Part shown: piece by piece, positions 1 through 64,000 of the stretch | Layout: each line of letters opens with the position of its first letter | Position numbering within the stretch: position 1 is the first letter of the stretch | Source of the DNA: an uncultured Eudoraea sp. | Lineage (GTDB): Bacteria; Bacteroidota; Bacteroidia; Flavobacteriales; Flavobacteriaceae | Length of the DNA stretch: 64,000 nt | Direction of reading: 5' to 3' | NCBI RefSeq assembly: GCF_947260015.1 | Contig: NZ_CAMYOM010000018.1 | Location: 1-64,000 of the forward strand | Program-made: the position numbers and the translations under genes | The notes under the pieces: generated by a model | The model's input: the letters and a program-made list of their open reading frames with translations, nothing else | Database searches by the model: none | Told to the model about the DNA's origin: nothing

Positions 1-19
1 AAAACCAAAGTTAGAAGAC

Positions 20-1372
20 ATGCTAAACATTTCACCTAATAAACTAAATCAGAAAGTAGATCTGAGTGTTTATACCTCTTCCCAGAAAGTTTTTCATACA
101 AAGTATTATAAACACTTTAATCGGTTCCTATTGATATTTGCCGGTATTGCTTTGATTGTACTTTTTTTACCCTGGACACAGAATGTATCAGGAAGTGGTT
201 TTTTAACCACCTTAAGTCCGGGTCAAAGACCTCAGACCATACAATCGCCAATTCCGGGTAGAATTGAAAAATGGTATGTGCAGGAAGGGGATTATGTAAA
301 AAAAGGAGATACAATTCTTTTTATATCAGAGATAAAGAATGAGTATTTTGATCCCAACTTAGTAGAAAGAACCGGGCAGCAAATTAGGGCCAAATCAGGT
401 GCTGTTACATCTTATGAAGGCAAGGTTAAAGCGCTTAACAATCAAATAGCGGCATTGAGTAGAGAAAGGGAATTAAAATTGCTTCAGGCTAAAAACAAAC
501 TTATTCAAGCTAACCTTAAAGTAGAAAGTGATAGTATCGACCTCGAAGCGGCTAAGACAAATATTACCATTGCACAAAGACAATACAATCGAGTACTTCA
601 GCTTGAAAATGAGGGCTTAAAGGCGGTGACAGATGTAGAAGAAAAGAAGTTAAAGTTACAAGAAACTCAGGCCAAACTTATCTCACAGGAAAACAAACTT
701 CTCGCTGCGATAAACGAAGTCATCAATGCCGAAGTGGAAATAAATAGGGTACAGGCAGAATACACCGATAAAATATCAAAAGCACAGAGTGATATGTTCA
801 CCGCACAGTCTAATCAGTTCGATTCTGAGGCTCAGGTAACTAAACTGGAAAACGAATTTACTAATTACTCTATGCGCAGTGATATGTACTTTATAAAGGC
901 TCCTCAAAACGGGTTTATAAACAAGGCGATTAAAGCAGGAGTTGGTGAGACCTTTAAGGAAGGAGAACAATTAGTTGGTATAATGCCGGCCGATTACGAC
1001 ATGGCCGTCGAGACTTATGTAAGACCTATAGATCTGCCCTTAATGCATCTGGGGGAGGAGGTTAGAATACAATTTGATGGTTGGCCGGCAATTGTATTTA
1101 GCGGGTGGCCAAATGTCTCTTATGGTACTTATGGAGGAAAGGTAGTAGCCATTGAAACTTTTATAAGTGACAATGGAAAATATAGAATACTATTAGCCCC
1201 TGATCCTAATGACCATAAATGGCCAAAGGATTTAAGAGTTGGTTCGGGAGCCTATACTATAGCACTTTTAGAAGACGTACCGATTTGGTTTGAATTGTGG
1301 CGACAGCTAAATGGTTTCCCTCCTAATTACTATCAGCCGAATGGGGATATGTCTAAATCTGAGAAAAAGTAA
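20..1372 (+). CDS. HlyD-family membrane fusion / secretion periplasmic adaptor
   Basis: 450-aa ORF: N-terminal TM, lipoyl-like half motifs (SPIPGRIEKWYVQEGDYVKKGDTIL), long coiled coil, C-terminal beta-barrel; followed by TolC-like gene. Confidence 0.85.
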   Translation: MLNISPNKLNQKVDLSVYTSSQKVFHTKYYKHFNRFLLIFAGIALIVLFLPWTQNVSGSGFLTTLSPGQRPQTIQSPIPGRIEKWYVQEGDYVKKGDTILFISEIKNEYFDPNLVERTGQQIRAKSGAVTSYEGKVKALNNQIAALSRERELKLLQAKNKLIQANLKVESDSIDLEAAKTNITIAQRQYNRVLQLENEGLKAVTDVEEKKLKLQETQAKLISQENKLLAAINEVINAEVEINRVQAEYTDKISKAQSDMFTAQSNQFDSEAQVTKLENEFTNYSMRSDMYFIKAPQNGFINKAIKAGVGETFKEGEQLVGIMPADYDMAVETYVRPIDLPLMHLGEEVRIQFDGWPAIVFSGWPNVSYGTYGGKVVAIETFISDNGKYRILLAPDPNDHKWPKDLRVGSGAYTIALLEDVPIWFELWRQLNGFPPNYYQPNGDMSKSEKK

Positions 1373-1373
1373 T

Positions 1374-2777
1374 ATGAAAAAGCATTGGTTCATACTTATT
1401 CTTTTCGTTTCACTTTCATTAAACGCTCAGGGGAACGACACCCTCGTTTTAAGCTTTTATGAGTTTTTAGGATATGTAAAAAAATATCATCCTATTGCTC
1501 GTCAGGCTGAATTACAAATCGGTATTGGGCAAGCAAATCTAATGCGCTCAAGAGGAGGATTTGATCCAAAAATTGAAGTAGATTACGAAAGAAAGCAGTT
1601 TAAGGGTGTTGAGTATTATGACCGTTTTAACGCTACTTTCAAAGTCCCTACTTGGTATGGGATAGAATTAAAAGGTAACTTTCAGCAGAATGAAGGAGAA
1701 TTTTTAAATCCGGATGAATTATTGCCAGAGGACGGATTGTTTAGTGCGGGAATCTCTGTTTCTGTGCTTCAGGGAATATGGATCAATGAAAGAATGGCAA
1801 CCTTAAAACGGGCTAAATATTTTAAAGAACAGACTCTGGCTGATAGAGATTTATTAGTTAATGAGATTCTTTTTAAAGCGTCAGTAGCTTATTTTGATTG
1901 GTTACAGGCATACAGAAACAAAACCGTTTATGACGATTTTGTTGATAATGCCAGTTCTAGATTGGAAGGAATTAAGCGTAGTGCAGAAGCAGGTGATATT
2001 GCATCAATAGATGTTGTGGAAGCCAAAATAGCATTTCAGGATAGGCAACTTCGTCTCGAACAGGCCATGGTTGAGCTTACCAATAAGACTTTGGAGCTTT
2101 CCAATTTTTTATGGATGGAGAATAATATTCCTATAGAGTTGCAGCCAAATGTCATTCCAAATATCGATATAAACAGGGAAGTGGATATTACGCTGGAAAT
2201 CATGGGAAAACCTTTGGATAGTTTTTCATTGGAAAATCACCCTAAGATTAAGTCTTTGGGGTTTAAATTGGCTGGCCTGGAGGTAGATAAGAGATTAAAA
2301 GCCAATAAACTACTGCCGAGAATTGATATTGAGTATAACTTCCTTACAGAAACACCGGGAACTCTGAGTTCTTATGATTCACAACAATATAAAGGAGGTG
2401 TTAACTTCCTATTCCCATTGTTTTTAAGAAAAGAAAGAGGGGATTTAAAATTAGCAAAGTTTAAACTAAACGATACTCAATTTGAATTGGACAATGCTGA
2501 AATCGAAATTCAAAATAAAGTTTTGGCAATCTATAATGCCTTGGATTCTTATCAGATACAGAATTCACTTATACAGAATATTGTTAGTGATTATAATACG
2601 CTTTTGGCTGCAGAAGAAAGGAAATTTGATTTTGGAGAAAGTTCGTTGTTTTTGATAATTAGCAGGGAAAGTAAACTCATTGATTCTGAACTCAAGCAAA
2701 ATGAAGTACAAAACAAATTCCTTAGCACTAAAGCTAAGTTATTTAGAAGCCTCGCAATTAATCCAGAAAACTTATAG
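1374..2777 (+). CDS. TolC family outer membrane efflux protein
   Basis: ORF with signal peptide from internal ATG at 1374 (MKKHWFILILFVSLSLNAQG), TolC-like coiled-coil repeats; directly follows HlyD stop. Confidence 0.8.
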   Translation: MKKHWFILILFVSLSLNAQGNDTLVLSFYEFLGYVKKYHPIARQAELQIGIGQANLMRSRGGFDPKIEVDYERKQFKGVEYYDRFNATFKVPTWYGIELKGNFQQNEGEFLNPDELLPEDGLFSAGISVSVLQGIWINERMATLKRAKYFKEQTLADRDLLVNEILFKASVAYFDWLQAYRNKTVYDDFVDNASSRLEGIKRSAEAGDIASIDVVEAKIAFQDRQLRLEQAMVELTNKTLELSNFLWMENNIPIELQPNVIPNIDINREVDITLEIMGKPLDSFSLENHPKIKSLGFKLAGLEVDKRLKANKLLPRIDIEYNFLTETPGTLSSYDSQQYKGGVNFLFPLFLRKERGDLKLAKFKLNDTQFELDNAEIEIQNKVLAIYNALDSYQIQNSLIQNIVSDYNTLLAAEERKFDFGESSLFLIISRESKLIDSELKQNEVQNKFLSTKAKLFRSLAINPENL

Positions 2778-2954
2778 CTTTTAAATTTGAAAAAATCCTT
2801 ATGAAGAAGACAAGCCGTAAATTAATTATAGGGTGCGTCTAAATTCCTCCTATCGCAGTGTGGTAATTAGTATTATTTTTGATATTAGTTGAGGAATGAA
2901 AAAAAATCAATATGAAGCAAAAAACTGTAGGTTTTTTAAACTTTAGACGACTAT

Positions 2955-3587
2955 GTGCAAATGAATAATAGCGTAAATCACAACATAAAAGAAGAAATAA
3001 TTGAATCTGCTTTAACCCGCACATATAATTACAAAGAATACCGAGACCTTATAGACGAATTGGCCTCAAAGGGTCAAACAACAGGCGCTGAACAAACAGA
3101 TTCTCTTATAGACTATACGCAATTAAATAGTAAGCGTATGAAGCGATGGGATAAAACATTTAAATTGCCAGTCTCTGCAAAAAAAAGAATTGAAAAATGG
3201 GGCGAACCAGTTTTATGGCTCGTTTTAACAGAAAGTTGGTGTGGCGATGCAGCTCCTTCAATACCGGTAATGAATAAAATAGCTGAAACTTCCAATAAAA
3301 TAGATTTTAAAATTTTGCTTCGGGATCAAAACCCGGAGCTCATGAATCTTTTTCGAACAAATGGAACATTGTCTATCCCCAAACTGATCATGCTTGATGA
3401 ACAACGTTTGGAAGTTTTAAATTCCTGGGGTCCAAGACCCACAAAGGCAACTAAAATGGTTGAAGTTTATAAAAAAGAAAACGGGGCACTTACACCCGAA
3501 TTTAAGCAAGATTTACAGCTTTGGTATAATAAAGATAAAGGGCAAAATATCCTGGATGATCTAATGGAATTACTTACTTTGAAATAG
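2955..3587 (+). CDS. Thioredoxin family protein
   Basis: 210 aa with thioredoxin-like segment LVLTESWCGDAAPSIPVMNKIAE...RTNGTLSIPKLIMLD. Confidence 0.75.
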   Translation: MQMNNSVNHNIKEEIIESALTRTYNYKEYRDLIDELASKGQTTGAEQTDSLIDYTQLNSKRMKRWDKTFKLPVSAKKRIEKWGEPVLWLVLTESWCGDAAPSIPVMNKIAETSNKIDFKILLRDQNPELMNLFRTNGTLSIPKLIMLDEQRLEVLNSWGPRPTKATKMVEVYKKENGALTPEFKQDLQLWYNKDKGQNILDDLMELLTLK

Positions 3588-4295
3588 GTAGGTTATAGTT
3601 CCTTTTTGTGTAACTCTTGAGGCTGAACTAAATTTTGCCTTTAGGGCATAGGAAATGGCGTTATCAACAAGGCAGCCATTGGATGTATTAGAGCTTTTTG
3701 AATTAAAATGAGCGTCAATAACATTGCCTGAATCATCTACCTCAATATTCACCACAACTCTCCCACCCTCAATACAGGTGTAAATTGGTGGTGGAAGTAA
3801 AAAATTAGAACGATCAACTAACGAATATGAAATGGAAGTCTTCCTCTTTTCAAGCTTATTTGTGAATTCTTTTTTCTTTGCCTCAACTTCCTCTAATTGT
3901 TGTTTTTTTTCTTCTCTTTTTTTTACGAGATCCTTAAGGCTGGCTGCATACCCCGAATCTGAATTCAAAAATTCTTTGAATTCATCTTCATTCATCGAAG
4001 CTTCTTTTTCTTCTAATAGTTCTTCGAGTGTTTTTAGAGGTTCCGGTTCTTCCAGGCTGGATTTGGCTGTTTCGTTAAAAGCCATATGACTTTTTATTGG
4101 ATCTGCTTTAGCTAGCTCTTCCTGCCTTTCCAACTCTTCAATTATTTTTTCAAGCTCCTCATCGGCCAAACTTATTTCAATTATATACTCTTCCTGTTCC
4201 TTAGATCCCAAGTGAATATTAAAGAGTAACAATATCACTATCGAAAGAGAGAAGAAGGTAATTATAAGAGAAAGCTGACTTCGATTCAGATCCAT
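3570..4295 (-). CDS. TonB-like energy transducer protein
   Basis: Single N-terminal TM, charged linker, C-terminal TonB-like GGRVVVNIEVDDSGNVIDA. Confidence 0.55.
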   Translation of the reverse strand: MDLNRSQLSLIITFFSLSIVILLLFNIHLGSKEQEEYIIEISLADEELEKIIEELERQEELAKADPIKSHMAFNETAKSSLEEPEPLKTLEELLEEKEASMNEDEFKEFLNSDSGYAASLKDLVKKREEKKQQLEEVEAKKKEFTNKLEKRKTSISYSLVDRSNFLLPPPIYTCIEGGRVVVNIEVDDSGNVIDAHFNSKSSNTSNGCLVDNAISYALKAKFSSASRVTQKGTITYLFQSK

Positions 4296-4352
4296 ATTTC
4301 TATAACCAACTTTTTAATAATATATTTCACACAATACCTTATATTAAAGGAG

Positions 4353-5045
4353 TTAAACATTCATCACTTCTTTAAAATTTGCCGGTGTCACCGCATTATT
4401 TACGTTGTAATCGCCTATTTTGGTTCTTCTAAGGGATGATAAGTGGCCCCCGGAATTCAATGCTTTTCCGAAATCATGGGCAATAGATCTTATATATGTG
4501 CCTTTACTACATTGTATCCTGAATCGTATTTCGGGCAGATCTATATCCAAAATCTCAAATCCCAAAATTTCAACAAACCGGGCTTTGATCTCCAATTTTT
4601 TACCTTCTCTTGCATATTCATACATACGCTTTCCATCTTTTTTCAAAGCTGAGAAAACAGGAGGTTTTTGAGCGATCTGTCCAAGAAATAATTCTTTTGT
4701 CTTATGAATCAGTTCGTGGGTGATATGATTTGTTGGATATACATTATCTACCTCTGTCTCCTTGTCGTAAGAAGGGGTTGAACTGCCCAATGTTATAGTA
4801 CCTTCATATTCTTTTGGCATATCTTGAAATTCATGAATTCGTTTAGTGAATTTCCCTGCACAAATAATTAAAAGTCCACTGGCGAGTGGATCTAAAGTTC
4901 CGGCATGGCCTACCTTAATTTTTTTTAATTGGAACCTTTTTCTAATTGCCCATTTTACAGCATTAACGGCCTGAAAAGAAGACCAGTTTAAAGGCTTGTC
5001 AATTAGAATAAGTTGTCCCTCTAAAAAATCTTCTTTGGTTTTCAA
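4353..5045 (-). CDS. truB: tRNA pseudouridine(55) synthase
   Basis: LIDKPLNWSSFQAVNAVK, KVGHAGTLDPLASGLL catalytic motif. Confidence 0.95.
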   Translation of the reverse strand: MKTKEDFLEGQLILIDKPLNWSSFQAVNAVKWAIRKRFQLKKIKVGHAGTLDPLASGLLIICAGKFTKRIHEFQDMPKEYEGTITLGSSTPSYDKETEVDNVYPTNHITHELIHKTKELFLGQIAQKPPVFSALKKDGKRMYEYAREGKKLEIKARFVEILGFEILDIDLPEIRFRIQCSKGTYIRSIAHDFGKALNSGGHLSSLRRTKIGDYNVNNAVTPANFKEVMNV

Positions 5046-5082
5046 GACAATAATTTAAGTAAAAAAACACATAATTAAGGAC

Positions 5083-5877
5083 TTAACCCCAAAGACCAAA
5101 ACCTATGGCAATACATCCTACAATAAAACAGTATATAGCAAAGTAACTTAACTTACTTTTTTTTACTAGTTGAATCATCCAGGTACATGCTGCTAAGCCT
5201 GCTATGAAAGCAGCTATAAAACCTGCGCCCATAGCAATAGTTTGCTCACTTTGAAATTGGAGTTCTCCACCAATAATATCCTTGGCCATTTTACCTATTA
5301 TAAGGGGTACAACCATTAAAAATGAAAATCGGGCTGCTTTAGTCTTATCTACTCCCAGCAATACGGAAGTGGATATTGTAGCCCCACTCCTGGAAATACC
5401 CGGTAATATGGCAATTGCCTGAGAAACGCCAATTACAAAAGCATTTAAATATGTTACTTTTTTATCAGTTTCTCTAGCCTTATCGGCTAGGTACAGGAGT
5501 AGCGCTGTAATGAGAAGCATATATCCTACAAATGCAACATTACCACCAAAAAAACCTTCCAGCTGCTCTTCAAACAGTAGTCCCACAGTTGCAGCAGGGA
5601 TCATAGATATAACAATTTTTAAAGAAAATCGGGTTTCTTCGTTCCACTTAAATTGAAATAATCCTTTGATAATTTCCCATACATCTTGCCTAAAGACCAC
5701 AATTGTACTTAGGGCCGTGGCAAAATGTAACACAACAGTGAACAAGAGACTTTCCTCAGGGATAGAGTTATCGCCCAATATGGCTTTCCCCAATTCCAGA
5801 TGACCACTGGAAGATACGGGTAAAAATTCTGTTAATCCTTGTACGATACCAAGGATAATTGCGTCTAAGATTTCCAA
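5083..5877 (-). CDS. uppP: Undecaprenyl-diphosphatase (BacA family)
   Basis: GLTEFLPVSSSGHLELG and LPGISRSGATI motifs. Confidence 0.95.
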   Translation of the reverse strand: MEILDAIILGIVQGLTEFLPVSSSGHLELGKAILGDNSIPEESLLFTVVLHFATALSTIVVFRQDVWEIIKGLFQFKWNEETRFSLKIVISMIPAATVGLLFEEQLEGFFGGNVAFVGYMLLITALLLYLADKARETDKKVTYLNAFVIGVSQAIAILPGISRSGATISTSVLLGVDKTKAARFSFLMVVPLIIGKMAKDIIGGELQFQSEQTIAMGAGFIAAFIAGLAACTWMIQLVKKSKLSYFAIYCFIVGCIAIGFGLWG

Positions 5878-6150
5878 TTACTTGTTTTTCTTCTTATGTG
5901 GATTTAGTAAGATGGCATATACTTCAATCCCTAAACCTATAAGGACAAGTGTTGGTGCCAATCGAATTCTTCTGAAGTTATATATATCGGGGTTAAATAC
6001 ATTGGGGTCATCGCTACCACCTCCACTCATTAATATAAAACCAAGGGCCATACATGCGAGCCCGATAAACATAAAGAGATAATTTCTTCTCTGGAATATA
6101 AATTCAGGCTTTGGAGGTTGACCCTGTTTATTTTTTGTTTTTTGACTCAT
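5878..6150 (-). CDS. DUF3098 domain-containing small membrane protein
   Basis: 90 aa, two TMs, located between uppP and ftsX as in other Bacteroidota. Confidence 0.7.
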   Translation of the reverse strand: MSQKTKNKQGQPPKPEFIFQRRNYLFMFIGLACMALGFILMSGGGSDDPNVFNPDIYNFRRIRLAPTLVLIGLGIEVYAILLNPHKKKNK

Positions 6151-6159
6151 GCTGCAAAT

Positions 6160-7038
6160 TTAATAATATAAATCATCTGTTCTGAGATTAAGAAAACGTT
6201 GGGTTGCGAAATATGTGCTTATTAATGAAATAAGTACACCTAAAATAAAAACACCAACAAAAAGGATACTCAATATCATAAAGTCCTGTAAAAGGTTTAA
6301 TTCGGGGAAATTCATGTCAACATAATAGAGAACAATACCCAATGCAATGAGTGCTAATAATGAACCCAGCATTCCTAATTTAATATTTGTCCAAATAAAA
6401 GGCCTTCTGATAAACCTTTTAGTAGCGCCAACCATTTGCATTGTTTTTATAATAAAACGTTTGGAATATATGGATAGGCGTATAGAACTATTAATTAATA
6501 AAACAGCTATAAGCGTAAATATGGCACTAGCTATTAATATCCAGAAGGAAATCTTTTTTACATTATCTGTAAGCAGCGCAATAAGAGGTTTGTCATAACT
6601 TACTTCTTCCACATAGTCCTTTTTGGCCAATTCTGATGCAATTTCCTCTACTTGTTCAGTAGACACAAAATCAGCCTTTAAAGCCACATCAATTGAATTT
6701 TTTAGAGGATTATAGCCCAAAAAGTCGAGGAAGTTTTCACCAATTTCCGCGCTGTGCACCTCAGCTGCTTCTTCTTTGGAGACGTAGACAGCAGATTTGG
6801 TATAATCTGACATTACCAGGCTTTTCTGCAATTGATCAACTTCAACTTCCTTGGCATTGTCCTTTAAGAAAACTGATATTTTAATTTGTTCTTTAAAATG
6901 ATCTGCTAATTTTTTGGTGTTTAGTACTAAAAGTCCTAATACACCCAATAAAAAAAGCACAAGCCCAATACTCAAAACCACTGAAAAGTAGGAAGAGATC
7001 AATTTGCGTTTTTGATAGCGTTCAAAAGATTTGCTCAT
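6160..7038 (-). CDS. ftsX: Cell division protein FtsX (permease-like)
   Basis: 4-TM FtsX architecture, KQISVFLKDNAKEVEV, QMVGATKRFIRRPFI. Confidence 0.88.
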   Translation of the reverse strand: MSKSFERYQKRKLISSYFSVVLSIGLVLFLLGVLGLLVLNTKKLADHFKEQIKISVFLKDNAKEVEVDQLQKSLVMSDYTKSAVYVSKEEAAEVHSAEIGENFLDFLGYNPLKNSIDVALKADFVSTEQVEEIASELAKKDYVEEVSYDKPLIALLTDNVKKISFWILIASAIFTLIAVLLINSSIRLSIYSKRFIIKTMQMVGATKRFIRRPFIWTNIKLGMLGSLLALIALGIVLYYVDMNFPELNLLQDFMILSILFVGVFILGVLISLISTYFATQRFLNLRTDDLYY

Positions 7039-7118
7039 AGTGGCATATGAATACGTAAAAATAGGAAAGTAAATTGAATAAACTTATTTTTGCGCGGTAT
7101 CGGTTATAAACAAAAATT

Positions 7119-9953
7119 ATGAATTATAATTTTAGGGAGATTGAGGCCAAATGGCAGGGTTATTGGGCGCAGAAAAACACATTTAAAGCGATTAATGGCT
7201 CGGAGAAGGAGAAGTATTACGTGCTGGATATGTTTCCTTACCCCTCAGGGGCCGGCCTTCATGTTGGGCATCCCTTGGGTTATATTGCCAGTGATATTTA
7301 TGCCCGTTATAAAAGACATAAAGGATTTAATGTTTTGCATCCAATGGGCTATGATTCCTTTGGACTTCCGGCAGAACAATACGCCATACAAACCGGACAA
7401 CACCCATCTATTACAACGGAGACTAATATAGCCAGGTACAGAGAGCAACTGGATAAACTAGGGTTCTCTTTTGACTGGAACAGGGAAGTTCGTACTTCTG
7501 ACCCAAATTATTACAAATGGACACAATGGATATTTATTCAACTTTTTAATTCCTGGTACAATAAAAGCAAGGATAAAGCTGAAGAAATAGAAAAACTTAT
7601 AGAAATTTTCAGAAAAGAAGGTAATACCAAAATTAATGCATCCTGTGACGAAGATACCCCGTTATTTACTGCCGCAGAATGGAATGAGCTGAATTCAAAA
7701 AAACAGGAAGAATTATTATTAAAGTACAGATTGACCTATTTAGCAGATACAGAGGTTAATTGGTGTCCTGCCCTTGGAACTGTTCTTGCAAATGATGAGA
7801 TTGTCAATGGAGTGTCTGAACGTGGAGGACATCCGGTAGTACAGAAGAAAATGACCCAGTGGAGCATGCGTATTACGGCATATGCACAACGCCTGCTCGA
7901 TGATTTACAAAAAGTAGATTGGCCTCAGTCTCTGAAAGACGCCCAGGCAAATTGGATTGGCAGATCTGTAGGCGCTTCGGTTACTTTTAAGACAATACCT
8001 TCGGGTAATAACAATATCTCCTATCCCATTGAGGTATTCACAACCCGTCCGGATACAATTTTCGGGGTTAGTTTTATGACTCTTGCTCCAGAGCATGAAT
8101 TGGTATCAAAAATAACCACAGAAGAACAAAAAGAGGAAGTTGAGACCTACGTTCAAATCACTTCCAAACGATCAGAGCGAGATAGGTTGGCAGATGTAAA
8201 AACAATTACTGGTGTTTTTACCGGCGCATTTGCAGAACATCCTTTTACTAAAGAATCAATACCAATATGGATAGGAGATTATGTTTTAGCCGGCTACGGA
8301 ACCGGAGCGGTTATGTCTGTGCCAAGTGGCGACCAACGCGATTATGATTTCGCAAAGCATTTTAATATCCGTATTCCTAATATTTTTGAGGGTATAGATA
8401 TATCCGAAGAAGCATTTGCAGATAAGGAATTGACCATAATTGCAAATTCTGAATTTTTAAATGGATTAAACTATAAGCAAGCCACTAAAAAAGTAATCTC
8501 CGAACTGGAAAATATCGGTCAGGGAAGAGGGAAAGTTAACTATCGGCTTAGAGACGCAGTTTTTAGCCGCCAACGCTATTGGGGAGAACCTTTTCCGGTA
8601 TATTATGTTGATAGAATGCCCAAAATGATCGATGAGGACTGTCTTCCTTTGATGCTGCCGGAAGTAGAAAAGTATTTGCCCACAGATACTGGAGAACCAC
8701 CATTGGGGAATGCAACAGAATGGGCCTGGGATACACAGAAATCTAAGGTGGTAAACAATAGTTTAATTGACCATGTAAAAGTTTTCCCCTTAGAACTCAA
8801 TACAATGCCTGGCTGGGCAGGGAGCTCACAATATTTTAATCGATATATGGATCCGGAAAATGATACAGAAATCTTCTCTAAGGATGCTATTAACTACTGG
8901 CAGCAGGTTGATCTGTATATTGGAGGTGTTGAACACGCTACGGGCCATTTATTGTACTCCCGTTTTTGGCAGAAATTTATGTTCGACAAGGAACTGGTTC
9001 CACATGAAGAATACGCTAAAAAATTAATTAACCAGGGAATGATTTTGGGTACAAGTGCCTTTGTGTACAGAGAAGAAGGAACAAATAAATTGATATCCAA
9101 AGGATTAATTAATGGCCTAAATGTAAGTCCATTACATGCCGATGTCTCTTTAGTTAATTCTTCGGATGAATTGGATATTGAAGCCTTTAAAAAATGGAGG
9201 ACGGAGTTTAAAGATGCTGACTTTATTTTGGAAGATGGTAAATACATTGTAGGACGGGAGGTTGAAAAAATGTCCAAATCTAAATACAATGTGGTAAACC
9301 CGGATGAAATATGTGAGGAATATGGCGCAGATGCCTTACGCATGTATGAAATGTTTCTTGGGCCGCTGGAACAGGCGAAACCATGGAATACAGCTGGTAT
9401 CTCAGGAGTATATGCTTTCCTAAAAAAACTATGGCGGCTTTATCATTCAGGGCCTGAAGGCGGATTTCAGATTTCGGAGAAGTCACCTTCAAAAGAAGCC
9501 CTGAAATCACTTCATAAAACAATCAAAAAAGTGGAAGAGGATATTGTAAATTTCTCATTCAATACTTCCGTAGCAACCTTTATGATTTGTGTAAATGAAC
9601 TTTCCACCCAAAAATGTACCAGCAGGGAAATACTGGAGCCTCTTGCAATTTTAATCTCACCCTACGCACCTCATATTTCTGAAGAACTGTGGGAGAAGTT
9701 AGGGCATACAGAATCTGTTTCAACAGAGCCATTTCCAAAATTTAATGCAGACCACCTCATTGAAAATAGTAAAGAGTATCCAATTTCTTTTAATGGGAAA
9801 ATGCGTTTTACAATCGAACTTCCCTTGGATATGGTCAAAGAAGAAATAGAATCCGCAGTTATGTCTCATGAAAAAACGAAGGCACAACTTCAGGGGCGAA
9901 TCCCTAAAAAAGTTATTGTAGTTCCCGGTAAAATAGTGAATATCGTAGGCTGA
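7119..9953 (+). CDS. leuS: Leucyl-tRNA synthetase
   Basis: 944 aa; HIGH-like PYPSGAGLHVGHPLGY, VEKMSKSKYNVVNPD. Confidence 0.97.
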   Translation: MNYNFREIEAKWQGYWAQKNTFKAINGSEKEKYYVLDMFPYPSGAGLHVGHPLGYIASDIYARYKRHKGFNVLHPMGYDSFGLPAEQYAIQTGQHPSITTETNIARYREQLDKLGFSFDWNREVRTSDPNYYKWTQWIFIQLFNSWYNKSKDKAEEIEKLIEIFRKEGNTKINASCDEDTPLFTAAEWNELNSKKQEELLLKYRLTYLADTEVNWCPALGTVLANDEIVNGVSERGGHPVVQKKMTQWSMRITAYAQRLLDDLQKVDWPQSLKDAQANWIGRSVGASVTFKTIPSGNNNISYPIEVFTTRPDTIFGVSFMTLAPEHELVSKITTEEQKEEVETYVQITSKRSERDRLADVKTITGVFTGAFAEHPFTKESIPIWIGDYVLAGYGTGAVMSVPSGDQRDYDFAKHFNIRIPNIFEGIDISEEAFADKELTIIANSEFLNGLNYKQATKKVISELENIGQGRGKVNYRLRDAVFSRQRYWGEPFPVYYVDRMPKMIDEDCLPLMLPEVEKYLPTDTGEPPLGNATEWAWDTQKSKVVNNSLIDHVKVFPLELNTMPGWAGSSQYFNRYMDPENDTEIFSKDAINYWQQVDLYIGGVEHATGHLLYSRFWQKFMFDKELVPHEEYAKKLINQGMILGTSAFVYREEGTNKLISKGLINGLNVSPLHADVSLVNSSDELDIEAFKKWRTEFKDADFILEDGKYIVGREVEKMSKSKYNVVNPDEICEEYGADALRMYEMFLGPLEQAKPWNTAGISGVYAFLKKLWRLYHSGPEGGFQISEKSPSKEALKSLHKTIKKVEEDIVNFSFNTSVATFMICVNELSTQKCTSREILEPLAILISPYAPHISEELWEKLGHTESVSTEPFPKFNADHLIENSKEYPISFNGKMRFTIELPLDMVKEEIESAVMSHEKTKAQLQGRIPKKVIVVPGKIVNIVG

Positions 9954-10052
9954 TGCTTATCTAAGAAGCAAAATCTTTGCTAAACAATGCTATCGCCTAC
10001 CCCCCCTAAAAAACAATTAATAATATAAGAAAGCATTATTTTATAGAAAAAG

Positions 10053-10070
10053 CCCCTATTATTATAGGGG
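10053..10070 (-). terminator. Hairpin with T-tract on minus strand in leuS-ald gap
   Basis: CCCCTAT-tatt-ATAGGGG; run of A on + strand directly 5' gives a T-tract only for minus-strand transcription. Confidence 0.4.
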
Positions 10071-10182
10071 TACAATTTAAAAAAGGCATATTTACAGAGT
10101 TGTTACCCTACATTTTGTCGATTTTATTTCATTATCAGTATTTATTGTTACATTTTTGACATGAACTTAAAAATATAATACA

Positions 10183-11283
10183 ATGATTATAGGTGTACCA
10201 AAAGAAATCAAGAACAATGAGAGTAGGGTAGGAATGACACCTGCCGGAGTATTTGAACTTGTTAAGTACAATCACACGGTTTACATTCAGTCCGGTGCCG
10301 GTGAAGGCAGCGGGTTTTTTGATGAGGATTATAAAAAAGCGGGGGCACTTATATTAGATACCATAGGGCAGGTTTATGCAATGGCAGAAATGATTGTTAA
10401 AGTAAAGGAACCTATAGAAAAGGAATATAATTTTATACAAAAAGGGCAGGTTATTTTTACCTACTTTCATTTCGCTTCCAGTGAAACTTTGACAAAAGCA
10501 ATGATAGCGCAAAAGGCAGTTTGTATAGCCTATGAAACTGTTGAGGATAAAGACAGAACTCTTCCTTTATTGACCCCAATGTCTGAAGTAGCAGGTAGGA
10601 TGGCCATACAACAAGGGGCAAAATATCTGGAGAAACCAGTAAAGGGCAGGGGAGTTTTGTTGGGTGGTGTTCCGGGGGTTCCACCCGGGAGAGTTCTGGT
10701 TTTGGGAGCTGGCATTGTCGGTACTCAGGCTGCAAAAATGGCAGCCGGCCTTGGTGCTCATGTTACCATCTTAGATGTTAATATGAAGAGACTTCGTTAT
10801 ATAAATGATGTGATGCCCAGCCATGTGGTAACGGAATTTTCTAATGAATTCAATATAAGAAAACATATAAAAACTCATGATCTTATTATTGGTGGTGTAC
10901 TATTAAAAGGCTCCAAAGCACCTAAACTAATTACCAGGGATATGCTAAGCGATATGCGAAAAGGAACTGTAATTGTTGATGTGGCAGTAGATCAGGGTGG
11001 GTGTGTTGAGACTACGAGGCCTACCACACATGAAGACCCCATTTATATAATTGATGATGTAGTACATTATTCTGTAGCCAATATGCCTGGGGCAGTGCCT
11101 TATACCTCTACTATGGCTCTTACAAATGTAACATTGCCATATGTTCTGAAGCTTGCAAATTTAGGCTGGGAAATGGCTTGTGAAATAGACTCCTCTTTAC
11201 ATAAAGGGCTTAACATCGTGCACGGAGAAGTGGTTTACAAAGAGATTTTAGAAGCTTTTGATTGGACTGAGATAGCAGTATAA
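10183..11283 (+). CDS. ald: Alanine dehydrogenase
   Basis: MIIGVPKEIKNNESRVGMTPAGV, GAGIVGTQAAKMAAGLGA, full length. Confidence 0.95.
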   Translation: MIIGVPKEIKNNESRVGMTPAGVFELVKYNHTVYIQSGAGEGSGFFDEDYKKAGALILDTIGQVYAMAEMIVKVKEPIEKEYNFIQKGQVIFTYFHFASSETLTKAMIAQKAVCIAYETVEDKDRTLPLLTPMSEVAGRMAIQQGAKYLEKPVKGRGVLLGGVPGVPPGRVLVLGAGIVGTQAAKMAAGLGAHVTILDVNMKRLRYINDVMPSHVVTEFSNEFNIRKHIKTHDLIIGGVLLKGSKAPKLITRDMLSDMRKGTVIVDVAVDQGGCVETTRPTTHEDPIYIIDDVVHYSVANMPGAVPYTSTMALTNVTLPYVLKLANLGWEMACEIDSSLHKGLNIVHGEVVYKEILEAFDWTEIAV

Positions 11284-11302
11284 ATGTACATTTTGTCAGT
11301 AT

Positions 11303-11335
11303 AAAAACCCCGGCTTTGTCTTGGCCGGGTTTTTG
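11303..11335 (+). terminator. Rho-independent terminator after ald
   Basis: AAAAACCCCGGC-tttgtctt-GCCGGGTTTTT hairpin with T-tract. Confidence 0.8.
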
Positions 11336-11375
11336 TTATTAATTAAGTACTTTTAAAATAGCAAAAAACGAAATT

Positions 11376-12080
11376 ATGACAATTTATTATATACTACTCG
11401 GTGCCATTGCTCTTGTAAGCTGGTTGGTAAGCAGAAAGCTAAAAAGCAAGTTTAATTATTATTCCAAAATACATTTGCGCAATGGTATGAGTGGTGCAGA
11501 AATTGCAGAACAAATGTTGAGTGATCATGGTATAAGAGATGTCAAAGTAGTCTCCACTTCTGGAATGCTTACAGATCATTATAACCCGAAAACCAAAACA
11601 GTTAATCTAAGCGAAGGGGTATATAACCAGCGCAATGCTGCCGCAGCTGCTGTTGCAGCCCATGAATGTGGACATGCAGTTCAGCATGCACAGGCCTACG
11701 AATGGCTTTCAATTCGGTCTAAATTGGTTCCTGTAGTGAGCGTTACATCGGGGATGTCTACATGGGTAGTTTTTGGAGGGCTTATATTGGCGGCTTCAAC
11801 AGAAGGTGCGAGTGGCCAATTCGGGTTTTATATTGCAGTAGCAGGGCTAATTATGATGGGCTTTGCTACCTTATTTAGTTTTATCACGCTCCCTGTTGAA
11901 TACGATGCCAGTAATAGGGCTTTGGCATGGTTAAAAAGGAAGAATATTGTTTCACAGGAAGAATACAAGGGTTCTGAGGATTCCTTAAAATGGGCGGCAA
12001 GAACTTATGTTGTTGCAGCAATTGGCTCTCTGGCATCTTTGGTTTACTGGGGCTTTCAGGTATTTGGTGGAAGAGATTAG
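11376..12080 (+). CDS. Zinc metallopeptidase, YugP family
   Basis: AAHECGHAVQHAQAYEWLSIR HExxH-type motif, TMs. Confidence 0.85.
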   Translation: MTIYYILLGAIALVSWLVSRKLKSKFNYYSKIHLRNGMSGAEIAEQMLSDHGIRDVKVVSTSGMLTDHYNPKTKTVNLSEGVYNQRNAAAAAVAAHECGHAVQHAQAYEWLSIRSKLVPVVSVTSGMSTWVVFGGLILAASTEGASGQFGFYIAVAGLIMMGFATLFSFITLPVEYDASNRALAWLKRKNIVSQEEYKGSEDSLKWAARTYVVAAIGSLASLVYWGFQVFGGRD

Positions 12081-12107
12081 TTCCTGTCCAGAATTTTTTT
12101 TGGACTG

Positions 12108-12578
12108 CTAAATAGTAATTTGACGGTCTATTTGTTGATCCAGAGATATAAAGGTTTCTGTCCTGGAAACACCCTCAATCTGCTGAATTTTTTTGTTTAA
12201 CAAATACATAAGATGTTCATTGTCTTTGCATAAAACTTTGATAAGGATAGACCAATTACCAGTAGTATAATGGCATTCCAGAACTTCAGGTATTTTCTCC
12301 AATTGCTTCACAGCTATCGGATTACTCATGGCCTTATCCAGGAAAATACCAATATACGCCATGGTCGTATAACCCAAAACTTTTGGATTCACAATGAATT
12401 TAGATCCGGAAATAAGACCGGATTTTTCCAGTTTTCGAAGTCTTTGATGAATAGCAGCTCCTGAGATTCCAATATTTCTGGCAATTTCTAATATTGGCTT
12501 TCTTGCATCCTCCATAAGGAACCTTAGGATTTTCTTATCAATCCCATCAATTTTTACATTTTCATTACCAGTTTTCAT
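12108..12578 (-). CDS. Lrp/AsnC family transcriptional regulator
   Basis: N-terminal HTH (IDGIDKKILRFLMEDARKPILEIARNIGISGAAIHQRLRKLEKSGLI) and RAM domain. Confidence 0.9.
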   Translation of the reverse strand: MKTGNENVKIDGIDKKILRFLMEDARKPILEIARNIGISGAAIHQRLRKLEKSGLISGSKFIVNPKVLGYTTMAYIGIFLDKAMSNPIAVKQLEKIPEVLECHYTTGNWSILIKVLCKDNEHLMYLLNKKIQQIEGVSRTETFISLDQQIDRQITI

Positions 12579-12626
12579 GTACGAGCTTTCATATAATGAC
12601 TAAAGATACCAAATTAGTTTCAAATG

Positions 12627-14000
12627 CTAACCTGCCACAGAATCAGGATTATACCCTAAATAAGGCACATTATACTCCTTAAACACTACGCCATAGGTGG
12701 CTAACTCCTTTAAGATAGGCTCATATACTTCCTTTGAAATAGGAATCTGTACCCCCGGAGTTGAGATTTTTTTGTTAAGTATCAGTAAGGTCGCAATAGC
12801 CACAGGCAAACCAACAGTTTTGGCCATTGCAGTATGAGTATGGTTTTCGCCAATAACCACCATATTAGCATCAAGCTGTTGTTTTTCCCCATTCATTTCA
12901 TATCCAAATTTATGGTACATTACTATCATATCTTTATCGTCTTGCTCCATGGTCCAACTGTCTTCCAATACTTTTTGCAACATCTGAGCGGGGGAAGCAT
13001 TTTTTATAGAAATAGTTTTTTTTGAATCAAACAAATTTAATTCCAGCAGTTTACCCCACATGATATCGTCCTGATCAATTTTTAGGTAGTGTCTGAGTTT
13101 AAGTTCAACAGAATCAGTTGGTGAATAGGGAAGAAAAAGATTAGTAAATTCCCTGTAGGACATACCTTCAGAATTTTCTATAGTATAACTATCATCTGTC
13201 ATACCTAATTGAACAAACATATTCCAGGCTTTTGAGAATCCAATACGTCTCATAGTGCCCCTGTAAAGAGTTAGGGCTTCATTCAGGCCATAGGCTTCCC
13301 TATAATTTAAAGAATCTCTATTTGCATAGGCTTCGAATGCTCCATACCCTTCTATATTCATGAATTCTGTCCTTCTGAAAAGTTTATGATAGGGTATATA
13401 TTTATAGGTGCCCTCCTGTATAAATTTTGCAGCTCCCCCTTGTCCGGCAATTACAACATTTCTTGGATTCCAGGTAATTTTGTAATTCCATAGATTATTA
13501 TCACTTTCAGGGGCAACAAGGCCACCTGTAAAAGATTCAAATAGCAACATTTTACCGCCCTTGTCCCTTATTTTATTAATAAGTTGCATGGCGCTCATAT
13601 GGTCTATACCAGGGTCTAAACCAATTTCATTCATAAAAATTAATTTGTTTTTTTTAGCTGCAGCATCTAATGCTTTAATTTCTTTGCTTACATAGGATGC
13701 AGTAACCAAATGTTTTTTAAAACGAATGCAATCTTCGGCCACTTTTATGTGAAAGCGTGCCGGAAGCATAGAAATAACAATATCTGAGTTTTTAATAGCC
13801 ATCCCTCTTTCATCATCCTTTAAAATATCCAACTTTATAACTTTACACGAAGGATGGTTTTTTATTTCATCAGGAATTATGTCGGTATTGAGATCGCCAA
13901 TAGTTAATTGTAGTTTTTCTGAATCTGCTTTTTCCAGAAAGTAATCCAATAAATACGAGGTAGATTTACCCGCCCCTATGACTAGTATTTTTCGTGACAT
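12627..14000 (-). CDS. Saccharopine dehydrogenase family protein
   Basis: ILVIGAGKSTSYLLDYFL Rossmann motif; NEIGLDPGIDHMSAM; SDH C-terminal domain. Confidence 0.88.
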   Translation of the reverse strand: MSRKILVIGAGKSTSYLLDYFLEKADSEKLQLTIGDLNTDIIPDEIKNHPSCKVIKLDILKDDERGMAIKNSDIVISMLPARFHIKVAEDCIRFKKHLVTASYVSKEIKALDAAAKKNKLIFMNEIGLDPGIDHMSAMQLINKIRDKGGKMLLFESFTGGLVAPESDNNLWNYKITWNPRNVVIAGQGGAAKFIQEGTYKYIPYHKLFRRTEFMNIEGYGAFEAYANRDSLNYREAYGLNEALTLYRGTMRRIGFSKAWNMFVQLGMTDDSYTIENSEGMSYREFTNLFLPYSPTDSVELKLRHYLKIDQDDIMWGKLLELNLFDSKKTISIKNASPAQMLQKVLEDSWTMEQDDKDMIVMYHKFGYEMNGEKQQLDANMVVIGENHTHTAMAKTVGLPVAIATLLILNKKISTPGVQIPISKEVYEPILKELATYGVVFKEYNVPYLGYNPDSVAG

Positions 14001-14081
14001 TAAATTTATTTTCTGTTCGAAGTATTGCTGGGACTAAGGTATCAAATTGTTACATTTGTCAAAAATATGGTCATTTAAGTT

Positions 14082-14465
14082 ATGAACAAAACAATTTTCT
14101 GTACAGGAGTTTTCTTTGGAGTATTGGCCGTGGTTTTAGGTGCTTTTGGGGCTCATGGGCTGGGGAATCTCTTATCTTCAGGTGAGATAGAAACTTTTAA
14201 GACCGGAGTGACCTATCAAATGTATCACGCCCTATTATTACTTATCCTTGGCAATGTGAAAAGCATTCCCGAAGAAAAGAAGAAACTGGTTTATTATTTC
14301 ATTGTTTCAGGGATAGTTTTTTTCTCATTTTCCATTTATTTGCTGGCTACCAACAGCCTCACAGGCTTTGATTTTACCACGATAGGCTTTATTACTCCAA
14401 TTGGTGGGCTTCTTTTGATTTTGGGATGGTTATTTTTGGGCTATCGTGCTTATAGAAAATTCTAA
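14082..14465 (+). CDS. DUF423 / YgdD-like membrane protein
   Basis: LGAFGAHGL, TGVTYQMYHALLLL, 4 TM. Confidence 0.85.
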   Translation: MNKTIFCTGVFFGVLAVVLGAFGAHGLGNLLSSGEIETFKTGVTYQMYHALLLLILGNVKSIPEEKKKLVYYFIVSGIVFFSFSIYLLATNSLTGFDFTTIGFITPIGGLLLILGWLFLGYRAYRKF

Positions 14466-14536
14466 TAATCAAGGAGAATTGCTTAAATGAATGATCGACG
14501 ATTTGATATGTTTTTAGCAACTAGAACACAATATAA

Positions 14537-16153
14537 ATGACAATAAAGAGCATTTCAATGAATTCAATTTCGTTAAAAGAGTACGGGCTGGAAACCAATC
14601 GGATATTTTACCAATTAGATCCTGAACAACTTCATCAGATTACCCTTGAACGAGGAATGGGCAAGGTGGCATCAAACGGAGCCTTGGCCGTTAACACCGG
14701 TGAGTTCACCGGGCGTTCTCCAATGGATCGTTTTATTGTTAAAGACAATATAACAGCGGACAAAGTCTGGTGGGGGAATATAAATATTCCCTTCTCCCCC
14801 GAGAAGTTTAATTCGCTTTATATTAAGGTGATCACTTACTTAAAGGACAAGGATCTATTTGTAAGGGACTGTCATGCCTGTGCAGATATTAATTATCAAT
14901 TAAATTTAAGGGTTATTAATGAATACCCCTGGTCCAATTTATTTGCATATAATATGTTTCTTAGGCCCCAGGAAAAGGAATTAGCGAATTTTGAGCCGGA
15001 ATGGACTGTAATAAATGCACCTGGGTTTAGGGCAGATAGTGTGGTTGATGGTACGAGACAACACAATTTTGCTATTCTGAATTTTACCCGAAAAATTGCT
15101 TTAATAGGGGGTACAGGTTATACTGGAGAGATTAAGAAAGGAATTTTCTCTGCTTTAAACTTTATCCTCCCTTTATATAAAAATACTTTACCTATGCATT
15201 GTTCGGCCAATGTTGGGGAAGATGGAGATACGGCCCTGTTTTTTGGACTTTCAGGTACCGGTAAGACAACTTTGTCTACAGATCCATTTAGAAAATTGAT
15301 TGGAGATGATGAACATGGCTGGACCGAAGAAAATACAGTTTTTAATTTTGAAGGTGGTTGTTATGCCAAGGTGATTAATCTTAGTGCCGAAAAGGAACCC
15401 GAGATTTATGCAGCTATTAAAAAAGGGGCAATTTTGGAAAACGTTATTTTGGATTCAAGAGGAAATGTCGATTATGAAAACACGTCAATAACTCAAAACA
15501 CCCGGGTAAGTTATCCTATTGATCATATTTCCAATATAAAAATACCTTCAATTGGAGAAGACCCTAAAAACATTTTTTTCCTTACAGCGGATGCCTTTGG
15601 AGTGTTACCCCCTATATCAAAATTAACTCCAAGCCAGGCTGCATATCATTTTATGTCCGGATATACCGCTAAGGTGGCCGGGACAGAGGCAGGGGTAGTA
15701 GAACCTATACCTTCATTCTCCGCTTGTTTCGGAGCGCCGTTCATGCCTTTGCATCCTGCAGAATACGCAGAAGTATTAAGCAGAAAAATGAAAGAATCTC
15801 AGGTTAATGTTTGGTTAGTTAACACCGGATGGACGGGTGGGCCATATGGGGTTGGAACGCGAATGAAATTAGCATACACAAGAGCCATGATTCGCGCTGC
15901 ACTAGATGGCGAATTAGGGTTATATACCTATGATGCCTACCATATTCATTCTGTTTTTGGTGTAGCACAACCACGAACTTGTCCGGGTGTCCCTACTGAT
16001 GTTTTGAGCCCGAGAGCAACCTGGAATAACGATAAAGCGTATTATGATACTGCATTTAAACTTTCCAATGCTTTTCGTGAGAATTTTAAAAAATTCGAGG
16101 CTTATGCCAGTGAAGAAATAAGGAGAGGGGGACCCCAGCGTTATAATTACTAA
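14537..16153 (+). CDS. pckA: Phosphoenolpyruvate carboxykinase (ATP)
   Basis: FFGLSGTGKTTLSTDP, GGCYAKVINLS, GWTGGPYGVGTRM. Confidence 0.97.
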   Translation: MTIKSISMNSISLKEYGLETNRIFYQLDPEQLHQITLERGMGKVASNGALAVNTGEFTGRSPMDRFIVKDNITADKVWWGNINIPFSPEKFNSLYIKVITYLKDKDLFVRDCHACADINYQLNLRVINEYPWSNLFAYNMFLRPQEKELANFEPEWTVINAPGFRADSVVDGTRQHNFAILNFTRKIALIGGTGYTGEIKKGIFSALNFILPLYKNTLPMHCSANVGEDGDTALFFGLSGTGKTTLSTDPFRKLIGDDEHGWTEENTVFNFEGGCYAKVINLSAEKEPEIYAAIKKGAILENVILDSRGNVDYENTSITQNTRVSYPIDHISNIKIPSIGEDPKNIFFLTADAFGVLPPISKLTPSQAAYHFMSGYTAKVAGTEAGVVEPIPSFSACFGAPFMPLHPAEYAEVLSRKMKESQVNVWLVNTGWTGGPYGVGTRMKLAYTRAMIRAALDGELGLYTYDAYHIHSVFGVAQPRTCPGVPTDVLSPRATWNNDKAYYDTAFKLSNAFRENFKKFEAYASEEIRRGGPQRYNY

Positions 16154-16155
16154 TC

Positions 16156-16184
16156 AAAAAGGTCTCAGTAAATGAGACCTTTTT
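16156..16184. terminator. Rho-independent terminator after pckA (possibly bidirectional)
   Basis: AAAAAGGTCTCA-gtaaa-TGAGACCTTTTT perfect hairpin between convergent pckA and hemD. Confidence 0.88.
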
Positions 16185-16193
16185 GTTGAGATT

Positions 16194-16940
16194 TTATTTT
16201 TTATTGACACTGGTTATGTACTTCTGTAAAGCCATTGTCATCGATGGATTTTCCGGTGTCGGAGCTTTTATATCAATTCGCAGGCTGGCTTTAGTTGCTG
16301 CTAAAACGGTTGAATTTCCAAATACTGCTATTCTCGTATCTTTTTGCTCAAAGTCAGGAAAATTTTTAAGTAATGATTCTATACCTGATGGGCTAAAAAA
16401 TACCAGAACATCGTAATAGACATTTCTTAAATCCGAGAGATCGCTTATAACAGTTTTATAGAAAATACCTCGATCCCAGTTAATACCCAGTTCATTTAAG
16501 GCATCGGGAATAGATGGTTTTAAAACATCTGACGAGGGCAGTAAATAAGATTCCTCTTTATATTTTTTAAATAAGTGAAGTAATTCACTAAAATTTCTTT
16601 TGCCTACATAAATTTTTCGTTTCCTGTAAACAACATATTTCTGGAGATAAAAAGCTACTGCCTCAGATTGGCAGAAATATTTCATGGTATCCGGAACTTT
16701 AAAACGCATTTCTTCAGCTATTCTAAAGAAATGATCAACAGAATTTCTGCTGGTAAGGATTATAGCGGAATAATTTATAAGATCAATCTTTTGCTGCCTT
16801 ACGCTTTTGGCGTCTACTTCTTCAACATGTATGAAAGGCCTAAAGTCTACCTTTACTTTTTCCTTTTCAATTAGCCTCAGGTATGGAGAATTTTCCATTT
16901 TTGGTTCTGGTTGAGACACCAAAATCGTTTTTACCTTCAT
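16194..16940 (-). CDS. hemD: Uroporphyrinogen-III synthase
   Basis: MKVKTILVSQPEP... IILTSRNSVDHFF ... VFFSPSGIESLL; start taken at ATG 16940 so it follows the DUF4271 stop. Confidence 0.82.
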   Translation of the reverse strand: MKVKTILVSQPEPKMENSPYLRLIEKEKVKVDFRPFIHVEEVDAKSVRQQKIDLINYSAIILTSRNSVDHFFRIAEEMRFKVPDTMKYFCQSEAVAFYLQKYVVYRKRKIYVGKRNFSELLHLFKKYKEESYLLPSSDVLKPSIPDALNELGINWDRGIFYKTVISDLSDLRNVYYDVLVFFSPSGIESLLKNFPDFEQKDTRIAVFGNSTVLAATKASLRIDIKAPTPENPSMTMALQKYITSVNKK

Positions 16941-16945
16941 GTATC

Positions 16946-17602
16946 TTAATCTTTTAGATAATTTGCAATGATTATAAAGGGTGCAATTTCGAGAGCGCAA
17001 AGGTACAAAATAAAATAGAAAAAGTAGCTTGAGATTAATTTTTGATAGTTTTTTATAATAGTTATCCAGCCAATAACATTTACCACTACTATTAGAAAAA
17101 TGCTAACAAACACTACTGTTTTCGAATCTTTAAGTACATAAGCAATGATAATATTGGCCGCTAACATGATGATACTGCTGTAGTTAAGGTAGGAAAGCTT
17201 TTTAAAAATGAATTCGGATATTATCTTATTATTATTAAAGACAAATCCACCCCCCATTTGCACAAATATTTTACCAAATAAAAACAAGAATAAAAACCCT
17301 AGAATAATTAAAAAAATAACAGGATATAGGTCACTTCCTGAATTGGATAAAATAGTTGACGACAAATAGATGAAGAGTGAAAAATTTAGAAGTTGGAATA
17401 TTGTAAAAAAGATATTGAACCAATTTAATAGTTTATCCTTTTTATTGTACATAAAAATATACTTGTTATTAAAAGGGAGTATAATAAAATTTAAAAACCT
17501 GTTGTAAAATAAATTCTTAGCAATAACCAAAAACAGTATACTGGAAAAGATAATTACTGTTATCCAATCTATATTATTGATTACTCTTTGAACAGGCTCC
17601 AT
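16946..17602 (-). CDS. DUF4271 domain-containing membrane protein
   Basis: Multi-TM 218 aa, paired with hemD. Confidence 0.7.
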   Translation of the reverse strand: MEPVQRVINNIDWITVIIFSSILFLVIAKNLFYNRFLNFIILPFNNKYIFMYNKKDKLLNWFNIFFTIFQLLNFSLFIYLSSTILSNSGSDLYPVIFLIILGFLFLFLFGKIFVQMGGGFVFNNNKIISEFIFKKLSYLNYSSIIMLAANIIIAYVLKDSKTVVFVSIFLIVVVNVIGWITIIKNYQKLISSYFFYFILYLCALEIAPFIIIANYLKD

Positions 17603-19266
17603 TATGGCAATTTAATGTTTTCCCCATTTAAACCCCAATAAAGTCCGTTTTCAGAAATACTTATCTGAAAATAGTACGCATCATTTATCTTCGGTTCTGG
17701 TATTGATAGATTAAAGCTCGTTGTATCTTTGGATTTAAGCACATTTATCCCTTCTTGAGATGGGCTGGCTTGAATTTTTTGAACCTCTCTGAAGTTTTTG
17801 TATTTGTTCAGAAATACCACCCCAAATTCCAATTTAGATATTTCTATAGCAGTCATGTATGGATTGTATATTTTAAAGTTTAAATGCCCGTCTTCCAATA
17901 ATTCACCAGAGGTATCAATAATAGTTCTCAACTTTCTAAAAGATTCAAAATTCTCTATATAGACACCATAATATGGAACCCCTTTTGCATCGTAATAGGA
18001 GATGTCTCCCTCTTCTAAAAATTTGGAGATATAAATTATTTTTTGACCTTGTACCTGATCTTCAGACTCATCAATCGAAAACTGGTTTGGCCTGTACCAG
18101 ATATTGTTTATTGAATAGGAGGTATTACCTGAATAGAAAGTATACATGGATGCGTCGGTATAGGAATTTTCGAAAACTACAGGAATTGTCCCAACTTTTG
18201 ATCTTATTTCGTTTACCCAATCTTTATTTCCATGTGTTTCATAAACTATGGGAAAAAGAGGAGCATAAATCAAACCTATTCTGAGGAAAATTAAAATTAT
18301 GATATTAGATGTACCAAGAATAAAGATCCATTTTCTGGTAATTCTATCCTGCAATATTTGATTGTATACCACTACAATCATTGGAATACAAATAACAACT
18401 AACCATTGTGTTTGAATGCGTCTGTTAAAACTGGAAATAAAAAAGAATGCAATTATTCCATAAATTAAATACAAAAGGGCTTTGTTAAATGTATCGGATT
18501 TTTTTGTTTTTAATAAAGCTCTGTATATCCATGGAAATGTTAAGCCGAAAAGTACAATCAGGTTAACAAAAAACCCAAAAGTAAAATCGCCAAATTCGTA
18601 GGCCCTGTTTGGCCTTTCAAATAAATGATACTTAATAGAAACAAAGTCATTATCAATTAACCATATAAAATGGGGGGTATAGCACATTAGGGCAATTAAT
18701 ACAGAAAGCCAGGCATATTTGTTAAAGACGAGGCGTAGATTAGATATCAATACTAACAGTATTACCAGAACAGCATTGTACTTACTGTACATTAGTGCAG
18801 CCATGACAAGTCCCAAAAGAACCGATAAACCAATGGAAGGGGACTTTAAAAACTTCTTATATATCAATAAAAATAGCGCGGTAAAGAAAAGTAATGGTGT
18901 ATCGGGTAGTGTTAAGAATCCATAGGCATTAATAAGGGTCATTGAGAAAATCAATATAAAATAATGAAGTATATATTTATTCTTTCTATGGTCATCTATT
19001 AAAAACCAAAGGACTATATAGGTGCAAGCAGAAAGAATAATGCTTATAAAGCGAACTCCTAGTTCTCCATTAAAAAACAGGCTGCTTAACTTGACGGTCA
19101 AAGCAACCATTGGTGGATGATCAAAGTAGCCCCAGGCCATATGCTGAGCATAATACCAATAGTAAGCTTCGTCAAAAATTAGCTCAGTAAAATTACCTTG
19201 TAATAGGTTTATTATAAAAATTGCCGCTAATAAATATAGGAAAATTCCAGGTAGTTTAAGTTTCAT
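17602..19266 (-). CDS. ArnT/PMT-like glycosyltransferase family 39 membrane protein
   Basis: FDEAYYWYYAQHMAWGYFDHPPMVAL motif and multiple TMs. Confidence 0.88.
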   Translation of the reverse strand: MKLKLPGIFLYLLAAIFIINLLQGNFTELIFDEAYYWYYAQHMAWGYFDHPPMVALTVKLSSLFFNGELGVRFISIILSACTYIVLWFLIDDHRKNKYILHYFILIFSMTLINAYGFLTLPDTPLLFFTALFLLIYKKFLKSPSIGLSVLLGLVMAALMYSKYNAVLVILLVLISNLRLVFNKYAWLSVLIALMCYTPHFIWLIDNDFVSIKYHLFERPNRAYEFGDFTFGFFVNLIVLFGLTFPWIYRALLKTKKSDTFNKALLYLIYGIIAFFFISSFNRRIQTQWLVVICIPMIVVVYNQILQDRITRKWIFILGTSNIIILIFLRIGLIYAPLFPIVYETHGNKDWVNEIRSKVGTIPVVFENSYTDASMYTFYSGNTSYSINNIWYRPNQFSIDESEDQVQGQKIIYISKFLEEGDISYYDAKGVPYYGVYIENFESFRKLRTIIDTSGELLEDGHLNFKIYNPYMTAIEISKLEFGVVFLNKYKNFREVQKIQASPSQEGINVLKSKDTTSFNLSIPEPKINDAYYFQISISENGLYWGLNGENIKLP

Positions 19267-19399
19267 TAGGGTTGCCGATTCTCTTCAAAATTACAAATAA
19301 TAGCACTAATTAATTCCTTTAAAGAAACGATAAAATTACTTTTGTATTTTCTGCCAGACCTTTTAAAGTAGTATTTTTGTCAAAATTACCAAAAGGCAA

Positions 19400-20122
19400 A
19401 TGACAGATAGCTTAGTAATAATTCCAACGTTTAATGAAATTGAGAATATTGAAGCTATTATAGATGCTGTTTTTCAACTTAAAAAAGAATTTGATGTTTT
19501 AATTGTTGATGATAATTCCCCGGATGGTACTGCAAATAAGGTCATTGAATTACAAAATAAATTTCCTAAGCACTTGTTTCTCGAAGTAAGAAAAGGTAAA
19601 TCTGGTTTAGGGACTGCTTATATTCATGGTTTTAAATGGGCATTGGCGAGAAAATACGAATACATTTTTGAAATGGATGCCGATTTTTCTCATAGACCAT
19701 CAGACTTACTACGATTATACAGAGCGTGCCTTAATGGTGCAGATGTGGCCATTGGGTCGCGTTATAAAAAAGGAGTAAATGTAGTTAATTGGCCACTTTA
19801 CAGGGTTTTATTGTCCTATGGAGCTTCTTTTTATGTAAAATTAATTACTGGAATGCGAATTCATGATCCTACGGCAGGCTTTGTCTGCTATAATAGGAGC
19901 GTTTTAGAGGCGATAAACCTGGATACCATAAAATTTGTGGGATATGCTTTTCAGATAGAAATGAAATTTAGGGCATCCCTTAAAAAATTTAAAATTGAAG
20001 AAGTCTCCATCATTTTTACAGATCGGGAGGAAGGCAAATCTAAAATGAGTTCTTCAATTATCTGGGAAGCAATATTTGGTGTTATCACAATGAAATTTAG
20101 AAGTTTATTTACTAAAGATTAA
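19400..20122 (+). CDS. Polyprenol monophosphomannose synthase (GT2)
   Basis: IPTFNEIENIEAIIDAV, LIVDDNSPDGTANKV, EMDADFSHRPSDL, IGSRY. Confidence 0.92.
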   Translation: MTDSLVIIPTFNEIENIEAIIDAVFQLKKEFDVLIVDDNSPDGTANKVIELQNKFPKHLFLEVRKGKSGLGTAYIHGFKWALARKYEYIFEMDADFSHRPSDLLRLYRACLNGADVAIGSRYKKGVNVVNWPLYRVLLSYGASFYVKLITGMRIHDPTAGFVCYNRSVLEAINLDTIKFVGYAFQIEMKFRASLKKFKIEEVSIIFTDREEGKSKMSSSIIWEAIFGVITMKFRSLFTKD

Positions 20123-20125
20123 GTT

Positions 20126-21460
20126 ATGGGTAAAACACTCATTAAAAATGCTGTTATCATAAATGAAGGGGTAAGATTTGAGTCGGATATTTTAATTCAA
20201 GATGAGATTATCACAAAAATTGGCAGTAATCTTTCTACGAATGAAGCGGAAATTCTAGATGCAGCCGGGAGTTTTGTTTTACCCGGAATAATAGATGATC
20301 AGGTACATTTTAGAGAGCCCGGACTTACCCATAAGGGGGATATAGCTTCAGAAAGCAGGGCGGCCATTGCAGGAGGAATAACCTCTTATATGGAACAACC
20401 TAATACGAATCCGCAAACTACTACTATAGAAAGATTGGAGCAAAAATTTGAATTAGCTTCCAGGACATCATACGCTAATTATTCCTTTTTATTTGGCGGC
20501 ACAAATGACAACCTTGAGGAAATAAAAAAACTTGATAAGTATGCTTGTTCTGGCATAAAATTATTTCTGGGATCTTCTACTGGAAATATGTTGGTGGATA
20601 ATGAAGAAGTCCTGGAGCGAATATTTAAAAATACAGAACTGGTTATTTCGGTGCATTGTGAAGATGAAAAAACCATTAGAGAAAACACGCAGAAATATAG
20701 AGCCCAATATGGCGATGATATTCCTGTGGAATTACATCCATTAATACGAACTGAACAGGCTTGTTACCTTTCTTCATCCAGAGCGATTGCCCTTGCAGAG
20801 AGGACTGGAGCCAGATTACACGTTTTTCATGTGTCGACAGGCAAAGAGACCCATCTTTTTAGAAATGACATTCCATTAGAACAAAAAAAGATCACGGCAG
20901 AAGTATGTATTCATCACCTTTGGTTTTCAGACAAAGATTATTCGGAAAAGGGAACCCTGATTAAATGGAATCCTGCTATTAAAACCTCTGCAGACAGAGA
21001 TCAATTATGGCAAGCACTACTGGATGATAGAATTGATGTTGTGGCAACAGATCATGCTCCACATACCTTGGAAGAAAAGAAGAACAATTATATGAAGGCA
21101 CCCTCTGGAGGTCCCCTCGTTCAGCATGGATTAATGGCTATGCTGGAAAAATCTTTGGAAGGAAAAATTACCATAGAGAAAGTTGTTGAAAAAATGTGCC
21201 ACAATCCTGCTAAATTGTTTCAAATTGAGAAAAGGGGTTATATAAAGGAGGGCTATTATGCAGATTTGGCAATAGTAGATATGAACTTACCCTGGACGGT
21301 TGATAAAAACAATATTATTTATAAATGTGCATGGTCACCTTTTGATGGTAATAGGTTTAGGACAAAAGTGACTCACACTTTTGTAAATGGACATTTGGCC
21401 TATGATCAAGGACAATTTTCCAGTTTAAGGAATGCTAAAAGACTTACTTTTGATAGATAA
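20126..21460 (+). CDS. Dihydroorotase
   Basis: LPGIIDDQVHFREPGLTHKGDI, VVATDHAPHTLEEK, PSGGPLVQHG. Confidence 0.9.
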   Translation: MGKTLIKNAVIINEGVRFESDILIQDEIITKIGSNLSTNEAEILDAAGSFVLPGIIDDQVHFREPGLTHKGDIASESRAAIAGGITSYMEQPNTNPQTTTIERLEQKFELASRTSYANYSFLFGGTNDNLEEIKKLDKYACSGIKLFLGSSTGNMLVDNEEVLERIFKNTELVISVHCEDEKTIRENTQKYRAQYGDDIPVELHPLIRTEQACYLSSSRAIALAERTGARLHVFHVSTGKETHLFRNDIPLEQKKITAEVCIHHLWFSDKDYSEKGTLIKWNPAIKTSADRDQLWQALLDDRIDVVATDHAPHTLEEKKNNYMKAPSGGPLVQHGLMAMLEKSLEGKITIEKVVEKMCHNPAKLFQIEKRGYIKEGYYADLAIVDMNLPWTVDKNNIIYKCAWSPFDGNRFRTKVTHTFVNGHLAYDQGQFSSLRNAKRLTFDR

Positions 21461-21843
21461 TGATGCGTAAAATATTCCTCATAATACAATTTATTGTTTT
21501 TATCTCTTGTGGAGAGGAGGTAATAGAAAAGCCCGTTAATCTTATTTCTAAAGAGAAAATGATTGATGTCCTTTACGATATGGCTATTATAAATTCAGCT
21601 AAGGCTACCAAGCCCCAGGAATTGGAAAATAGGAATTTTGTTCCCATGCAATTTATTTACGACAAATATGATATTGACAGTATACAATTTATATCAAGTG
21701 ATCTATACTATGCTTCACTACCCTTGGAATATGAAGATATTTACAGAAAAATAGAAAATAGGATTAAAATAGAAAAAGAGTATTTTGAAAAAGTGAAAGA
21801 GGAAAAAATGAACAGTCTTAATCAGGACAAAGTTGTGAAATGA
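21460..21843 (+). CDS. DUF4296 domain-containing lipoprotein
   Basis: Lipobox FISCGE; 127 aa; starts on dihydroorotase stop. Confidence 0.72.
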   Translation: MMRKIFLIIQFIVFISCGEEVIEKPVNLISKEKMIDVLYDMAIINSAKATKPQELENRNFVPMQFIYDKYDIDSIQFISSDLYYASLPLEYEDIYRKIENRIKIEKEYFEKVKEEKMNSLNQDKVVK

Positions 21844-22841
21844 GTTTCCAGATATTTTTCACATGAATAATTTACACATGATTGTATTAATTCATATTCC
21901 ATATTGAGTGCTTCGTTTACTTTTGAATTGTCATATTTTTGTGGATAACGTAAAGATTCTAGCCCTTTTTTAGTCAACTTCCTTTTTTTAGATGTAAACC
22001 TATTTAAAGCCCATTCCACTCTCCAGAAAACTTCTAATTGCCAAAATTTCAGACCTATCTTGGGGGTTGGTCTGTTTAACCCGAGCGAGATTGTCCCCAA
22101 AATACTTTTATAGGACAAATTTTCTGCTACAGCAATAAAGCGCTCATTTTTAATGGGAGAATCCATAAGTTGAACCATTATTTTAACGACATCACCCACT
22201 GAAATAAATCCTGTACCACCCGGAAAGTAAAAGCGCATACCCTTTGCAGCCGTTTTAAAAAGTAACCCACTACCACTTTCCCAATATCCGGGACCCAGGA
22301 TAAAACCAGGATTAACGATTACCGTAGAGAGACCTTCCTGAGCACCTCTCCAAACTTCCATTTCGGCAAAGTGTTTTGAAGTTGCATATACATTTGCATA
22401 GGTGTCATTCCATTCATTTTCTTCATTGACCAGTTCACCTGTAGTAGATTTACCTATTGTTGCAATAGAACTGACATAACACAATTTTTTGATATTCTTA
22501 TCAATACATAGATTTACAATATTCTCCGTACCTCTCTTATTTATTTTTTGTAACGACTTAAAATCGCCGGGGTCAAATGAAATTAAGGCTGCACAATGAT
22601 AAACCAGAGTAACTTCTTTAAATGCCAATTCAAGAGCAGGGATATCGTTAATATCAGCTTCTATCCATTGAATCTTATTAAATAATACCTCAGAATTATC
22701 ATGATAATAAGAGAATATCTCCTTTACTTTTTGGATATCGCTATTTTTTCGATGAATTGCCTTGACAGATGCCCCCTGAGTGAGCAAATTCAGTAATAGA
22801 TGGGACCCAACAAGCCCAGTTCCTCCTGTGACTAAAACCAT
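21822..22841 (-). CDS. NAD-dependent epimerase/dehydratase family protein
   Basis: VTGGTGLVGSHLLLNLL, YATSKHFAE. Confidence 0.92.
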   Translation of the reverse strand: MVLVTGGTGLVGSHLLLNLLTQGASVKAIHRKNSDIQKVKEIFSYYHDNSEVLFNKIQWIEADINDIPALELAFKEVTLVYHCAALISFDPGDFKSLQKINKRGTENIVNLCIDKNIKKLCYVSSIATIGKSTTGELVNEENEWNDTYANVYATSKHFAEMEVWRGAQEGLSTVIVNPGFILGPGYWESGSGLLFKTAAKGMRFYFPGGTGFISVGDVVKIMVQLMDSPIKNERFIAVAENLSYKSILGTISLGLNRPTPKIGLKFWQLEVFWRVEWALNRFTSKKRKLTKKGLESLRYPQKYDNSKVNEALNMEYELIQSCVNYSCEKYLETHFTTLS

Positions 22842-22941
22842 GGGCCTAATTTACTCATTTCGGTTGGATAAATTTGTTCAGTGAGTCAAGCTGCTGGCTA
22901 TTTCTATTATATTTGCAGCAACTATATTAATAGATTACAAA

Positions 22942-24240
22942 ATGACTTCAAACTTTGTTTCGGAACTAAAATGGAGGGGAATGGTACACGATGCTATGCC
23001 GGGAACCGAAGAGCATTTATTAACCGGGATGCAATCTGCCTATGTTGGGATAGACCCAACCGCAAATTCACTTCATATTGGTCATTTGGTGAGTGTAATG
23101 ATGCTAAGACACTTTCAGCTCGCAGGACATAAACCCTACGCTCTCATTGGTGGAGCAACAGGGATGATAGGCGATCCTTCCGGCAAATCAACTGAGAGAA
23201 ATTTATTGGACGAAACTACGTTGCGATTAAATCAGGAGGCAATTAAGGAGCAATTGTCCCGCTTTCTTGATTTTGATAGCCTGGGAGAAAATTCTGCGGT
23301 ACTGGTTAACAACTATGATTGGATGAAAGATTTCACCTTTCTGGATTTTATTCGTGATGTTGGGAAACACATTACAGTAAACTATATGATGGCCAAAGAA
23401 TCTGTCAAGAAAAGGCTTTCACCAGATGAAAAAGAAGGTATGTCTTTTACTGAGTTTACATATCAGCTTGTTCAGGGGTATGATTTTTTATATCTGTTTC
23501 AGAATTATAATTGTACACTTCAAATGGGTGGGAGTGACCAATGGGGAAATATTACGACCGGAACAGAACTAATTCGCAGAATTGGAGGGGGTAAAGGATA
23601 TGCACTCACTTGTCCTCTCATTACTAAGGCCGACGGAACTAAATTTGGAAAAACTGAGGGAGGTAATATCTGGTTGGACGCGCATAGAACCTCGCCTTAT
23701 AAATTCTATCAGTATTGGCTAAATACATCAGATGAAGATGCAGAAAAATACATTAAAATCTTTACTTTTTTGTCTAAAAATGAAATTGAAGATTTGATTA
23801 TAGAACAGTCTCAGGCACCACATTTAAGAATACTGCAAAAACGCCTGGCGCAAGAAATTTCCATTCTGGTTCATTCCAAAGAAGAATACGAAAATGCAGT
23901 GATTGCTAGTGCTATTCTTTTTGGAAAATCAACTTCTACAGATCTTAGGAGCTTAGATGAGAATACTTTTTTAGATGTTTTTATCGGAGTCCCTCAAGCA
24001 GAAATTTCCAAATCTGAAATGGACAACGGATTGGATATGATTGCAGCATTGGCTGCCAAAACAGGGTTTTTAGGTTCTAATGGTGAAGCGCGGAGGGAAC
24101 TAAAGCAAAATGCTATTTCCGTTAATAAGGAAAAGGTAAAAGAAGATTATTTGATAACGGAAACAGATTTGATAAACAACAAATATGTTTTACTTCAGCG
24201 TGGTAAAAAGAATTATTTTATCCTGGTTGTAAAATCATAA
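22942..24240 (+). CDS. tyrS: Tyrosyl-tRNA synthetase
   Basis: [45 protein letters not shown]. Confidence 0.97.
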
Positions 24241-24253
24241 CTTGGGAATATAA

Positions 24254-25012
24254 ATGGAGGAAATTAACTTTTTTGACTTCAGTGCAGTACTGCTTTTAAC
24301 CTTTGTTCTGTTTCTGATTATATTTATTCGCTTTTTGATTGTGTCAGGAGCATATCATTATGCATTTTTCTTTTTGTTCCGAAAAAGATTTGATAAAAGG
24401 ATATTAGATCATACTGCATTAAAGAAGAAGCAATTATACAAGGAATTGTATTGGTCGGCAATAAGCGGGTTGATTTTTGCGATTTTTGGAATATTGATAT
24501 ATTTTTTATGGTCTAAAGGGGTTACGGCAATCTATGTGGATTTAAACGCCTACTCATTGTGGTATTTGCCAATTAGTGTATTATTAACACTATTTATTCA
24601 GGACACTTATTATTATTGGATACACCGTTGGATGCACAAGCCATCTGTCTATAGGTATTTTCATAAGATTCATCATAAAAGTGTACACACTTCAGTATTA
24701 ACCTCTTTCTCATTTCATCCGTTGGAGACAGTGTTACAGGCTATTATTCTTCCCTTAATAGTTTTGTTTATACCTATGCATTATTACGCCTTACTTTTTA
24801 TGCTATTGATCATGACTATTTCAGCAACAATTAATCATGCCGGAGTTGAAATATACCCTTCAGGAAAATATGGAAAGTGGTTTGGACATTGGATCATTGG
24901 CGCTACTCATCACGATCAGCATCACAGAAAGTTTAATTATAACTTTGGGCTATACTTTACATTTTGGGATAAGTGGATGGGAACAGAAAGTCCTGAAAGT
25001 ATTGGAAAGTGA
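24254..25012 (+). CDS. Sterol desaturase / fatty acid hydroxylase superfamily protein
   Basis: Histidine clusters HRWMH, HKIHHKSVH, HHDQHHRKFN. Confidence 0.92.
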   Translation: MEEINFFDFSAVLLLTFVLFLIIFIRFLIVSGAYHYAFFFLFRKRFDKRILDHTALKKKQLYKELYWSAISGLIFAIFGILIYFLWSKGVTAIYVDLNAYSLWYLPISVLLTLFIQDTYYYWIHRWMHKPSVYRYFHKIHHKSVHTSVLTSFSFHPLETVLQAIILPLIVLFIPMHYYALLFMLLIMTISATINHAGVEIYPSGKYGKWFGHWIIGATHHDQHHRKFNYNFGLYFTFWDKWMGTESPESIGK

Positions 25013-25036
25013 TTTGAGTAATTTTTATCCACGAAA

Positions 25037-26014
25037 CTAAAGCACCATTAAATTGCAACCGCGAACGTCTGAATGATCAAACCTGCCTAATACTTCAAAA
25101 CTTCCATCTTTATAAACCCTGCCAAGATCTTGGGTTGCAATAAACGAACAGGAATAAATATTGGCGAGATCTATTATGTTTATACCTCCTATTTTGCCAA
25201 AAGGTTCAGTTGTCAAAGGATCTTCTGTTTCGCGGATAGAGACGGACATCCAGGGAGGACAATTGAAAATTCCGTTAGCCTTGGAATAAGCCTGAGAAAG
25301 AAGTTCAGTCATGCCGTATTCCGAGTGAACGGCATCAAGGCAAAAGCTATTTTTAAGGATACTATGTAACTCATCACGCACCAATTCAGTTCTCCTCCCT
25401 TTCATCCCACCTGTTTCCATAAAAATGGTATTTTTTAGATTCAATGAATGATTTTCAGAAAAGTCTATCAAAGCATATGAAACACCAATAAGGATAGCTT
25501 TACCAGCAGATTGATCTACGCTTTCAAGAGTCTTTAATAAATCGGATTTGTTATCCAGATAAAATCCACTCTTCGGATTCCCACTTTTCTTAATAAGGTC
25601 TTTTACCATATAGATAAGTGAAGAGCCCTCACGTTCCATATATGAAGGTAATAATGCCAACACACAATAATCTTCAATATTCCCATAGAAATATTCAAAG
25701 GTTTTCAAATAACTTTTTACATAAATAGCCAGTCTGGCCACATAGTGTTTGCTAACAAGTTGTCCCGTTGTCCCGCTACTTTCAAAAACGATCTGTGGTT
25801 TTTGGTTCTTAGCCAGCACCTTTTTGGATTTGAAAAATTCAATTGGTAAATATGGAATATCTTCTACTGCATTTACGTTGGACTTAGTTTTACCCAAATA
25901 ATTGCAAAACTTCTGGTAAACAGGATTGTTGTCATATTGAAAATTAAAAATTTCCAATGTAAGCTTGTTGAACTGAGATGAGGTTTTAATCTCAAAAATT
26001 CTATTGATATCCAT
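25037..26014 (-). CDS. LuxE-like acyl-protein synthetase / acyltransferase
   Basis: PYLPIEFFKSKKVLA, FESSGTTGQ, EYGMTELLSQAYS. Confidence 0.82.
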   Translation of the reverse strand: MDINRIFEIKTSSQFNKLTLEIFNFQYDNNPVYQKFCNYLGKTKSNVNAVEDIPYLPIEFFKSKKVLAKNQKPQIVFESSGTTGQLVSKHYVARLAIYVKSYLKTFEYFYGNIEDYCVLALLPSYMEREGSSLIYMVKDLIKKSGNPKSGFYLDNKSDLLKTLESVDQSAGKAILIGVSYALIDFSENHSLNLKNTIFMETGGMKGRRTELVRDELHSILKNSFCLDAVHSEYGMTELLSQAYSKANGIFNCPPWMSVSIRETEDPLTTEPFGKIGGINIIDLANIYSCSFIATQDLGRVYKDGSFEVLGRFDHSDVRGCNLMVL

Positions 26015-26092
26015 ATCGACTTGAAGACTACAAAAATAGTTAAAATAAAAAAGGCTCCTCCCGGGAGCACAATTATGGATATATGTGAAATG

Positions 26093-26422
26093 TTATTTTA
26101 CAACCAGTTTTCTGGTCATCGTTTTGTTATTCTCTACTACCTGAATTACATAAACACCTGGTGAAAGCCGTCCTATATTGAGCATATGTGTTGAAATCCG
26201 ATCCCGAAGTACTATTTTACCAAAGACATCGTATACCGTTATATCTTTACTCTGATTATTTAAAGTTTTAATGTAAACTATACCACCAATAGCCGGATTT
26301 GGATAAAGCGTAAAATTAGAAGATTCTTGATCCTTTTCATCTATAGCCGGAACCTTTTCCTGTCCGGAAAGTGCTAGAGTAAAGACCAGTAAAAAGAATA
26401 AGTAGGCTTTTTGCATCAACAT
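26093..26422 (-). CDS. Small secreted T9SS type A sorting-domain protein
   Basis: Signal peptide plus YPNPAIGGIVYI...VYDVFGKIV...LSPGVYVIQVVENNKTMTRKLVVK. Confidence 0.85.
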   Translation of the reverse strand: MLMQKAYLFFLLVFTLALSGQEKVPAIDEKDQESSNFTLYPNPAIGGIVYIKTLNNQSKDITVYDVFGKIVLRDRISTHMLNIGRLSPGVYVIQVVENNKTMTRKLVVK

Positions 26423-26606
26423 TGATTTGGGATCAACTAAGTAAATATAGGATAATAGCGTTTCTCCTGGTAAAAATTGTTGTGAAAGCTAACTTTTTGT
26501 AGGTAAACTTTTATAGCTGTAACATTCATCGATGAATTGTGCATTTAATCGATAAATAATAAATTTTATAAGGAGGATTAAGCGGCTATTTTTTTAGGAA
26601 GTAAAT

Positions 26607-26924
26607 CTATTTAATTATTAACTTTCTAGTCGCTACCCTATCTTTTTCAAATACTCGAAGTACGTATACACCGGCAACTAAATTAGAGACATTTAACTCC
26701 TTTCTTAGAATTGTTGTCTCAAGTCTTTGGGTGCCAAAAATATCAAAGATGAGTATTCTTTTCGGGGCATTCAATGCAGTCTGGATATAAACTTTCCCAT
26801 TGGAAACGGGATTTGGATATATCTTAAAACCCTCTATTTCGCCACCAACGTTTTGCACTTCCTGGCCGTAACTAAAAGAGATAAAAAGAAAGAATAAAAC
26901 AAAGTAGATTTGCTTCATAAACAT
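26607..26924 (-). CDS. Small secreted T9SS type A sorting-domain protein (paralogue)
   Basis: Signal peptide plus YPNPVSNGKVYI...IFDIFGTQ...LVAGVYVLRVFEKDRVATRKLIIK. Confidence 0.85.
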   Translation of the reverse strand: MFMKQIYFVLFFLFISFSYGQEVQNVGGEIEGFKIYPNPVSNGKVYIQTALNAPKRILIFDIFGTQRLETTILRKELNVSNLVAGVYVLRVFEKDRVATRKLIIK

Positions 26925-27173
26925 TATTCAATAAAGTAATTATCACAAATATAGAAATTTTAGTTCTCCATTATGCTCCATGAATTTGTTAAATCATTAA
27001 TATTCGATAAAATGCATCAATAAGTGCGGTTAAATTGGAATAGCTCTTTTAAAAATTCTATTAGGTGAGTCTTTGGTGTTATTTTAATGTTATCATCATT
27101 AAATCAACGTTAAGTAATTAAAGCATATTAGTATTATCTTTACTTTTGGTCTGAATGATCAAAGAATAAACCC

Positions 27174-27860
27174 ATGAAAAAGCAGGACATTAAAATTCTA
27201 TTGGTGGACGATGAACCAGATATTTTGGAGATTCTCAAATATAATCTATCTTCTCAGGGATATCAGGTTTTTACTGCTAAGAATGGAATTGAGGGTGTAG
27301 AAAAAGCAAAGAAAAAAACTCCCCATTTGATTATTTTGGATGTCATGATGCCCGAAATGGATGGGATCGAAGCTTGTGATATTATTCGAAATACAAAAGG
27401 ATTGGAAAATACCTTAATTACCTTTTTAACCGCCAGAGGAGAGGATTATTCTCAGGTAGCAGGTTTTGACGCAGGTGCAGATGATTACATTACTAAACCG
27501 ATAAAACCAAAACTATTGGTAAGTAAGATAAAGGCTTTGTTAAGGCGATTGAATGAAGAAAAGAACGAGGATGAAGATATACTGAAGGTCGGAAATATTG
27601 AAATTAACCGCGAAGAATACAAAATAATCAACAACGGCAAAGAGATTATTCTTCCAAGGAAAGAATTCGAGCTTTTGGCCTTACTAGCCTCAAAACCAGA
27701 CAAGGTATTTAAACGTGAAGTTATATTGGATAAAGTCTGGGGTCAGGAAGTAGTTGTGGGAGGCAGAACAATTGATGTACATATTAGAAAACTACGCGAA
27801 AAAATTGGTGACAATCATTTTAAAACGGTTAAAGGTGTAGGCTATAAGTTTGTATTGTGA
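27174..27860 (+). CDS. OmpR/PhoB-family response regulator
   Basis: Receiver DDEPDILEIL / LDVMMPEMDG; C-terminal winged helix VWGQEVVVGGRTIDVHIRKLREKIGD. Confidence 0.95.
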   Translation: MKKQDIKILLVDDEPDILEILKYNLSSQGYQVFTAKNGIEGVEKAKKKTPHLIILDVMMPEMDGIEACDIIRNTKGLENTLITFLTARGEDYSQVAGFDAGADDYITKPIKPKLLVSKIKALLRRLNEEKNEDEDILKVGNIEINREEYKIINNGKEIILPRKEFELLALLASKPDKVFKREVILDKVWGQEVVVGGRTIDVHIRKLREKIGDNHFKTVKGVGYKFVL

Positions 27861-28921
27861 TGTCTACTAGGTTAAAAAAATCATATAAGTTTGCATTCCG
27901 TTCCTCACTCTTAATTACGATTATTCTTGCATTATCTTTAGGTCTTTTTCTGTTGTATAAAAAACAGTTAGAAGACACTTGGTTTGTATTACTGGTTTTT
28001 ACAATAATGACTTTTGCAATAGCTTTTAGTATAATTCAGGTCCGTGTCCAGAAATATATCTACCGAAGGATTAAGAAGATTTATGACGATGTTTCTTTGT
28101 TGGAAGCGTCTTCTTTTACTGCCGATCCTGTTACTACAGATATGAAAACTCTGACAGAGGATATAGAAAAATTTGCTAAGAACAAAAAAATTGAAATAGA
28201 TACATTAAAAATCCGTGAGGAATACCGGAAGGACTTTTTAGGTAATATTTCACACGAACTTAAGACTCCACTGTTTACGGTACAAGGCTATATTCTTACA
28301 CTTCTCGATGGTGCCTTGGAGGATAAAGCGGTTAGGAAAAAATATTTACAGCGGGCCCAAAAAGGTGTAGAGCGGCTTATCTATATTATCAAAGACCTTG
28401 ATCTGATTACTAAATTAGAAGTTGGAGACCTCAATTTAGAATTAAGTGATTTCGATATAATTGAACTTATAAACAATGTATTTGAACTGGTAGAGATGAA
28501 GGCAGGCAAAAAAAACATCTCGCTTACTTTTGACATGAATTATGAATCTCCCATCTATGTAAAGGCCGATAGGGATAAAATACAGCAGGTGTTGTCCAAT
28601 TTGATAGTGAATTCTATAAAATATGGTCATCGTGATGGTACTACCGAAGTAAGTGTGGAAAACCTTATAAGGAATAAAGTGATTGTTAGAATCACTGATA
28701 ACGGTGAAGGTATTCCAGTAGAACATATGCCCAGACTTTTTGAACGTTTTTACAGGGTTGATAAAAGTGGAAGCAGAAAAGAAGGTGGTTCTGGCTTGGG
28801 CTTGTCCATTGTAAAACACATAATTGAGGCACATGGAGAAAAAATATATGTTGAAAGTGTAGTAGATGTTGGATCTGAATTTTCATTTACCTTAGAAAAG
28901 ACTAAACATAAAGCTGGCTAA
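27860..28921 (+). CDS. Sensor histidine kinase (two N-terminal TMs)
   Basis: ISHELKTPLFTVQGY, DNGEGIP, GGSGLGLSIVKHIIEAHG; ATG overlaps regulator stop. Confidence 0.94.
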   Translation: MSTRLKKSYKFAFRSSLLITIILALSLGLFLLYKKQLEDTWFVLLVFTIMTFAIAFSIIQVRVQKYIYRRIKKIYDDVSLLEASSFTADPVTTDMKTLTEDIEKFAKNKKIEIDTLKIREEYRKDFLGNISHELKTPLFTVQGYILTLLDGALEDKAVRKKYLQRAQKGVERLIYIIKDLDLITKLEVGDLNLELSDFDIIELINNVFELVEMKAGKKNISLTFDMNYESPIYVKADRDKIQQVLSNLIVNSIKYGHRDGTTEVSVENLIRNKVIVRITDNGEGIPVEHMPRLFERFYRVDKSGSRKEGGSGLGLSIVKHIIEAHGEKIYVESVVDVGSEFSFTLEKTKHKAG

Positions 28922-28977
28922 ACCTGCTCTCCAAAAGAATTCCTTAGTTTTGCTGAAACAACTCAATACCCTTTGCT

Positions 28978-29649
28978 TTGGGAAGTAAAAATAAACTCAA
29001 ACGATTTGAACAAAACAAGACTTTTAGCCATGTTATTCAACCTGGCAGGGAAGAATTACTGGAGGGTAAATTTCCTTTAAAAGGAAAATGGAAGAGTTTT
29101 TTTAATAATGACAATCCGATAGTTTTGGAACTGGGTTGTGGTAAAGGAGAATATACCATTGGCCTGGCGAAGCTGGATAGATCGAGGAATTTTATAGGTA
29201 TTGATATTAAGGGAGCCAGGTTGTGGAGAGGTGCAAAAACTGCTGTGGATGAGAATTTAAGTAATGTTGCCTTTTTGAGAACTCAGATAGAACTATTAGA
29301 TTTAATCTTTGCCGAAAATGAAGTAGATGAAATCTGGATTACATTTCCAGACCCACAACTAAAGTATAAACGAACAAAACACAGGCTTACAAATAAGACC
29401 TTTTTGGATAAATACAAGTTTATACTTAAAGATAAAGGTGTAATCAACTTAAAAACGGATAGTGAATTTATGCATGGGTACACTATAGGGCTGTTACAAG
29501 GCCTGGATTGTGAAATTTTATATGCAAATCATGATATTTACAAGAACGAGGGGAGTCCAAAAGAAGTGATGGATATACAAACTTTCTATGAAAAGCAGTA
29601 TCTTGAAAAGGGAAAACCAATAACATACATAAAGTTTACTGTCAATTAA
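28978..29649 (+). CDS. trmB: tRNA (guanine-N7-)-methyltransferase
   Basis: VLELGCGKGEYTIGLA, WITFPDPQLKYKRTKHRLT; TTG start. Confidence 0.93.
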   Translation: MGSKNKLKRFEQNKTFSHVIQPGREELLEGKFPLKGKWKSFFNNDNPIVLELGCGKGEYTIGLAKLDRSRNFIGIDIKGARLWRGAKTAVDENLSNVAFLRTQIELLDLIFAENEVDEIWITFPDPQLKYKRTKHRLTNKTFLDKYKFILKDKGVINLKTDSEFMHGYTIGLLQGLDCEILYANHDIYKNEGSPKEVMDIQTFYEKQYLEKGKPITYIKFTVN

Positions 29650-29652
29650 CCA

Positions 29653-30282
29653 ATGACGCATTTAATCATACTTTTTTTCGTGACTTATTCAGCTGCTTTT
29701 ATGGCAACTGTTCCTCCGGGTTTACTAAATATGAATGCGGCCCAAACAAGCGTTAAAAAGGGGAAACTGAACGGAATTATGTTTAGTCTGGGGGTTGCTA
29801 CCATGATCATGATGCAGGCGTACATTGCGGTTATGATTTCAAAATTTCTATTCCGACATCCTGAAGTCATAGATTTACTTCTTAAAATCGCACTTGTTGT
29901 GTTTACTTTTTTTGCAGTATTTTTTTTTATTTCAGCTAAGCGCGAAAAAGCCAAAAAAATAAAAATCGTAAAGGTTAGTAAAAGGAATAGTTATTTTAAA
30001 GGAATGCTCCTCGCTACTCTTAATTTACTTACCATTCCTTACTATAGTGGGCTTAACGCCATGTGGAATGCATCTGGCTGGATTAAATTTGAAATTTGGG
30101 ATATTCTAACGTTCATTATAGCAGCAGGTAGTGGAACTTTTACCGTACTGTATTTGTACACCGTATACTTTTATAAATTAGAAGCCAAAACTGATCGCTT
30201 TTCTAAAAATTCGAATTACATACTTAGCGCATTAATGATGGTTTTATTGGTAATTACAATTTTCAGGATATTTAATAAATAA
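29653..30282 (+). CDS. LysE-family amino-acid exporter-like protein
   Basis: Multi-TM, PPGLLNMNAAQTSVKKGKLNGI. Confidence 0.75.
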   Translation: MTHLIILFFVTYSAAFMATVPPGLLNMNAAQTSVKKGKLNGIMFSLGVATMIMMQAYIAVMISKFLFRHPEVIDLLLKIALVVFTFFAVFFFISAKREKAKKIKIVKVSKRNSYFKGMLLATLNLLTIPYYSGLNAMWNASGWIKFEIWDILTFIIAAGSGTFTVLYLYTVYFYKLEAKTDRFSKNSNYILSALMMVLLVITIFRIFNK

Positions 30283-30283
30283 T

Positions 30284-30631
30284 ATGAATCCGGAAAACAA
30301 AAATTTCTTTCAGAAAGTTTATGAGGTATCCAGGCAAATTCCTTTTGGAAGGGTTACTTCTTATGGAGCAATTGCCACGTATTTGGGAGCGGCCAGGAGT
30401 GCAAGGATGGTAGGCTGGGCTATGAATGGAGCAGGGTCAATTGAAGGTGTTCCCGCACATAGAGTTGTAAATAGAAAGGGTTTATTAACAGGGAAACATC
30501 ACTTTGACGGTACTAACTTAATGCAACAATTGTTAGAAAATGAAGGCCTCGTAATAAAGGACAATCAAATTGTGAATTTTGACAAATACTTCTGGGATCC
30601 GGCAAAAGAATTGCCTACGGAGATCTATTAG
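30284..30631 (+). CDS. MGMT-family alkyltransferase-like (ATL) protein
   Basis: IPFGRVTSYGAIA, VGWAMNG, PAHRVVNRKG (Ala replaces catalytic Cys of PCHRV). Confidence 0.85.
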   Translation: MNPENKNFFQKVYEVSRQIPFGRVTSYGAIATYLGAARSARMVGWAMNGAGSIEGVPAHRVVNRKGLLTGKHHFDGTNLMQQLLENEGLVIKDNQIVNFDKYFWDPAKELPTEIY

Positions 30632-30788
30632 TTTTGTTTCTGCTAAAATTTAGAATACTTCCTACGCCATATATGGTAAATTTATATTGATATTGTCCTT
30701 TTCAATACCACAACTTTAAAGTTTCACACCTATAACTTATCTTTGTTGTTTAGAATCATTTTACATAAAGATATAAAAGCCACAATTA

Positions 30789-31928
30789 ATGAAGTTGGAT
30801 AAGAAAGAAATACTAAAAGCCCTTGAAACTATTACTGTACCGGGTGAGGGGATGAATATGGTTGAAGGCGGCGCTGTTAATAATATTCAGGTTTTTGGTG
30901 ATGAGGTTATTGTAGATATTACTATTAATAATCCAAGTCTCCAGGCAAGGAAGAAAACCGAAGTAGAAATTTTAAAAGCAATTCACCGGAAGGTTTATGA
31001 AAAGGCAAAAATCACAGTAAATATTAAGGTCGATGCTCCGGTTAAGCCTGAGGTTAATGAAATTAAAGGGAAACCAATACCCGGAATACAAAATATAATT
31101 GCCGTCGCTTCCGGGAAAGGTGGTGTGGGAAAATCTACAGTGACAGCCAATTTGGCCGTAACGCTGGCAAAGATGGGATTTAAAGTTGGTTTGCTGGATG
31201 CAGATATCTACGGTCCTTCTATGCCCATTATGTTTGATGTAGCAGGTGAAAAGCCCTTGGCAACTAATGTAAATGGAAATTCAAAAATGTTACCTATAGA
31301 AAACTATGGAGTAAAGCTTTTATCTATAGGTTTTTTCACTCAACCTGATCAGGCAGTAATCTGGAGAGGACCTATGGCGTCAAAAGCTTTAAATCAAATG
31401 ATCTTTGACGCGCACTGGGAAGAATTAGATTTTATGCTGGTCGATTTACCACCGGGTACAGGTGATATACATTTAAGTATTATGCAATCTATGCCGATTA
31501 CAGGCGCTGTAGTTGTAAGCACACCTCAGGAGGTAGCATTAGCCGATGCGCGTAAAGGGGTGGCAATGTTTCAACAGGAAGCCATCAATGTACCTGTTTT
31601 AGGAATTGTTGAAAATATGGCTTACTTTACTCCGGAGGAGCTCCCGGACAACAAATATTATATCTTTGGAAAAGCCGGGGCAAGAAATCTGGCCACTGAT
31701 CTGAATGTTCCATTTTTAGGAGAAATACCTTTAGTTCAAAGTATTCGTGAGGCTGGAGATTTTGGAAGGCCTGCTGCTCTTCAAACAGCTACTCAGGTAG
31801 AAAAGGCCTTTGAAGAACTTACAAAGAATGTGGTTCAGGAAGTTGTTTCACGAAACAAAAGTTTACCACCTACCGAAGCAATTAAGATAACTACAATGGC
31901 GGGTTGCGCTGCTGTTAAAAAGAAATGA
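30789..31928 (+). CDS. Mrp/NBP35-type Fe-S carrier ATPase (apbC-like)
   Basis: ASGKGGVGKSTVTANLA, DADIYGPSMPIMF. Confidence 0.95.
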   Translation: MKLDKKEILKALETITVPGEGMNMVEGGAVNNIQVFGDEVIVDITINNPSLQARKKTEVEILKAIHRKVYEKAKITVNIKVDAPVKPEVNEIKGKPIPGIQNIIAVASGKGGVGKSTVTANLAVTLAKMGFKVGLLDADIYGPSMPIMFDVAGEKPLATNVNGNSKMLPIENYGVKLLSIGFFTQPDQAVIWRGPMASKALNQMIFDAHWEELDFMLVDLPPGTGDIHLSIMQSMPITGAVVVSTPQEVALADARKGVAMFQQEAINVPVLGIVENMAYFTPEELPDNKYYIFGKAGARNLATDLNVPFLGEIPLVQSIREAGDFGRPAALQTATQVEKAFEELTKNVVQEVVSRNKSLPPTEAIKITTMAGCAAVKKK

Positions 31929-32170
31929 TCATGACATCTGATGAACTCAAAAGTACTGTTGAAGAAGCGTTGGATGAAATTCGTCCTTTTTTACAAAGTG
32001 ATGGGGGAGATATTTCATTAGTATCTATTGACAACGGTAATTTGGTTACAGTAAAACTGGAAGGAAATTGCGTAGGGTGCAGTGTTAACCAAATGACGCT
32101 GAAGAGCGGGGTGGAAATGACAATTAAAAAACATGCTCCACAGATAGAAAAGGTTATCAATATTGATTAG
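31925..32170 (+). CDS. NifU C-terminal-domain Fe-S scaffold protein
   Basis: EALDEIRPFLQSDGGDISL, GNCVGCSVNQMTLKSGVE; ATGA overlap with mrp. Confidence 0.93.
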   Translation: MIMTSDELKSTVEEALDEIRPFLQSDGGDISLVSIDNGNLVTVKLEGNCVGCSVNQMTLKSGVEMTIKKHAPQIEKVINID

Positions 32171-32229
32171 AATATGCTCCTTTTAGCATGTTACTAACAT
32201 GATAGTTATATTCAGAACAGTCTGCACAA

Positions 32230-33966
32230 CTAAATTCTTGCCTGGTAGGTAAATAAATTATAATATCTCCCTTCTTTTGCAATAAGTGATTCATGTGTAC
32301 CTTGTTCAACAATTCTGCCGTTTTCAATTACTAAAATCTGATCAGCTTTTCTTATTGTACTCAATCGATGGGCAATTACAAAAGTTGTTCTTCCTTCTGT
32401 AAGGTGCGATAAACTTTTCTGAATCAAAGCTTCGCTTTCTGTGTCTAGATTTGATGTAGCTTCGTCTAAAATTAATATGCGGGGATCGGCTAAAACCGCT
32501 CTGGCAATAGCTATTCGCTGTCTTTGACCCCCTGAAAGCTTTATGCCTCGCTCGCCAATTAGTGTGCCTAAACCATCTTCAAAACGATCTGTAAATTCGT
32601 CAACATAGGCCGCTTTAACAGCTTCCTGTAATTGTTCTTCCGAAGCATTGGGTCTGGGAAATAAAATATTCTCACGTATGGTTCCTTCAAACAAAAAATC
32701 GTCCTGCAGCACCACGCCCAGGTGTTTGCGAAAACTGTTAAGGTTTACCTTTGACAGATCCTTGCCATCTACTGTTATTGTACCACTCTGCTGGGTTAAA
32801 AAACTTGCAGCAAGCCCGGCAATGGTACTCTTACCAGACCCTGAACTTCCTACAAGCGCTACAACGGTACCTGCGTTTACCGAAAAACTGATGTCATGTA
32901 ATACTTCTTTTTCTTCTTCATATGCGAATGAAACGGAGTCAAATATCATATCTCCCTTAATTCCGTTCAATGCCAAAGTGCGGACCTCTTTGTTAGATTC
33001 AGGTTGCATGTTCATTAATTCCTCTGTTCTGTCAAGCCCGGCCAGTGCTTCAGTAAGTTGACTACCAATATTGCTCATTTGCACTATTGGGGCAATCATC
33101 AATCCCAACAGGAAGGTAAACGTTAAAAATTCACCGATTGTGAGTTCATCGATCATAATTTTATATCCTCCCATACCCATTATACCCGTGGTAGCAAGCC
33201 CCAGGAGAAAGGTAGAAGAGCTGGTCATAAAGGCTGTTGCGGTAAGACTTTTTTTTACATTTTCAAACAAGCGCAGTACACCTTCTTCAAAAACGCCATG
33301 TTCCTGGGCTTCGGCGTTAAAGCCTTTGATAACCCGAATTCCTCCTAGTGTTTCTGTAAGTCTGCCTGTAACTTCCGCATTAATTTTCCCCCGATTGCGG
33401 AATATTGGTCGAATTATTTTAAAGGCCTTTAGTGCTATAACGGCGAAAATAGCCAGGGGGACTAATGCGAACAAGGTCATGCTGGGGCTTATATTCAGAA
33501 GAAGAATCAATGAAACCACTGCAGTAATAGTTCCTCCTACCAACTGCACCAACCCAGTCCCAATTAGATTTCGTACGCCTTCCACATCAGTCATTATTCT
33601 GGATACTAGTTCACCTGATTTTGTATTATCAAAAAATCGAATTGGTAAAGACAAAATTTTCTTTTGTACCTGAGCCCGTAATTCAGAGATCATATATTGG
33701 GCCTGAACACTAAGTATTTTGGTTAACAGAAAGGAAGTTACGGCCTGTACTAAAATAGCAAATATGACTACCCCCAATAGAATTTTAAGGAATTCCATGT
33801 CTTTATTCGGAATAATGTCATCCATTAAATATTTAAGGGACAATGGTGCAACAAAACTGGCAGCCTTGCTCACTATTATCAATGCCAAACCTATAAAAAC
33901 CAAATTCCTTCTGGGCCAAATGATGGTTTTGAAGGCTTTTAGGATACTTACTCTTTTATCAGACAT
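32230..33966 (-). CDS. ABC transporter ATP-binding/permease (MsbA-like exporter)
   Basis: TM domain plus GSSGSGKST, LSGGQRQRIAIARA, ILDEATSNLD. Confidence 0.93.
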   Translation of the reverse strand: MSDKRVSILKAFKTIIWPRRNLVFIGLALIIVSKAASFVAPLSLKYLMDDIIPNKDMEFLKILLGVVIFAILVQAVTSFLLTKILSVQAQYMISELRAQVQKKILSLPIRFFDNTKSGELVSRIMTDVEGVRNLIGTGLVQLVGGTITAVVSLILLLNISPSMTLFALVPLAIFAVIALKAFKIIRPIFRNRGKINAEVTGRLTETLGGIRVIKGFNAEAQEHGVFEEGVLRLFENVKKSLTATAFMTSSSTFLLGLATTGIMGMGGYKIMIDELTIGEFLTFTFLLGLMIAPIVQMSNIGSQLTEALAGLDRTEELMNMQPESNKEVRTLALNGIKGDMIFDSVSFAYEEEKEVLHDISFSVNAGTVVALVGSSGSGKSTIAGLAASFLTQQSGTITVDGKDLSKVNLNSFRKHLGVVLQDDFLFEGTIRENILFPRPNASEEQLQEAVKAAYVDEFTDRFEDGLGTLIGERGIKLSGGQRQRIAIARAVLADPRILILDEATSNLDTESEALIQKSLSHLTEGRTTFVIAHRLSTIRKADQILVIENGRIVEQGTHESLIAKEGRYYNLFTYQARI

Positions 33967-34117
33967 TGGAGATTTAGCTATATTTTATTACGAAATGGTG
34001 CAATTTACAGTAAAATTGCCATCCATTAGCCAATTCGATAAGCCCTGGTCATATTTTAAGGAAGTATTAGCATATAAGTTTTAATACTTTTAATTTCACA
34101 AATACTTAAATTAAATT

Positions 34118-34327
34118 ATGGAATCAAAAGATAGCAACGGAAATATTCTTGAAGATGGAGATAATGTACATGTTATCAAGGATTTGAAGATTAAGGGGAT
34201 GTCTAAAACTCTAAAACGAGGTAACATCATAAAGAATATAAGGCTAACAAACGATCCACAAGCAGTGGAATGTAGAATAGGTAAAAGTCAAATTGTACTT
34301 AAAACCCAGTTTTTGAAAAAAGCTTAA
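34118..34327 (+). CDS. PhnA-domain protein (C-terminal domain only)
   Basis: KDSNGNILEDGDNVHVIKDLKIKGMSKTLKRGNIIKNIRL. Confidence 0.8.
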   Translation: MESKDSNGNILEDGDNVHVIKDLKIKGMSKTLKRGNIIKNIRLTNDPQAVECRIGKSQIVLKTQFLKKA

Positions 34328-34361
34328 ATGTGCTTTTATTTTCTCTAAAATAATACAGAAA

Positions 34362-34608
34362 ATGTCTTTGAAATTTCCTCTGATTAAATATGCTTTAATT
34401 CTATTCCTGGTACTTAACAATTCTTGTAAAACTATAAATGGGCATTTATGCCATTGAACTGCTAAGGAATAAAAGCGGTAATCCCAAATCACTACATTTT
34501 AATGATCAGGCAATTCCTTACGCAAAGGTAAAGTTTAAAGGAACGGCATATTACAAAGAAGATGTACTTAAAAGAGCAAGGATTTCATATAAGCCGGGGA
34601 TAAGATAA
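34362..34608 (+). pseudogene. Frameshifted small lipoprotein remnant
   Basis: Frame 1 (34362) encodes MSLKFPLIKYALILFLVLNNSCKTIN then stop; frame from 34438 to 34608 continues GIYAIELLRNKSGNPKSLHFNDQAIPYAKVKFKGTAYYKEDVLKRARISYKPGIR*. Confidence 0.5.
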
Positions 34609-34619
34609 GGACCAGAATT

Positions 34620-35267
34620 TTATTCCTTGACAACAATTAAAGACGCTTTAGAGCCTGTTGAAAGTAACCATTGATTAGAATGAATTAATGCCCCTTTATC
34701 ATCATAAACATTTACCTGAGCTGTATTTGGCCCGGAAGAGCCCTGGTTTAAAGCTTCAAAGTCTAATCGGTTAAAGCCTTTTTCCAGGTCTATATTTATC
34801 CCTTTAAAACCTCCGGTAAGAAGGATATTGTGCTCAGCAACTTCACCATTTACATAGACTCTTACGCGATCACCATCAACATATTCATGATCGCGACAAA
34901 CTATCCCCACAAAATTACCGCCAGTTTTAACATCACCCAAATACATATTGCCAAAGTGCTTTTTGGATTTGGTATTCTGACGTTCACCAACTTTAGTGTC
35001 CAATTTTAAATCAAAGCCTGCTTGTTTCAATTCCTTTTCAGGAAGCATTTTTACATTCCTCGAATTTTTGGTTTCTTTAATACTTGCATTGGGGTTATAA
35101 TCCAGCAGTGATGGCATTTTCAGGGCTGTTCCACTATTGGGATTACTCTTTAAATCCAAATTATTATCAGCCTCTATTTTTAAAGGCTGGGTTTTTGGAA
35201 AATCAGATTGAGCCTTCACGCAAATAACTGATAAAAGAAATAATGTTAGTAAATATTGGTGTTTCAT
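34620..35267 (-). CDS. Secreted hypothetical protein
   Basis: Signal peptide from internal ATG 35267 (MKHQYLLTLFLLSVICVKAQS). Confidence 0.7.
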   Translation of the reverse strand: MKHQYLLTLFLLSVICVKAQSDFPKTQPLKIEADNNLDLKSNPNSGTALKMPSLLDYNPNASIKETKNSRNVKMLPEKELKQAGFDLKLDTKVGERQNTKSKKHFGNMYLGDVKTGGNFVGIVCRDHEYVDGDRVRVYVNGEVAEHNILLTGGFKGINIDLEKGFNRLDFEALNQGSSGPNTAQVNVYDDKGALIHSNQWLLSTGSKASLIVVKE

Positions 35268-35388
35268 AACCCTAGTTCTACAGGGTAAATTTAGCAAATA
35301 CCTTGCCATAGGGGCTTAATTTGCTGTTAAAATCGATGAAATGAAGATTTTGGTACGGCGGGAATCATCAATTAAACTGCTAGATATG

Positions 35389-35727
35389 CTAATTATCTTT
35401 AGGGGTTTTCCAATATTGTGGTGGCGTAATTTCTGTGCGTTGATTCCAATAATCGGGTGAAACTTTGTGTCCGTCAAATGTCTTGAGTTTACGTTGATAT
35501 ATCCAAATAGTAGGATTGAATACCATATCGGTTACTCCTATCGTATACAATTGTGGAACTTCTTCCGAAATGCGTTTTTCCTCCTGAATAAGGACCTCAA
35601 ACCCGTTATGTTCCAATAGTTTTTTTAAAAATTCTACTCGATCTGCAGTTACTTTCTTTTCAACAAAAGTTACCCTCGTTTCATCAATACTACCGAATAA
35701 ATGTTTACCTCCTAAACTCATAACCAT
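35389..35727 (-). CDS. Hypothetical 112-aa protein translationally coupled to nuoN
   Basis: ATG overlaps nuoN stop by 1 nt (TAATG). Confidence 0.75.
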   Translation of the reverse strand: MVMSLGGKHLFGSIDETRVTFVEKKVTADRVEFLKKLLEHNGFEVLIQEEKRISEEVPQLYTIGVTDMVFNPTIWIYQRKLKTFDGHKVSPDYWNQRTEITPPQYWKTPKDN

Positions 35728-37154
35728 TAATTAAAAGCACTACTTAGTTCATAAATATAATCGTATAAAGGACTGTATATTCCAAGTAACAAAATACCAA
35801 GGACAGTAATTACCAGCCCAATTCTCATATAAATTTTATTTCTGAAAAAGGGAATTGGATTATCACCTTTACGTAAAAACATTGCCCTTACCACCAACAA
35901 ATAGTAATACAAGGAAATAGTTACATTCACTACAGCTAAAAATACAAGAAAGTAGAACCCTTTACTAGCTGCTGCTGTAAATAGGAAGAATTTCCCAAAA
36001 AACCCAGCTACCGGAGGGATACCAGCCAATGAAAAAAGTGCAAGCATGAGTACCAAGCTCAGATTTGGATTAGTTCTGTATAATCCTTCGTAATCTTTTA
36101 TGTTCTCTTTATTCGTTTGCAAAGAAATGGCCTGTACCACGCCAAATGCTGCTAAATTTGAGAAAATATAAACAAGTACAAAGTAAACCACTGTGGCTGT
36201 GCCCAATTGAGATCCACCTATTAATCCAAGTAAAATAAACCCGGCCTGGGCTATAGATGAAAATGCCAAGAAGCGCTTCATATTTTCTTGCCGCAAGGCA
36301 AATAAATTTCCAATGAACATTGTGGCGATGGCAATTACATAAATTATGTTTTCCCAAAAATGAACCAATGACTGCAAAACTGTAAATAATAATATCATTA
36401 AAATGAAAACGGCCGCACCTTTTGATATTACAGATAAATAAGAGGCAACACTAATAGGGGCTCCTTCATAAACATCGGCAGTCCAAAAATGAAATGGTAC
36501 GAGAGAAATCTTGAAGCTAATTCCAGCAAACAACAATACAACACCCAGAAGGGTTAGGTCTGCTGAAGTGAGCATCTGTGCAACTTCACTGAAATAGATA
36601 GAGCCTGTGGTAGCGTAGAGCATTGAAATACCGAATAACGTAATGCCGGAAGCAAAAGCGGACGAAAGTATTAGTTTAATCCCTGATTCACTTGAAATCC
36701 TTTTCGTTGTTTCATAAGCGGCAAGAGCAGCTATAGGAAGTGTGGATAGCTCAAGCCCAAGATAGAACATTAAAAAATCACCTGCAGATATCATAAAATA
36801 AATTCCCAGCAACGAGGAGAACAATAAGATAAAGAATTCAGAACCCTTATTTTGATTCATTATTTTTTCCTTTATCCAGTCTGCAGACTGCAGCAACAGG
36901 ATAAGGACTCCGATGTTCAATACGTTTTTGAAAAAATGAATCAGGTGGTTGGTGCGAAACATTCCTCCAAATAAATTACTTTCCTCAATCTCAAAAAATC
37001 CGACAATTGTGTGTATACCAAACAAAAATATGGCAAGGTGCACAATGCTTGTTTTTCTGTTTTGAGGGATAAAAATCTCGGCTATAACCAGGACCAGAAT
37101 AATTGCCAGCAAAGCAATTTCTTGTCTCATTAATAAAAGGCTGCTAAAATTCAT
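35727..37154 (-). CDS. nuoN: NADH-quinone oxidoreductase-type complex I subunit N
   Basis: 475 aa antiporter-like membrane subunit, last nuo gene. Confidence 0.93.
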   Translation of the reverse strand: MNFSSLLLMRQEIALLAIILVLVIAEIFIPQNRKTSIVHLAIFLFGIHTIVGFFEIEESNLFGGMFRTNHLIHFFKNVLNIGVLILLLQSADWIKEKIMNQNKGSEFFILLFSSLLGIYFMISAGDFLMFYLGLELSTLPIAALAAYETTKRISSESGIKLILSSAFASGITLFGISMLYATTGSIYFSEVAQMLTSADLTLLGVVLLFAGISFKISLVPFHFWTADVYEGAPISVASYLSVISKGAAVFILMILLFTVLQSLVHFWENIIYVIAIATMFIGNLFALRQENMKRFLAFSSIAQAGFILLGLIGGSQLGTATVVYFVLVYIFSNLAAFGVVQAISLQTNKENIKDYEGLYRTNPNLSLVLMLALFSLAGIPPVAGFFGKFFLFTAAASKGFYFLVFLAVVNVTISLYYYLLVVRAMFLRKGDNPIPFFRNKIYMRIGLVITVLGILLLGIYSPLYDYIYELSSAFN

Positions 37155-37176
37155 TATTGGTTATTTAATTTACAGG

Positions 37177-38664
37177 TTATAAAACTCCTTTTAAAAACGG
37201 ATCCAGACTTTTCAGGATCATTTCGCTTAACCATAGTGGCGCAACGCCAATGGCTATTATTGGTAAAAGGAGTAATAAAATACCTAGTTTTTCATACCAT
37301 CGTACTCTTTCAAGATTTAAGTATGCTTCATTTTTTACAGGGCCCATTAACATGATGCCCACGACACGTAATATATATACGGCGGTCACTACAATAGCAG
37401 AGACAGCTACCACAGTAGCAATTCTATAAAAGATATCGTCCTTTTCAAAGGCACCAACGAAGATGTTCATTTCAGCGACAAAACCACTAAAGCCAGGCAA
37501 TCCCAATGAGGCTAAACCGGCAACAACATAAACCGCCGATATAAAAGGAATTACCTTTAATAGTCCTCCTAATTTGGTAACATCACGAGTATGCGTTCTT
37601 CCGTAAATCATCCCTATTAAGGCAAAGAAAAGTGCTGTCATAAAACCATGTGAGAGTGATTGCAGAATGGCACCATTCCAGGCAGTTTTATTCAACATAA
37701 GCAATGCAAATAGTACCAGTCCTAAATGGCTCACGGAGGAATACGCATTAATGTACTTTAAATCTGTCTGTTTAATAGCTGCAAATGCTCCATAAATGAC
37801 ACCAAAGGCAGACAAAATAATAAAGAACCATGACCAGTGTAATGCTCCCTCCGGCAACAAGAAGATAGCCACTCTAAATACACCATATCCGCCAAGTTTC
37901 ATAAGGACACCCGCGTGTAACATAGAGACCGCAGTAGGCGCCGATGCATGACCGTCCGGAGACCAGGTATGGAACGGAAATAAGGCTCCAATTACCGCAA
38001 ATCCGATAAAAGTAATCGGGAAGAATAATCTTTGTGCTTCTACAGGAATGTTCACTTTAGCTATTTCCAGGATATTAAAGGTTAATGCACCTCCATCTGC
38101 ATTTGAGTTAAAGTAAATACCCAATATCCCAACCAGAAGTACAGCAGACGCACCCATTAGCATGAGCGTTAGTTTCATTGCAGAAAATTCCCTTGGGCCG
38201 GTACCCCATATGCCTATTAGTAAATACATAGGGATAACCGCGATCTCAAAGAATACAAACATTGTAAAGAGGTCAATGGAAATAAAGAAGCCATAAACAC
38301 CAATGGAAAGCACGAGTAGTGATATAAAAAACTCCTTGGGTAAGTCTTCCATTTTCCAGGAAATAAAGACTCCGGCCAATACTACAATCGCTGTCAATAA
38401 CAAAAGCGCCACCGAAATCCCATCGACCCCAATATTATAATGAATATTGAAGTTCTTGAACCAAATCACATCTTTTGTAAAAACCATAATGGCTTCATTT
38501 ATCTCCCTCTCTTTGATATAAGAAAACAATAAGTTAATAGCCATTCCGAGTTGAACCAGACTTCCTGCCAAAGCAACTATTCTGGCCTGTTTTAGATTTT
38601 TTGTAAAAATCAAAACCAAAACAGTCAATGCGGGCATTACAATGAAAAGGGATAAAATATCCAT
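37177..38664 (-). CDS. nuoM: Complex I subunit M
   Basis: LFPFHTWSPDGHASAPTAVSMLHAGVLMKLGGYG. Confidence 0.96.
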   Translation of the reverse strand: MDILSLFIVMPALTVLVLIFTKNLKQARIVALAGSLVQLGMAINLLFSYIKEREINEAIMVFTKDVIWFKNFNIHYNIGVDGISVALLLLTAIVVLAGVFISWKMEDLPKEFFISLLVLSIGVYGFFISIDLFTMFVFFEIAVIPMYLLIGIWGTGPREFSAMKLTLMLMGASAVLLVGILGIYFNSNADGGALTFNILEIAKVNIPVEAQRLFFPITFIGFAVIGALFPFHTWSPDGHASAPTAVSMLHAGVLMKLGGYGVFRVAIFLLPEGALHWSWFFIILSAFGVIYGAFAAIKQTDLKYINAYSSVSHLGLVLFALLMLNKTAWNGAILQSLSHGFMTALFFALIGMIYGRTHTRDVTKLGGLLKVIPFISAVYVVAGLASLGLPGFSGFVAEMNIFVGAFEKDDIFYRIATVVAVSAIVVTAVYILRVVGIMLMGPVKNEAYLNLERVRWYEKLGILLLLLPIIAIGVAPLWLSEMILKSLDPFLKGVL

Positions 38665-38673
38665 ATTATTAAT

Positions 38674-40593
38674 TTATTTGGTCCATATATAAATGAATAT
38701 TATAGCAATTACGACAGCTCCTGCAATAAATGCGAAAGCATAATCCTGGACCTTACCAGACTGCAGACCTTTAATATTCTCAGATGTATTAACAGTTTGA
38801 TTTCCAATTCCGACCATTGTCCCGTCCACATATTTTTTGTCAAATCTTGCCGCGGACCTTGCAATAATATTGAACAGTATTTTTTTGGTGACAAACAGAT
38901 AGAGTTCATCAAAATAGAACTTATGAAAAGCCCATGTAAAGAGTACTCCTAAACGATTTGCAAATTTATCTGCCAGTTCATTTTCTTTTTTATAAAATAG
39001 CCAGGAAAGACCAATTCCAATGAGTCCCGCAAACACTGCAATGGCAGCTAACGGATAATTCATATGAGTTTCAAATCCAGCCTGATCTGCACTTATAAAC
39101 TCACTAAATGGAATAAACCCACCAACTATACTTAAAAAGGCTAATATTAAAAGGGGAGTAGTCATAGACCATGGAGATTCGTGTGGTTTATTTTTATAAG
39201 CACCTTCTTTTCCCCAAAATATTCCAAAATAGATTCTAAATATGTAAAATGCTGTAAGACCGGCAACGAATAATCCAATTATATATAAGAACTTATTGTG
39301 TTCAAAAGCTGCTACGAGAATTTCATCTTTACTCCAAAACCCGGCTAAAGGAGGTACCCCGGCAATGGCCAGGGCCGCTATTAAAAATGTAATATTTGTA
39401 ACTGGCATGTATTTTCGCAATCCCCCCATGTCCTTAAGGAAATTACTATGGATAGCATGAATCACAGAACCAGCACACAAAAACAGCAATGCTTTGAACA
39501 TGGCATGGGTAAACAAGTGGAACATAGATGCCATGTAGCCCAAACCTTCATGGCCTTCGTATCCCGAAACTCCCAGAGCCAGCATCATATAGCCCAATTG
39601 TGACATGGTTGAAAATGCCAGGACCCGTTTGATATCTGTTTGCGTGATTGCAATTACAGCGGCAAAAAGAGCAGTAAAAGCTCCCACAAAGGCCACAATA
39701 TTTAATGCAAAGCCATCTTCAATAAAATAGTACATAGGGAATAAACGAGCTACCAGATAAACACCTGCAACGACCATAGTTGCTGCGTGGATTAATGCCG
39801 AAACCGGGGTTGGTCCTTCCATAGCATCCGGTAACCAGATATGTAATGGAAACATGGCCGATTTTCCGGCTCCTCCAATAAAGATCAAAATCAGCGCCCA
39901 GGTAAGTGCAGATAGTCCCATGAACGAAGTGGATGCCCAGTTTAAAATACTGGCTCCTTCAGGATTGTTCAAAGTTTCAAAATCAAATGTTCCTGTATAG
40001 TAGCCAATAATCAAGATTCCAATGAGAAAGCCCAGATCTGCAAAACGAGTAACAATAAAGGCTTTTTTAGCTGCGGCAACGGCTGATTCCTTGGTATAAT
40101 AATAACCTATTAATAAATATGAGGATACGCCAACCAATTCCCAGAAGATATAGATTTGAAATAGATTGGTTGCTAAAACCAAGCCATACATGGAAAATGT
40201 GAACAAGGATAGAAAGGCAAAGTATTTGGTGTAACCCGGATCGCCCTTCATATATCCTCTGCTATAAATATGAACCATTAAGGATATTACAGAAACTACA
40301 ATCAGCATCATTACAGAAATGGGATCTACCAGAATTCCCATATCAATATGAAGGCTATCTGTAAAGTTCATCCAAACTGTTTTTTCTACAATAGTTTGAA
40401 AGACCCCGTCTGTTTTTCCGATTATAAAAAAGTAATTATAGGCTGAATAAAAAGCCAGGGAGGTAGAGATAAGTAAACCTAAAACTCCTACATATCCGGA
40501 AACCGCTGGTTTAATTTTGTTATAAAAAAGCCCGAGGATCAAAAATACCGCCAGAGGTATTAGTGGAATTAAGATGATGTGATTCAGATTCAT
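38674..40593 (-). CDS. nuoL: Complex I subunit L
   Basis: MFPLHIWLPDAMEGPTPVSALIHAATMVVAGVYL. Confidence 0.96.
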   Translation of the reverse strand: MNLNHIILIPLIPLAVFLILGLFYNKIKPAVSGYVGVLGLLISTSLAFYSAYNYFFIIGKTDGVFQTIVEKTVWMNFTDSLHIDMGILVDPISVMMLIVVSVISLMVHIYSRGYMKGDPGYTKYFAFLSLFTFSMYGLVLATNLFQIYIFWELVGVSSYLLIGYYYTKESAVAAAKKAFIVTRFADLGFLIGILIIGYYTGTFDFETLNNPEGASILNWASTSFMGLSALTWALILIFIGGAGKSAMFPLHIWLPDAMEGPTPVSALIHAATMVVAGVYLVARLFPMYYFIEDGFALNIVAFVGAFTALFAAVIAITQTDIKRVLAFSTMSQLGYMMLALGVSGYEGHEGLGYMASMFHLFTHAMFKALLFLCAGSVIHAIHSNFLKDMGGLRKYMPVTNITFLIAALAIAGVPPLAGFWSKDEILVAAFEHNKFLYIIGLFVAGLTAFYIFRIYFGIFWGKEGAYKNKPHESPWSMTTPLLILAFLSIVGGFIPFSEFISADQAGFETHMNYPLAAIAVFAGLIGIGLSWLFYKKENELADKFANRLGVLFTWAFHKFYFDELYLFVTKKILFNIIARSAARFDKKYVDGTMVGIGNQTVNTSENIKGLQSGKVQDYAFAFIAGAVVIAIIFIYIWTK

Positions 40594-40604
40594 ACTCGGT
40601 CGTA

Positions 40605-40922
40605 TTAGTATTTCATAGTTTCAATGTCCTTGACTTCCACTGAGCTAATTTGCCTGTACAGATTAATGATAATAGAGACGGCAAGAGCTGTTTCCGCGGC
40701 TGCTACGGCGATAATAAAAATTGAAAAATAAACGCCCTGAAGGACTTCAGGAAACAAATATTTATTGATGATCACGAAGTTTACTACTGAGGCATTCAGA
40801 ATTAATTCAACGGAAATTAAAATGGAGATCAGATTGGTTCTTGTGATAAAGCCATATACTCCTATAAAAAATAGGATTGAAGTTACCGTAAGAATTTCAT
40901 ATATGCTTATTCCTGTTATCAT
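40605..40922 (-). CDS. nuoK: Complex I subunit K
   Basis: NLISILISVELILNASVVNFV; 105 aa, 3 TM. Confidence 0.95.
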   Translation of the reverse strand: MITGISIYEILTVTSILFFIGVYGFITRTNLISILISVELILNASVVNFVIINKYLFPEVLQGVYFSIFIIAVAAAETALAVSIIINLYRQISSVEVKDIETMKY

Positions 40923-41443
40923 TGTGGTTGATTATCTTTCTCGGTTAATTTTTTCCCTTTGGCAATTACTATGGCTCCTATCATTGCTGCCAATAAGAGC
41001 ACACTAATTAACTCGAACGGCAATATAAATCCGCCGGCCTCATAGCTTAGTAGTCCGGTGCCAATATCGGCAGTGGTGGTGGTTAAAGCCATATTGATCA
41101 CATTAAAATCATAGGAGTAAATAGCTGTTAAAAAAACGCCCAACCCAATTAAACACGCAATAGCTGTAACTATTTTTTTTGTTGCTTTGGCCATTTCCAA
41201 TTCCATTTCAATATGATGTACGAGTAATACTGAAAATATAATGAGTACAACAATTCCACCTGCATAGACTGTGAGTTGAATTGCAGCAAGAAAGTTATAA
41301 TCTATTAAAAAGAAAATCCCCGCGATACTTACGAGAACAAAAGATAGGTAAATCACAGAACGAAGCATTTTTCTACTCGTTACTGAAGCTATGCCAAATG
41401 CGATGATTACTGCGCCCAGGCAATAAAAAATAATTCTCTCCAT
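40919..41443 (-). CDS. nuoJ: Complex I subunit J
   Basis: FLAAIQLTVYAGGIVVLIIFSVLL. Confidence 0.94.
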   Translation of the reverse strand: MERIIFYCLGAVIIAFGIASVTSRKMLRSVIYLSFVLVSIAGIFFLIDYNFLAAIQLTVYAGGIVVLIIFSVLLVHHIEMELEMAKATKKIVTAIACLIGLGVFLTAIYSYDFNVINMALTTTTADIGTGLLSYEAGGFILPFELISVLLLAAMIGAIVIAKGKKLTEKDNQPQ

Positions 41444-41445
41444 AC

Positions 41446-41922
41446 TTAATCTTCTACACCGGCTTGTAATTCGGATCCCGGTTCGTTTAAAACTCTTGTA
41501 AGTGCAGTTCGGTCATATACGGAATTTTCAAAATTCTGACCCCATTTAATTGCATCTGTAGGGCAGACATCTATACAGAGTCCGCACATGGTACACATAC
41601 TTAAATGATATACAAACTGATCTATTTTTTTCTTCTTTTTACCAGTATTTTCATTAATACCTCTGTCCCATATGATTTCAATGGTTCCATTTGGACAGGC
41701 TATTTCACATTTTTGACAGCCTGTACATCGATGTTCATTATCTTCATTATGGGGCATAATCACCTCACCGCGAAAACGATCAAACATCTTAAGAGTTTCT
41801 CTGTTATCGGGATATTGTTGAGTAATGGCACCTTTTCTGGATGTCAAAAAATATTTCCCGGTAACACTCATACCAGTGAGCAAGGTTTTTATGCCTCTGT
41901 AGATATCTGAAAAGTAACTCAT
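41446..41922 (-). CDS. nuoI: Complex I subunit I, two 4Fe-4S clusters
   Basis: CTGCQKCEIACP and CTMCGLCIDVCP. Confidence 0.95.
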   Translation of the reverse strand: MSYFSDIYRGIKTLLTGMSVTGKYFLTSRKGAITQQYPDNRETLKMFDRFRGEVIMPHNEDNEHRCTGCQKCEIACPNGTIEIIWDRGINENTGKKKKKIDQFVYHLSMCTMCGLCIDVCPTDAIKWGQNFENSVYDRTALTRVLNEPGSELQAGVED

Positions 41923-41926
41923 AATC

Positions 41927-42868
41927 TTAAAAACTTATAGTTAAATTGAGCCATACCAATAAGGCCATTATTACGATATTTGCCAGGTTTAAGGGCAATA
42001 GATACTTCCATTCCAATGTAAGAAGTTGATCTATTCTTAACCTGGGGAACGTCCACCGAAACCACATCATTAGGAAAACCAGGATAAGAGCTTTAAGTAA
42101 AAACCAAAATACTCCCAACATAGGAATAGATTCTGTTATACCAAAAGGTGACAACCAGGCACCAAAAAATACAGTAGTAGCAATGGCAGCAATAATAAAC
42201 ATATTAATGAATTCGGCTAAAAAGAAATATGCAAACTTCATTCCTGAGTATTCCGTATGAAATCCGGCCCCCAATTCTGATTCGGCTTCAACCATATCAA
42301 AAGGCGCCCTGTTGGTTTCAGCAGTACCAGCAATCATGTATATCATAAAGGCTATAATTGCAGGGATATGCCCCTGGACAATTAACCAACCCGACTTTTG
42401 AACTTCTACAATCTCCGAAAGCTGAAGGCTTCCAGTTAATAAAACCATGGTTAGGAGTGACAGCCCAATTGAGAGTTCATAGCTAATAGTTTGTACTCCA
42501 CTTCTCATTGCACCGATCATAGCAAATTTGTTGTTGGAACTCCATCCACCTAATAAAATACCAATAACTCCTATGGATGAAACAGCTATTAAAAAAAAGA
42601 GTCCAATATTAATGTCGAATGCCTGAAACTCCTTGGTAAAAGGAAATACACTCAAGGCCATTAACGAAGAAATTATCACAAAGTACGGCGCTAAATTATA
42701 GAGGAATTTATCTGCCCTGGTAGTACCGGTTAACTCCTTGGAAAGAAGCTTTATGGCATCATAAACAAGCGCGATCAATACCATCTCAGCAATACTGGCT
42801 GCCGCTTCGGGCATAATGCTAAAGAGCCAATCGTGAATATTTTTTGTGATACTTAAAGCACTATTCAT
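41927..42868 (-). CDS. nuoH: Complex I subunit H
   Basis: [38 protein letters not shown]. Confidence 0.96.
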
Positions 42869-42877
42869 ATTATTCTT

Positions 42878-43999
42878 TTATCTGTCTATATCCGGTATAA
42901 CAAGATCTAGTGTTGCCATAGTCGCTACCAGGTCTCCTATTTTACCACCAACCGCAATATGGTTGAGTAATGAAAGATTTGAAAATCCGGGGGATCTGAA
43001 TTTTAAGCGATACGGACTTTTAGTTCCGGTACTTATTATATAAACACCTAATTCACCTCTTGCTGTTTCCACTTTTTGGTAATATTCTCCCTTTGGTAAT
43101 TTTATTACCGCATTTGTTGTTACCCTGTGCTCTCCTTCCGGGATGTTGTCTATTAATTGCTCCACAATTGACATAGATTCCCACATTTCCTGAATCCTTA
43201 CCAGATAGCGTGCATATGTATCGCCCTCTGTTCTCAATGCTTCATTGAATGTAACCTTATCCAAAGCGCTGTATGGATGGTGTTTTCTTACATCACAGGA
43301 ATACCCGGAAGCTCTGCCTACAGGCCCTGAGGCTCCGTAAGATATAGCGTCTTCCTTGCTTAGGACACCTACACCAATGGCTCTTTTTTGAAAAATGATA
43401 TTATTTGTGAGCAGACGGTCGTATTCCGGAAGTTTGGTCTTGAAATGTGTAATAAATTCTTTAACCCTTTTTACAAAATTCGGATGAATATCGAACATTA
43501 ATCCACCAGGGACATTATAATTCATAGTGAGGCGGGCACCACAGGTTTCTTCAAATATATCATTAAGGAGTTCGCGGTCCCTAAATCCATAAAAATAAGT
43601 GGTTAAAGCACCTACATCCATGCCCATAACTCCCCACCATAAACAATGTGAGGATATTCTTGTAAGTTCACCAATAATAGTTCTTATTACTTTAACCCTT
43701 TCCGGGATTTCCAGTTGTAAGGCATTTTCAACGGTAAGGCAAACAGCTTCATTGTTAATGTTAGCGGACAAGTAATCCATTCTATCCGTTAAGTGAACTA
43801 TTTGCTGATAACTATCGCGTTCGCACATTTTTTCAATAGAACGATGAATATAACCCAGGTCCGGTTCAACTTTCTTTATAATCTCACCATCTATTGTAAG
43901 TAAAAGTCTGAGAACGCCATGCGTTGCGGGGTGTTGCGGCCCCATGTTTATGAAATATTCTTCAGATTTAAAGTTGCTATTTACGGTGACTGTCTCCAT
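42878..43999 (-). CDS. nuoD: Complex I subunit D
   Basis: NMGPQHPATHGVLRL, EPDLGYIHRSIEK. Confidence 0.96.
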   Translation of the reverse strand: METVTVNSNFKSEEYFINMGPQHPATHGVLRLLLTIDGEIIKKVEPDLGYIHRSIEKMCERDSYQQIVHLTDRMDYLSANINNEAVCLTVENALQLEIPERVKVIRTIIGELTRISSHCLWWGVMGMDVGALTTYFYGFRDRELLNDIFEETCGARLTMNYNVPGGLMFDIHPNFVKRVKEFITHFKTKLPEYDRLLTNNIIFQKRAIGVGVLSKEDAISYGASGPVGRASGYSCDVRKHHPYSALDKVTFNEALRTEGDTYARYLVRIQEMWESMSIVEQLIDNIPEGEHRVTTNAVIKLPKGEYYQKVETARGELGVYIISTGTKSPYRLKFRSPGFSNLSLLNHIAVGGKIGDLVATMATLDLVIPDIDR

Positions 44000-44005
44000 A
44001 ACTGA

Positions 44006-44467
44006 TTATTTGATAATCATATTAATGTTGTCTTCATAATCCTTTCGCAATGGGAAACCATCCCAATCATCTGTTAGGAAAAGTCGTTTAAGGTTAGGAT
44101 GATTTGTAAATTTTATTCCAAAAAAATCAAATACTTCACGTTCGTGAAACTCAGCAGTTGCCCAAATATCATAAACTGAATCTATAACAGGATTTTCTCT
44201 TTCTGCGGTTTGCGTTTTTACTACAAGACTGTGTCTGAAGTTTGTAGATTCCAAATGGTAAACTACACCCAGTTCTTCACCCCAATCAACACCGCTTAAG
44301 CAAAATAAATAATCAAAACATGTCTGATCATTCGATTTTAGTTTAGACATAATTGAATGCAATTCTTCTATAGGAACCGTTACATTGAGGTATTGGGACC
44401 CTTCTTCAGTAAATACCAAATTGGGACTCCAACTGCCTATTAATTCCTGTAATTCTTCGTTCTTCAT
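44006..44467 (-). CDS. nuoC: Complex I subunit C
   Basis: WATAEFHEREVFDFFGIKFTNHPNLKRLFLTDDWDGFPLRKDY. Confidence 0.95.
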   Translation of the reverse strand: MKNEELQELIGSWSPNLVFTEEGSQYLNVTVPIEELHSIMSKLKSNDQTCFDYLFCLSGVDWGEELGVVYHLESTNFRHSLVVKTQTAERENPVIDSVYDIWATAEFHEREVFDFFGIKFTNHPNLKRLFLTDDWDGFPLRKDYEDNINMIIK

Positions 44468-44474
44468 CTATTTT

Positions 44475-45056
44475 TTATAAGCCTTCATCAAACCCATCAA
44501 TTGGATTTATTTTATGTTTCATATTTTCTGTTCTTATTTTGTCCTGCAGCATCAGCATACCTTCCAACAATGCTTCAGGTCTGGGAGGACAACCAGGCAC
44601 ATATACATCAACAGGGATTACATGATCTGCACCTTTTACCACTGAATAAGTGTTATAGAAAAAAGGGCCTCCAGAAATTGCACAGGCTCCCATAGCAATA
44701 ACATATCTTGGTTCAGCCATCTGATCGTATAAGCGTCTTAGTACAGGGGCCATTTTGTTAACTATTGTCCCTGCTATTATTATTAAATCGGCTTGTCTGG
44801 GTGAAGGCCTGGCAACTTCAAATCCAAATCTGGAGTAATCATGGCGCGATGCACCGGTCTGCATCATTTCAATTGCACAACAACTTGTTCCAAAGTATAA
44901 AGACCATAAGGAATTGGATCTGCCCCAGTTAATTATTTTATCTAAAGAGGTTACGATAACATTGGCACCGTTGCCTGCCGGGATTACTTTGCCCGGAAAG
45001 TCTTCAGGAACTTTGCCCGGTTGACTCATTGGCTCATTTGTCTTATCTATTCCCAT
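44475..45056 (-). CDS. nuoB: Complex I subunit B
   Basis: [41 protein letters not shown]; start placed at ATG 45056. Confidence 0.95.
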
Positions 45057-45397
45057 TTTAATGCTCCTTTTTTCCATGCATATAATAAGCCCAACCCTAA
45101 AATGACAAGAAAGATTAATATTTCAAAAAATGCAATTGCTCCAATATCTTTAAACACTACAGCCCATGGAACTAAAAAGGCAACTTCAACATCAAAAATT
45201 AAAAATAGTATAGCAAATAAATAATATCCCACCTTAAACTGAACCCATGTTGGGCCGATAGTGGTCATGCCACTCTCGTAAGGTTCCCGTTTCTGAGGGT
45301 TATCAGACTTGTGAGAAATTAAATTTGATAAAAAATTCGCCCCTGCAACCAGGACAATTCCAGCAAGAAAAAATACAATAATGGCTTCAGAACCCAT
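45047..45397 (-). CDS. nuoA: Complex I subunit A
   Basis: [45 protein letters not shown]. Confidence 0.95.
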
Positions 45398-45410
45398 AGG
45401 CTAATTTACG

Positions 45411-46424
45411 TTATTTCACTTCATAAGTTTCTCCGGAGAAGAATAAATCATCAGTCTTTGTAAAGCTCGAATCAGCTTTAACGGCTGCCGTTAATTCATC
45501 AACCCGTTCTTCGAAAGTAACATCAGGAAAACTTCTAATGATACCGGTTATCAGCGGATATTCAGACCTTACCAACATTTGATGTAAGGTTGGATCTTGT
45601 TCTTCAGCATCATGAACAATCAAATCCGCTTCGGTAATTCCATTTTCTCCCAGGGTCACCACTTCTAATTTTAAACCGTTTAAGACCAGACCCTTGTTTC
45701 GTTCTTTACCAAATATCATTGGTTTTCCATGTTCAACAAATAATTGTTTGTCTTCTCGCACTGCCTTGTCCGTATATTTGGAAAAACATCCATCATTGAA
45801 AATTGGACAATTTTGAAGGACTTCGATTAAAGAAGTACCCTTAAATTTTTCGGATTTAATGAACATGTCTGTCATTTCTTTTGGAGTATTTCCCCCAATT
45901 CTGGCAAAAAAACGAGCTTGTGCACCAATAGCCAATTCACCCGGTAAAAATGGTGGTTGGGTATTGCCATAAGGCGATGATTTTGTCTTTTGCCCTACCA
46001 GCGAAGTTGGGGAGAATTGCCCCTTGGTTAATCCGTAAATTTCATTGTTGAACAATACAATATTTAGATCCAGGTTTCGTCTTAATACATGAATAAAATG
46101 ATTACCACCTATGGCCATTGAATCTCCATCTCCCGTAATGATCCAGACGCTTAGGTCCGGGTTGGCAAGTTTAACACCAGAGGCAATAGCCGGAGCCCTG
46201 CCGTGAATACTGTGCATCCCATAGGTATCCATATAATATGGAAAACGGGAGGAGCATCCTATTCCCGAAATAAATACGACATCTTCTTTTTTAAGTCCCA
46301 TTTCGGGAAGCGCTTTTTGCATGGCACGGAGAATGACATAATCATCACAACCCGGGCACCACCTTACTTCCTGGTCACTCGAAAAATCTTTGAATGTATA
46401 TTTCTTTGTCGCTGTTGTCTCCAT
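45411..46424 (-). CDS. korB: 2-oxoacid:ferredoxin oxidoreductase subunit beta (2-oxoglutarate type)
   Basis: VRWCPGCDDYVILRAMQKAL, GIGCSSRFPYYMDTYGMHSIHGRAPAIASGVK, GDGDSMAIGGNH TPP motif. Confidence 0.92.
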   Translation of the reverse strand: METTATKKYTFKDFSSDQEVRWCPGCDDYVILRAMQKALPEMGLKKEDVVFISGIGCSSRFPYYMDTYGMHSIHGRAPAIASGVKLANPDLSVWIITGDGDSMAIGGNHFIHVLRRNLDLNIVLFNNEIYGLTKGQFSPTSLVGQKTKSSPYGNTQPPFLPGELAIGAQARFFARIGGNTPKEMTDMFIKSEKFKGTSLIEVLQNCPIFNDGCFSKYTDKAVREDKQLFVEHGKPMIFGKERNKGLVLNGLKLEVVTLGENGITEADLIVHDAEEQDPTLHQMLVRSEYPLITGIIRSFPDVTFEERVDELTAAVKADSSFTKTDDLFFSGETYEVK

Positions 46425-46426
46425 TT

Positions 46427-48283
46427 CTATTTCATTATTTTTTTAAATTCCTCTATAAGTTCACTATTGCCAAAAGGTAATCCTTGAACCTTATTATATT
46501 GTAAAAACTCAATGCCATGAAAATTCATTCTTAAAACTGAAGCAAATTGGCCTGTATTTAATTCGCACACGATTATTCGTTTAAATCTTTTTAAGACCTC
46601 CTCCGTATTTTTAGGTAAGGGATTTATATAGTTAAAATGTGCAAGCCCAACAGAAGAAAAGCCTTCCTGCTTTAACTCTTTTATCGAAGAATATAAGGTG
46701 CCATAAGTGCCACCCCATCCAATTACCAGTAAATCGCCTTCATCAGCAAATTCAGTTTTCAGTTTTGGGATATAATTTTCAACTCTCTTTACCTTTTCAG
46801 CTCTGACACTGGTCATGTGTTCATGATTCTCGGGGTTATAAGAAACCTGACCAGTCACTTTATCTTTTTCCAGGCCACCTACTCTGTGTTCCAATCCAAA
46901 TGTTCCCGGAATTGCCCAGTCGCGTGCTAAAGTTTCTTCATCTCTTTCATAAGGATTCCATGTTTCTTTTGCTTCTTTTATCAGCTTGCTTTTTATCTCG
47001 GGCATTTCAGATACAGATTGTATTTTCCAGGGTGCAGAACCATTGGCAATATAACCGTCGGTCAATAGGATTACCGGAGTCATATGTTCAATAGCCAGTT
47101 TTGCTGCTTCATATGCATAATTAAAGCAATTAGACGGAGTACTGGCTGCTATAATAATAACCGGACTCTCACCATTTCTACCATACAACGCCTGGAATAA
47201 ATCTGACTGTTCAGTTTTAGTAGGCAGGCCCGTAGATGGCCCTCCTCTTTGAACATCAACCACAACTAATGGTAATTCCAGAATCATGGCCAATCCCAGA
47301 GCTTCACCTTTTAAAGCCAAACCCGGGCCAGAAGTTGTCGTGATCGCTAAATCACCAGCAAAAGCCGCACCAATTGCAGATGTGATTCCGGCTATTTCAT
47401 CTTCCGCTTGTAAGGTTTTAACTCCAAAGTGTTTATGCTTTACCAGTTCATGAAGAATATCAGAAGCAGGAGTAATGGGGTATGAACCCAAAAATAGTTC
47501 CAGACCAGATTTTTCAGCAGCAGCTAAAAATCCCCAGGCAGTGGCCGTATTTCCCATTACTATTCTGTAAGTACCTGCCGCCATTTTAGCAGGAGCAACT
47601 GTATACGAATTGGGAATTAATTCAAGGGTTTCCGCAAAAAAGAAACCTGCATTTAACACCTTTGTATTCGCTTCTATTAATTCTGGTTTGGATTTAAATT
47701 TTTTATTGAAAAATTCTATGGTATGCTCTGTAGATCTGTTGTACATCCAATAGACTATTCCCAGGGCAAACATATTTTTACTCCTGGTGATACTTTTATT
47801 GTCTAGTCCCTCAACCTCTTTTAGCGTTTCTTTTGTGAGTGAGGTCATGGCAACTTCTATGACCACATAATTCTCCAAACTTCCATCTTCCAAGGGGTTG
47901 GATTCATACTGCGCTTTTTCTAAATTCTTTTTGGAGAAGGCATCTGTATCAACTATTACGGTATGACCTGGTTTTAACGCATGTAAGTTAGTTTTGAGCC
48001 CTGCAGGATTCATGGCAACCAAAAGGTCGACATTTTCGCCGGGGGCACTTATTTCAACACTGCCAATATGGACCTGAAAACCCGATACACCATAAAGGCT
48101 CCCTTGAGGGGCTCTAATTTCTGCCGGGTAGTTAGGGAAAGTGGCAATATCATTACCGAACATCGCAGATGTGTCAGAAAATTGAGTTCCGGTCAATTGC
48201 ATACCATCGCCGGAATCACCAACAAATCTTACAACTACGGCTTCCAGTACCTCTTGTTTTTGTTTTGTTTTTGTAGCAATCAT
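46427..48283 (-). CDS. korA: 2-oxoacid:ferredoxin oxidoreductase subunit alpha (fused gamma-alpha)
   Basis: N-terminal gamma domain FVGDSGDGMQLTGTQFSD, alpha domain GSYPITPASDILHELVKH. Confidence 0.93.
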   Translation of the reverse strand: MIATKTKQKQEVLEAVVVRFVGDSGDGMQLTGTQFSDTSAMFGNDIATFPNYPAEIRAPQGSLYGVSGFQVHIGSVEISAPGENVDLLVAMNPAGLKTNLHALKPGHTVIVDTDAFSKKNLEKAQYESNPLEDGSLENYVVIEVAMTSLTKETLKEVEGLDNKSITRSKNMFALGIVYWMYNRSTEHTIEFFNKKFKSKPELIEANTKVLNAGFFFAETLELIPNSYTVAPAKMAAGTYRIVMGNTATAWGFLAAAEKSGLELFLGSYPITPASDILHELVKHKHFGVKTLQAEDEIAGITSAIGAAFAGDLAITTTSGPGLALKGEALGLAMILELPLVVVDVQRGGPSTGLPTKTEQSDLFQALYGRNGESPVIIIAASTPSNCFNYAYEAAKLAIEHMTPVILLTDGYIANGSAPWKIQSVSEMPEIKSKLIKEAKETWNPYERDEETLARDWAIPGTFGLEHRVGGLEKDKVTGQVSYNPENHEHMTSVRAEKVKRVENYIPKLKTEFADEGDLLVIGWGGTYGTLYSSIKELKQEGFSSVGLAHFNYINPLPKNTEEVLKRFKRIIVCELNTGQFASVLRMNFHGIEFLQYNKVQGLPFGNSELIEEFKKIMK

Positions 48284-48347
48284 CTATACATGTTTATTTT
48301 TTGCTTATTTTTAACCTACAATGCCGTCTTATCAAAAATATTGGTGC

Positions 48348-48355
48348 CAAATATA
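48348..48355 (-). promoter_or_regulatory. -7 element of kor-nuo promoter
   Basis: TATATTTG on minus strand (TAnnTTTG), 23 nt from palindrome at 48379-48390. Confidence 0.65.
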
Positions 48356-48378
48356 AATTGGACATTTATAAAGAAATA

Positions 48379-48390
48379 TGACTTTTATCA
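48379..48390. promoter_or_regulatory. FNR/CRP-superfamily-like operator between divergent korA and ferredoxin gene
   Basis: TGACTTTTATCA (TGAY-N4-RTCA); flanked by -7 elements at exactly 23 nt in both directions. Confidence 0.68.
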
Positions 48391-48413
48391 TTAGACGGGT
48401 ATTTGTGGTACAT

Positions 48414-48421
48414 TAAATTTA
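48414..48421 (+). promoter_or_regulatory. -7-like element of ferredoxin promoter
   Basis: TAAATTTA (TAnnTTTG with final G to A), 23 nt downstream of same palindrome. Confidence 0.5.
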
Positions 48422-48449
48422 CGGACAATTATTTCAAAAACATATAATT

Positions 48450-48800
48450 ATGGCTATTATCATAACCGATGAATGTATTAACTGTGATGCTTGCGTTTCA
48501 GAATGCCCTAATAACGCAATTTATGAACCAGATCAGGAGTGGTCGTATTCAGACGAAACCGCTTTGAGTGGGATGATAAAAACTCCAGCAGGACAAGAAG
48601 TTGATGCTGATGCCGAAAATGAACCTGTTTCGGACGAGTTTTATTTTATTGTTACCGATAAATGTACAGAGTGTAAAGGTTTTCATGACGAACCTCAGTG
48701 CGCTTCTGTTTGTCCGGTGGATTGTTGTGTTCCTGATGAGGACCACGTTGAAACTGAAGAAGAACTATTAGCAAAAAAAGTTTGGATGCATGGTGAATAA
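48450..48800 (+). CDS. 2[4Fe-4S] ferredoxin with inter-cluster insertion
   Basis: CINCDACVSECPNNAIY and CTECKGFHDEPQCASVCPVDCC. Confidence 0.93.
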   Translation: MAIIITDECINCDACVSECPNNAIYEPDQEWSYSDETALSGMIKTPAGQEVDADAENEPVSDEFYFIVTDKCTECKGFHDEPQCASVCPVDCCVPDEDHVETEEELLAKKVWMHGE

Positions 48801-48827
48801 CACTTTGTTTCTAACATAAATCTAAAC

Positions 48828-48858
48828 AAACGCCCGATTGAATTTCAATCGGGCGTTT
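48828..48858 (+). terminator. Rho-independent terminator after ferredoxin
   Basis: AAACGCCCGATTG-aattt-CAATCGGGCGTTT perfect hairpin. Confidence 0.88.
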
Positions 48859-48956
48859 CTCATTTAATGGATTAATCAAATCATCTGAGATAGCGCTCGC
48901 CCTTTTCTTCTCAGAATTCACATTCTTAAATCTACTTTTTTTGGTAAAATAATACC

Positions 48957-48968
48957 TGACATTTGTCA
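48957..48968. promoter_or_regulatory. FNR/CRP-superfamily-like operator upstream of nifJ
   Basis: Perfect palindrome-core TGACATTTGTCA; TAATTTTA 23 nt downstream at 48992-48999. Confidence 0.65.
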
Positions 48969-48991
48969 TAGAATACCTTTGGTAATAGCCC

Positions 48992-48999
48992 TAATTTTA
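48992..48999 (+). promoter_or_regulatory. -7-like element of nifJ promoter
   Basis: TAATTTTA (one mismatch to TAnnTTTG) at the common 23-nt spacing. Confidence 0.5.
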
Positions 49000-49104
49000 T
49001 CCAAAATCTAAAACTAATACTACTTGTAGTTGTAGGAACAAAAATTTGTTATAAATGCACTTAAATTTTCCTAATCTGCTAGTTTCTGCATTAATAAAAT
49101 CACG

Positions 49105-52100
49105 ATGATGAAAAAATTTCCAAAGTTAATTTGTGATGCTAACGAGGCTGTTGCGCGTGTTGCTCATAAAACCAATGAAGTATGTGCAATCTATCCTATA
49201 ACCCCGGCTTCGCCTATGGGGGAACATGTAGATGTTTATAGTTCTAAAGGGCAAAATAATATTTGGGGTAATATTCCCCGCATAGTTGAAATGCAAAGTG
49301 AAGGGGGAGCTGCCGGTGCGGTACACGGCTCTTTGCAGGCAGGGGCATTAACCACTACGTTTACTGCATCCCAGGGTTTACTTCTAATGATTCCCAATAT
49401 GTATAAAATTGCAGGTGAATTGTTGCCTTCTGTAATTCACGTGGCAGCTAGAACAGTTGCAACCCATGCCCTGTCTATTTTTGGTGATCACTCTGATGTA
49501 ATGGCAACAAGACAAACTGGTTTTTCCATGCTGTTTGGAGGGTCTGTTCAGGAAGCCATGGACTTTGCTCTAATTTCTCAAATAGCGTCTTTGCGCACTA
49601 GGGTTCCTTTTTTAAATATTTTTGATGGTTTCAGGACCTCACACGAAATATCCAAGATTGATGCAATTCCGGATGATATAATTGTAGCAATGATGCCTGA
49701 GGATAAGATCATGGAACATAAAAAAAGATCTTTAGATCCAGATCATCCTGTTATAAGAGGAACATCTCAAAACCCTGATGTTTTCTTTCAGGCCAGGGAG
49801 GCATCTAATCCCTTCTATGAAAAAGTGCCTGGAATTGTTCAGGAAGTAATGGATGAATTTTACAAGCATACCGGAAGAAGGTACAGCCTATTTTATTACT
49901 TGGGACACCCTGAGGCCGAGCGGGTTATTGTAATTATGGGATCTGGCCAGGGGGCTGTAAGAGAAGCTGTTGAGGCAATGGCAAATAAAGATGAGAAGGT
50001 TGGCGTAGTGTTTGTTCGTTTATACAGACCATTTTCTGTAACTCATTTTATAGAAAGTCTACCTGTATCTGTAAAGAAAATTGCAGTTCTGGACAGAACT
50101 AAAGAGCCGGGAAGCATCGGGGAACCATTGTATCAGGATGTGATTACTGCCCTTGCAGAGAGCGACAGAAATATAGCGGTTACAGGAGGCAGATACGGTT
50201 TGTCTTCTAAAGAATTTACACCTCAGATGGTAAAAGGTGTATTTGATGAACTAACGAAGGAAAAACCCAAAAATCATTTTACCGTTGGTATAAATGACGA
50301 TATATCTCATACCAGTCTGGAATCCGATGATAATTTTAAAGTGAAAAGTACAACTTTCAATTGTATGTTCTATGGTCTTGGATCAGATGGTACGGTTGGA
50401 GCAAACAAAAACTCCATTAAAATAATTGGTGATACCACGGATAATTATGTTCAGGGCTATTTTGTCTATGATTCAAAAAAAGCAGGTGCACAAACTATTT
50501 CGCATTTGCGCTTTGGCCCGGAACCAATATATTCCTCCTACTTAATTGATAAAGCCGATTTTATAGCAAGTCATCAATTTAATTTTATTGAAAGATATGA
50601 TATGCTTGCCGATTTAAAACCCGGAGGAACCTTCTTGTTAAATTCTCCTTTTTCCAAAGAGGAAATTTGGGACAAACTTCCCAAAAAGATGCAGGAGGGA
50701 ATCATTGAAAAAGAGGCAAAATTTTATGTAGTAGATGCTACAAAAGTGGCGCAAGAAGCCGATCTTGGCAAAAGGACAAATACGGTATTACAAACTTGTT
50801 TCTTTGCAATATCTGGTATCCTGCCAAAGGATGAGGCCATTCAGAAAATAAAAGATGCCATTGTTAAATCATATGCTCACAAAGGTGATGCTGTAGTTCA
50901 GATGAACTTTAATGCAGTTGATAAATCACTAGAGAATTTATATCAGGTAGACTATCCAAAAGAAGTGAGTAGTGAGAAAGGTTTACTTTCCGCAATGACA
51001 AATGCGCCGGATGGTTTTGTTAAGAATGTACTTGAAAAAATATTAGGAGGGCATGGAGACGAATTGCCAGTCAGTGCATTTCCCGTAGATGGAACCTTCC
51101 CGACCGGTACTACGCAATATGAGAAGAGCGGAATAGCTAATTTTATTCCTATATGGGATGATGAAATACTGTGTACTCAGTGTAATAAGTGTGTGGCCAT
51201 ATGTCCACATGCTGCAATTAGAGCCAAAGTCGTCCCTAATAAGGTTATGGCAGATGCTCCGGGTAGTTTGAAATCAGTTCCTGCCAAGGGAAGGCCATTT
51301 ACCGCAGATACAGAATCTTATGTATTACAGGTATCTCCTGAAGATTGCACAGGGTGTGACCTTTGTGTAGCTGTTTGTCCTGCTGAAAGTAAGGAAATCG
51401 AGAATTTTAAAGCCATCAATATGAGGAAGAAACTCGATTTTGATGAGGTGGAAAATGTAAACTGGGATTATTTTATCAATATGCCGGACTATGACAGAAC
51501 GGCCTTACAAATCACCAATGTCAAAGGTTCTCAGTTTTTAGAGCCGCTGTTTGAATTTTCAGGTGCCTGCTCTGGATGTGGTGAGACTCCTTATATTAAA
51601 ATGCTAACCCAATTATACGGTGATAGTATTCTCATAGCCAATGCAACAGGTTGTTCCTCAATATATGGAGGGAATCTTCCAACAACTCCTTATAAAACCA
51701 ACAAGGAGGGAAGAGGTCCTGCTTGGGCAAATTCCTTATTTGAAGACAATGCCGAATTTGGTTTTGGAATGAAACTGGCCTTAACCAAGAAGCAGGAAAT
51801 TGCAGTTAATATGTTAAAGCAGCTTAAAGATGTAGTAGGGGTTGAATTAACAGAAGCCATTCTTAACAATCCGGAAGAAACGGAAGCGGAACGAAGCCAG
51901 AAATTTGCTGATATTGATAAACTTGAAGAAGTATTGTCAAAGAAAAAAGATAATCCCGCTGCTGTTAAACTAAGTCAACTTACAGAATATCTCCGTAAAA
52001 AGGGAGTCTGGATACTTGGTGGCGATGGTTGGGCTTATGATATAGGGTTTGGAGGCGTTGATCATGTCCTGGCATCAGGTGAAGATGTGAATATTATGGT

Positions 52101-52635
52101 TCTTGATACCGAGGTGTATTCTAATACAGGAGGTCAGACATCTAAAGCTACTCCTTTAGGGGCAAGTGCTAAGTTTTCGGTATCCGGAAAACGAACAGGT
52201 AAAAAAAGTCTGGCACTTCAGGCGGTTTCTTATGGGAATGTATATGTGGCTCAGGTAGCAATGGGTGCAAAGGATCTTCATACACTCAAAGCCATTGAAG
52301 AAGCTGCAGCATATCCGGGGCCATCGCTAATTGTAGCTTATTCGCACTGTGGTGAACACGGATATGATCTAAAAGATGGGGCAACGCAGCAGCAAAAAGC
52401 GGTTGAGACCGGATATTGGCCATTGTTCAGGTTTGATCCTTCTAAACCTAAAGGAAAAAAGTTTAGATTAGATTCGAAGGCACCTACTGCTCCGCTAAGT
52501 GATTTTATGTATAACGAAACCCGTTTTACAAGGGTAGTAAAAGAAAATGCAGAATTAGGTGCAGAACTCCTGAAGCAGGCTCAGGAAGAGGTAGAAACCA
52601 AATGGGAACGCCTGGAACTTTTTAGAGATATGTAA
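49105..52635 (+). CDS. nifJ: Pyruvate:ferredoxin (flavodoxin) oxidoreductase
   Basis: 1176 aa single-chain PFOR: YPITPASPMGEHVD, two 4Fe-4S motifs CTQCNKCVAICPHAAI / CTGCDLCVAVCP, CSGCGETPY, GGDGWAYDIGFGGVDHVLA. Confidence 0.96.
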   Translation: MMKKFPKLICDANEAVARVAHKTNEVCAIYPITPASPMGEHVDVYSSKGQNNIWGNIPRIVEMQSEGGAAGAVHGSLQAGALTTTFTASQGLLLMIPNMYKIAGELLPSVIHVAARTVATHALSIFGDHSDVMATRQTGFSMLFGGSVQEAMDFALISQIASLRTRVPFLNIFDGFRTSHEISKIDAIPDDIIVAMMPEDKIMEHKKRSLDPDHPVIRGTSQNPDVFFQAREASNPFYEKVPGIVQEVMDEFYKHTGRRYSLFYYLGHPEAERVIVIMGSGQGAVREAVEAMANKDEKVGVVFVRLYRPFSVTHFIESLPVSVKKIAVLDRTKEPGSIGEPLYQDVITALAESDRNIAVTGGRYGLSSKEFTPQMVKGVFDELTKEKPKNHFTVGINDDISHTSLESDDNFKVKSTTFNCMFYGLGSDGTVGANKNSIKIIGDTTDNYVQGYFVYDSKKAGAQTISHLRFGPEPIYSSYLIDKADFIASHQFNFIERYDMLADLKPGGTFLLNSPFSKEEIWDKLPKKMQEGIIEKEAKFYVVDATKVAQEADLGKRTNTVLQTCFFAISGILPKDEAIQKIKDAIVKSYAHKGDAVVQMNFNAVDKSLENLYQVDYPKEVSSEKGLLSAMTNAPDGFVKNVLEKILGGHGDELPVSAFPVDGTFPTGTTQYEKSGIANFIPIWDDEILCTQCNKCVAICPHAAIRAKVVPNKVMADAPGSLKSVPAKGRPFTADTESYVLQVSPEDCTGCDLCVAVCPAESKEIENFKAINMRKKLDFDEVENVNWDYFINMPDYDRTALQITNVKGSQFLEPLFEFSGACSGCGETPYIKMLTQLYGDSILIANATGCSSIYGGNLPTTPYKTNKEGRGPAWANSLFEDNAEFGFGMKLALTKKQEIAVNMLKQLKDVVGVELTEAILNNPEETEAERSQKFADIDKLEEVLSKKKDNPAAVKLSQLTEYLRKKGVWILGGDGWAYDIGFGGVDHVLASGEDVNIMVLDTEVYSNTGGQTSKATPLGASAKFSVSGKRTGKKSLALQAVSYGNVYVAQVAMGAKDLHTLKAIEEAAAYPGPSLIVAYSHCGEHGYDLKDGATQQQKAVETGYWPLFRFDPSKPKGKKFRLDSKAPTAPLSDFMYNETRFTRVVKENAELGAELLKQAQEEVETKWERLELFRDM

Positions 52636-52704
52636 TTCTGTTATTCAGAAATTTAAATAAATATAAATGTAGTATTTAAAGTCAATTCTAAATTAACACA
52701 GTTT

Positions 52705-53082
52705 ATGGAAGACAAAGCAAAAAGACTCTATGAGACTGCCATTCAAAAACTGAAAGAGGCTAATGATGAATTGTGCAGACCTGAGGAAGACGTTGTTGCT
52801 TTTATGGTATGCCAGAATTCTCATATTGCCATCGATAATTACCTAAAGGGGTTTTTAATTGAAAATGATATAGAGCCGGACGCAAGCGCATCTGTTGATA
52901 AGTTATATGAACAATGTAAAGCTGTGAACAGGAATTTTGAAAAAGTAAATTTATCCGGCTTTGAATGCGAGGCTCATCAATTAGATTCAAGATTCTGCAG
53001 TGGTCTATCCAACGTTAGTAGATGTTTTGACATTGCAGATAGCCTGGATACATTTCTTAGGGAGGAAAAAATCATTAGTTAA
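52705..53082 (+). CDS. HEPN-domain-like protein
   Basis: 125 aa; CQNSHIAIDNYLKGFLIENDIEPDASASVDKLYEQCKAVN; 70 bp after nifJ. Confidence 0.7.
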   Translation: MEDKAKRLYETAIQKLKEANDELCRPEEDVVAFMVCQNSHIAIDNYLKGFLIENDIEPDASASVDKLYEQCKAVNRNFEKVNLSGFECEAHQLDSRFCSGLSNVSRCFDIADSLDTFLREEKIIS

Positions 53083-53211
53083 GAGCTATAGTAATTTCTT
53101 TCGATAAAAAGAACCTATACTTGGGACAACAATATGCGCTATTCGTCCTAGAATACTTCATATTGCCATAATCTTTTCATTACTTGTAATAAACCATTAA
53201 TATTCAAGAAA

Positions 53212-53991
53212 ATGAAAAAATTATTTATGATTATGGTAATGGCCCTGTTCACTACCATCGCAATCGGGCAGGATGAAAAACCCCTGTTCCTTCAATTCGG
53301 GTTTATGCATGTAGATGAAGACCAGCAAGATGCATATGCGGAAACAGAGGCATTTTGGGAAAAAGTTCACGAACAAAGGGTTAAAAATGGGGACTGTATA
53401 GGTTGGGATCTTTGGCGTCTTGAACCGAGTGGACAAAAACAGGGGGCTCAATTTTTGACAGTAAGTCTGTACAATGACCCGGTTAAAATGATGGATGGAG
53501 GCGATTTTATGAAGGCGTGGAATGATGCTTACCCTAATCTGTCAGATTCAGAAAGCGAGGAAAAAATGGCCATGACAGTAAAAAGCCGGGATCTTACACA
53601 TGTGGTATATCTTAGTGAAATAGATAAGACTAATGATACTTTTGATATGCCTATTGGAACTTTAGCGATTATCAACTTCATGAAGGCAAAACCCGGGCAG
53701 GCAGCAGCCTATGAAAAAATGGAATCAGAAGTTTTTAAGCCAATGCATCAAAGTGATGTGGATTCGGGAGGCAGGGCTAACTGGGGATTGTTAAGAAATA
53801 TGTTAGGTTATGGAACAGAGTCATATGCCACCCATATTACAGTGGATATGTATACGGGTTATGATCAATTCTTTAATGCAGGTAACAATGCACCAGCATC
53901 CGACGCACAACAAAAAGCATATGAGGAAATGACTGCGCTCAGGGACCTTAAGTCCGTGACTATGGCCACTTTAGTTAGAAAAGTTCGTTAA
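53212..53991 (+). CDS. Secreted hypothetical protein, possible tandem dimeric alpha/beta-barrel (ABM-like) domains
   Basis: Signal peptide MKKLFMIMVMALFTTIAIGQ; two similar ~100-aa units. Confidence 0.6.
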   Translation: MKKLFMIMVMALFTTIAIGQDEKPLFLQFGFMHVDEDQQDAYAETEAFWEKVHEQRVKNGDCIGWDLWRLEPSGQKQGAQFLTVSLYNDPVKMMDGGDFMKAWNDAYPNLSDSESEEKMAMTVKSRDLTHVVYLSEIDKTNDTFDMPIGTLAIINFMKAKPGQAAAYEKMESEVFKPMHQSDVDSGGRANWGLLRNMLGYGTESYATHITVDMYTGYDQFFNAGNNAPASDAQQKAYEEMTALRDLKSVTMATLVRKVR

Positions 53992-54025
53992 ATTTTTAGA
54001 TTAGCTTAACTATTATTTGATTCAA

Positions 54026-54055
54026 ATCCTCCCAAATTACCGGGAGGATTTTTTT
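54026..54055. terminator. Rho-independent terminator between convergent genes
   Basis: ATCCTCCC-aaattacc-GGGAGGATTTTTTT. Confidence 0.85.
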
Positions 54056-54059
54056 GTAA

Positions 54060-55127
54060 TTAACTCCAGGTTTTTCTAAGAAATCGAATGAAGTTCACAT
54101 GCATAATATTTTCAATATCCCCGGTGTTATAACCCCTTTTATGAAGCAAATCCGGGAGTTTCTGTAAATCGGCAATGGTATCTATATCTGCCGGACTTTG
54201 CTCTTTGCCAAATCCGCCATCGAGATCGGTCCCAATCCCCACATGTAAGGCGTTCCCTGCAAGTTGACAAATATGGTCTATATGATCAACCATTATTTCT
54301 AAGGTTACCCCCATGGCTTCAGGGGTCGATTTACCGCGTACCCAGTTTGGAACCATCATCCAGGTATCCAGGGCAATACCAATAACTGCATCCCTTTTTA
54401 TAAGTTCAATGATTTGTTCATCTGAAAATTGCCTGTTATGGTTTACCAAAGCCCTGCAATTATTATGGCTGGCCCAAAGTGGACCCTGGTAGGCCTTCAT
54501 GGTTTCCCAAAAACTTTCATCGCATAAATGGGTAGTGTCTAAAATAATATTTAATCGTGCTATCTCTTTTAAAAGCTCCTTTCCTTTATTGCCAATTCCC
54601 CCAATGGAATTTGTGCCGTGAGCATAGGTTCCGGGCCCATAATGAGCAGGCCCAATGGCCCGTAAGCCTTGCTGATAACTTTTCTCCAGATGATCAAGTG
54701 TAATAATAGAGTCGGCTCCTTCGAGACTTAAAATATATCCGATAGGTTTTTTATGCTTAGCGGGAGAATTCCAGAGATCCAGATGCCTGTTCAATTCTTC
54801 TTTGTTCGTAATCTGGGTCAATTCTCCAATAGCTTCCATTGTCCGGTACCACGCGAGTTGACCTTGAGTTTGCGCCCAGGCCTGGTGAGGGGAATTCCAT
54901 CCGGGTAGATGACTATCTTTTTTTACAAAACGCGCAATCTGAGTGGCCATGCAAATGCCAATATTGCCCTTTCTCATAGCGTCAAAAGAAACTGTATTTT
55001 TACCCCTATCCGGTTTGTCCGTCATCTCTGTCTCTTTTGCACGGATATCCTCAACGGACCAGCTAAGATCCCGGTTCCATTCCATTGCGTTCATTGCCAA
55101 ATCAAGATGTGCGTCAAAAATAAACAT
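54060..55127 (-). CDS. Membrane (renal-type) dipeptidase, peptidase M19
   Basis: FIFDAHLDLAMNAMEW, ILSLEGADSI, DTTHLCDESFW, GIGTDLDGGFG; start placed at ATG 55127, after the upstream gene's stop. Confidence 0.9.
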   Translation of the reverse strand: MFIFDAHLDLAMNAMEWNRDLSWSVEDIRAKETEMTDKPDRGKNTVSFDAMRKGNIGICMATQIARFVKKDSHLPGWNSPHQAWAQTQGQLAWYRTMEAIGELTQITNKEELNRHLDLWNSPAKHKKPIGYILSLEGADSIITLDHLEKSYQQGLRAIGPAHYGPGTYAHGTNSIGGIGNKGKELLKEIARLNIILDTTHLCDESFWETMKAYQGPLWASHNNCRALVNHNRQFSDEQIIELIKRDAVIGIALDTWMMVPNWVRGKSTPEAMGVTLEIMVDHIDHICQLAGNALHVGIGTDLDGGFGKEQSPADIDTIADLQKLPDLLHKRGYNTGDIENIMHVNFIRFLRKTWS

Positions 55128-55135
55128 ATGTATTT

Positions 55136-56248
55136 TTATATTTGGATTTGATGATCTCTTGCGGCAATTTGCCATGCTCCTGTTATCTGAGAGTCCTCAA
55201 CCGTCAGAACTTTTGAATATTTAGCCACAGTGGGGCAAATATGCATGGGAATGCCATAAAAGACATCACCTATTCTTAAGTTTTCACTTTTGGAATAACG
55301 AAGTACTAAATGTTCTTCACTTTGACCAATTTGTTCTGCATCTTCCAATCCAAAGATTTTCACCCTAGGTAAATCCATCTCAGGAGCTATGGCTTTATGC
55401 CCCAGATCTAAACAGATAATTCCTTCTTTGGGTTTACTGATAATTCTGGTAAGTAACACCGCCGCCGGTAAAAATGGCATATCCCTAAAAGAAGTTCCAT
55501 AGCGCTCATCCCAAAGCACTGTTGTTCCGGGACTGGTTTCGATATTTTGTCTTGCCGCATGAATTGGAAATGTAGGCGATCCTCCCATAACTAGTGTTTC
55601 TACTTCTAAACCACAAGCTTTAATTTTGTTTTTAAGACTAATAACCAAATCAAAAGCAGCATCACAAGCCTGTTTTCGAAGTTTTATATCTGTATTCCTG
55701 ATATGGCCATCATATGCATGCATTCCACGGGCATATAGGTTTGGGTCTACTGCAATTTGCTTGAACAATTTAACGGCATTGTCATTGGGTTCTATCCCTG
55801 TTCTGTTCATACCGGTATTGAGGTCCAGGAATAATGGTACAATTATCTTGTTGAAAGCGGCCATTTCTGAAATAAGGCCAACAGTAAATTCATTATCCAC
55901 AATAGTAGAAAATACTGAATTGGGATAAGTGGCAATCAGTTTAAAGAACCTGTTTAAATTAGCACCAACAGGCTGCATGGACAATAGAATGTCTTTGGCA
56001 TCACATTGTGCTAAAAGCTCCGCTTCTGCAATAGTGGCACATTTAAATTTTTGTATACCATGTTGCATTTGCATCTCTATAATCTCGGCCGTCTTATGGG
56101 TTTTTATATGCGGACGAAGCCTGGTTACATCTCCTATAATTGAAATCATCAATGCAATGTTTTTTTCAATTCTATCCGGATATACCAACAAGGTGGGAGA
56201 AACAATTTCCTCGGGATTATTAAGTTCATACCAATTTTTACCTGCCAT
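55136..56248 (-). CDS. D-threonine aldolase / D-serine dehydratase-like PLP enzyme (fold-type III)
   Basis: RPHIKTHKTAEI PLP Lys motif, LDLNTGMNRTGI, C-terminal metal motif MHICPT. Confidence 0.88.
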   Translation of the reverse strand: MAGKNWYELNNPEEIVSPTLLVYPDRIEKNIALMISIIGDVTRLRPHIKTHKTAEIIEMQMQHGIQKFKCATIAEAELLAQCDAKDILLSMQPVGANLNRFFKLIATYPNSVFSTIVDNEFTVGLISEMAAFNKIIVPLFLDLNTGMNRTGIEPNDNAVKLFKQIAVDPNLYARGMHAYDGHIRNTDIKLRKQACDAAFDLVISLKNKIKACGLEVETLVMGGSPTFPIHAARQNIETSPGTTVLWDERYGTSFRDMPFLPAAVLLTRIISKPKEGIICLDLGHKAIAPEMDLPRVKIFGLEDAEQIGQSEEHLVLRYSKSENLRIGDVFYGIPMHICPTVAKYSKVLTVEDSQITGAWQIAARDHQIQI

Positions 56249-56259
56249 TTTGAATCTGT

Positions 56260-56724
56260 TTAATGCAGCTGAAACATGGCTTCAATTTCAACCGGGATAT
56301 TACCCGGCAACATCATACCCACGGCACTTCGGACACCTACTCCATTATCGGTACCAAAAACATCTGCCATTAACTCGCTAAAACCATTAATAACTAAAGG
56401 GTGTTGTCCAAAATCAGGTGTAGAGTTCACCATCCCCAATACCTTTACGACTCTTTTAATCTTGTCTAAATCTCCAAAATGTGTTTGTATCGTAGAGAGC
56501 ATAGTTAAACCAACCTGTTCTGCAGCTAGTTTGGCCTGCCCCAGGGTAAGATCTTCACCAACCCTCCCGGTGATTAATGTTCCATCTGATTGCATAGGTC
56601 CCTGTCCGGATACATAAAGAAAGTTGTCTACTACCAGGATGGGTTTATATAGTCCAGCAGGAGGTGGAGCAGGAGGTAATTTTAACCCCAATGATGCTAT
56701 TCGTTGTGAAGGTAAATTGTTCAT
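56260..56724 (-). CDS. RidA family (enamine/imine deaminase)
   Basis: FLYVSGQGPMQSDGTLITGRVG, RSAVGMMLPGNIPVEIEAMFQ. Confidence 0.88.
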   Translation of the reverse strand: MNNLPSQRIASLGLKLPPAPPPAGLYKPILVVDNFLYVSGQGPMQSDGTLITGRVGEDLTLGQAKLAAEQVGLTMLSTIQTHFGDLDKIKRVVKVLGMVNSTPDFGQHPLVINGFSELMADVFGTDNGVGVRSAVGMMLPGNIPVEIEAMFQLH

Positions 56725-56733
56725 ATGCTTGTT

Positions 56734-58050
56734 TTAAATGAATGTGTTTAAGATCAATACTCCAATAAGTCCCATTACTCCAACCATAGTCTCCATAACA
56801 GTCCATGTTTTAAGTGTATCTCTAACAGACAAATTAAAATACTCTTTAAACAACCAGAAGCCTCCATCGTTGACATGTGATAACATTAAACTTCCTGATC
56901 CAATGGCCAGTACCATTAATTCCGGACTAACACCTGTATTGGATACGAGGGGTAATATTATTCCCGCAGCAGTTAATCCTGCCACCGTGGCAGATCCCAC
57001 ACAGACCCTGATCACCGTTGCTATGAACCAGGCCAATATTAATGGAGAAATCGTAGATCCACTCAGCATATAGGCTATGTAATCACTTACACCACTATCT
57101 ACCAGGACCTGTTTTAAAGCACCAGCACCTGCTATAATCAAAAGTACCATTGTAATTCCTGAAATGGAACTGCCTACAGACCCCATGATTTCGGGCATTT
57201 TTTTACCACGTGCTAATCCCAGGGTGTAGATTGCAACCAGTACAGAGATAAGCATCGCTATTACAGGATTGCCAAGAAAATCTATAATCGGCTTAAGATA
57301 GAAATCTTTGGAAAGAAACAGATCTGCTAAGGTGGCAATTCCAATAAGCAGGATGGGTAATAAAGCAGTAAAGATGCTAATTTGCATTCCCGGCATTTCA
57401 TGATCTTCCAGTATTCTGGGATTTACAAATTCCTTAAGAGGGGTTGCTTTTATATTTTTTATCGTCCTGGAAAATAATGGGCCGGCAACAATTATTGCCG
57501 GGATAGCCACGATGATCCCATATAACAAAGTTTTACCCAGATCGGCATCAAACATTATTGCTATGGCTGTGGGAGCAGGATGGGGGGGAAGATATCCATG
57601 TGTAACGGATAGTGAGGCCAGCATAGGTAAACCTACATATAAAAGGGGAAGCCTGGTTGAGGCCGCCACTGTAAATACCAGAGGTATTAAAATAACAAAG
57701 CCTACAGAATAGAACATAGGGATACCAACAATGAATCCGGTTAGTACAAGGGCCCACTGTATATTTTTTATACCAAACTTACTTACAAGTTTTGAAGTTA
57801 TGCGTTGTGCTGCTCCGCTATCGGCAACCAATTTGCCCAACATGGCACCAAAGCCTAAAATCATTACTAAAAATCCCAAAGTACTCCCTATTCCGTTCTG
57901 GATAGATTGTACCACGTCTTCAAGCTGCATTCCCTCTGCAATACCCACAAATAATGAAACAAGGATAAAAGTTATAAATGCATTGAGTTTGAATTTGGCA
58001 ATCAGGATAAAGAGAAGTATTATCCCTATAATTACTATAACTAGCGGCAT
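56734..58050 (-). CDS. GntP family permease (gluconate/D-serine type)
   Basis: 438 aa multi-TM; LPPHPAPTAIA, SHVNDGGFWLFKEYFNLSVRDTLKTWTVMET. Confidence 0.9.
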   Translation of the reverse strand: MPLVIVIIGIILLFILIAKFKLNAFITFILVSLFVGIAEGMQLEDVVQSIQNGIGSTLGFLVMILGFGAMLGKLVADSGAAQRITSKLVSKFGIKNIQWALVLTGFIVGIPMFYSVGFVILIPLVFTVAASTRLPLLYVGLPMLASLSVTHGYLPPHPAPTAIAIMFDADLGKTLLYGIIVAIPAIIVAGPLFSRTIKNIKATPLKEFVNPRILEDHEMPGMQISIFTALLPILLIGIATLADLFLSKDFYLKPIIDFLGNPVIAMLISVLVAIYTLGLARGKKMPEIMGSVGSSISGITMVLLIIAGAGALKQVLVDSGVSDYIAYMLSGSTISPLILAWFIATVIRVCVGSATVAGLTAAGIILPLVSNTGVSPELMVLAIGSGSLMLSHVNDGGFWLFKEYFNLSVRDTLKTWTVMETMVGVMGLIGVLILNTFI

Positions 58051-58132
58051 ATGGGTTGTTGGTTATGATCTTTGAAGTACTAAATATACTATTTCATAAA
58101 AGAAATAGTAGCGTTTGGCCTAAACAAAAATA

Positions 58133-58150
58133 AAGGGCCATTTTGGCCCT
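58133..58150 (-). terminator. Rho-independent terminator after aquaporin
   Basis: Minus strand AGGGCCA-aaa-TGGCCCTTTATTTTTG. Confidence 0.8.
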
Positions 58151-58157
58151 GATTATT

Positions 58158-58847
58158 TTAACTTTTACTTTCGGGAGAAATATATTTATATACGAGTCCC
58201 GCTATTAAGGCACCTACTATTGGAGCTACCCAAAAAAGCCATAACTGGCCAATGGCCCAGTCGCCGGCAAATAAAGCCTGACTTGTACTTCTGGCTGGAT
58301 TTACAGAGGTATTAGTAACAGGGATACTTATTAGGTGGATTAGTGTTAGTCCAAGTCCTATGGCTATACCAGCCATTCCTTTTGGAGCTTTGGAATGCGT
58401 AGCTCCTAGAATAATGATCAGGAACATAAAAGTCATTACTACCTCTGTAATAAGAGCGGCTAACATACTGTAACCACCCGGGGAATGTTCCCCATAACCA
58501 TTGCTGGCGAATCCTCCAACTTCAAATCCGGGTTTTCCGGTAGCAATTACGTATAATATTCCTGCTCCTGCAATACCCCCCAATACCTGCGCAATTATGT
58601 AAGGAACTAATTCCTTACTTTCAAAACGGCCACCTATCCATAGCCCTATAGAAACTGCAGGATTAAGGTGGCAACCTGAAATATGCCCAATGGCGTAGAC
58701 CATAGTCAACACGGTAAGACCAAATGCAAGGGATACTCCCAAGAAACCAATTCCAAGTTCCGGATACGCTGCGGCCAGGACGGCACTTCCGCATCCACCA
58801 AGCACCAGCCATAGGGTGCCGATAAATTCTGCTAGTAGTTTTTTCAT
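58158..58847 (-). CDS. aqpZ: Aquaporin Z-type MIP channel
   Basis: HLNPAVSIG and SVNPARS NPA motifs. Confidence 0.95.
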
Positions 58848-59043
58848 TTTTTGTTTTGTTGGTTAATTAATAATTTTTATCAAGATAAACATTTTTACTA
58901 AAGATTGGAATTGAATACCGGATTAGAAAATGATACTATTTAAGAAAAAATTTCAATTAATAAATATTGAATTGCTTTTATTATCTTGTGATGGAAAACA
59001 TCAATTTTGGCCATTTACGTGGCTCTATCAAGTAGGCAAAACG

Positions 59044-59055
59044 TGATAAATGTCA
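59044..59055. promoter_or_regulatory. FNR/CRP-superfamily-like operator upstream of doxX
   Basis: TGATAAATGTCA, 23 nt before TAGTTTTG (59079-59086). Confidence 0.65.
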
Positions 59056-59078
59056 TAGGAAACGTAGGTTTCTGAGTC

Positions 59079-59086
59079 TAGTTTTG
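59079..59086 (+). promoter_or_regulatory. -7 element of doxX-mocA promoter
   Basis: TAGTTTTG (TAnnTTTG). Confidence 0.6.
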
Positions 59087-59299
59087 ACCAGTTTTATCCT
59101 ATTTATTAAGCTATTATTTATCTTACTATTCATAAAGTTTTTGTTAGTATTGAACACGTTAATTTTACAAATCCTTTGCACATGAAATAAATGATTAAGC
59201 CTGAATACTATTACTTTATCTAGTAATACATTATAATCTAAAAATTGCTTTAAAAGTTCTTTTAAGAGAACAACTAATTAACAACTTTAACTAAACAAT

Positions 59300-59794
59300 A
59301 TGACTGAAACTAAAGGAAAATGGCAATTAAAACACAGTGTTGTGTTTATGCGCGTACTTATTGGCTGGCATTTTTTGTATGAAGGTGTCGTAAAGCTTTA
59401 CAATCCTGATTGGACTTCATTTGGCTATCTGGCAACGGCCCAAGGTCCATTTAAACCTTTATTCCTTATAATAGCCAAAGAACCGATAATTGGTTGGGCA
59501 GACACCCTTAATTGGTTGGCACTTATGTTTGTAGGGATTACTCTTTTGTTAGGGATATTTGAGAAAAAAGGCGCTTTAGTGGGTATAATTCTACTCGCTT
59601 TGTATTATTGGGCACATCCTCCTTTCCCCTGGTTAATGCAAGTAAATGTTGAAGGAAGTTATTGGTTTGTAAATAAAAATTTAATAGAACTTGCCGCCTG
59701 CATGGTTATTTATCAATATCCTACCGGACAATACTTCGGTCTAAAATACTTATTTAATAAAAAAAATGAACAAACTAAAACTGAAACCTTATGA
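59300..59794 (+). CDS. DoxX/DoxD-like membrane protein
   Basis: FMRVLIGWHFLYEGVVKLYNPDW, multi-TM. Confidence 0.82.
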   Translation: MTETKGKWQLKHSVVFMRVLIGWHFLYEGVVKLYNPDWTSFGYLATAQGPFKPLFLIIAKEPIIGWADTLNWLALMFVGITLLLGIFEKKGALVGIILLALYYWAHPPFPWLMQVNVEGSYWFVNKNLIELAACMVIYQYPTGQYFGLKYLFNKKNEQTKTETL

Positions 59795-61377
59795 AATGGT
59801 CTAGAAGAGATGTAATTAAAGGCTTAGGCGGAATCCCAATACTTGGTGCTGTCTGGTGGGCAGGTGCTTCAAATGCGGTTTCCAAAAACAGGGAGCGCAC
59901 AGCCATACTGGAACAATTAAATATACAGCCTTCATTGCCTTCTGCAGTAAAAGCAATTAGCGGTGATCCCATAAGAGTAGGAATTATTGGTTTTGGTATT
60001 CGGGGAGAACAATTAATCAGAGCATTAGGATTTGCAACCAAAGAATGGTTGGAAGAAATGAGATTAGCTGCAGAGGAGGATCCGAATCACTCCAGTTTGG
60101 AAGATTTTATGAATCAGGATAAACTGAATGTAAAACTTACGGCAGTTTGCGATGTGTATGATGTTAGGGCAGACAGGGTAATTAATTCTTTTTCTACCGA
60201 GGATAACAAGGTGATTAGATTTAGGACGCATCAGGAAATGATCCGCAGCGGGAAAGTAGATGCGGTAATTATAGCTACCCCGGATCACTGGCATGCCCCT
60301 ATGGCCATAGATGCTCTTGAAAATGGGATACATGCCTATGTGGAAAAACCGATGACGCATACCGTAGAAGAGACATACAGGCTAAAAGAAGTCGCTGAAA
60401 AGTCTAAAGCATCACTAATGGTTGGCCACCAACACAGACAAACTTTAAGTTTTCAAACGGCTCAGGATATTGTAACCAAAGGGGTACTTGGTCACATATC
60501 TCTTGTCCAGACCAATACCAACAGGAACGATGATAATGGCGCATGGAATTATAACATAGAAGACGAGGCAAATCCTCAAACCATAGATTGGGATCTCTTT
60601 TTAGGTTCTGCACCACAAATACCCTTCAATAAGAATCACTTTTTCAGGTGGAGAAAATGGTGGGCATACGGATCCGGTCTATCCGGAGATTTATTAACCC
60701 ACGATTATGATCGTCTTAACTGTGTATTGCAAATGGGTATCCCTTCATCCGTAATGGCTTCAGGAGGAATTTATACTCATAATGACGGTCGTAATGTTCC
60801 CGATGTATTACAGGTAAATATGGAGTTTCCACAATTTAGTACAGGTAGTAGTCAGAAAAAGGGCAAGGAAAAAGGAATGACTTTTGTCTACAGTGCAACT
60901 CTTGGAAATGGCTTTAACAGGCCAACTATTCTTATGGGACATGATGGTACCTTGGAATTAGGCAATCGGCTCACGGTATGGCCCGATAGCAGCTCTACAA
61001 AGTATGCAGATCAGATTGAATCTGAGAAAATGAAACCATCGGTTCCGGTTTACAGCTACAATCCCGGGGCCAGTGTGCCAGACGCGGTTTCCTCGGCAAC
61101 GTCGCAATATTTTGCGGATAAGGGTCTAATGTGGACCTATATTAATGGCGCAAGAGTTGATTCAACATTTCTTCATTTAAGGGAATGGCTTAGCAGTGCC
61201 CGTAACGGAGGTGCAGTGAGTTGCGGAATAAAGGAGGGATTTGAAGAAGCAATATCAGCTCATATGGCAGGACTTTCAGTTAAACTTGGAATACGAATTA
61301 AATGGGACGCTGCTGCACAGCGAATTGTGCCGATTGAAGGAATTGATTTTGACGAGGTGCTATTATCCAATACTTAA
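59791..61377 (+). CDS. Gfo/Idh/MocA family oxidoreductase with Tat-like signal
   Basis: SRRDVIKGLGG twin-Arg; IRVGIIGFGIRGEQLI Rossmann; VEKPMTHTVEE. Confidence 0.9.
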   Translation: MKWSRRDVIKGLGGIPILGAVWWAGASNAVSKNRERTAILEQLNIQPSLPSAVKAISGDPIRVGIIGFGIRGEQLIRALGFATKEWLEEMRLAAEEDPNHSSLEDFMNQDKLNVKLTAVCDVYDVRADRVINSFSTEDNKVIRFRTHQEMIRSGKVDAVIIATPDHWHAPMAIDALENGIHAYVEKPMTHTVEETYRLKEVAEKSKASLMVGHQHRQTLSFQTAQDIVTKGVLGHISLVQTNTNRNDDNGAWNYNIEDEANPQTIDWDLFLGSAPQIPFNKNHFFRWRKWWAYGSGLSGDLLTHDYDRLNCVLQMGIPSSVMASGGIYTHNDGRNVPDVLQVNMEFPQFSTGSSQKKGKEKGMTFVYSATLGNGFNRPTILMGHDGTLELGNRLTVWPDSSSTKYADQIESEKMKPSVPVYSYNPGASVPDAVSSATSQYFADKGLMWTYINGARVDSTFLHLREWLSSARNGGAVSCGIKEGFEEAISAHMAGLSVKLGIRIKWDAAAQRIVPIEGIDFDEVLLSNT

Positions 61378-61426
61378 TAAGGAAAGGCGCATCCCACATA
61401 AGTGAATCTGCTAGATTATAATTCAG

Positions 61427-61461
61427 GTAATCAGGACTCTTTTTAGTCCTGATTACTTTTT
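61427..61461 (+). terminator. Rho-independent terminator after mocA
   Basis: GTAATCAGGACT-ctttt-AGTCCTGATTACTTTTT. Confidence 0.9.
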
Positions 61462-61510
61462 AATAGCCCATTTTTTGAATAGCAAAATTTATGATATCAT
61501 TGATCTAACC

Positions 61511-61522
61511 TGATAAATATCA
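61511..61522. promoter_or_regulatory. FNR/CRP-superfamily-like operator upstream of tonB
   Basis: TGATAAATATCA, 23 nt before TAATTTTG (61546-61553). Confidence 0.65.
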
Positions 61523-61545
61523 TATTATCTACATTTCACATGACG

Positions 61546-61553
61546 TAATTTTG
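61546..61553 (+). promoter_or_regulatory. -7 element of tonB promoter
   Basis: TAATTTTG (TAnnTTTG), 23 bp before tonB ATG. Confidence 0.6.
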
Positions 61554-61576
61554 GGTATATCATAATTCAAATAGTC

Positions 61577-62299
61577 ATGCAAGTCAAAAAAAACCCAAAA
61601 GTCGATTTAAATAGAAATAGAGGGCTGTATTTTGTAATAGGACTTACAGTCGTTCTGTTTTTGACCTGGCGTGCTTTAGAATACAAATCGTATCCTACAG
61701 ACACCATAACTCTGGACATTGCGCAGGCCGTAGATGACCTTAAAGAAGATGTACCGGTAACAGAGATTATAAAAACAACACCACCACCACCACCACCTGC
61801 TGCTCCTGAAGTAATTGAAGTCGTAGAAGACACAGAGGAAATAGAAGAAACAATTATTGAGAGTACAGAAACTAGTCAGGAATCAGTGATTGAAGAGGTA
61901 ATGGACGTTGATGATGTTGAAGTTGGAGAAGAAGAAGAGGATATCGTAGTCCCCTTTGCAGTCATAGAAAATGTTCCAATTTATCCCGGTTGTGAAAATG
62001 CAAAAGGCAATGATGAACGTAAAGCTTGTTTTCAAAAAATGATACAAGCCCATATTGTTAAAGAATTTACTTATCCCGAGAGTGCCCTTGAACTGGGAAT
62101 TAAAGGAAAAGTATTTGTACAATTTATGATTAATTCTAAAGGAGTAGTAGAGTCAATAAGGACAAGGGGTCCAGATAAACTATTGGAGAAAGAAGCACAT
62201 CGAATTATTGCTTCACTCCCTAATATGACTCCGGGGATGCAACGCGGAAAATCTGTAAAAGTTCCATATAGTATACCTATTAACTTTATGATTCAATAG
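61577..62299 (+). CDS. tonB: Energy transducer TonB
   Basis: N-terminal TM, PPPPPPAAPEV linker, C-terminal KVFVQFMINSKGVVESIRTRGPDKLLEKEAHRIIASLPNMTPGMQRGKSVKVPYSIPINF. Confidence 0.93.
   Translation: MQVKKNPKVDLNRNRGLYFVIGLTVVLFLTWRALEYKSYPTDTITLDIAQAVDDLKEDVPVTEIIKTTPPPPPPAAPEVIEVVEDTEEIEETIIESTETSQESVIEEVMDVDDVEVGEEEEDIVVPFAVIENVPIYPGCENAKGNDERKACFQKMIQAHIVKEFTYPESALELGIKGKVFVQFMINSKGVVESIRTRGPDKLLEKEAHRIIASLPNMTPGMQRGKSVKVPYSIPINFMIQ
61781..61797 (+). repeat. (CCA)n microsatellite coding TonB polyproline
   Basis: CCACCACCACCACCACC. Confidence 0.9.
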
Positions 62300-62323
62300 A
62301 AATAGATCACATGACTATTTCCT

Positions 62324-62370
62324 GAGGATTGATTCAACTAATACCGAGGTATTGGAAAGAATCAATCCTC
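62324..62370. terminator. Nested hairpin between convergent tonB and metallophosphoesterase
   Basis: GAGGATTGATTC ... GAATCAATCCTC outer stem with inner AATACC/GGTATT stem. Confidence 0.65.
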
Positions 62371-63264
62371 ATTTTGGCTATAGTCCACTAACTTCTGTGG
62401 TCCTTCGAGTAATACCCGTACAATTTGAAGCGTACCATCTTCCTTAGTTGCGATCTGCCATTTTATAAGAGAAATTTCTCCATATACTATTTCAATCCCC
62501 GTAATACTTCTGGGGTGCACACAACTACCATCGTTAAATAAAGGGATATCACCGGGTTCAGGGAATCTGGGCCTATGGGTATGACCCATCACGGTTATTT
62601 TTAAGTTATTTCGCAGAATCCATTTCTTGATCCTTTTCTCCACCTTTATTAATTCACGGTTGTTCCTGGCCGGACTTGTGGGATCCGCTATTCCCCAAAC
62701 TTGCAAGGGTTTCCAAAGAATGCGAACCATGAATCGATTAAATCGCCATCCGTGATAATTCATAAAATCGGCCTGATGCCCGTGAGTTAAAAATAACTCC
62801 TGACCACTCTCTCTGTGTTTTAAAACTATAGCCTCATGAAACTTCAATTTATCTAATAAAGCAGCTTCTTTTTCATCTTTGGGTTCAAAGTAGGTATAAA
62901 GATTTTTTTTTACATATTCCGGGTTTCGATAAACCATATCGTGGTTCCCGTATATCATATGCAACTTGTTTTCCTCGTGAAAAAGCTTCATTAGCAGGTA
63001 AATATTCTTATGGGCTTCAAAAATTGGTTCAAAAGTTAAATTCTCCCAGAGTTCATCGCCATCTCCAAGTTCACAGTATTGAAAGCCATTATTATAATAA
63101 TGCTTTAAAGCGTGATAATAGATATTTCTGTTATTGGCAAACTCATCTGCAAAACTATTGTCTCCCCGGTGACAATCACTAAAAAGAATAAACTTGGAGG
63201 AGTCGTCAAAGGCTATGATTTTGGCCCTTTTGTAAGCGTTATTAAGTCTGTTATCTGAAGACAT
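62362..63264 (-). CDS. Metallophosphoesterase
   Basis: LFSDCHRGDN, GDGDELWENL, YGNHDMVY, THGHQADF, VMGHTHRPRF. Confidence 0.9.
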   Translation of the reverse strand: MSSDNRLNNAYKRAKIIAFDDSSKFILFSDCHRGDNSFADEFANNRNIYYHALKHYYNNGFQYCELGDGDELWENLTFEPIFEAHKNIYLLMKLFHEENKLHMIYGNHDMVYRNPEYVKKNLYTYFEPKDEKEAALLDKLKFHEAIVLKHRESGQELFLTHGHQADFMNYHGWRFNRFMVRILWKPLQVWGIADPTSPARNNRELIKVEKRIKKWILRNNLKITVMGHTHRPRFPEPGDIPLFNDGSCVHPRSITGIEIVYGEISLIKWQIATKEDGTLQIVRVLLEGPQKLVDYSQNED

Positions 63265-63379
63265 TATTATAATTTGTATAAATATCCAAAAAATGCACCG
63301 AACAACGCTAAAATTACTTTAACAAAAAGAAATCGAATAGTTTTGTAATTTTACGGTCAATCTGTAGACATATATTATT

Positions 63380-64000
63380 ATGGGATCTATAAATAAAGAT
63401 ATGCCGCTGGAAATGTTAATTAGCTTCGATAAGCTATTACAGCGGTATGATACTATGGCCAAAAGTGATGATGCGTTTTTATCATCCCGGGCTAAGTATG
63501 TACTGGAAGCTCAGGCACCATTTCCTGAATTAAGGGATGGTTTTTCGGATATTAAACTTCTTGAAAAACACAAAGATGTTATTCGTATTATTCTGCAGGA
63601 TTCATTTGCCGAGGTATTGAGCGAGAATGAAATTAAGGCTGCTTCTCTACCTTATTTTGATATTGTATTTAATAAGTCCAAAAGATTTCAGAAAATTTTA
63701 GAAAATGCCGGTAAGGATTTTAAACCTTTTATACGCAATCAGGATGAAGGGATAGATTATATTATGGCCAGTACAGTAATTCTTAAATTCCATTATGGAT
63801 TTAACCTCGATTTTAGTAGACCGTATTTCTATGATATACCAGATGCTAATGGAGTTATGCATCATTATCGCATTTTATACAATGCTGATTTTATGGATAT
63901 ATTACCAACAGATTTGGCAAAAGAGATAACCCAGACAGATGTTGATAAACTATTAGAAAATCCGGAAGATCTTGAACTCTGGAAGGAAATGATACCGCCA
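63380..64000 (+). CDS. Hypothetical protein, truncated by window end
   Basis: Open frame from ATG 63380 (MGSINKDMPLEMLISFDKLLQRYDTMAKSDDAF...) to end of window without stop; not in ORF track. Confidence 0.7.
   Translation, partial: MGSINKDMPLEMLISFDKLLQRYDTMAKSDDAFLSSRAKYVLEAQAPFPELRDGFSDIKLLEKHKDVIRIILQDSFAEVLSENEIKAASLPYFDIVFNKSKRFQKILENAGKDFKPFIRNQDEGIDYIMASTVILKFHYGFNLDFSRPYFYDIPDANGVMHHYRILYNADFMDILPTDLAKEITQTDVDKLLENPEDLELWKEMIPP

Follow-up and report, generated by a model that had tools for sequence, protein, structure and literature searches.

A conserved box and promoter spacing marks a predicted low-oxygen regulon in Eudoraea and other Flavobacteriaceae

We found that five promoters in a window of an uncultured Eudoraea genome (the whole stretch of DNA analyzed, 64,000 nucleotides) share one architecture, in which a palindromic box of the TGAY-N4-RTCA type is followed by a –7 element, TAnnTTTR, after exactly 23 nt (Table 1). 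It is quite probable that a Crp/Fnr-superfamily dimer activates low-oxygen genes through these boxes as class II operators, with a protein of the FNR type as the likeliest regulator of the window operons. The architecture had been noticed in a sequence-only reading of the window; direct reading of the letters agrees with its coordinates for four boxes and five –7 elements, with the exact spacing in all five promoters, and with the single box (48379) that feeds two divergent promoters. The genome-wide results confirm that this observation was correct and indeed understated. Direct results of the analysis are the architecture and its non-random occurrence, its conservation, the list of targets, the regulator genes and a box at fnr itself.

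Table 1. Boxes, –7 elements and predicted target genes in the 64-kb window
Feature	Position	Strand	Sequence or basis
Operator box 1, TGAY-N4-RTCA type, common to kor-nuo and fdx	48379-48390	.	ATGACTTTTATCAT in context; direct reading
–7 element, korA-korB-nuo operon	48348-48355	minus	TATATTTG; 23 nt from box 1
–7 element, ferredoxin gene (fdx)	48414-48421	plus	TAAATTTA; 23 nt from box 1
Target operon, korA-korB-complex I genes	35727-48283	minus	Pfam matches
korA	46427-48283	minus	Pfam; NCBIfam OAFO_sf
korB	45411-46424	minus	Pfam
Complex I subunits A, B, C, D, H, I, J, K, L, M, N	after korB		Pfam; NuoM (37177-38664) from size and position only
YfhL-family 2x[4Fe-4S] ferredoxin, target gene	48450-48800	plus	NF033683 above cut-off
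Operator box 2	48957-48968	plus	TGACATTTGTCA
–7 element, nifJ	48992-48999	plus	TAATTTTA
nifJ, pyruvate:ferredoxin oxidoreductase, target gene	49105-52635	plus	TIGR02176
Operator box 3	59044-59055	plus	TGATAAATGTCA
–7 element, doxX-mocA	59079-59086	plus	TAGTTTTG
DoxX-like membrane protein and Gfo/Idh/MocA oxidoreductase, target operon	59300-61377	plus	Pfam; DoxX match slightly under curated cut-off
Operator box 4	61511-61522	plus	TGATAAATATCA
–7 element, tonB	61546-61553	plus	TAATTTTG
TonB C-terminal-domain protein, target gene	61577-62299	plus	Pfam TonB_C

The bare palindrome TGAYN4RTCA occurred in the window at background rate (5 observed versus 4.3 expected), as it would if the pattern were a chance coincidence in AT-rich sequence; the signal is the fixed 23-nt spacing rather than the palindrome. 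The window has TAnnTTTR at 0.0018 occurrences per position per strand, and the probability that 5 of 10 directed boxes show one common spacing was ~1.4e-10 (corrected for 31 spacings), or 3e-8 with the –7 frequency tripled for AT-rich intergenic DNA. Across the genome, TGAY-N4-RTCA-N23-TAnnTTTR matched 39 times (17 forward, 22 reverse), compared with one match for a reversed-pattern control. When the spacer was left free over 9 to 39 nt, 38 of 45 matches fell at 23 nt, and the remaining 30 spacings totaled 7. It speaks against the proposed operator role that the genome contains 228 bare boxes, only 38 of which have a promoter at N23. A single match among the 33 examined on other contigs falls within a long open frame. 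Neither of the patterns that would speak against a regulon, background occurrence of the N23 spacing or frequent intragenic sites, was observed. The spacing peak, the control counts and the conservation in relatives described below refute chance or AT-richness, to which we attach practically no weight.

Activators of class II are centered at –41.5. In the transcription start site map of Flavobacterium psychrophilum, the sigma-A element TAnnTTTG occupies positions –12 to –5, which together with the N23 spacing puts the box center at –41.5 (PMC9723704). This value, obtained indirectly through the map of another flavobacterium, agrees with the center near –41 that the sequence-only reading had expected. 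No separate –33 element was present at these target promoters.

The box, the 23-nt spacing and TAnnTTTR were kept upstream of kor in 68 of 79 loci of relatives, of nifJ in 35 of 49, of doxX in 10 of 11 and of tonB in all nine; the spacer sequences have diverged while the spacing stays exact. The box shared by two promoters at kor/fdx was found in 8/8 of the closest Eudoraea-type loci (L063-L070) and in 23/79 loci overall, and the –7 element of nifJ ends in A in every conserved nifJ promoter among those listed. The box at ccoN and hemN was kept in other genera, and Flavobacteriaceae genomes carry dozens of promoters on this single exact plan. Because the operator geometry is exact and the targets are conserved, the regulon can be predicted from sequence across the family.

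The predicted targets behind N23 boxes in this genome include ccoNO, hemN, several Usp genes, a multihaem cytochrome, SQR, PFOR and ferredoxin. The NADH module (EFG) was not found by Pfam in the kor-nuo gene run (35727-48283). In F. psychrophilum, oxygen limitation induces cbb3 and haem synthesis (PMC9723704). These targets suggest that the network probably turns on ferredoxin-based energy genes together with other low-oxygen genes, which would bring ferredoxin-fed complex I under low-oxygen control along with PFOR and ferredoxin.

A promoter-side T extends the box in 38 of the 39 genome sites, giving the full form ATGAY-N4-RTCAT. The A/T-only N4 noted earlier holds for the window boxes and fails genome-wide (e.g. 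TGACCAAGATCA). The FNR consensus TTGAT-N4-ATCAA, cited in the sequence-only reading, does not describe the boxes: TTGAY-N4-RTCAA-N22-TAnnTTTR, the form at equivalent spacing, had 0 matches in this genome versus 39 of the TGAY-N4-RTCA form, and the classical FNR box was accordingly rejected as the operator here. The idea that the promoter-side T (+6) serves activation instead of binding was unsupported, as 15 of 17 fnr boxes in the repressor register carry the T; a comparison of shared and one-way boxes on this base was not significant (p=0.07).

The sequence-only reading saw no regulator gene in the window, and we found two candidates elsewhere, an FNR-type gene adjoining ccoI-ccoSNO (the cbb3 locus) on contig C3, and on contig C12 a fusion of a response regulator with a Crp domain (REC-cNMP-HTH) that has a PAS histidine kinase adjacent to it. 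In both, PF00027 and PF13545 scored above cut-off, a cNMP-binding-like domain followed by HTH_Crp, as in the Crp/Fnr superfamily. For the FNR type, the top-scoring NCBIfam model was Fnr (NF008365), although at 104.6 bits it remained below the 228-bit cut-off of that subfamily. Four cysteines (CxxC and two more) are conserved in the Bacteroidota FNR-type orthologues aligned, whereas in a group from a sister family all four have been lost together with the recognition helix unchanged. This co-conservation and co-loss suggest that the protein probably holds an oxygen-labile Fe-S cluster. The Flavobacteriaceae form has equivalents of C20, C23 and C122 of the four E. coli ligands (C20, C23, C29, C122), lacks that of C29, and has an additional conserved cysteine within the motif VFC/VYC; its recognition helix, TATES(C/A)IR, retains E and R of E209-x-x-S212-R213 with I in place of S. 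Judged by these residues and by the operator form, the protein falls outside the E. coli type of FNR. The genome has four other Crp/Fnr genes, which are unlikely regulators of these boxes, with helices of the R-x-VVSR type and without the FNR cysteines.

Short palindromes are also read by other HTH families, and the link to Crp/Fnr is drawn from sequence, so that a regulator of another family might read the boxes and the Crp/Fnr link be coincidental. We consider this highly improbable, since the TGA-N6-TCA half-sites match the E and R conserved in the recognition helix of Crp/Fnr proteins, the box is present at the FNR-type gene itself, and clusters of boxes occur at Crp-type genes. In 17 of 22 loci, representing 16 of 21 distinct genomes, the box precedes the –7 element of fnr by 8-11 nt, which puts it at about –27, a typical repressor register. 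Crp/Fnr proteins are capable of repression, and the boxes could by analogy repress rather than activate the window operons; however, the register of the target genes is exactly –41.5 without a separate –33 element, which is the geometry of class II activation, and it is retained there while the spacer sequence drifts. Repression of these operons therefore appears very unlikely.

We further considered that the window operons might be activated mainly by the response-regulator-Crp fusion, driven by the adjacent PAS kinase, with a minor role for the FNR type. The fusion shares the ExxIR recognition helix with the FNR type, boxes cluster round its operon in many genera, and three genomes lacking FNR (G053, G130, G242) keep 7-10 boxes versus 0 in the control, including those at ccoN (G053), hemN (G053, G242), and kor and fdx (G242). 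G242 and Gramella sp. KN1008 (L139) have identical kor promoters, and the persistence of this box in G242 without FNR indicates that FNR is not the sole possible user. However, most boxes near the response-regulator-Crp gene lack the TGAYA form (12/49 have it), whereas each of the four window boxes is TGAYA when read in the direction of its kor, nifJ, doxX or tonB target, as in FNR-only genomes. The count for this sub-motif was 25/30 in genomes with the FNR type and without response-regulator-Crp versus 9/31 in the reverse case (p=3e-5), a comparison in which the genomes are few and grouped by genus, so that regulator assignment is confounded with phylogeny; TGAYA is also typical of boxes in FNR neighborhoods. 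We regard the fusion as an improbable main activator, and the FNR-type protein beside the cbb3 locus as the likely regulator of the window operons.

The fusion nevertheless seems to act through this same arrangement of box and promoter, and in some genera to stand in for FNR. The proposal of a single class II activator linking the operons is supported as to the Crp/Fnr superfamily, by the spacing, the conservation, the low-oxygen targets and the candidate genes, and was too simple as to number, since two proteins appear to be involved. The kinase adjoining the response regulator carries PAS domains, with a LOV domain containing NCRFLQ in G000 and five other genera. In genomes without FNR the kinases showed no LOV motif, and light sensing was therefore rejected as a general core input of this branch. 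Genomes with an ExxSR-helix response-regulator-Crp had been predicted to be rich in TTGAY..RTCAA boxes; the counts, 0-2 per genome with no clear correlation, did not bear this out. A tentative and rather speculative extension is that one conserved –41.5 network in Flavobacteriaceae has interchangeable regulators: a displaced-ligand FNR type in some genera, response-regulator-Crp under a PAS kinase (a LOV blue-light kinase in part of these) in others, and both in several. Oxygen would then converge with a second signal, which might be light or redox, on ferredoxin-driven complex I and cbb3 oxidase.

That the protein binds these boxes, senses oxygen and activates rather than represses its targets is our inference. 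When oxygen is scarce, the FNR-type dimer would bind ATGAY-N4-RTCAT (predicted operator, ATGATAAATGTCAT) and contact RNA polymerase at Bacteroidota-type sigma-A promoters that have the –7 element and no separate –33 element. It would thereby start kor-nuo, fdx, nifJ, doxX-mocA and tonB, as well as the cbb3 oxidase, hemN and Usp genes, while a box of this kind nearer the promoter of fnr probably lets it repress its own gene.

Members of the Flavobacteriaceae rank among the major degraders of marine, soil and freshwater habitats. The architecture illustrates a way for a Crp/Fnr activator to operate on a Bacteroidota sigma-A promoter and names two regulators as candidates for testing, while the altered cysteine set and the apparent exchange of regulators bear on the evolution of FNR sensing and on network rewiring. 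The sequence-only reading knew of no description of this regulon, and our search of the open-access literature likewise found none, nor one of any Flavobacteriaceae low-oxygen regulon. The F. psychrophilum promoter map comes from the same family and has the same TAnnTTTG element and low-oxygen induction of cbb3 and haem genes; its main text mentions neither a Crp/Fnr regulator nor such a box (PMC9723704). Within the phylum, the predicted HcpR/HcpR2 of Bacteroides and Porphyromonas is likewise of the Crp/Fnr family, with the motif GTAAC-N4-GTTAC and a regulon consisting of hcp only in most Bacteroides (PMC1274295). PgRsp of Porphyromonas gingivalis is a Crp/Fnr-family redox regulator that differs by binding haem, and the portion of text searched gave no operator consensus for it (PMC6955866).

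The E. coli FNR class II regulon (TTGAT-N4-ATCAA, –41.5) resembles the present one in its Crp/Fnr dimer, box center, cysteine-containing regulator, probable autorepression and low-oxygen targets, among them hemN, Usp and respiratory genes. It differs in the outer half-site base (T in E. coli; A/C here, with T on the other side), the recognition helix (ExxSR versus ExxIR), the third N-terminal cysteine, which is missing here with another conserved cysteine in the sensor domain, and the promoter (–10 TATAAT versus sigma-A –7 TAnnTTTR); unlike the E. coli regulon, the target set here includes ferredoxin-linked complex I. Regulons of the alphaproteobacterial FnrL/FixK type likewise have cbb3 and hemN as core targets, and FixK is tied to a PAS-kinase two-component system, a PAS kinase also adjoining response-regulator-Crp here, although the response regulator of FixLJ-FixK acts by switching on transcription of fixK, whereas here the receiver and Crp domains are joined in one protein.

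All coordinates of boxes and –7 elements in the sequence-only reading were correct on direct re-reading. The bare palindrome TGAY-N4-RTCA occurred five times in the window, compared with 4.3 expected, and was thus at the background rate, unlike its exact 23-nt distance to a –7 element (TAnnTTTR). In the genome-wide scan that had been proposed, the complete pattern appeared 39 times in 3.42 Mb, and a reversed control once; when spacers from 9 to 39 nt were allowed, 38 of 45 matches had 23 nt. In a simple model based on the –7 frequency measured in the window, chance would produce this arrangement with a probability of about 1e-10 (window) and 8e-62 (genome). The aligned sites share the consensus (A/C)TGAY-N4-RTCAT-N22-TAnnTTTR and have no separate –33 TTTG.

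Class II activators of the FNR and CRP type bind at position –41.5. Transcription start sites were mapped in Flavobacterium psychrophilum by Guerin et al. (2021, PMC9723704), where the sigma-A element TAnnTTTG lies at –12 to –5. With the first T of TAnnTTTR at –12, a 12-bp box located 23 nt upstream is predicted to be centered at –41.5, close to the –41 estimated previously. As judged from these sequences, the system is in kind a Crp/Fnr class II regulon.

The architecture was retained in relatives, namely Eudoraea and other Flavobacteriaceae found through KorA homologues. It was complete upstream of kor in 68 of 79 loci, 23 of which have a single box shared by kor and the divergently transcribed ferredoxin gene, with 23 nt on either side; in five of the 11 failing loci the box is exact and the –7 element is not, and in three or more the box is altered at one or two bases. 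In these upstream regions, 68 of 90 box-to-minus-7 pairings were at 23 nt. Conservation likewise held for nifJ (35/49 loci), doxX (10/11) and tonB (9/9), where the spacer sequence drifts while the architecture stays. The base that ends the –7 element is conserved per promoter (mostly G at kor; Table for nifJ), possibly setting promoter strength. A survey of 297 genomes from the phylum showed the pattern to be common in Flavobacteriaceae, where one genome can have up to 41 matches (control 0–2), and sparse elsewhere, with one outlier. This genome (G272), from another class, contains 24 boxes at 23 nt (control 0), and a second Crp/Fnr gene, a Usp gene and a ferredoxin-like gene lie near its fnr-like gene (L280).

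Boxes also precede ccoSNO (cbb3 oxidase, TIGR00780/PRK14485), hemN (TIGR00538), several Usp genes and genes for an SQR-like oxidoreductase, a multihaem cytochrome, flavin and pyridoxamine oxidase-like proteins, YgaP-like membrane proteins and others, many of them hypothetical. The genes of the kor operon specify KorA, KorB and subunits A–D and H–N of complex I, with no NADH module, so this complex I would be ferredoxin-linked. In F. psychrophilum, cbb3 and haem synthesis are strongly induced under oxygen limitation (PMC9723704).

The suggested search for Crp/Fnr homologues yielded six genes in the genome, and two of the proteins share the recognition helix E-x-x-I-R: an FNR type (231–248 residues), whose gene adjoins ccoI, and a receiver-cNMP-HTH fusion, whose gene lies behind that of a PAS kinase. 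The change of S212 to I in the FNR type is presumably in keeping with the missing outer T of TTGAT, given FNR/CRP specificity. The FNR type carries a C-x2-C motif, a Cys in VFC/VYC and a Cys aligned with C122 of E. coli FNR; in contrast to E. coli FNR, it has no equivalent of the C29 ligand and has the extra Cys in VFC/VYC. These four cysteines are present in the aligned Bacteroidota orthologues (alignment A1; L143–L169), except in a sister-family group (L163, L164, L166–L168) in which all four are gone and the helix is unchanged. Their disappearance together points to a single functional unit; the simplest reading would be a set of Fe-S ligands in which the one at C29 has shifted position.

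Of 22 fnr loci, 17 have the same box 8–11 nt before the –7 element of fnr itself; since L151 and L262 are the same gene, this corresponds to 16 of 21 distinct genomes. The box is there centered near –27, where predicted binding should block the promoter; one further locus (L145) has it in the register expected for activation. One operator thus probably serves two registers, activating at –41.5 and repressing near –27.

Four genomes (G053, G130, G234 and G242) have the fusion protein and, by search, no FNR type (absence deduced for G234), and contain 7–13 boxes each (control 0), including boxes at ccoN and hemN in G053 and at hemN, kor and fdx in G242. Genomes with the FNR type without the fusion (14) have 3–16 boxes, and those with both the FNR type and a close fusion (six) have 14–41. 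Owing to a further Cys-bearing Crp/Fnr protein (L170), G088 was kept out of the FNR-lacking set for these counts. The base after TGAY was A in 25 of 30 sites of FNR-only genomes vs 9 of 31 of fusion-only genomes, the latter including G088 sites (P = 3e-5; small groups, confounded by genus), and in 7 of 8 sites near fnr vs 12 of 49 near the fusion gene (P = 0.001). By this sign, the window boxes, which have A when read towards kor, nifJ, doxX and tonB, would belong to FNR, although the comparison is genus-confounded and the groups are small. The regulon is variant in its operator outer base, in its set of cysteines and in its type of promoter, as well as in an apparent swap of regulators.

The LOV domain of the fusion-adjacent kinase has LOV photoreceptors as its best solved-structure matches and is also found in five other genera; no LOV motif was found in the kinases of FNR-lacking genomes. 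Light may accordingly be an input added to the fusion branch in some genera. Usp-centered versions of the surrounding gene cluster occur in several other genera.

Searches of the open-access literature and a reading of the closest papers turned up no account of the regulon, box or fusion regulator; their novelty is provisional because subscription papers and supplements were outside the search. Several genomes also have, next to other Crp/Fnr paralogue genes, a less common box, TTGAY-N4-RTCAA, that keeps the 23-nt geometry when counted from RTCA (examples in the Table), which suggests that class II regulons using the classical box exist in parallel.

Table. Locations of individual features (G, genome, G000 being that of the window; C, contig; L, locus)
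Feature	Location	Strand	Contig	Description
–7 element of nifJ	window:48992-48999			last base A, as at all nifJ loci listed
Gene directly after nifJ	window:52705-53082			HEPN-domain protein
Further gene after nifJ	window:53212-53991			259-aa protein without Pfam or NCBIfam match
Box-linked oxidoreductase	L039:15163-16410	minus	G000 C2	NCBIfam match above cut-off: type III sulfide quinone reductase, selenoprotein subtype
Kinase beside fusion gene	L037:12254-14149	minus	G000 C12	clear LOV domain, photoactive motif NCRFLQ
Genes around kinase and fusion gene	L037:3305-12201		G000 C12	Usp, thioredoxin-like, ATP-cone, metallo-beta-lactamase-fold-like
TTGAY-N4-RTCAA box	G057:C1:161801			
TTGAY-N4-RTCAA box	G088:C2:410505			
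TTGAY-N4-RTCAA box	G154:C7:58990			
TTGAY-N4-RTCAA box	G182:C13:50476			
TTGAY-N4-RTCAA box	G272:C1:582859
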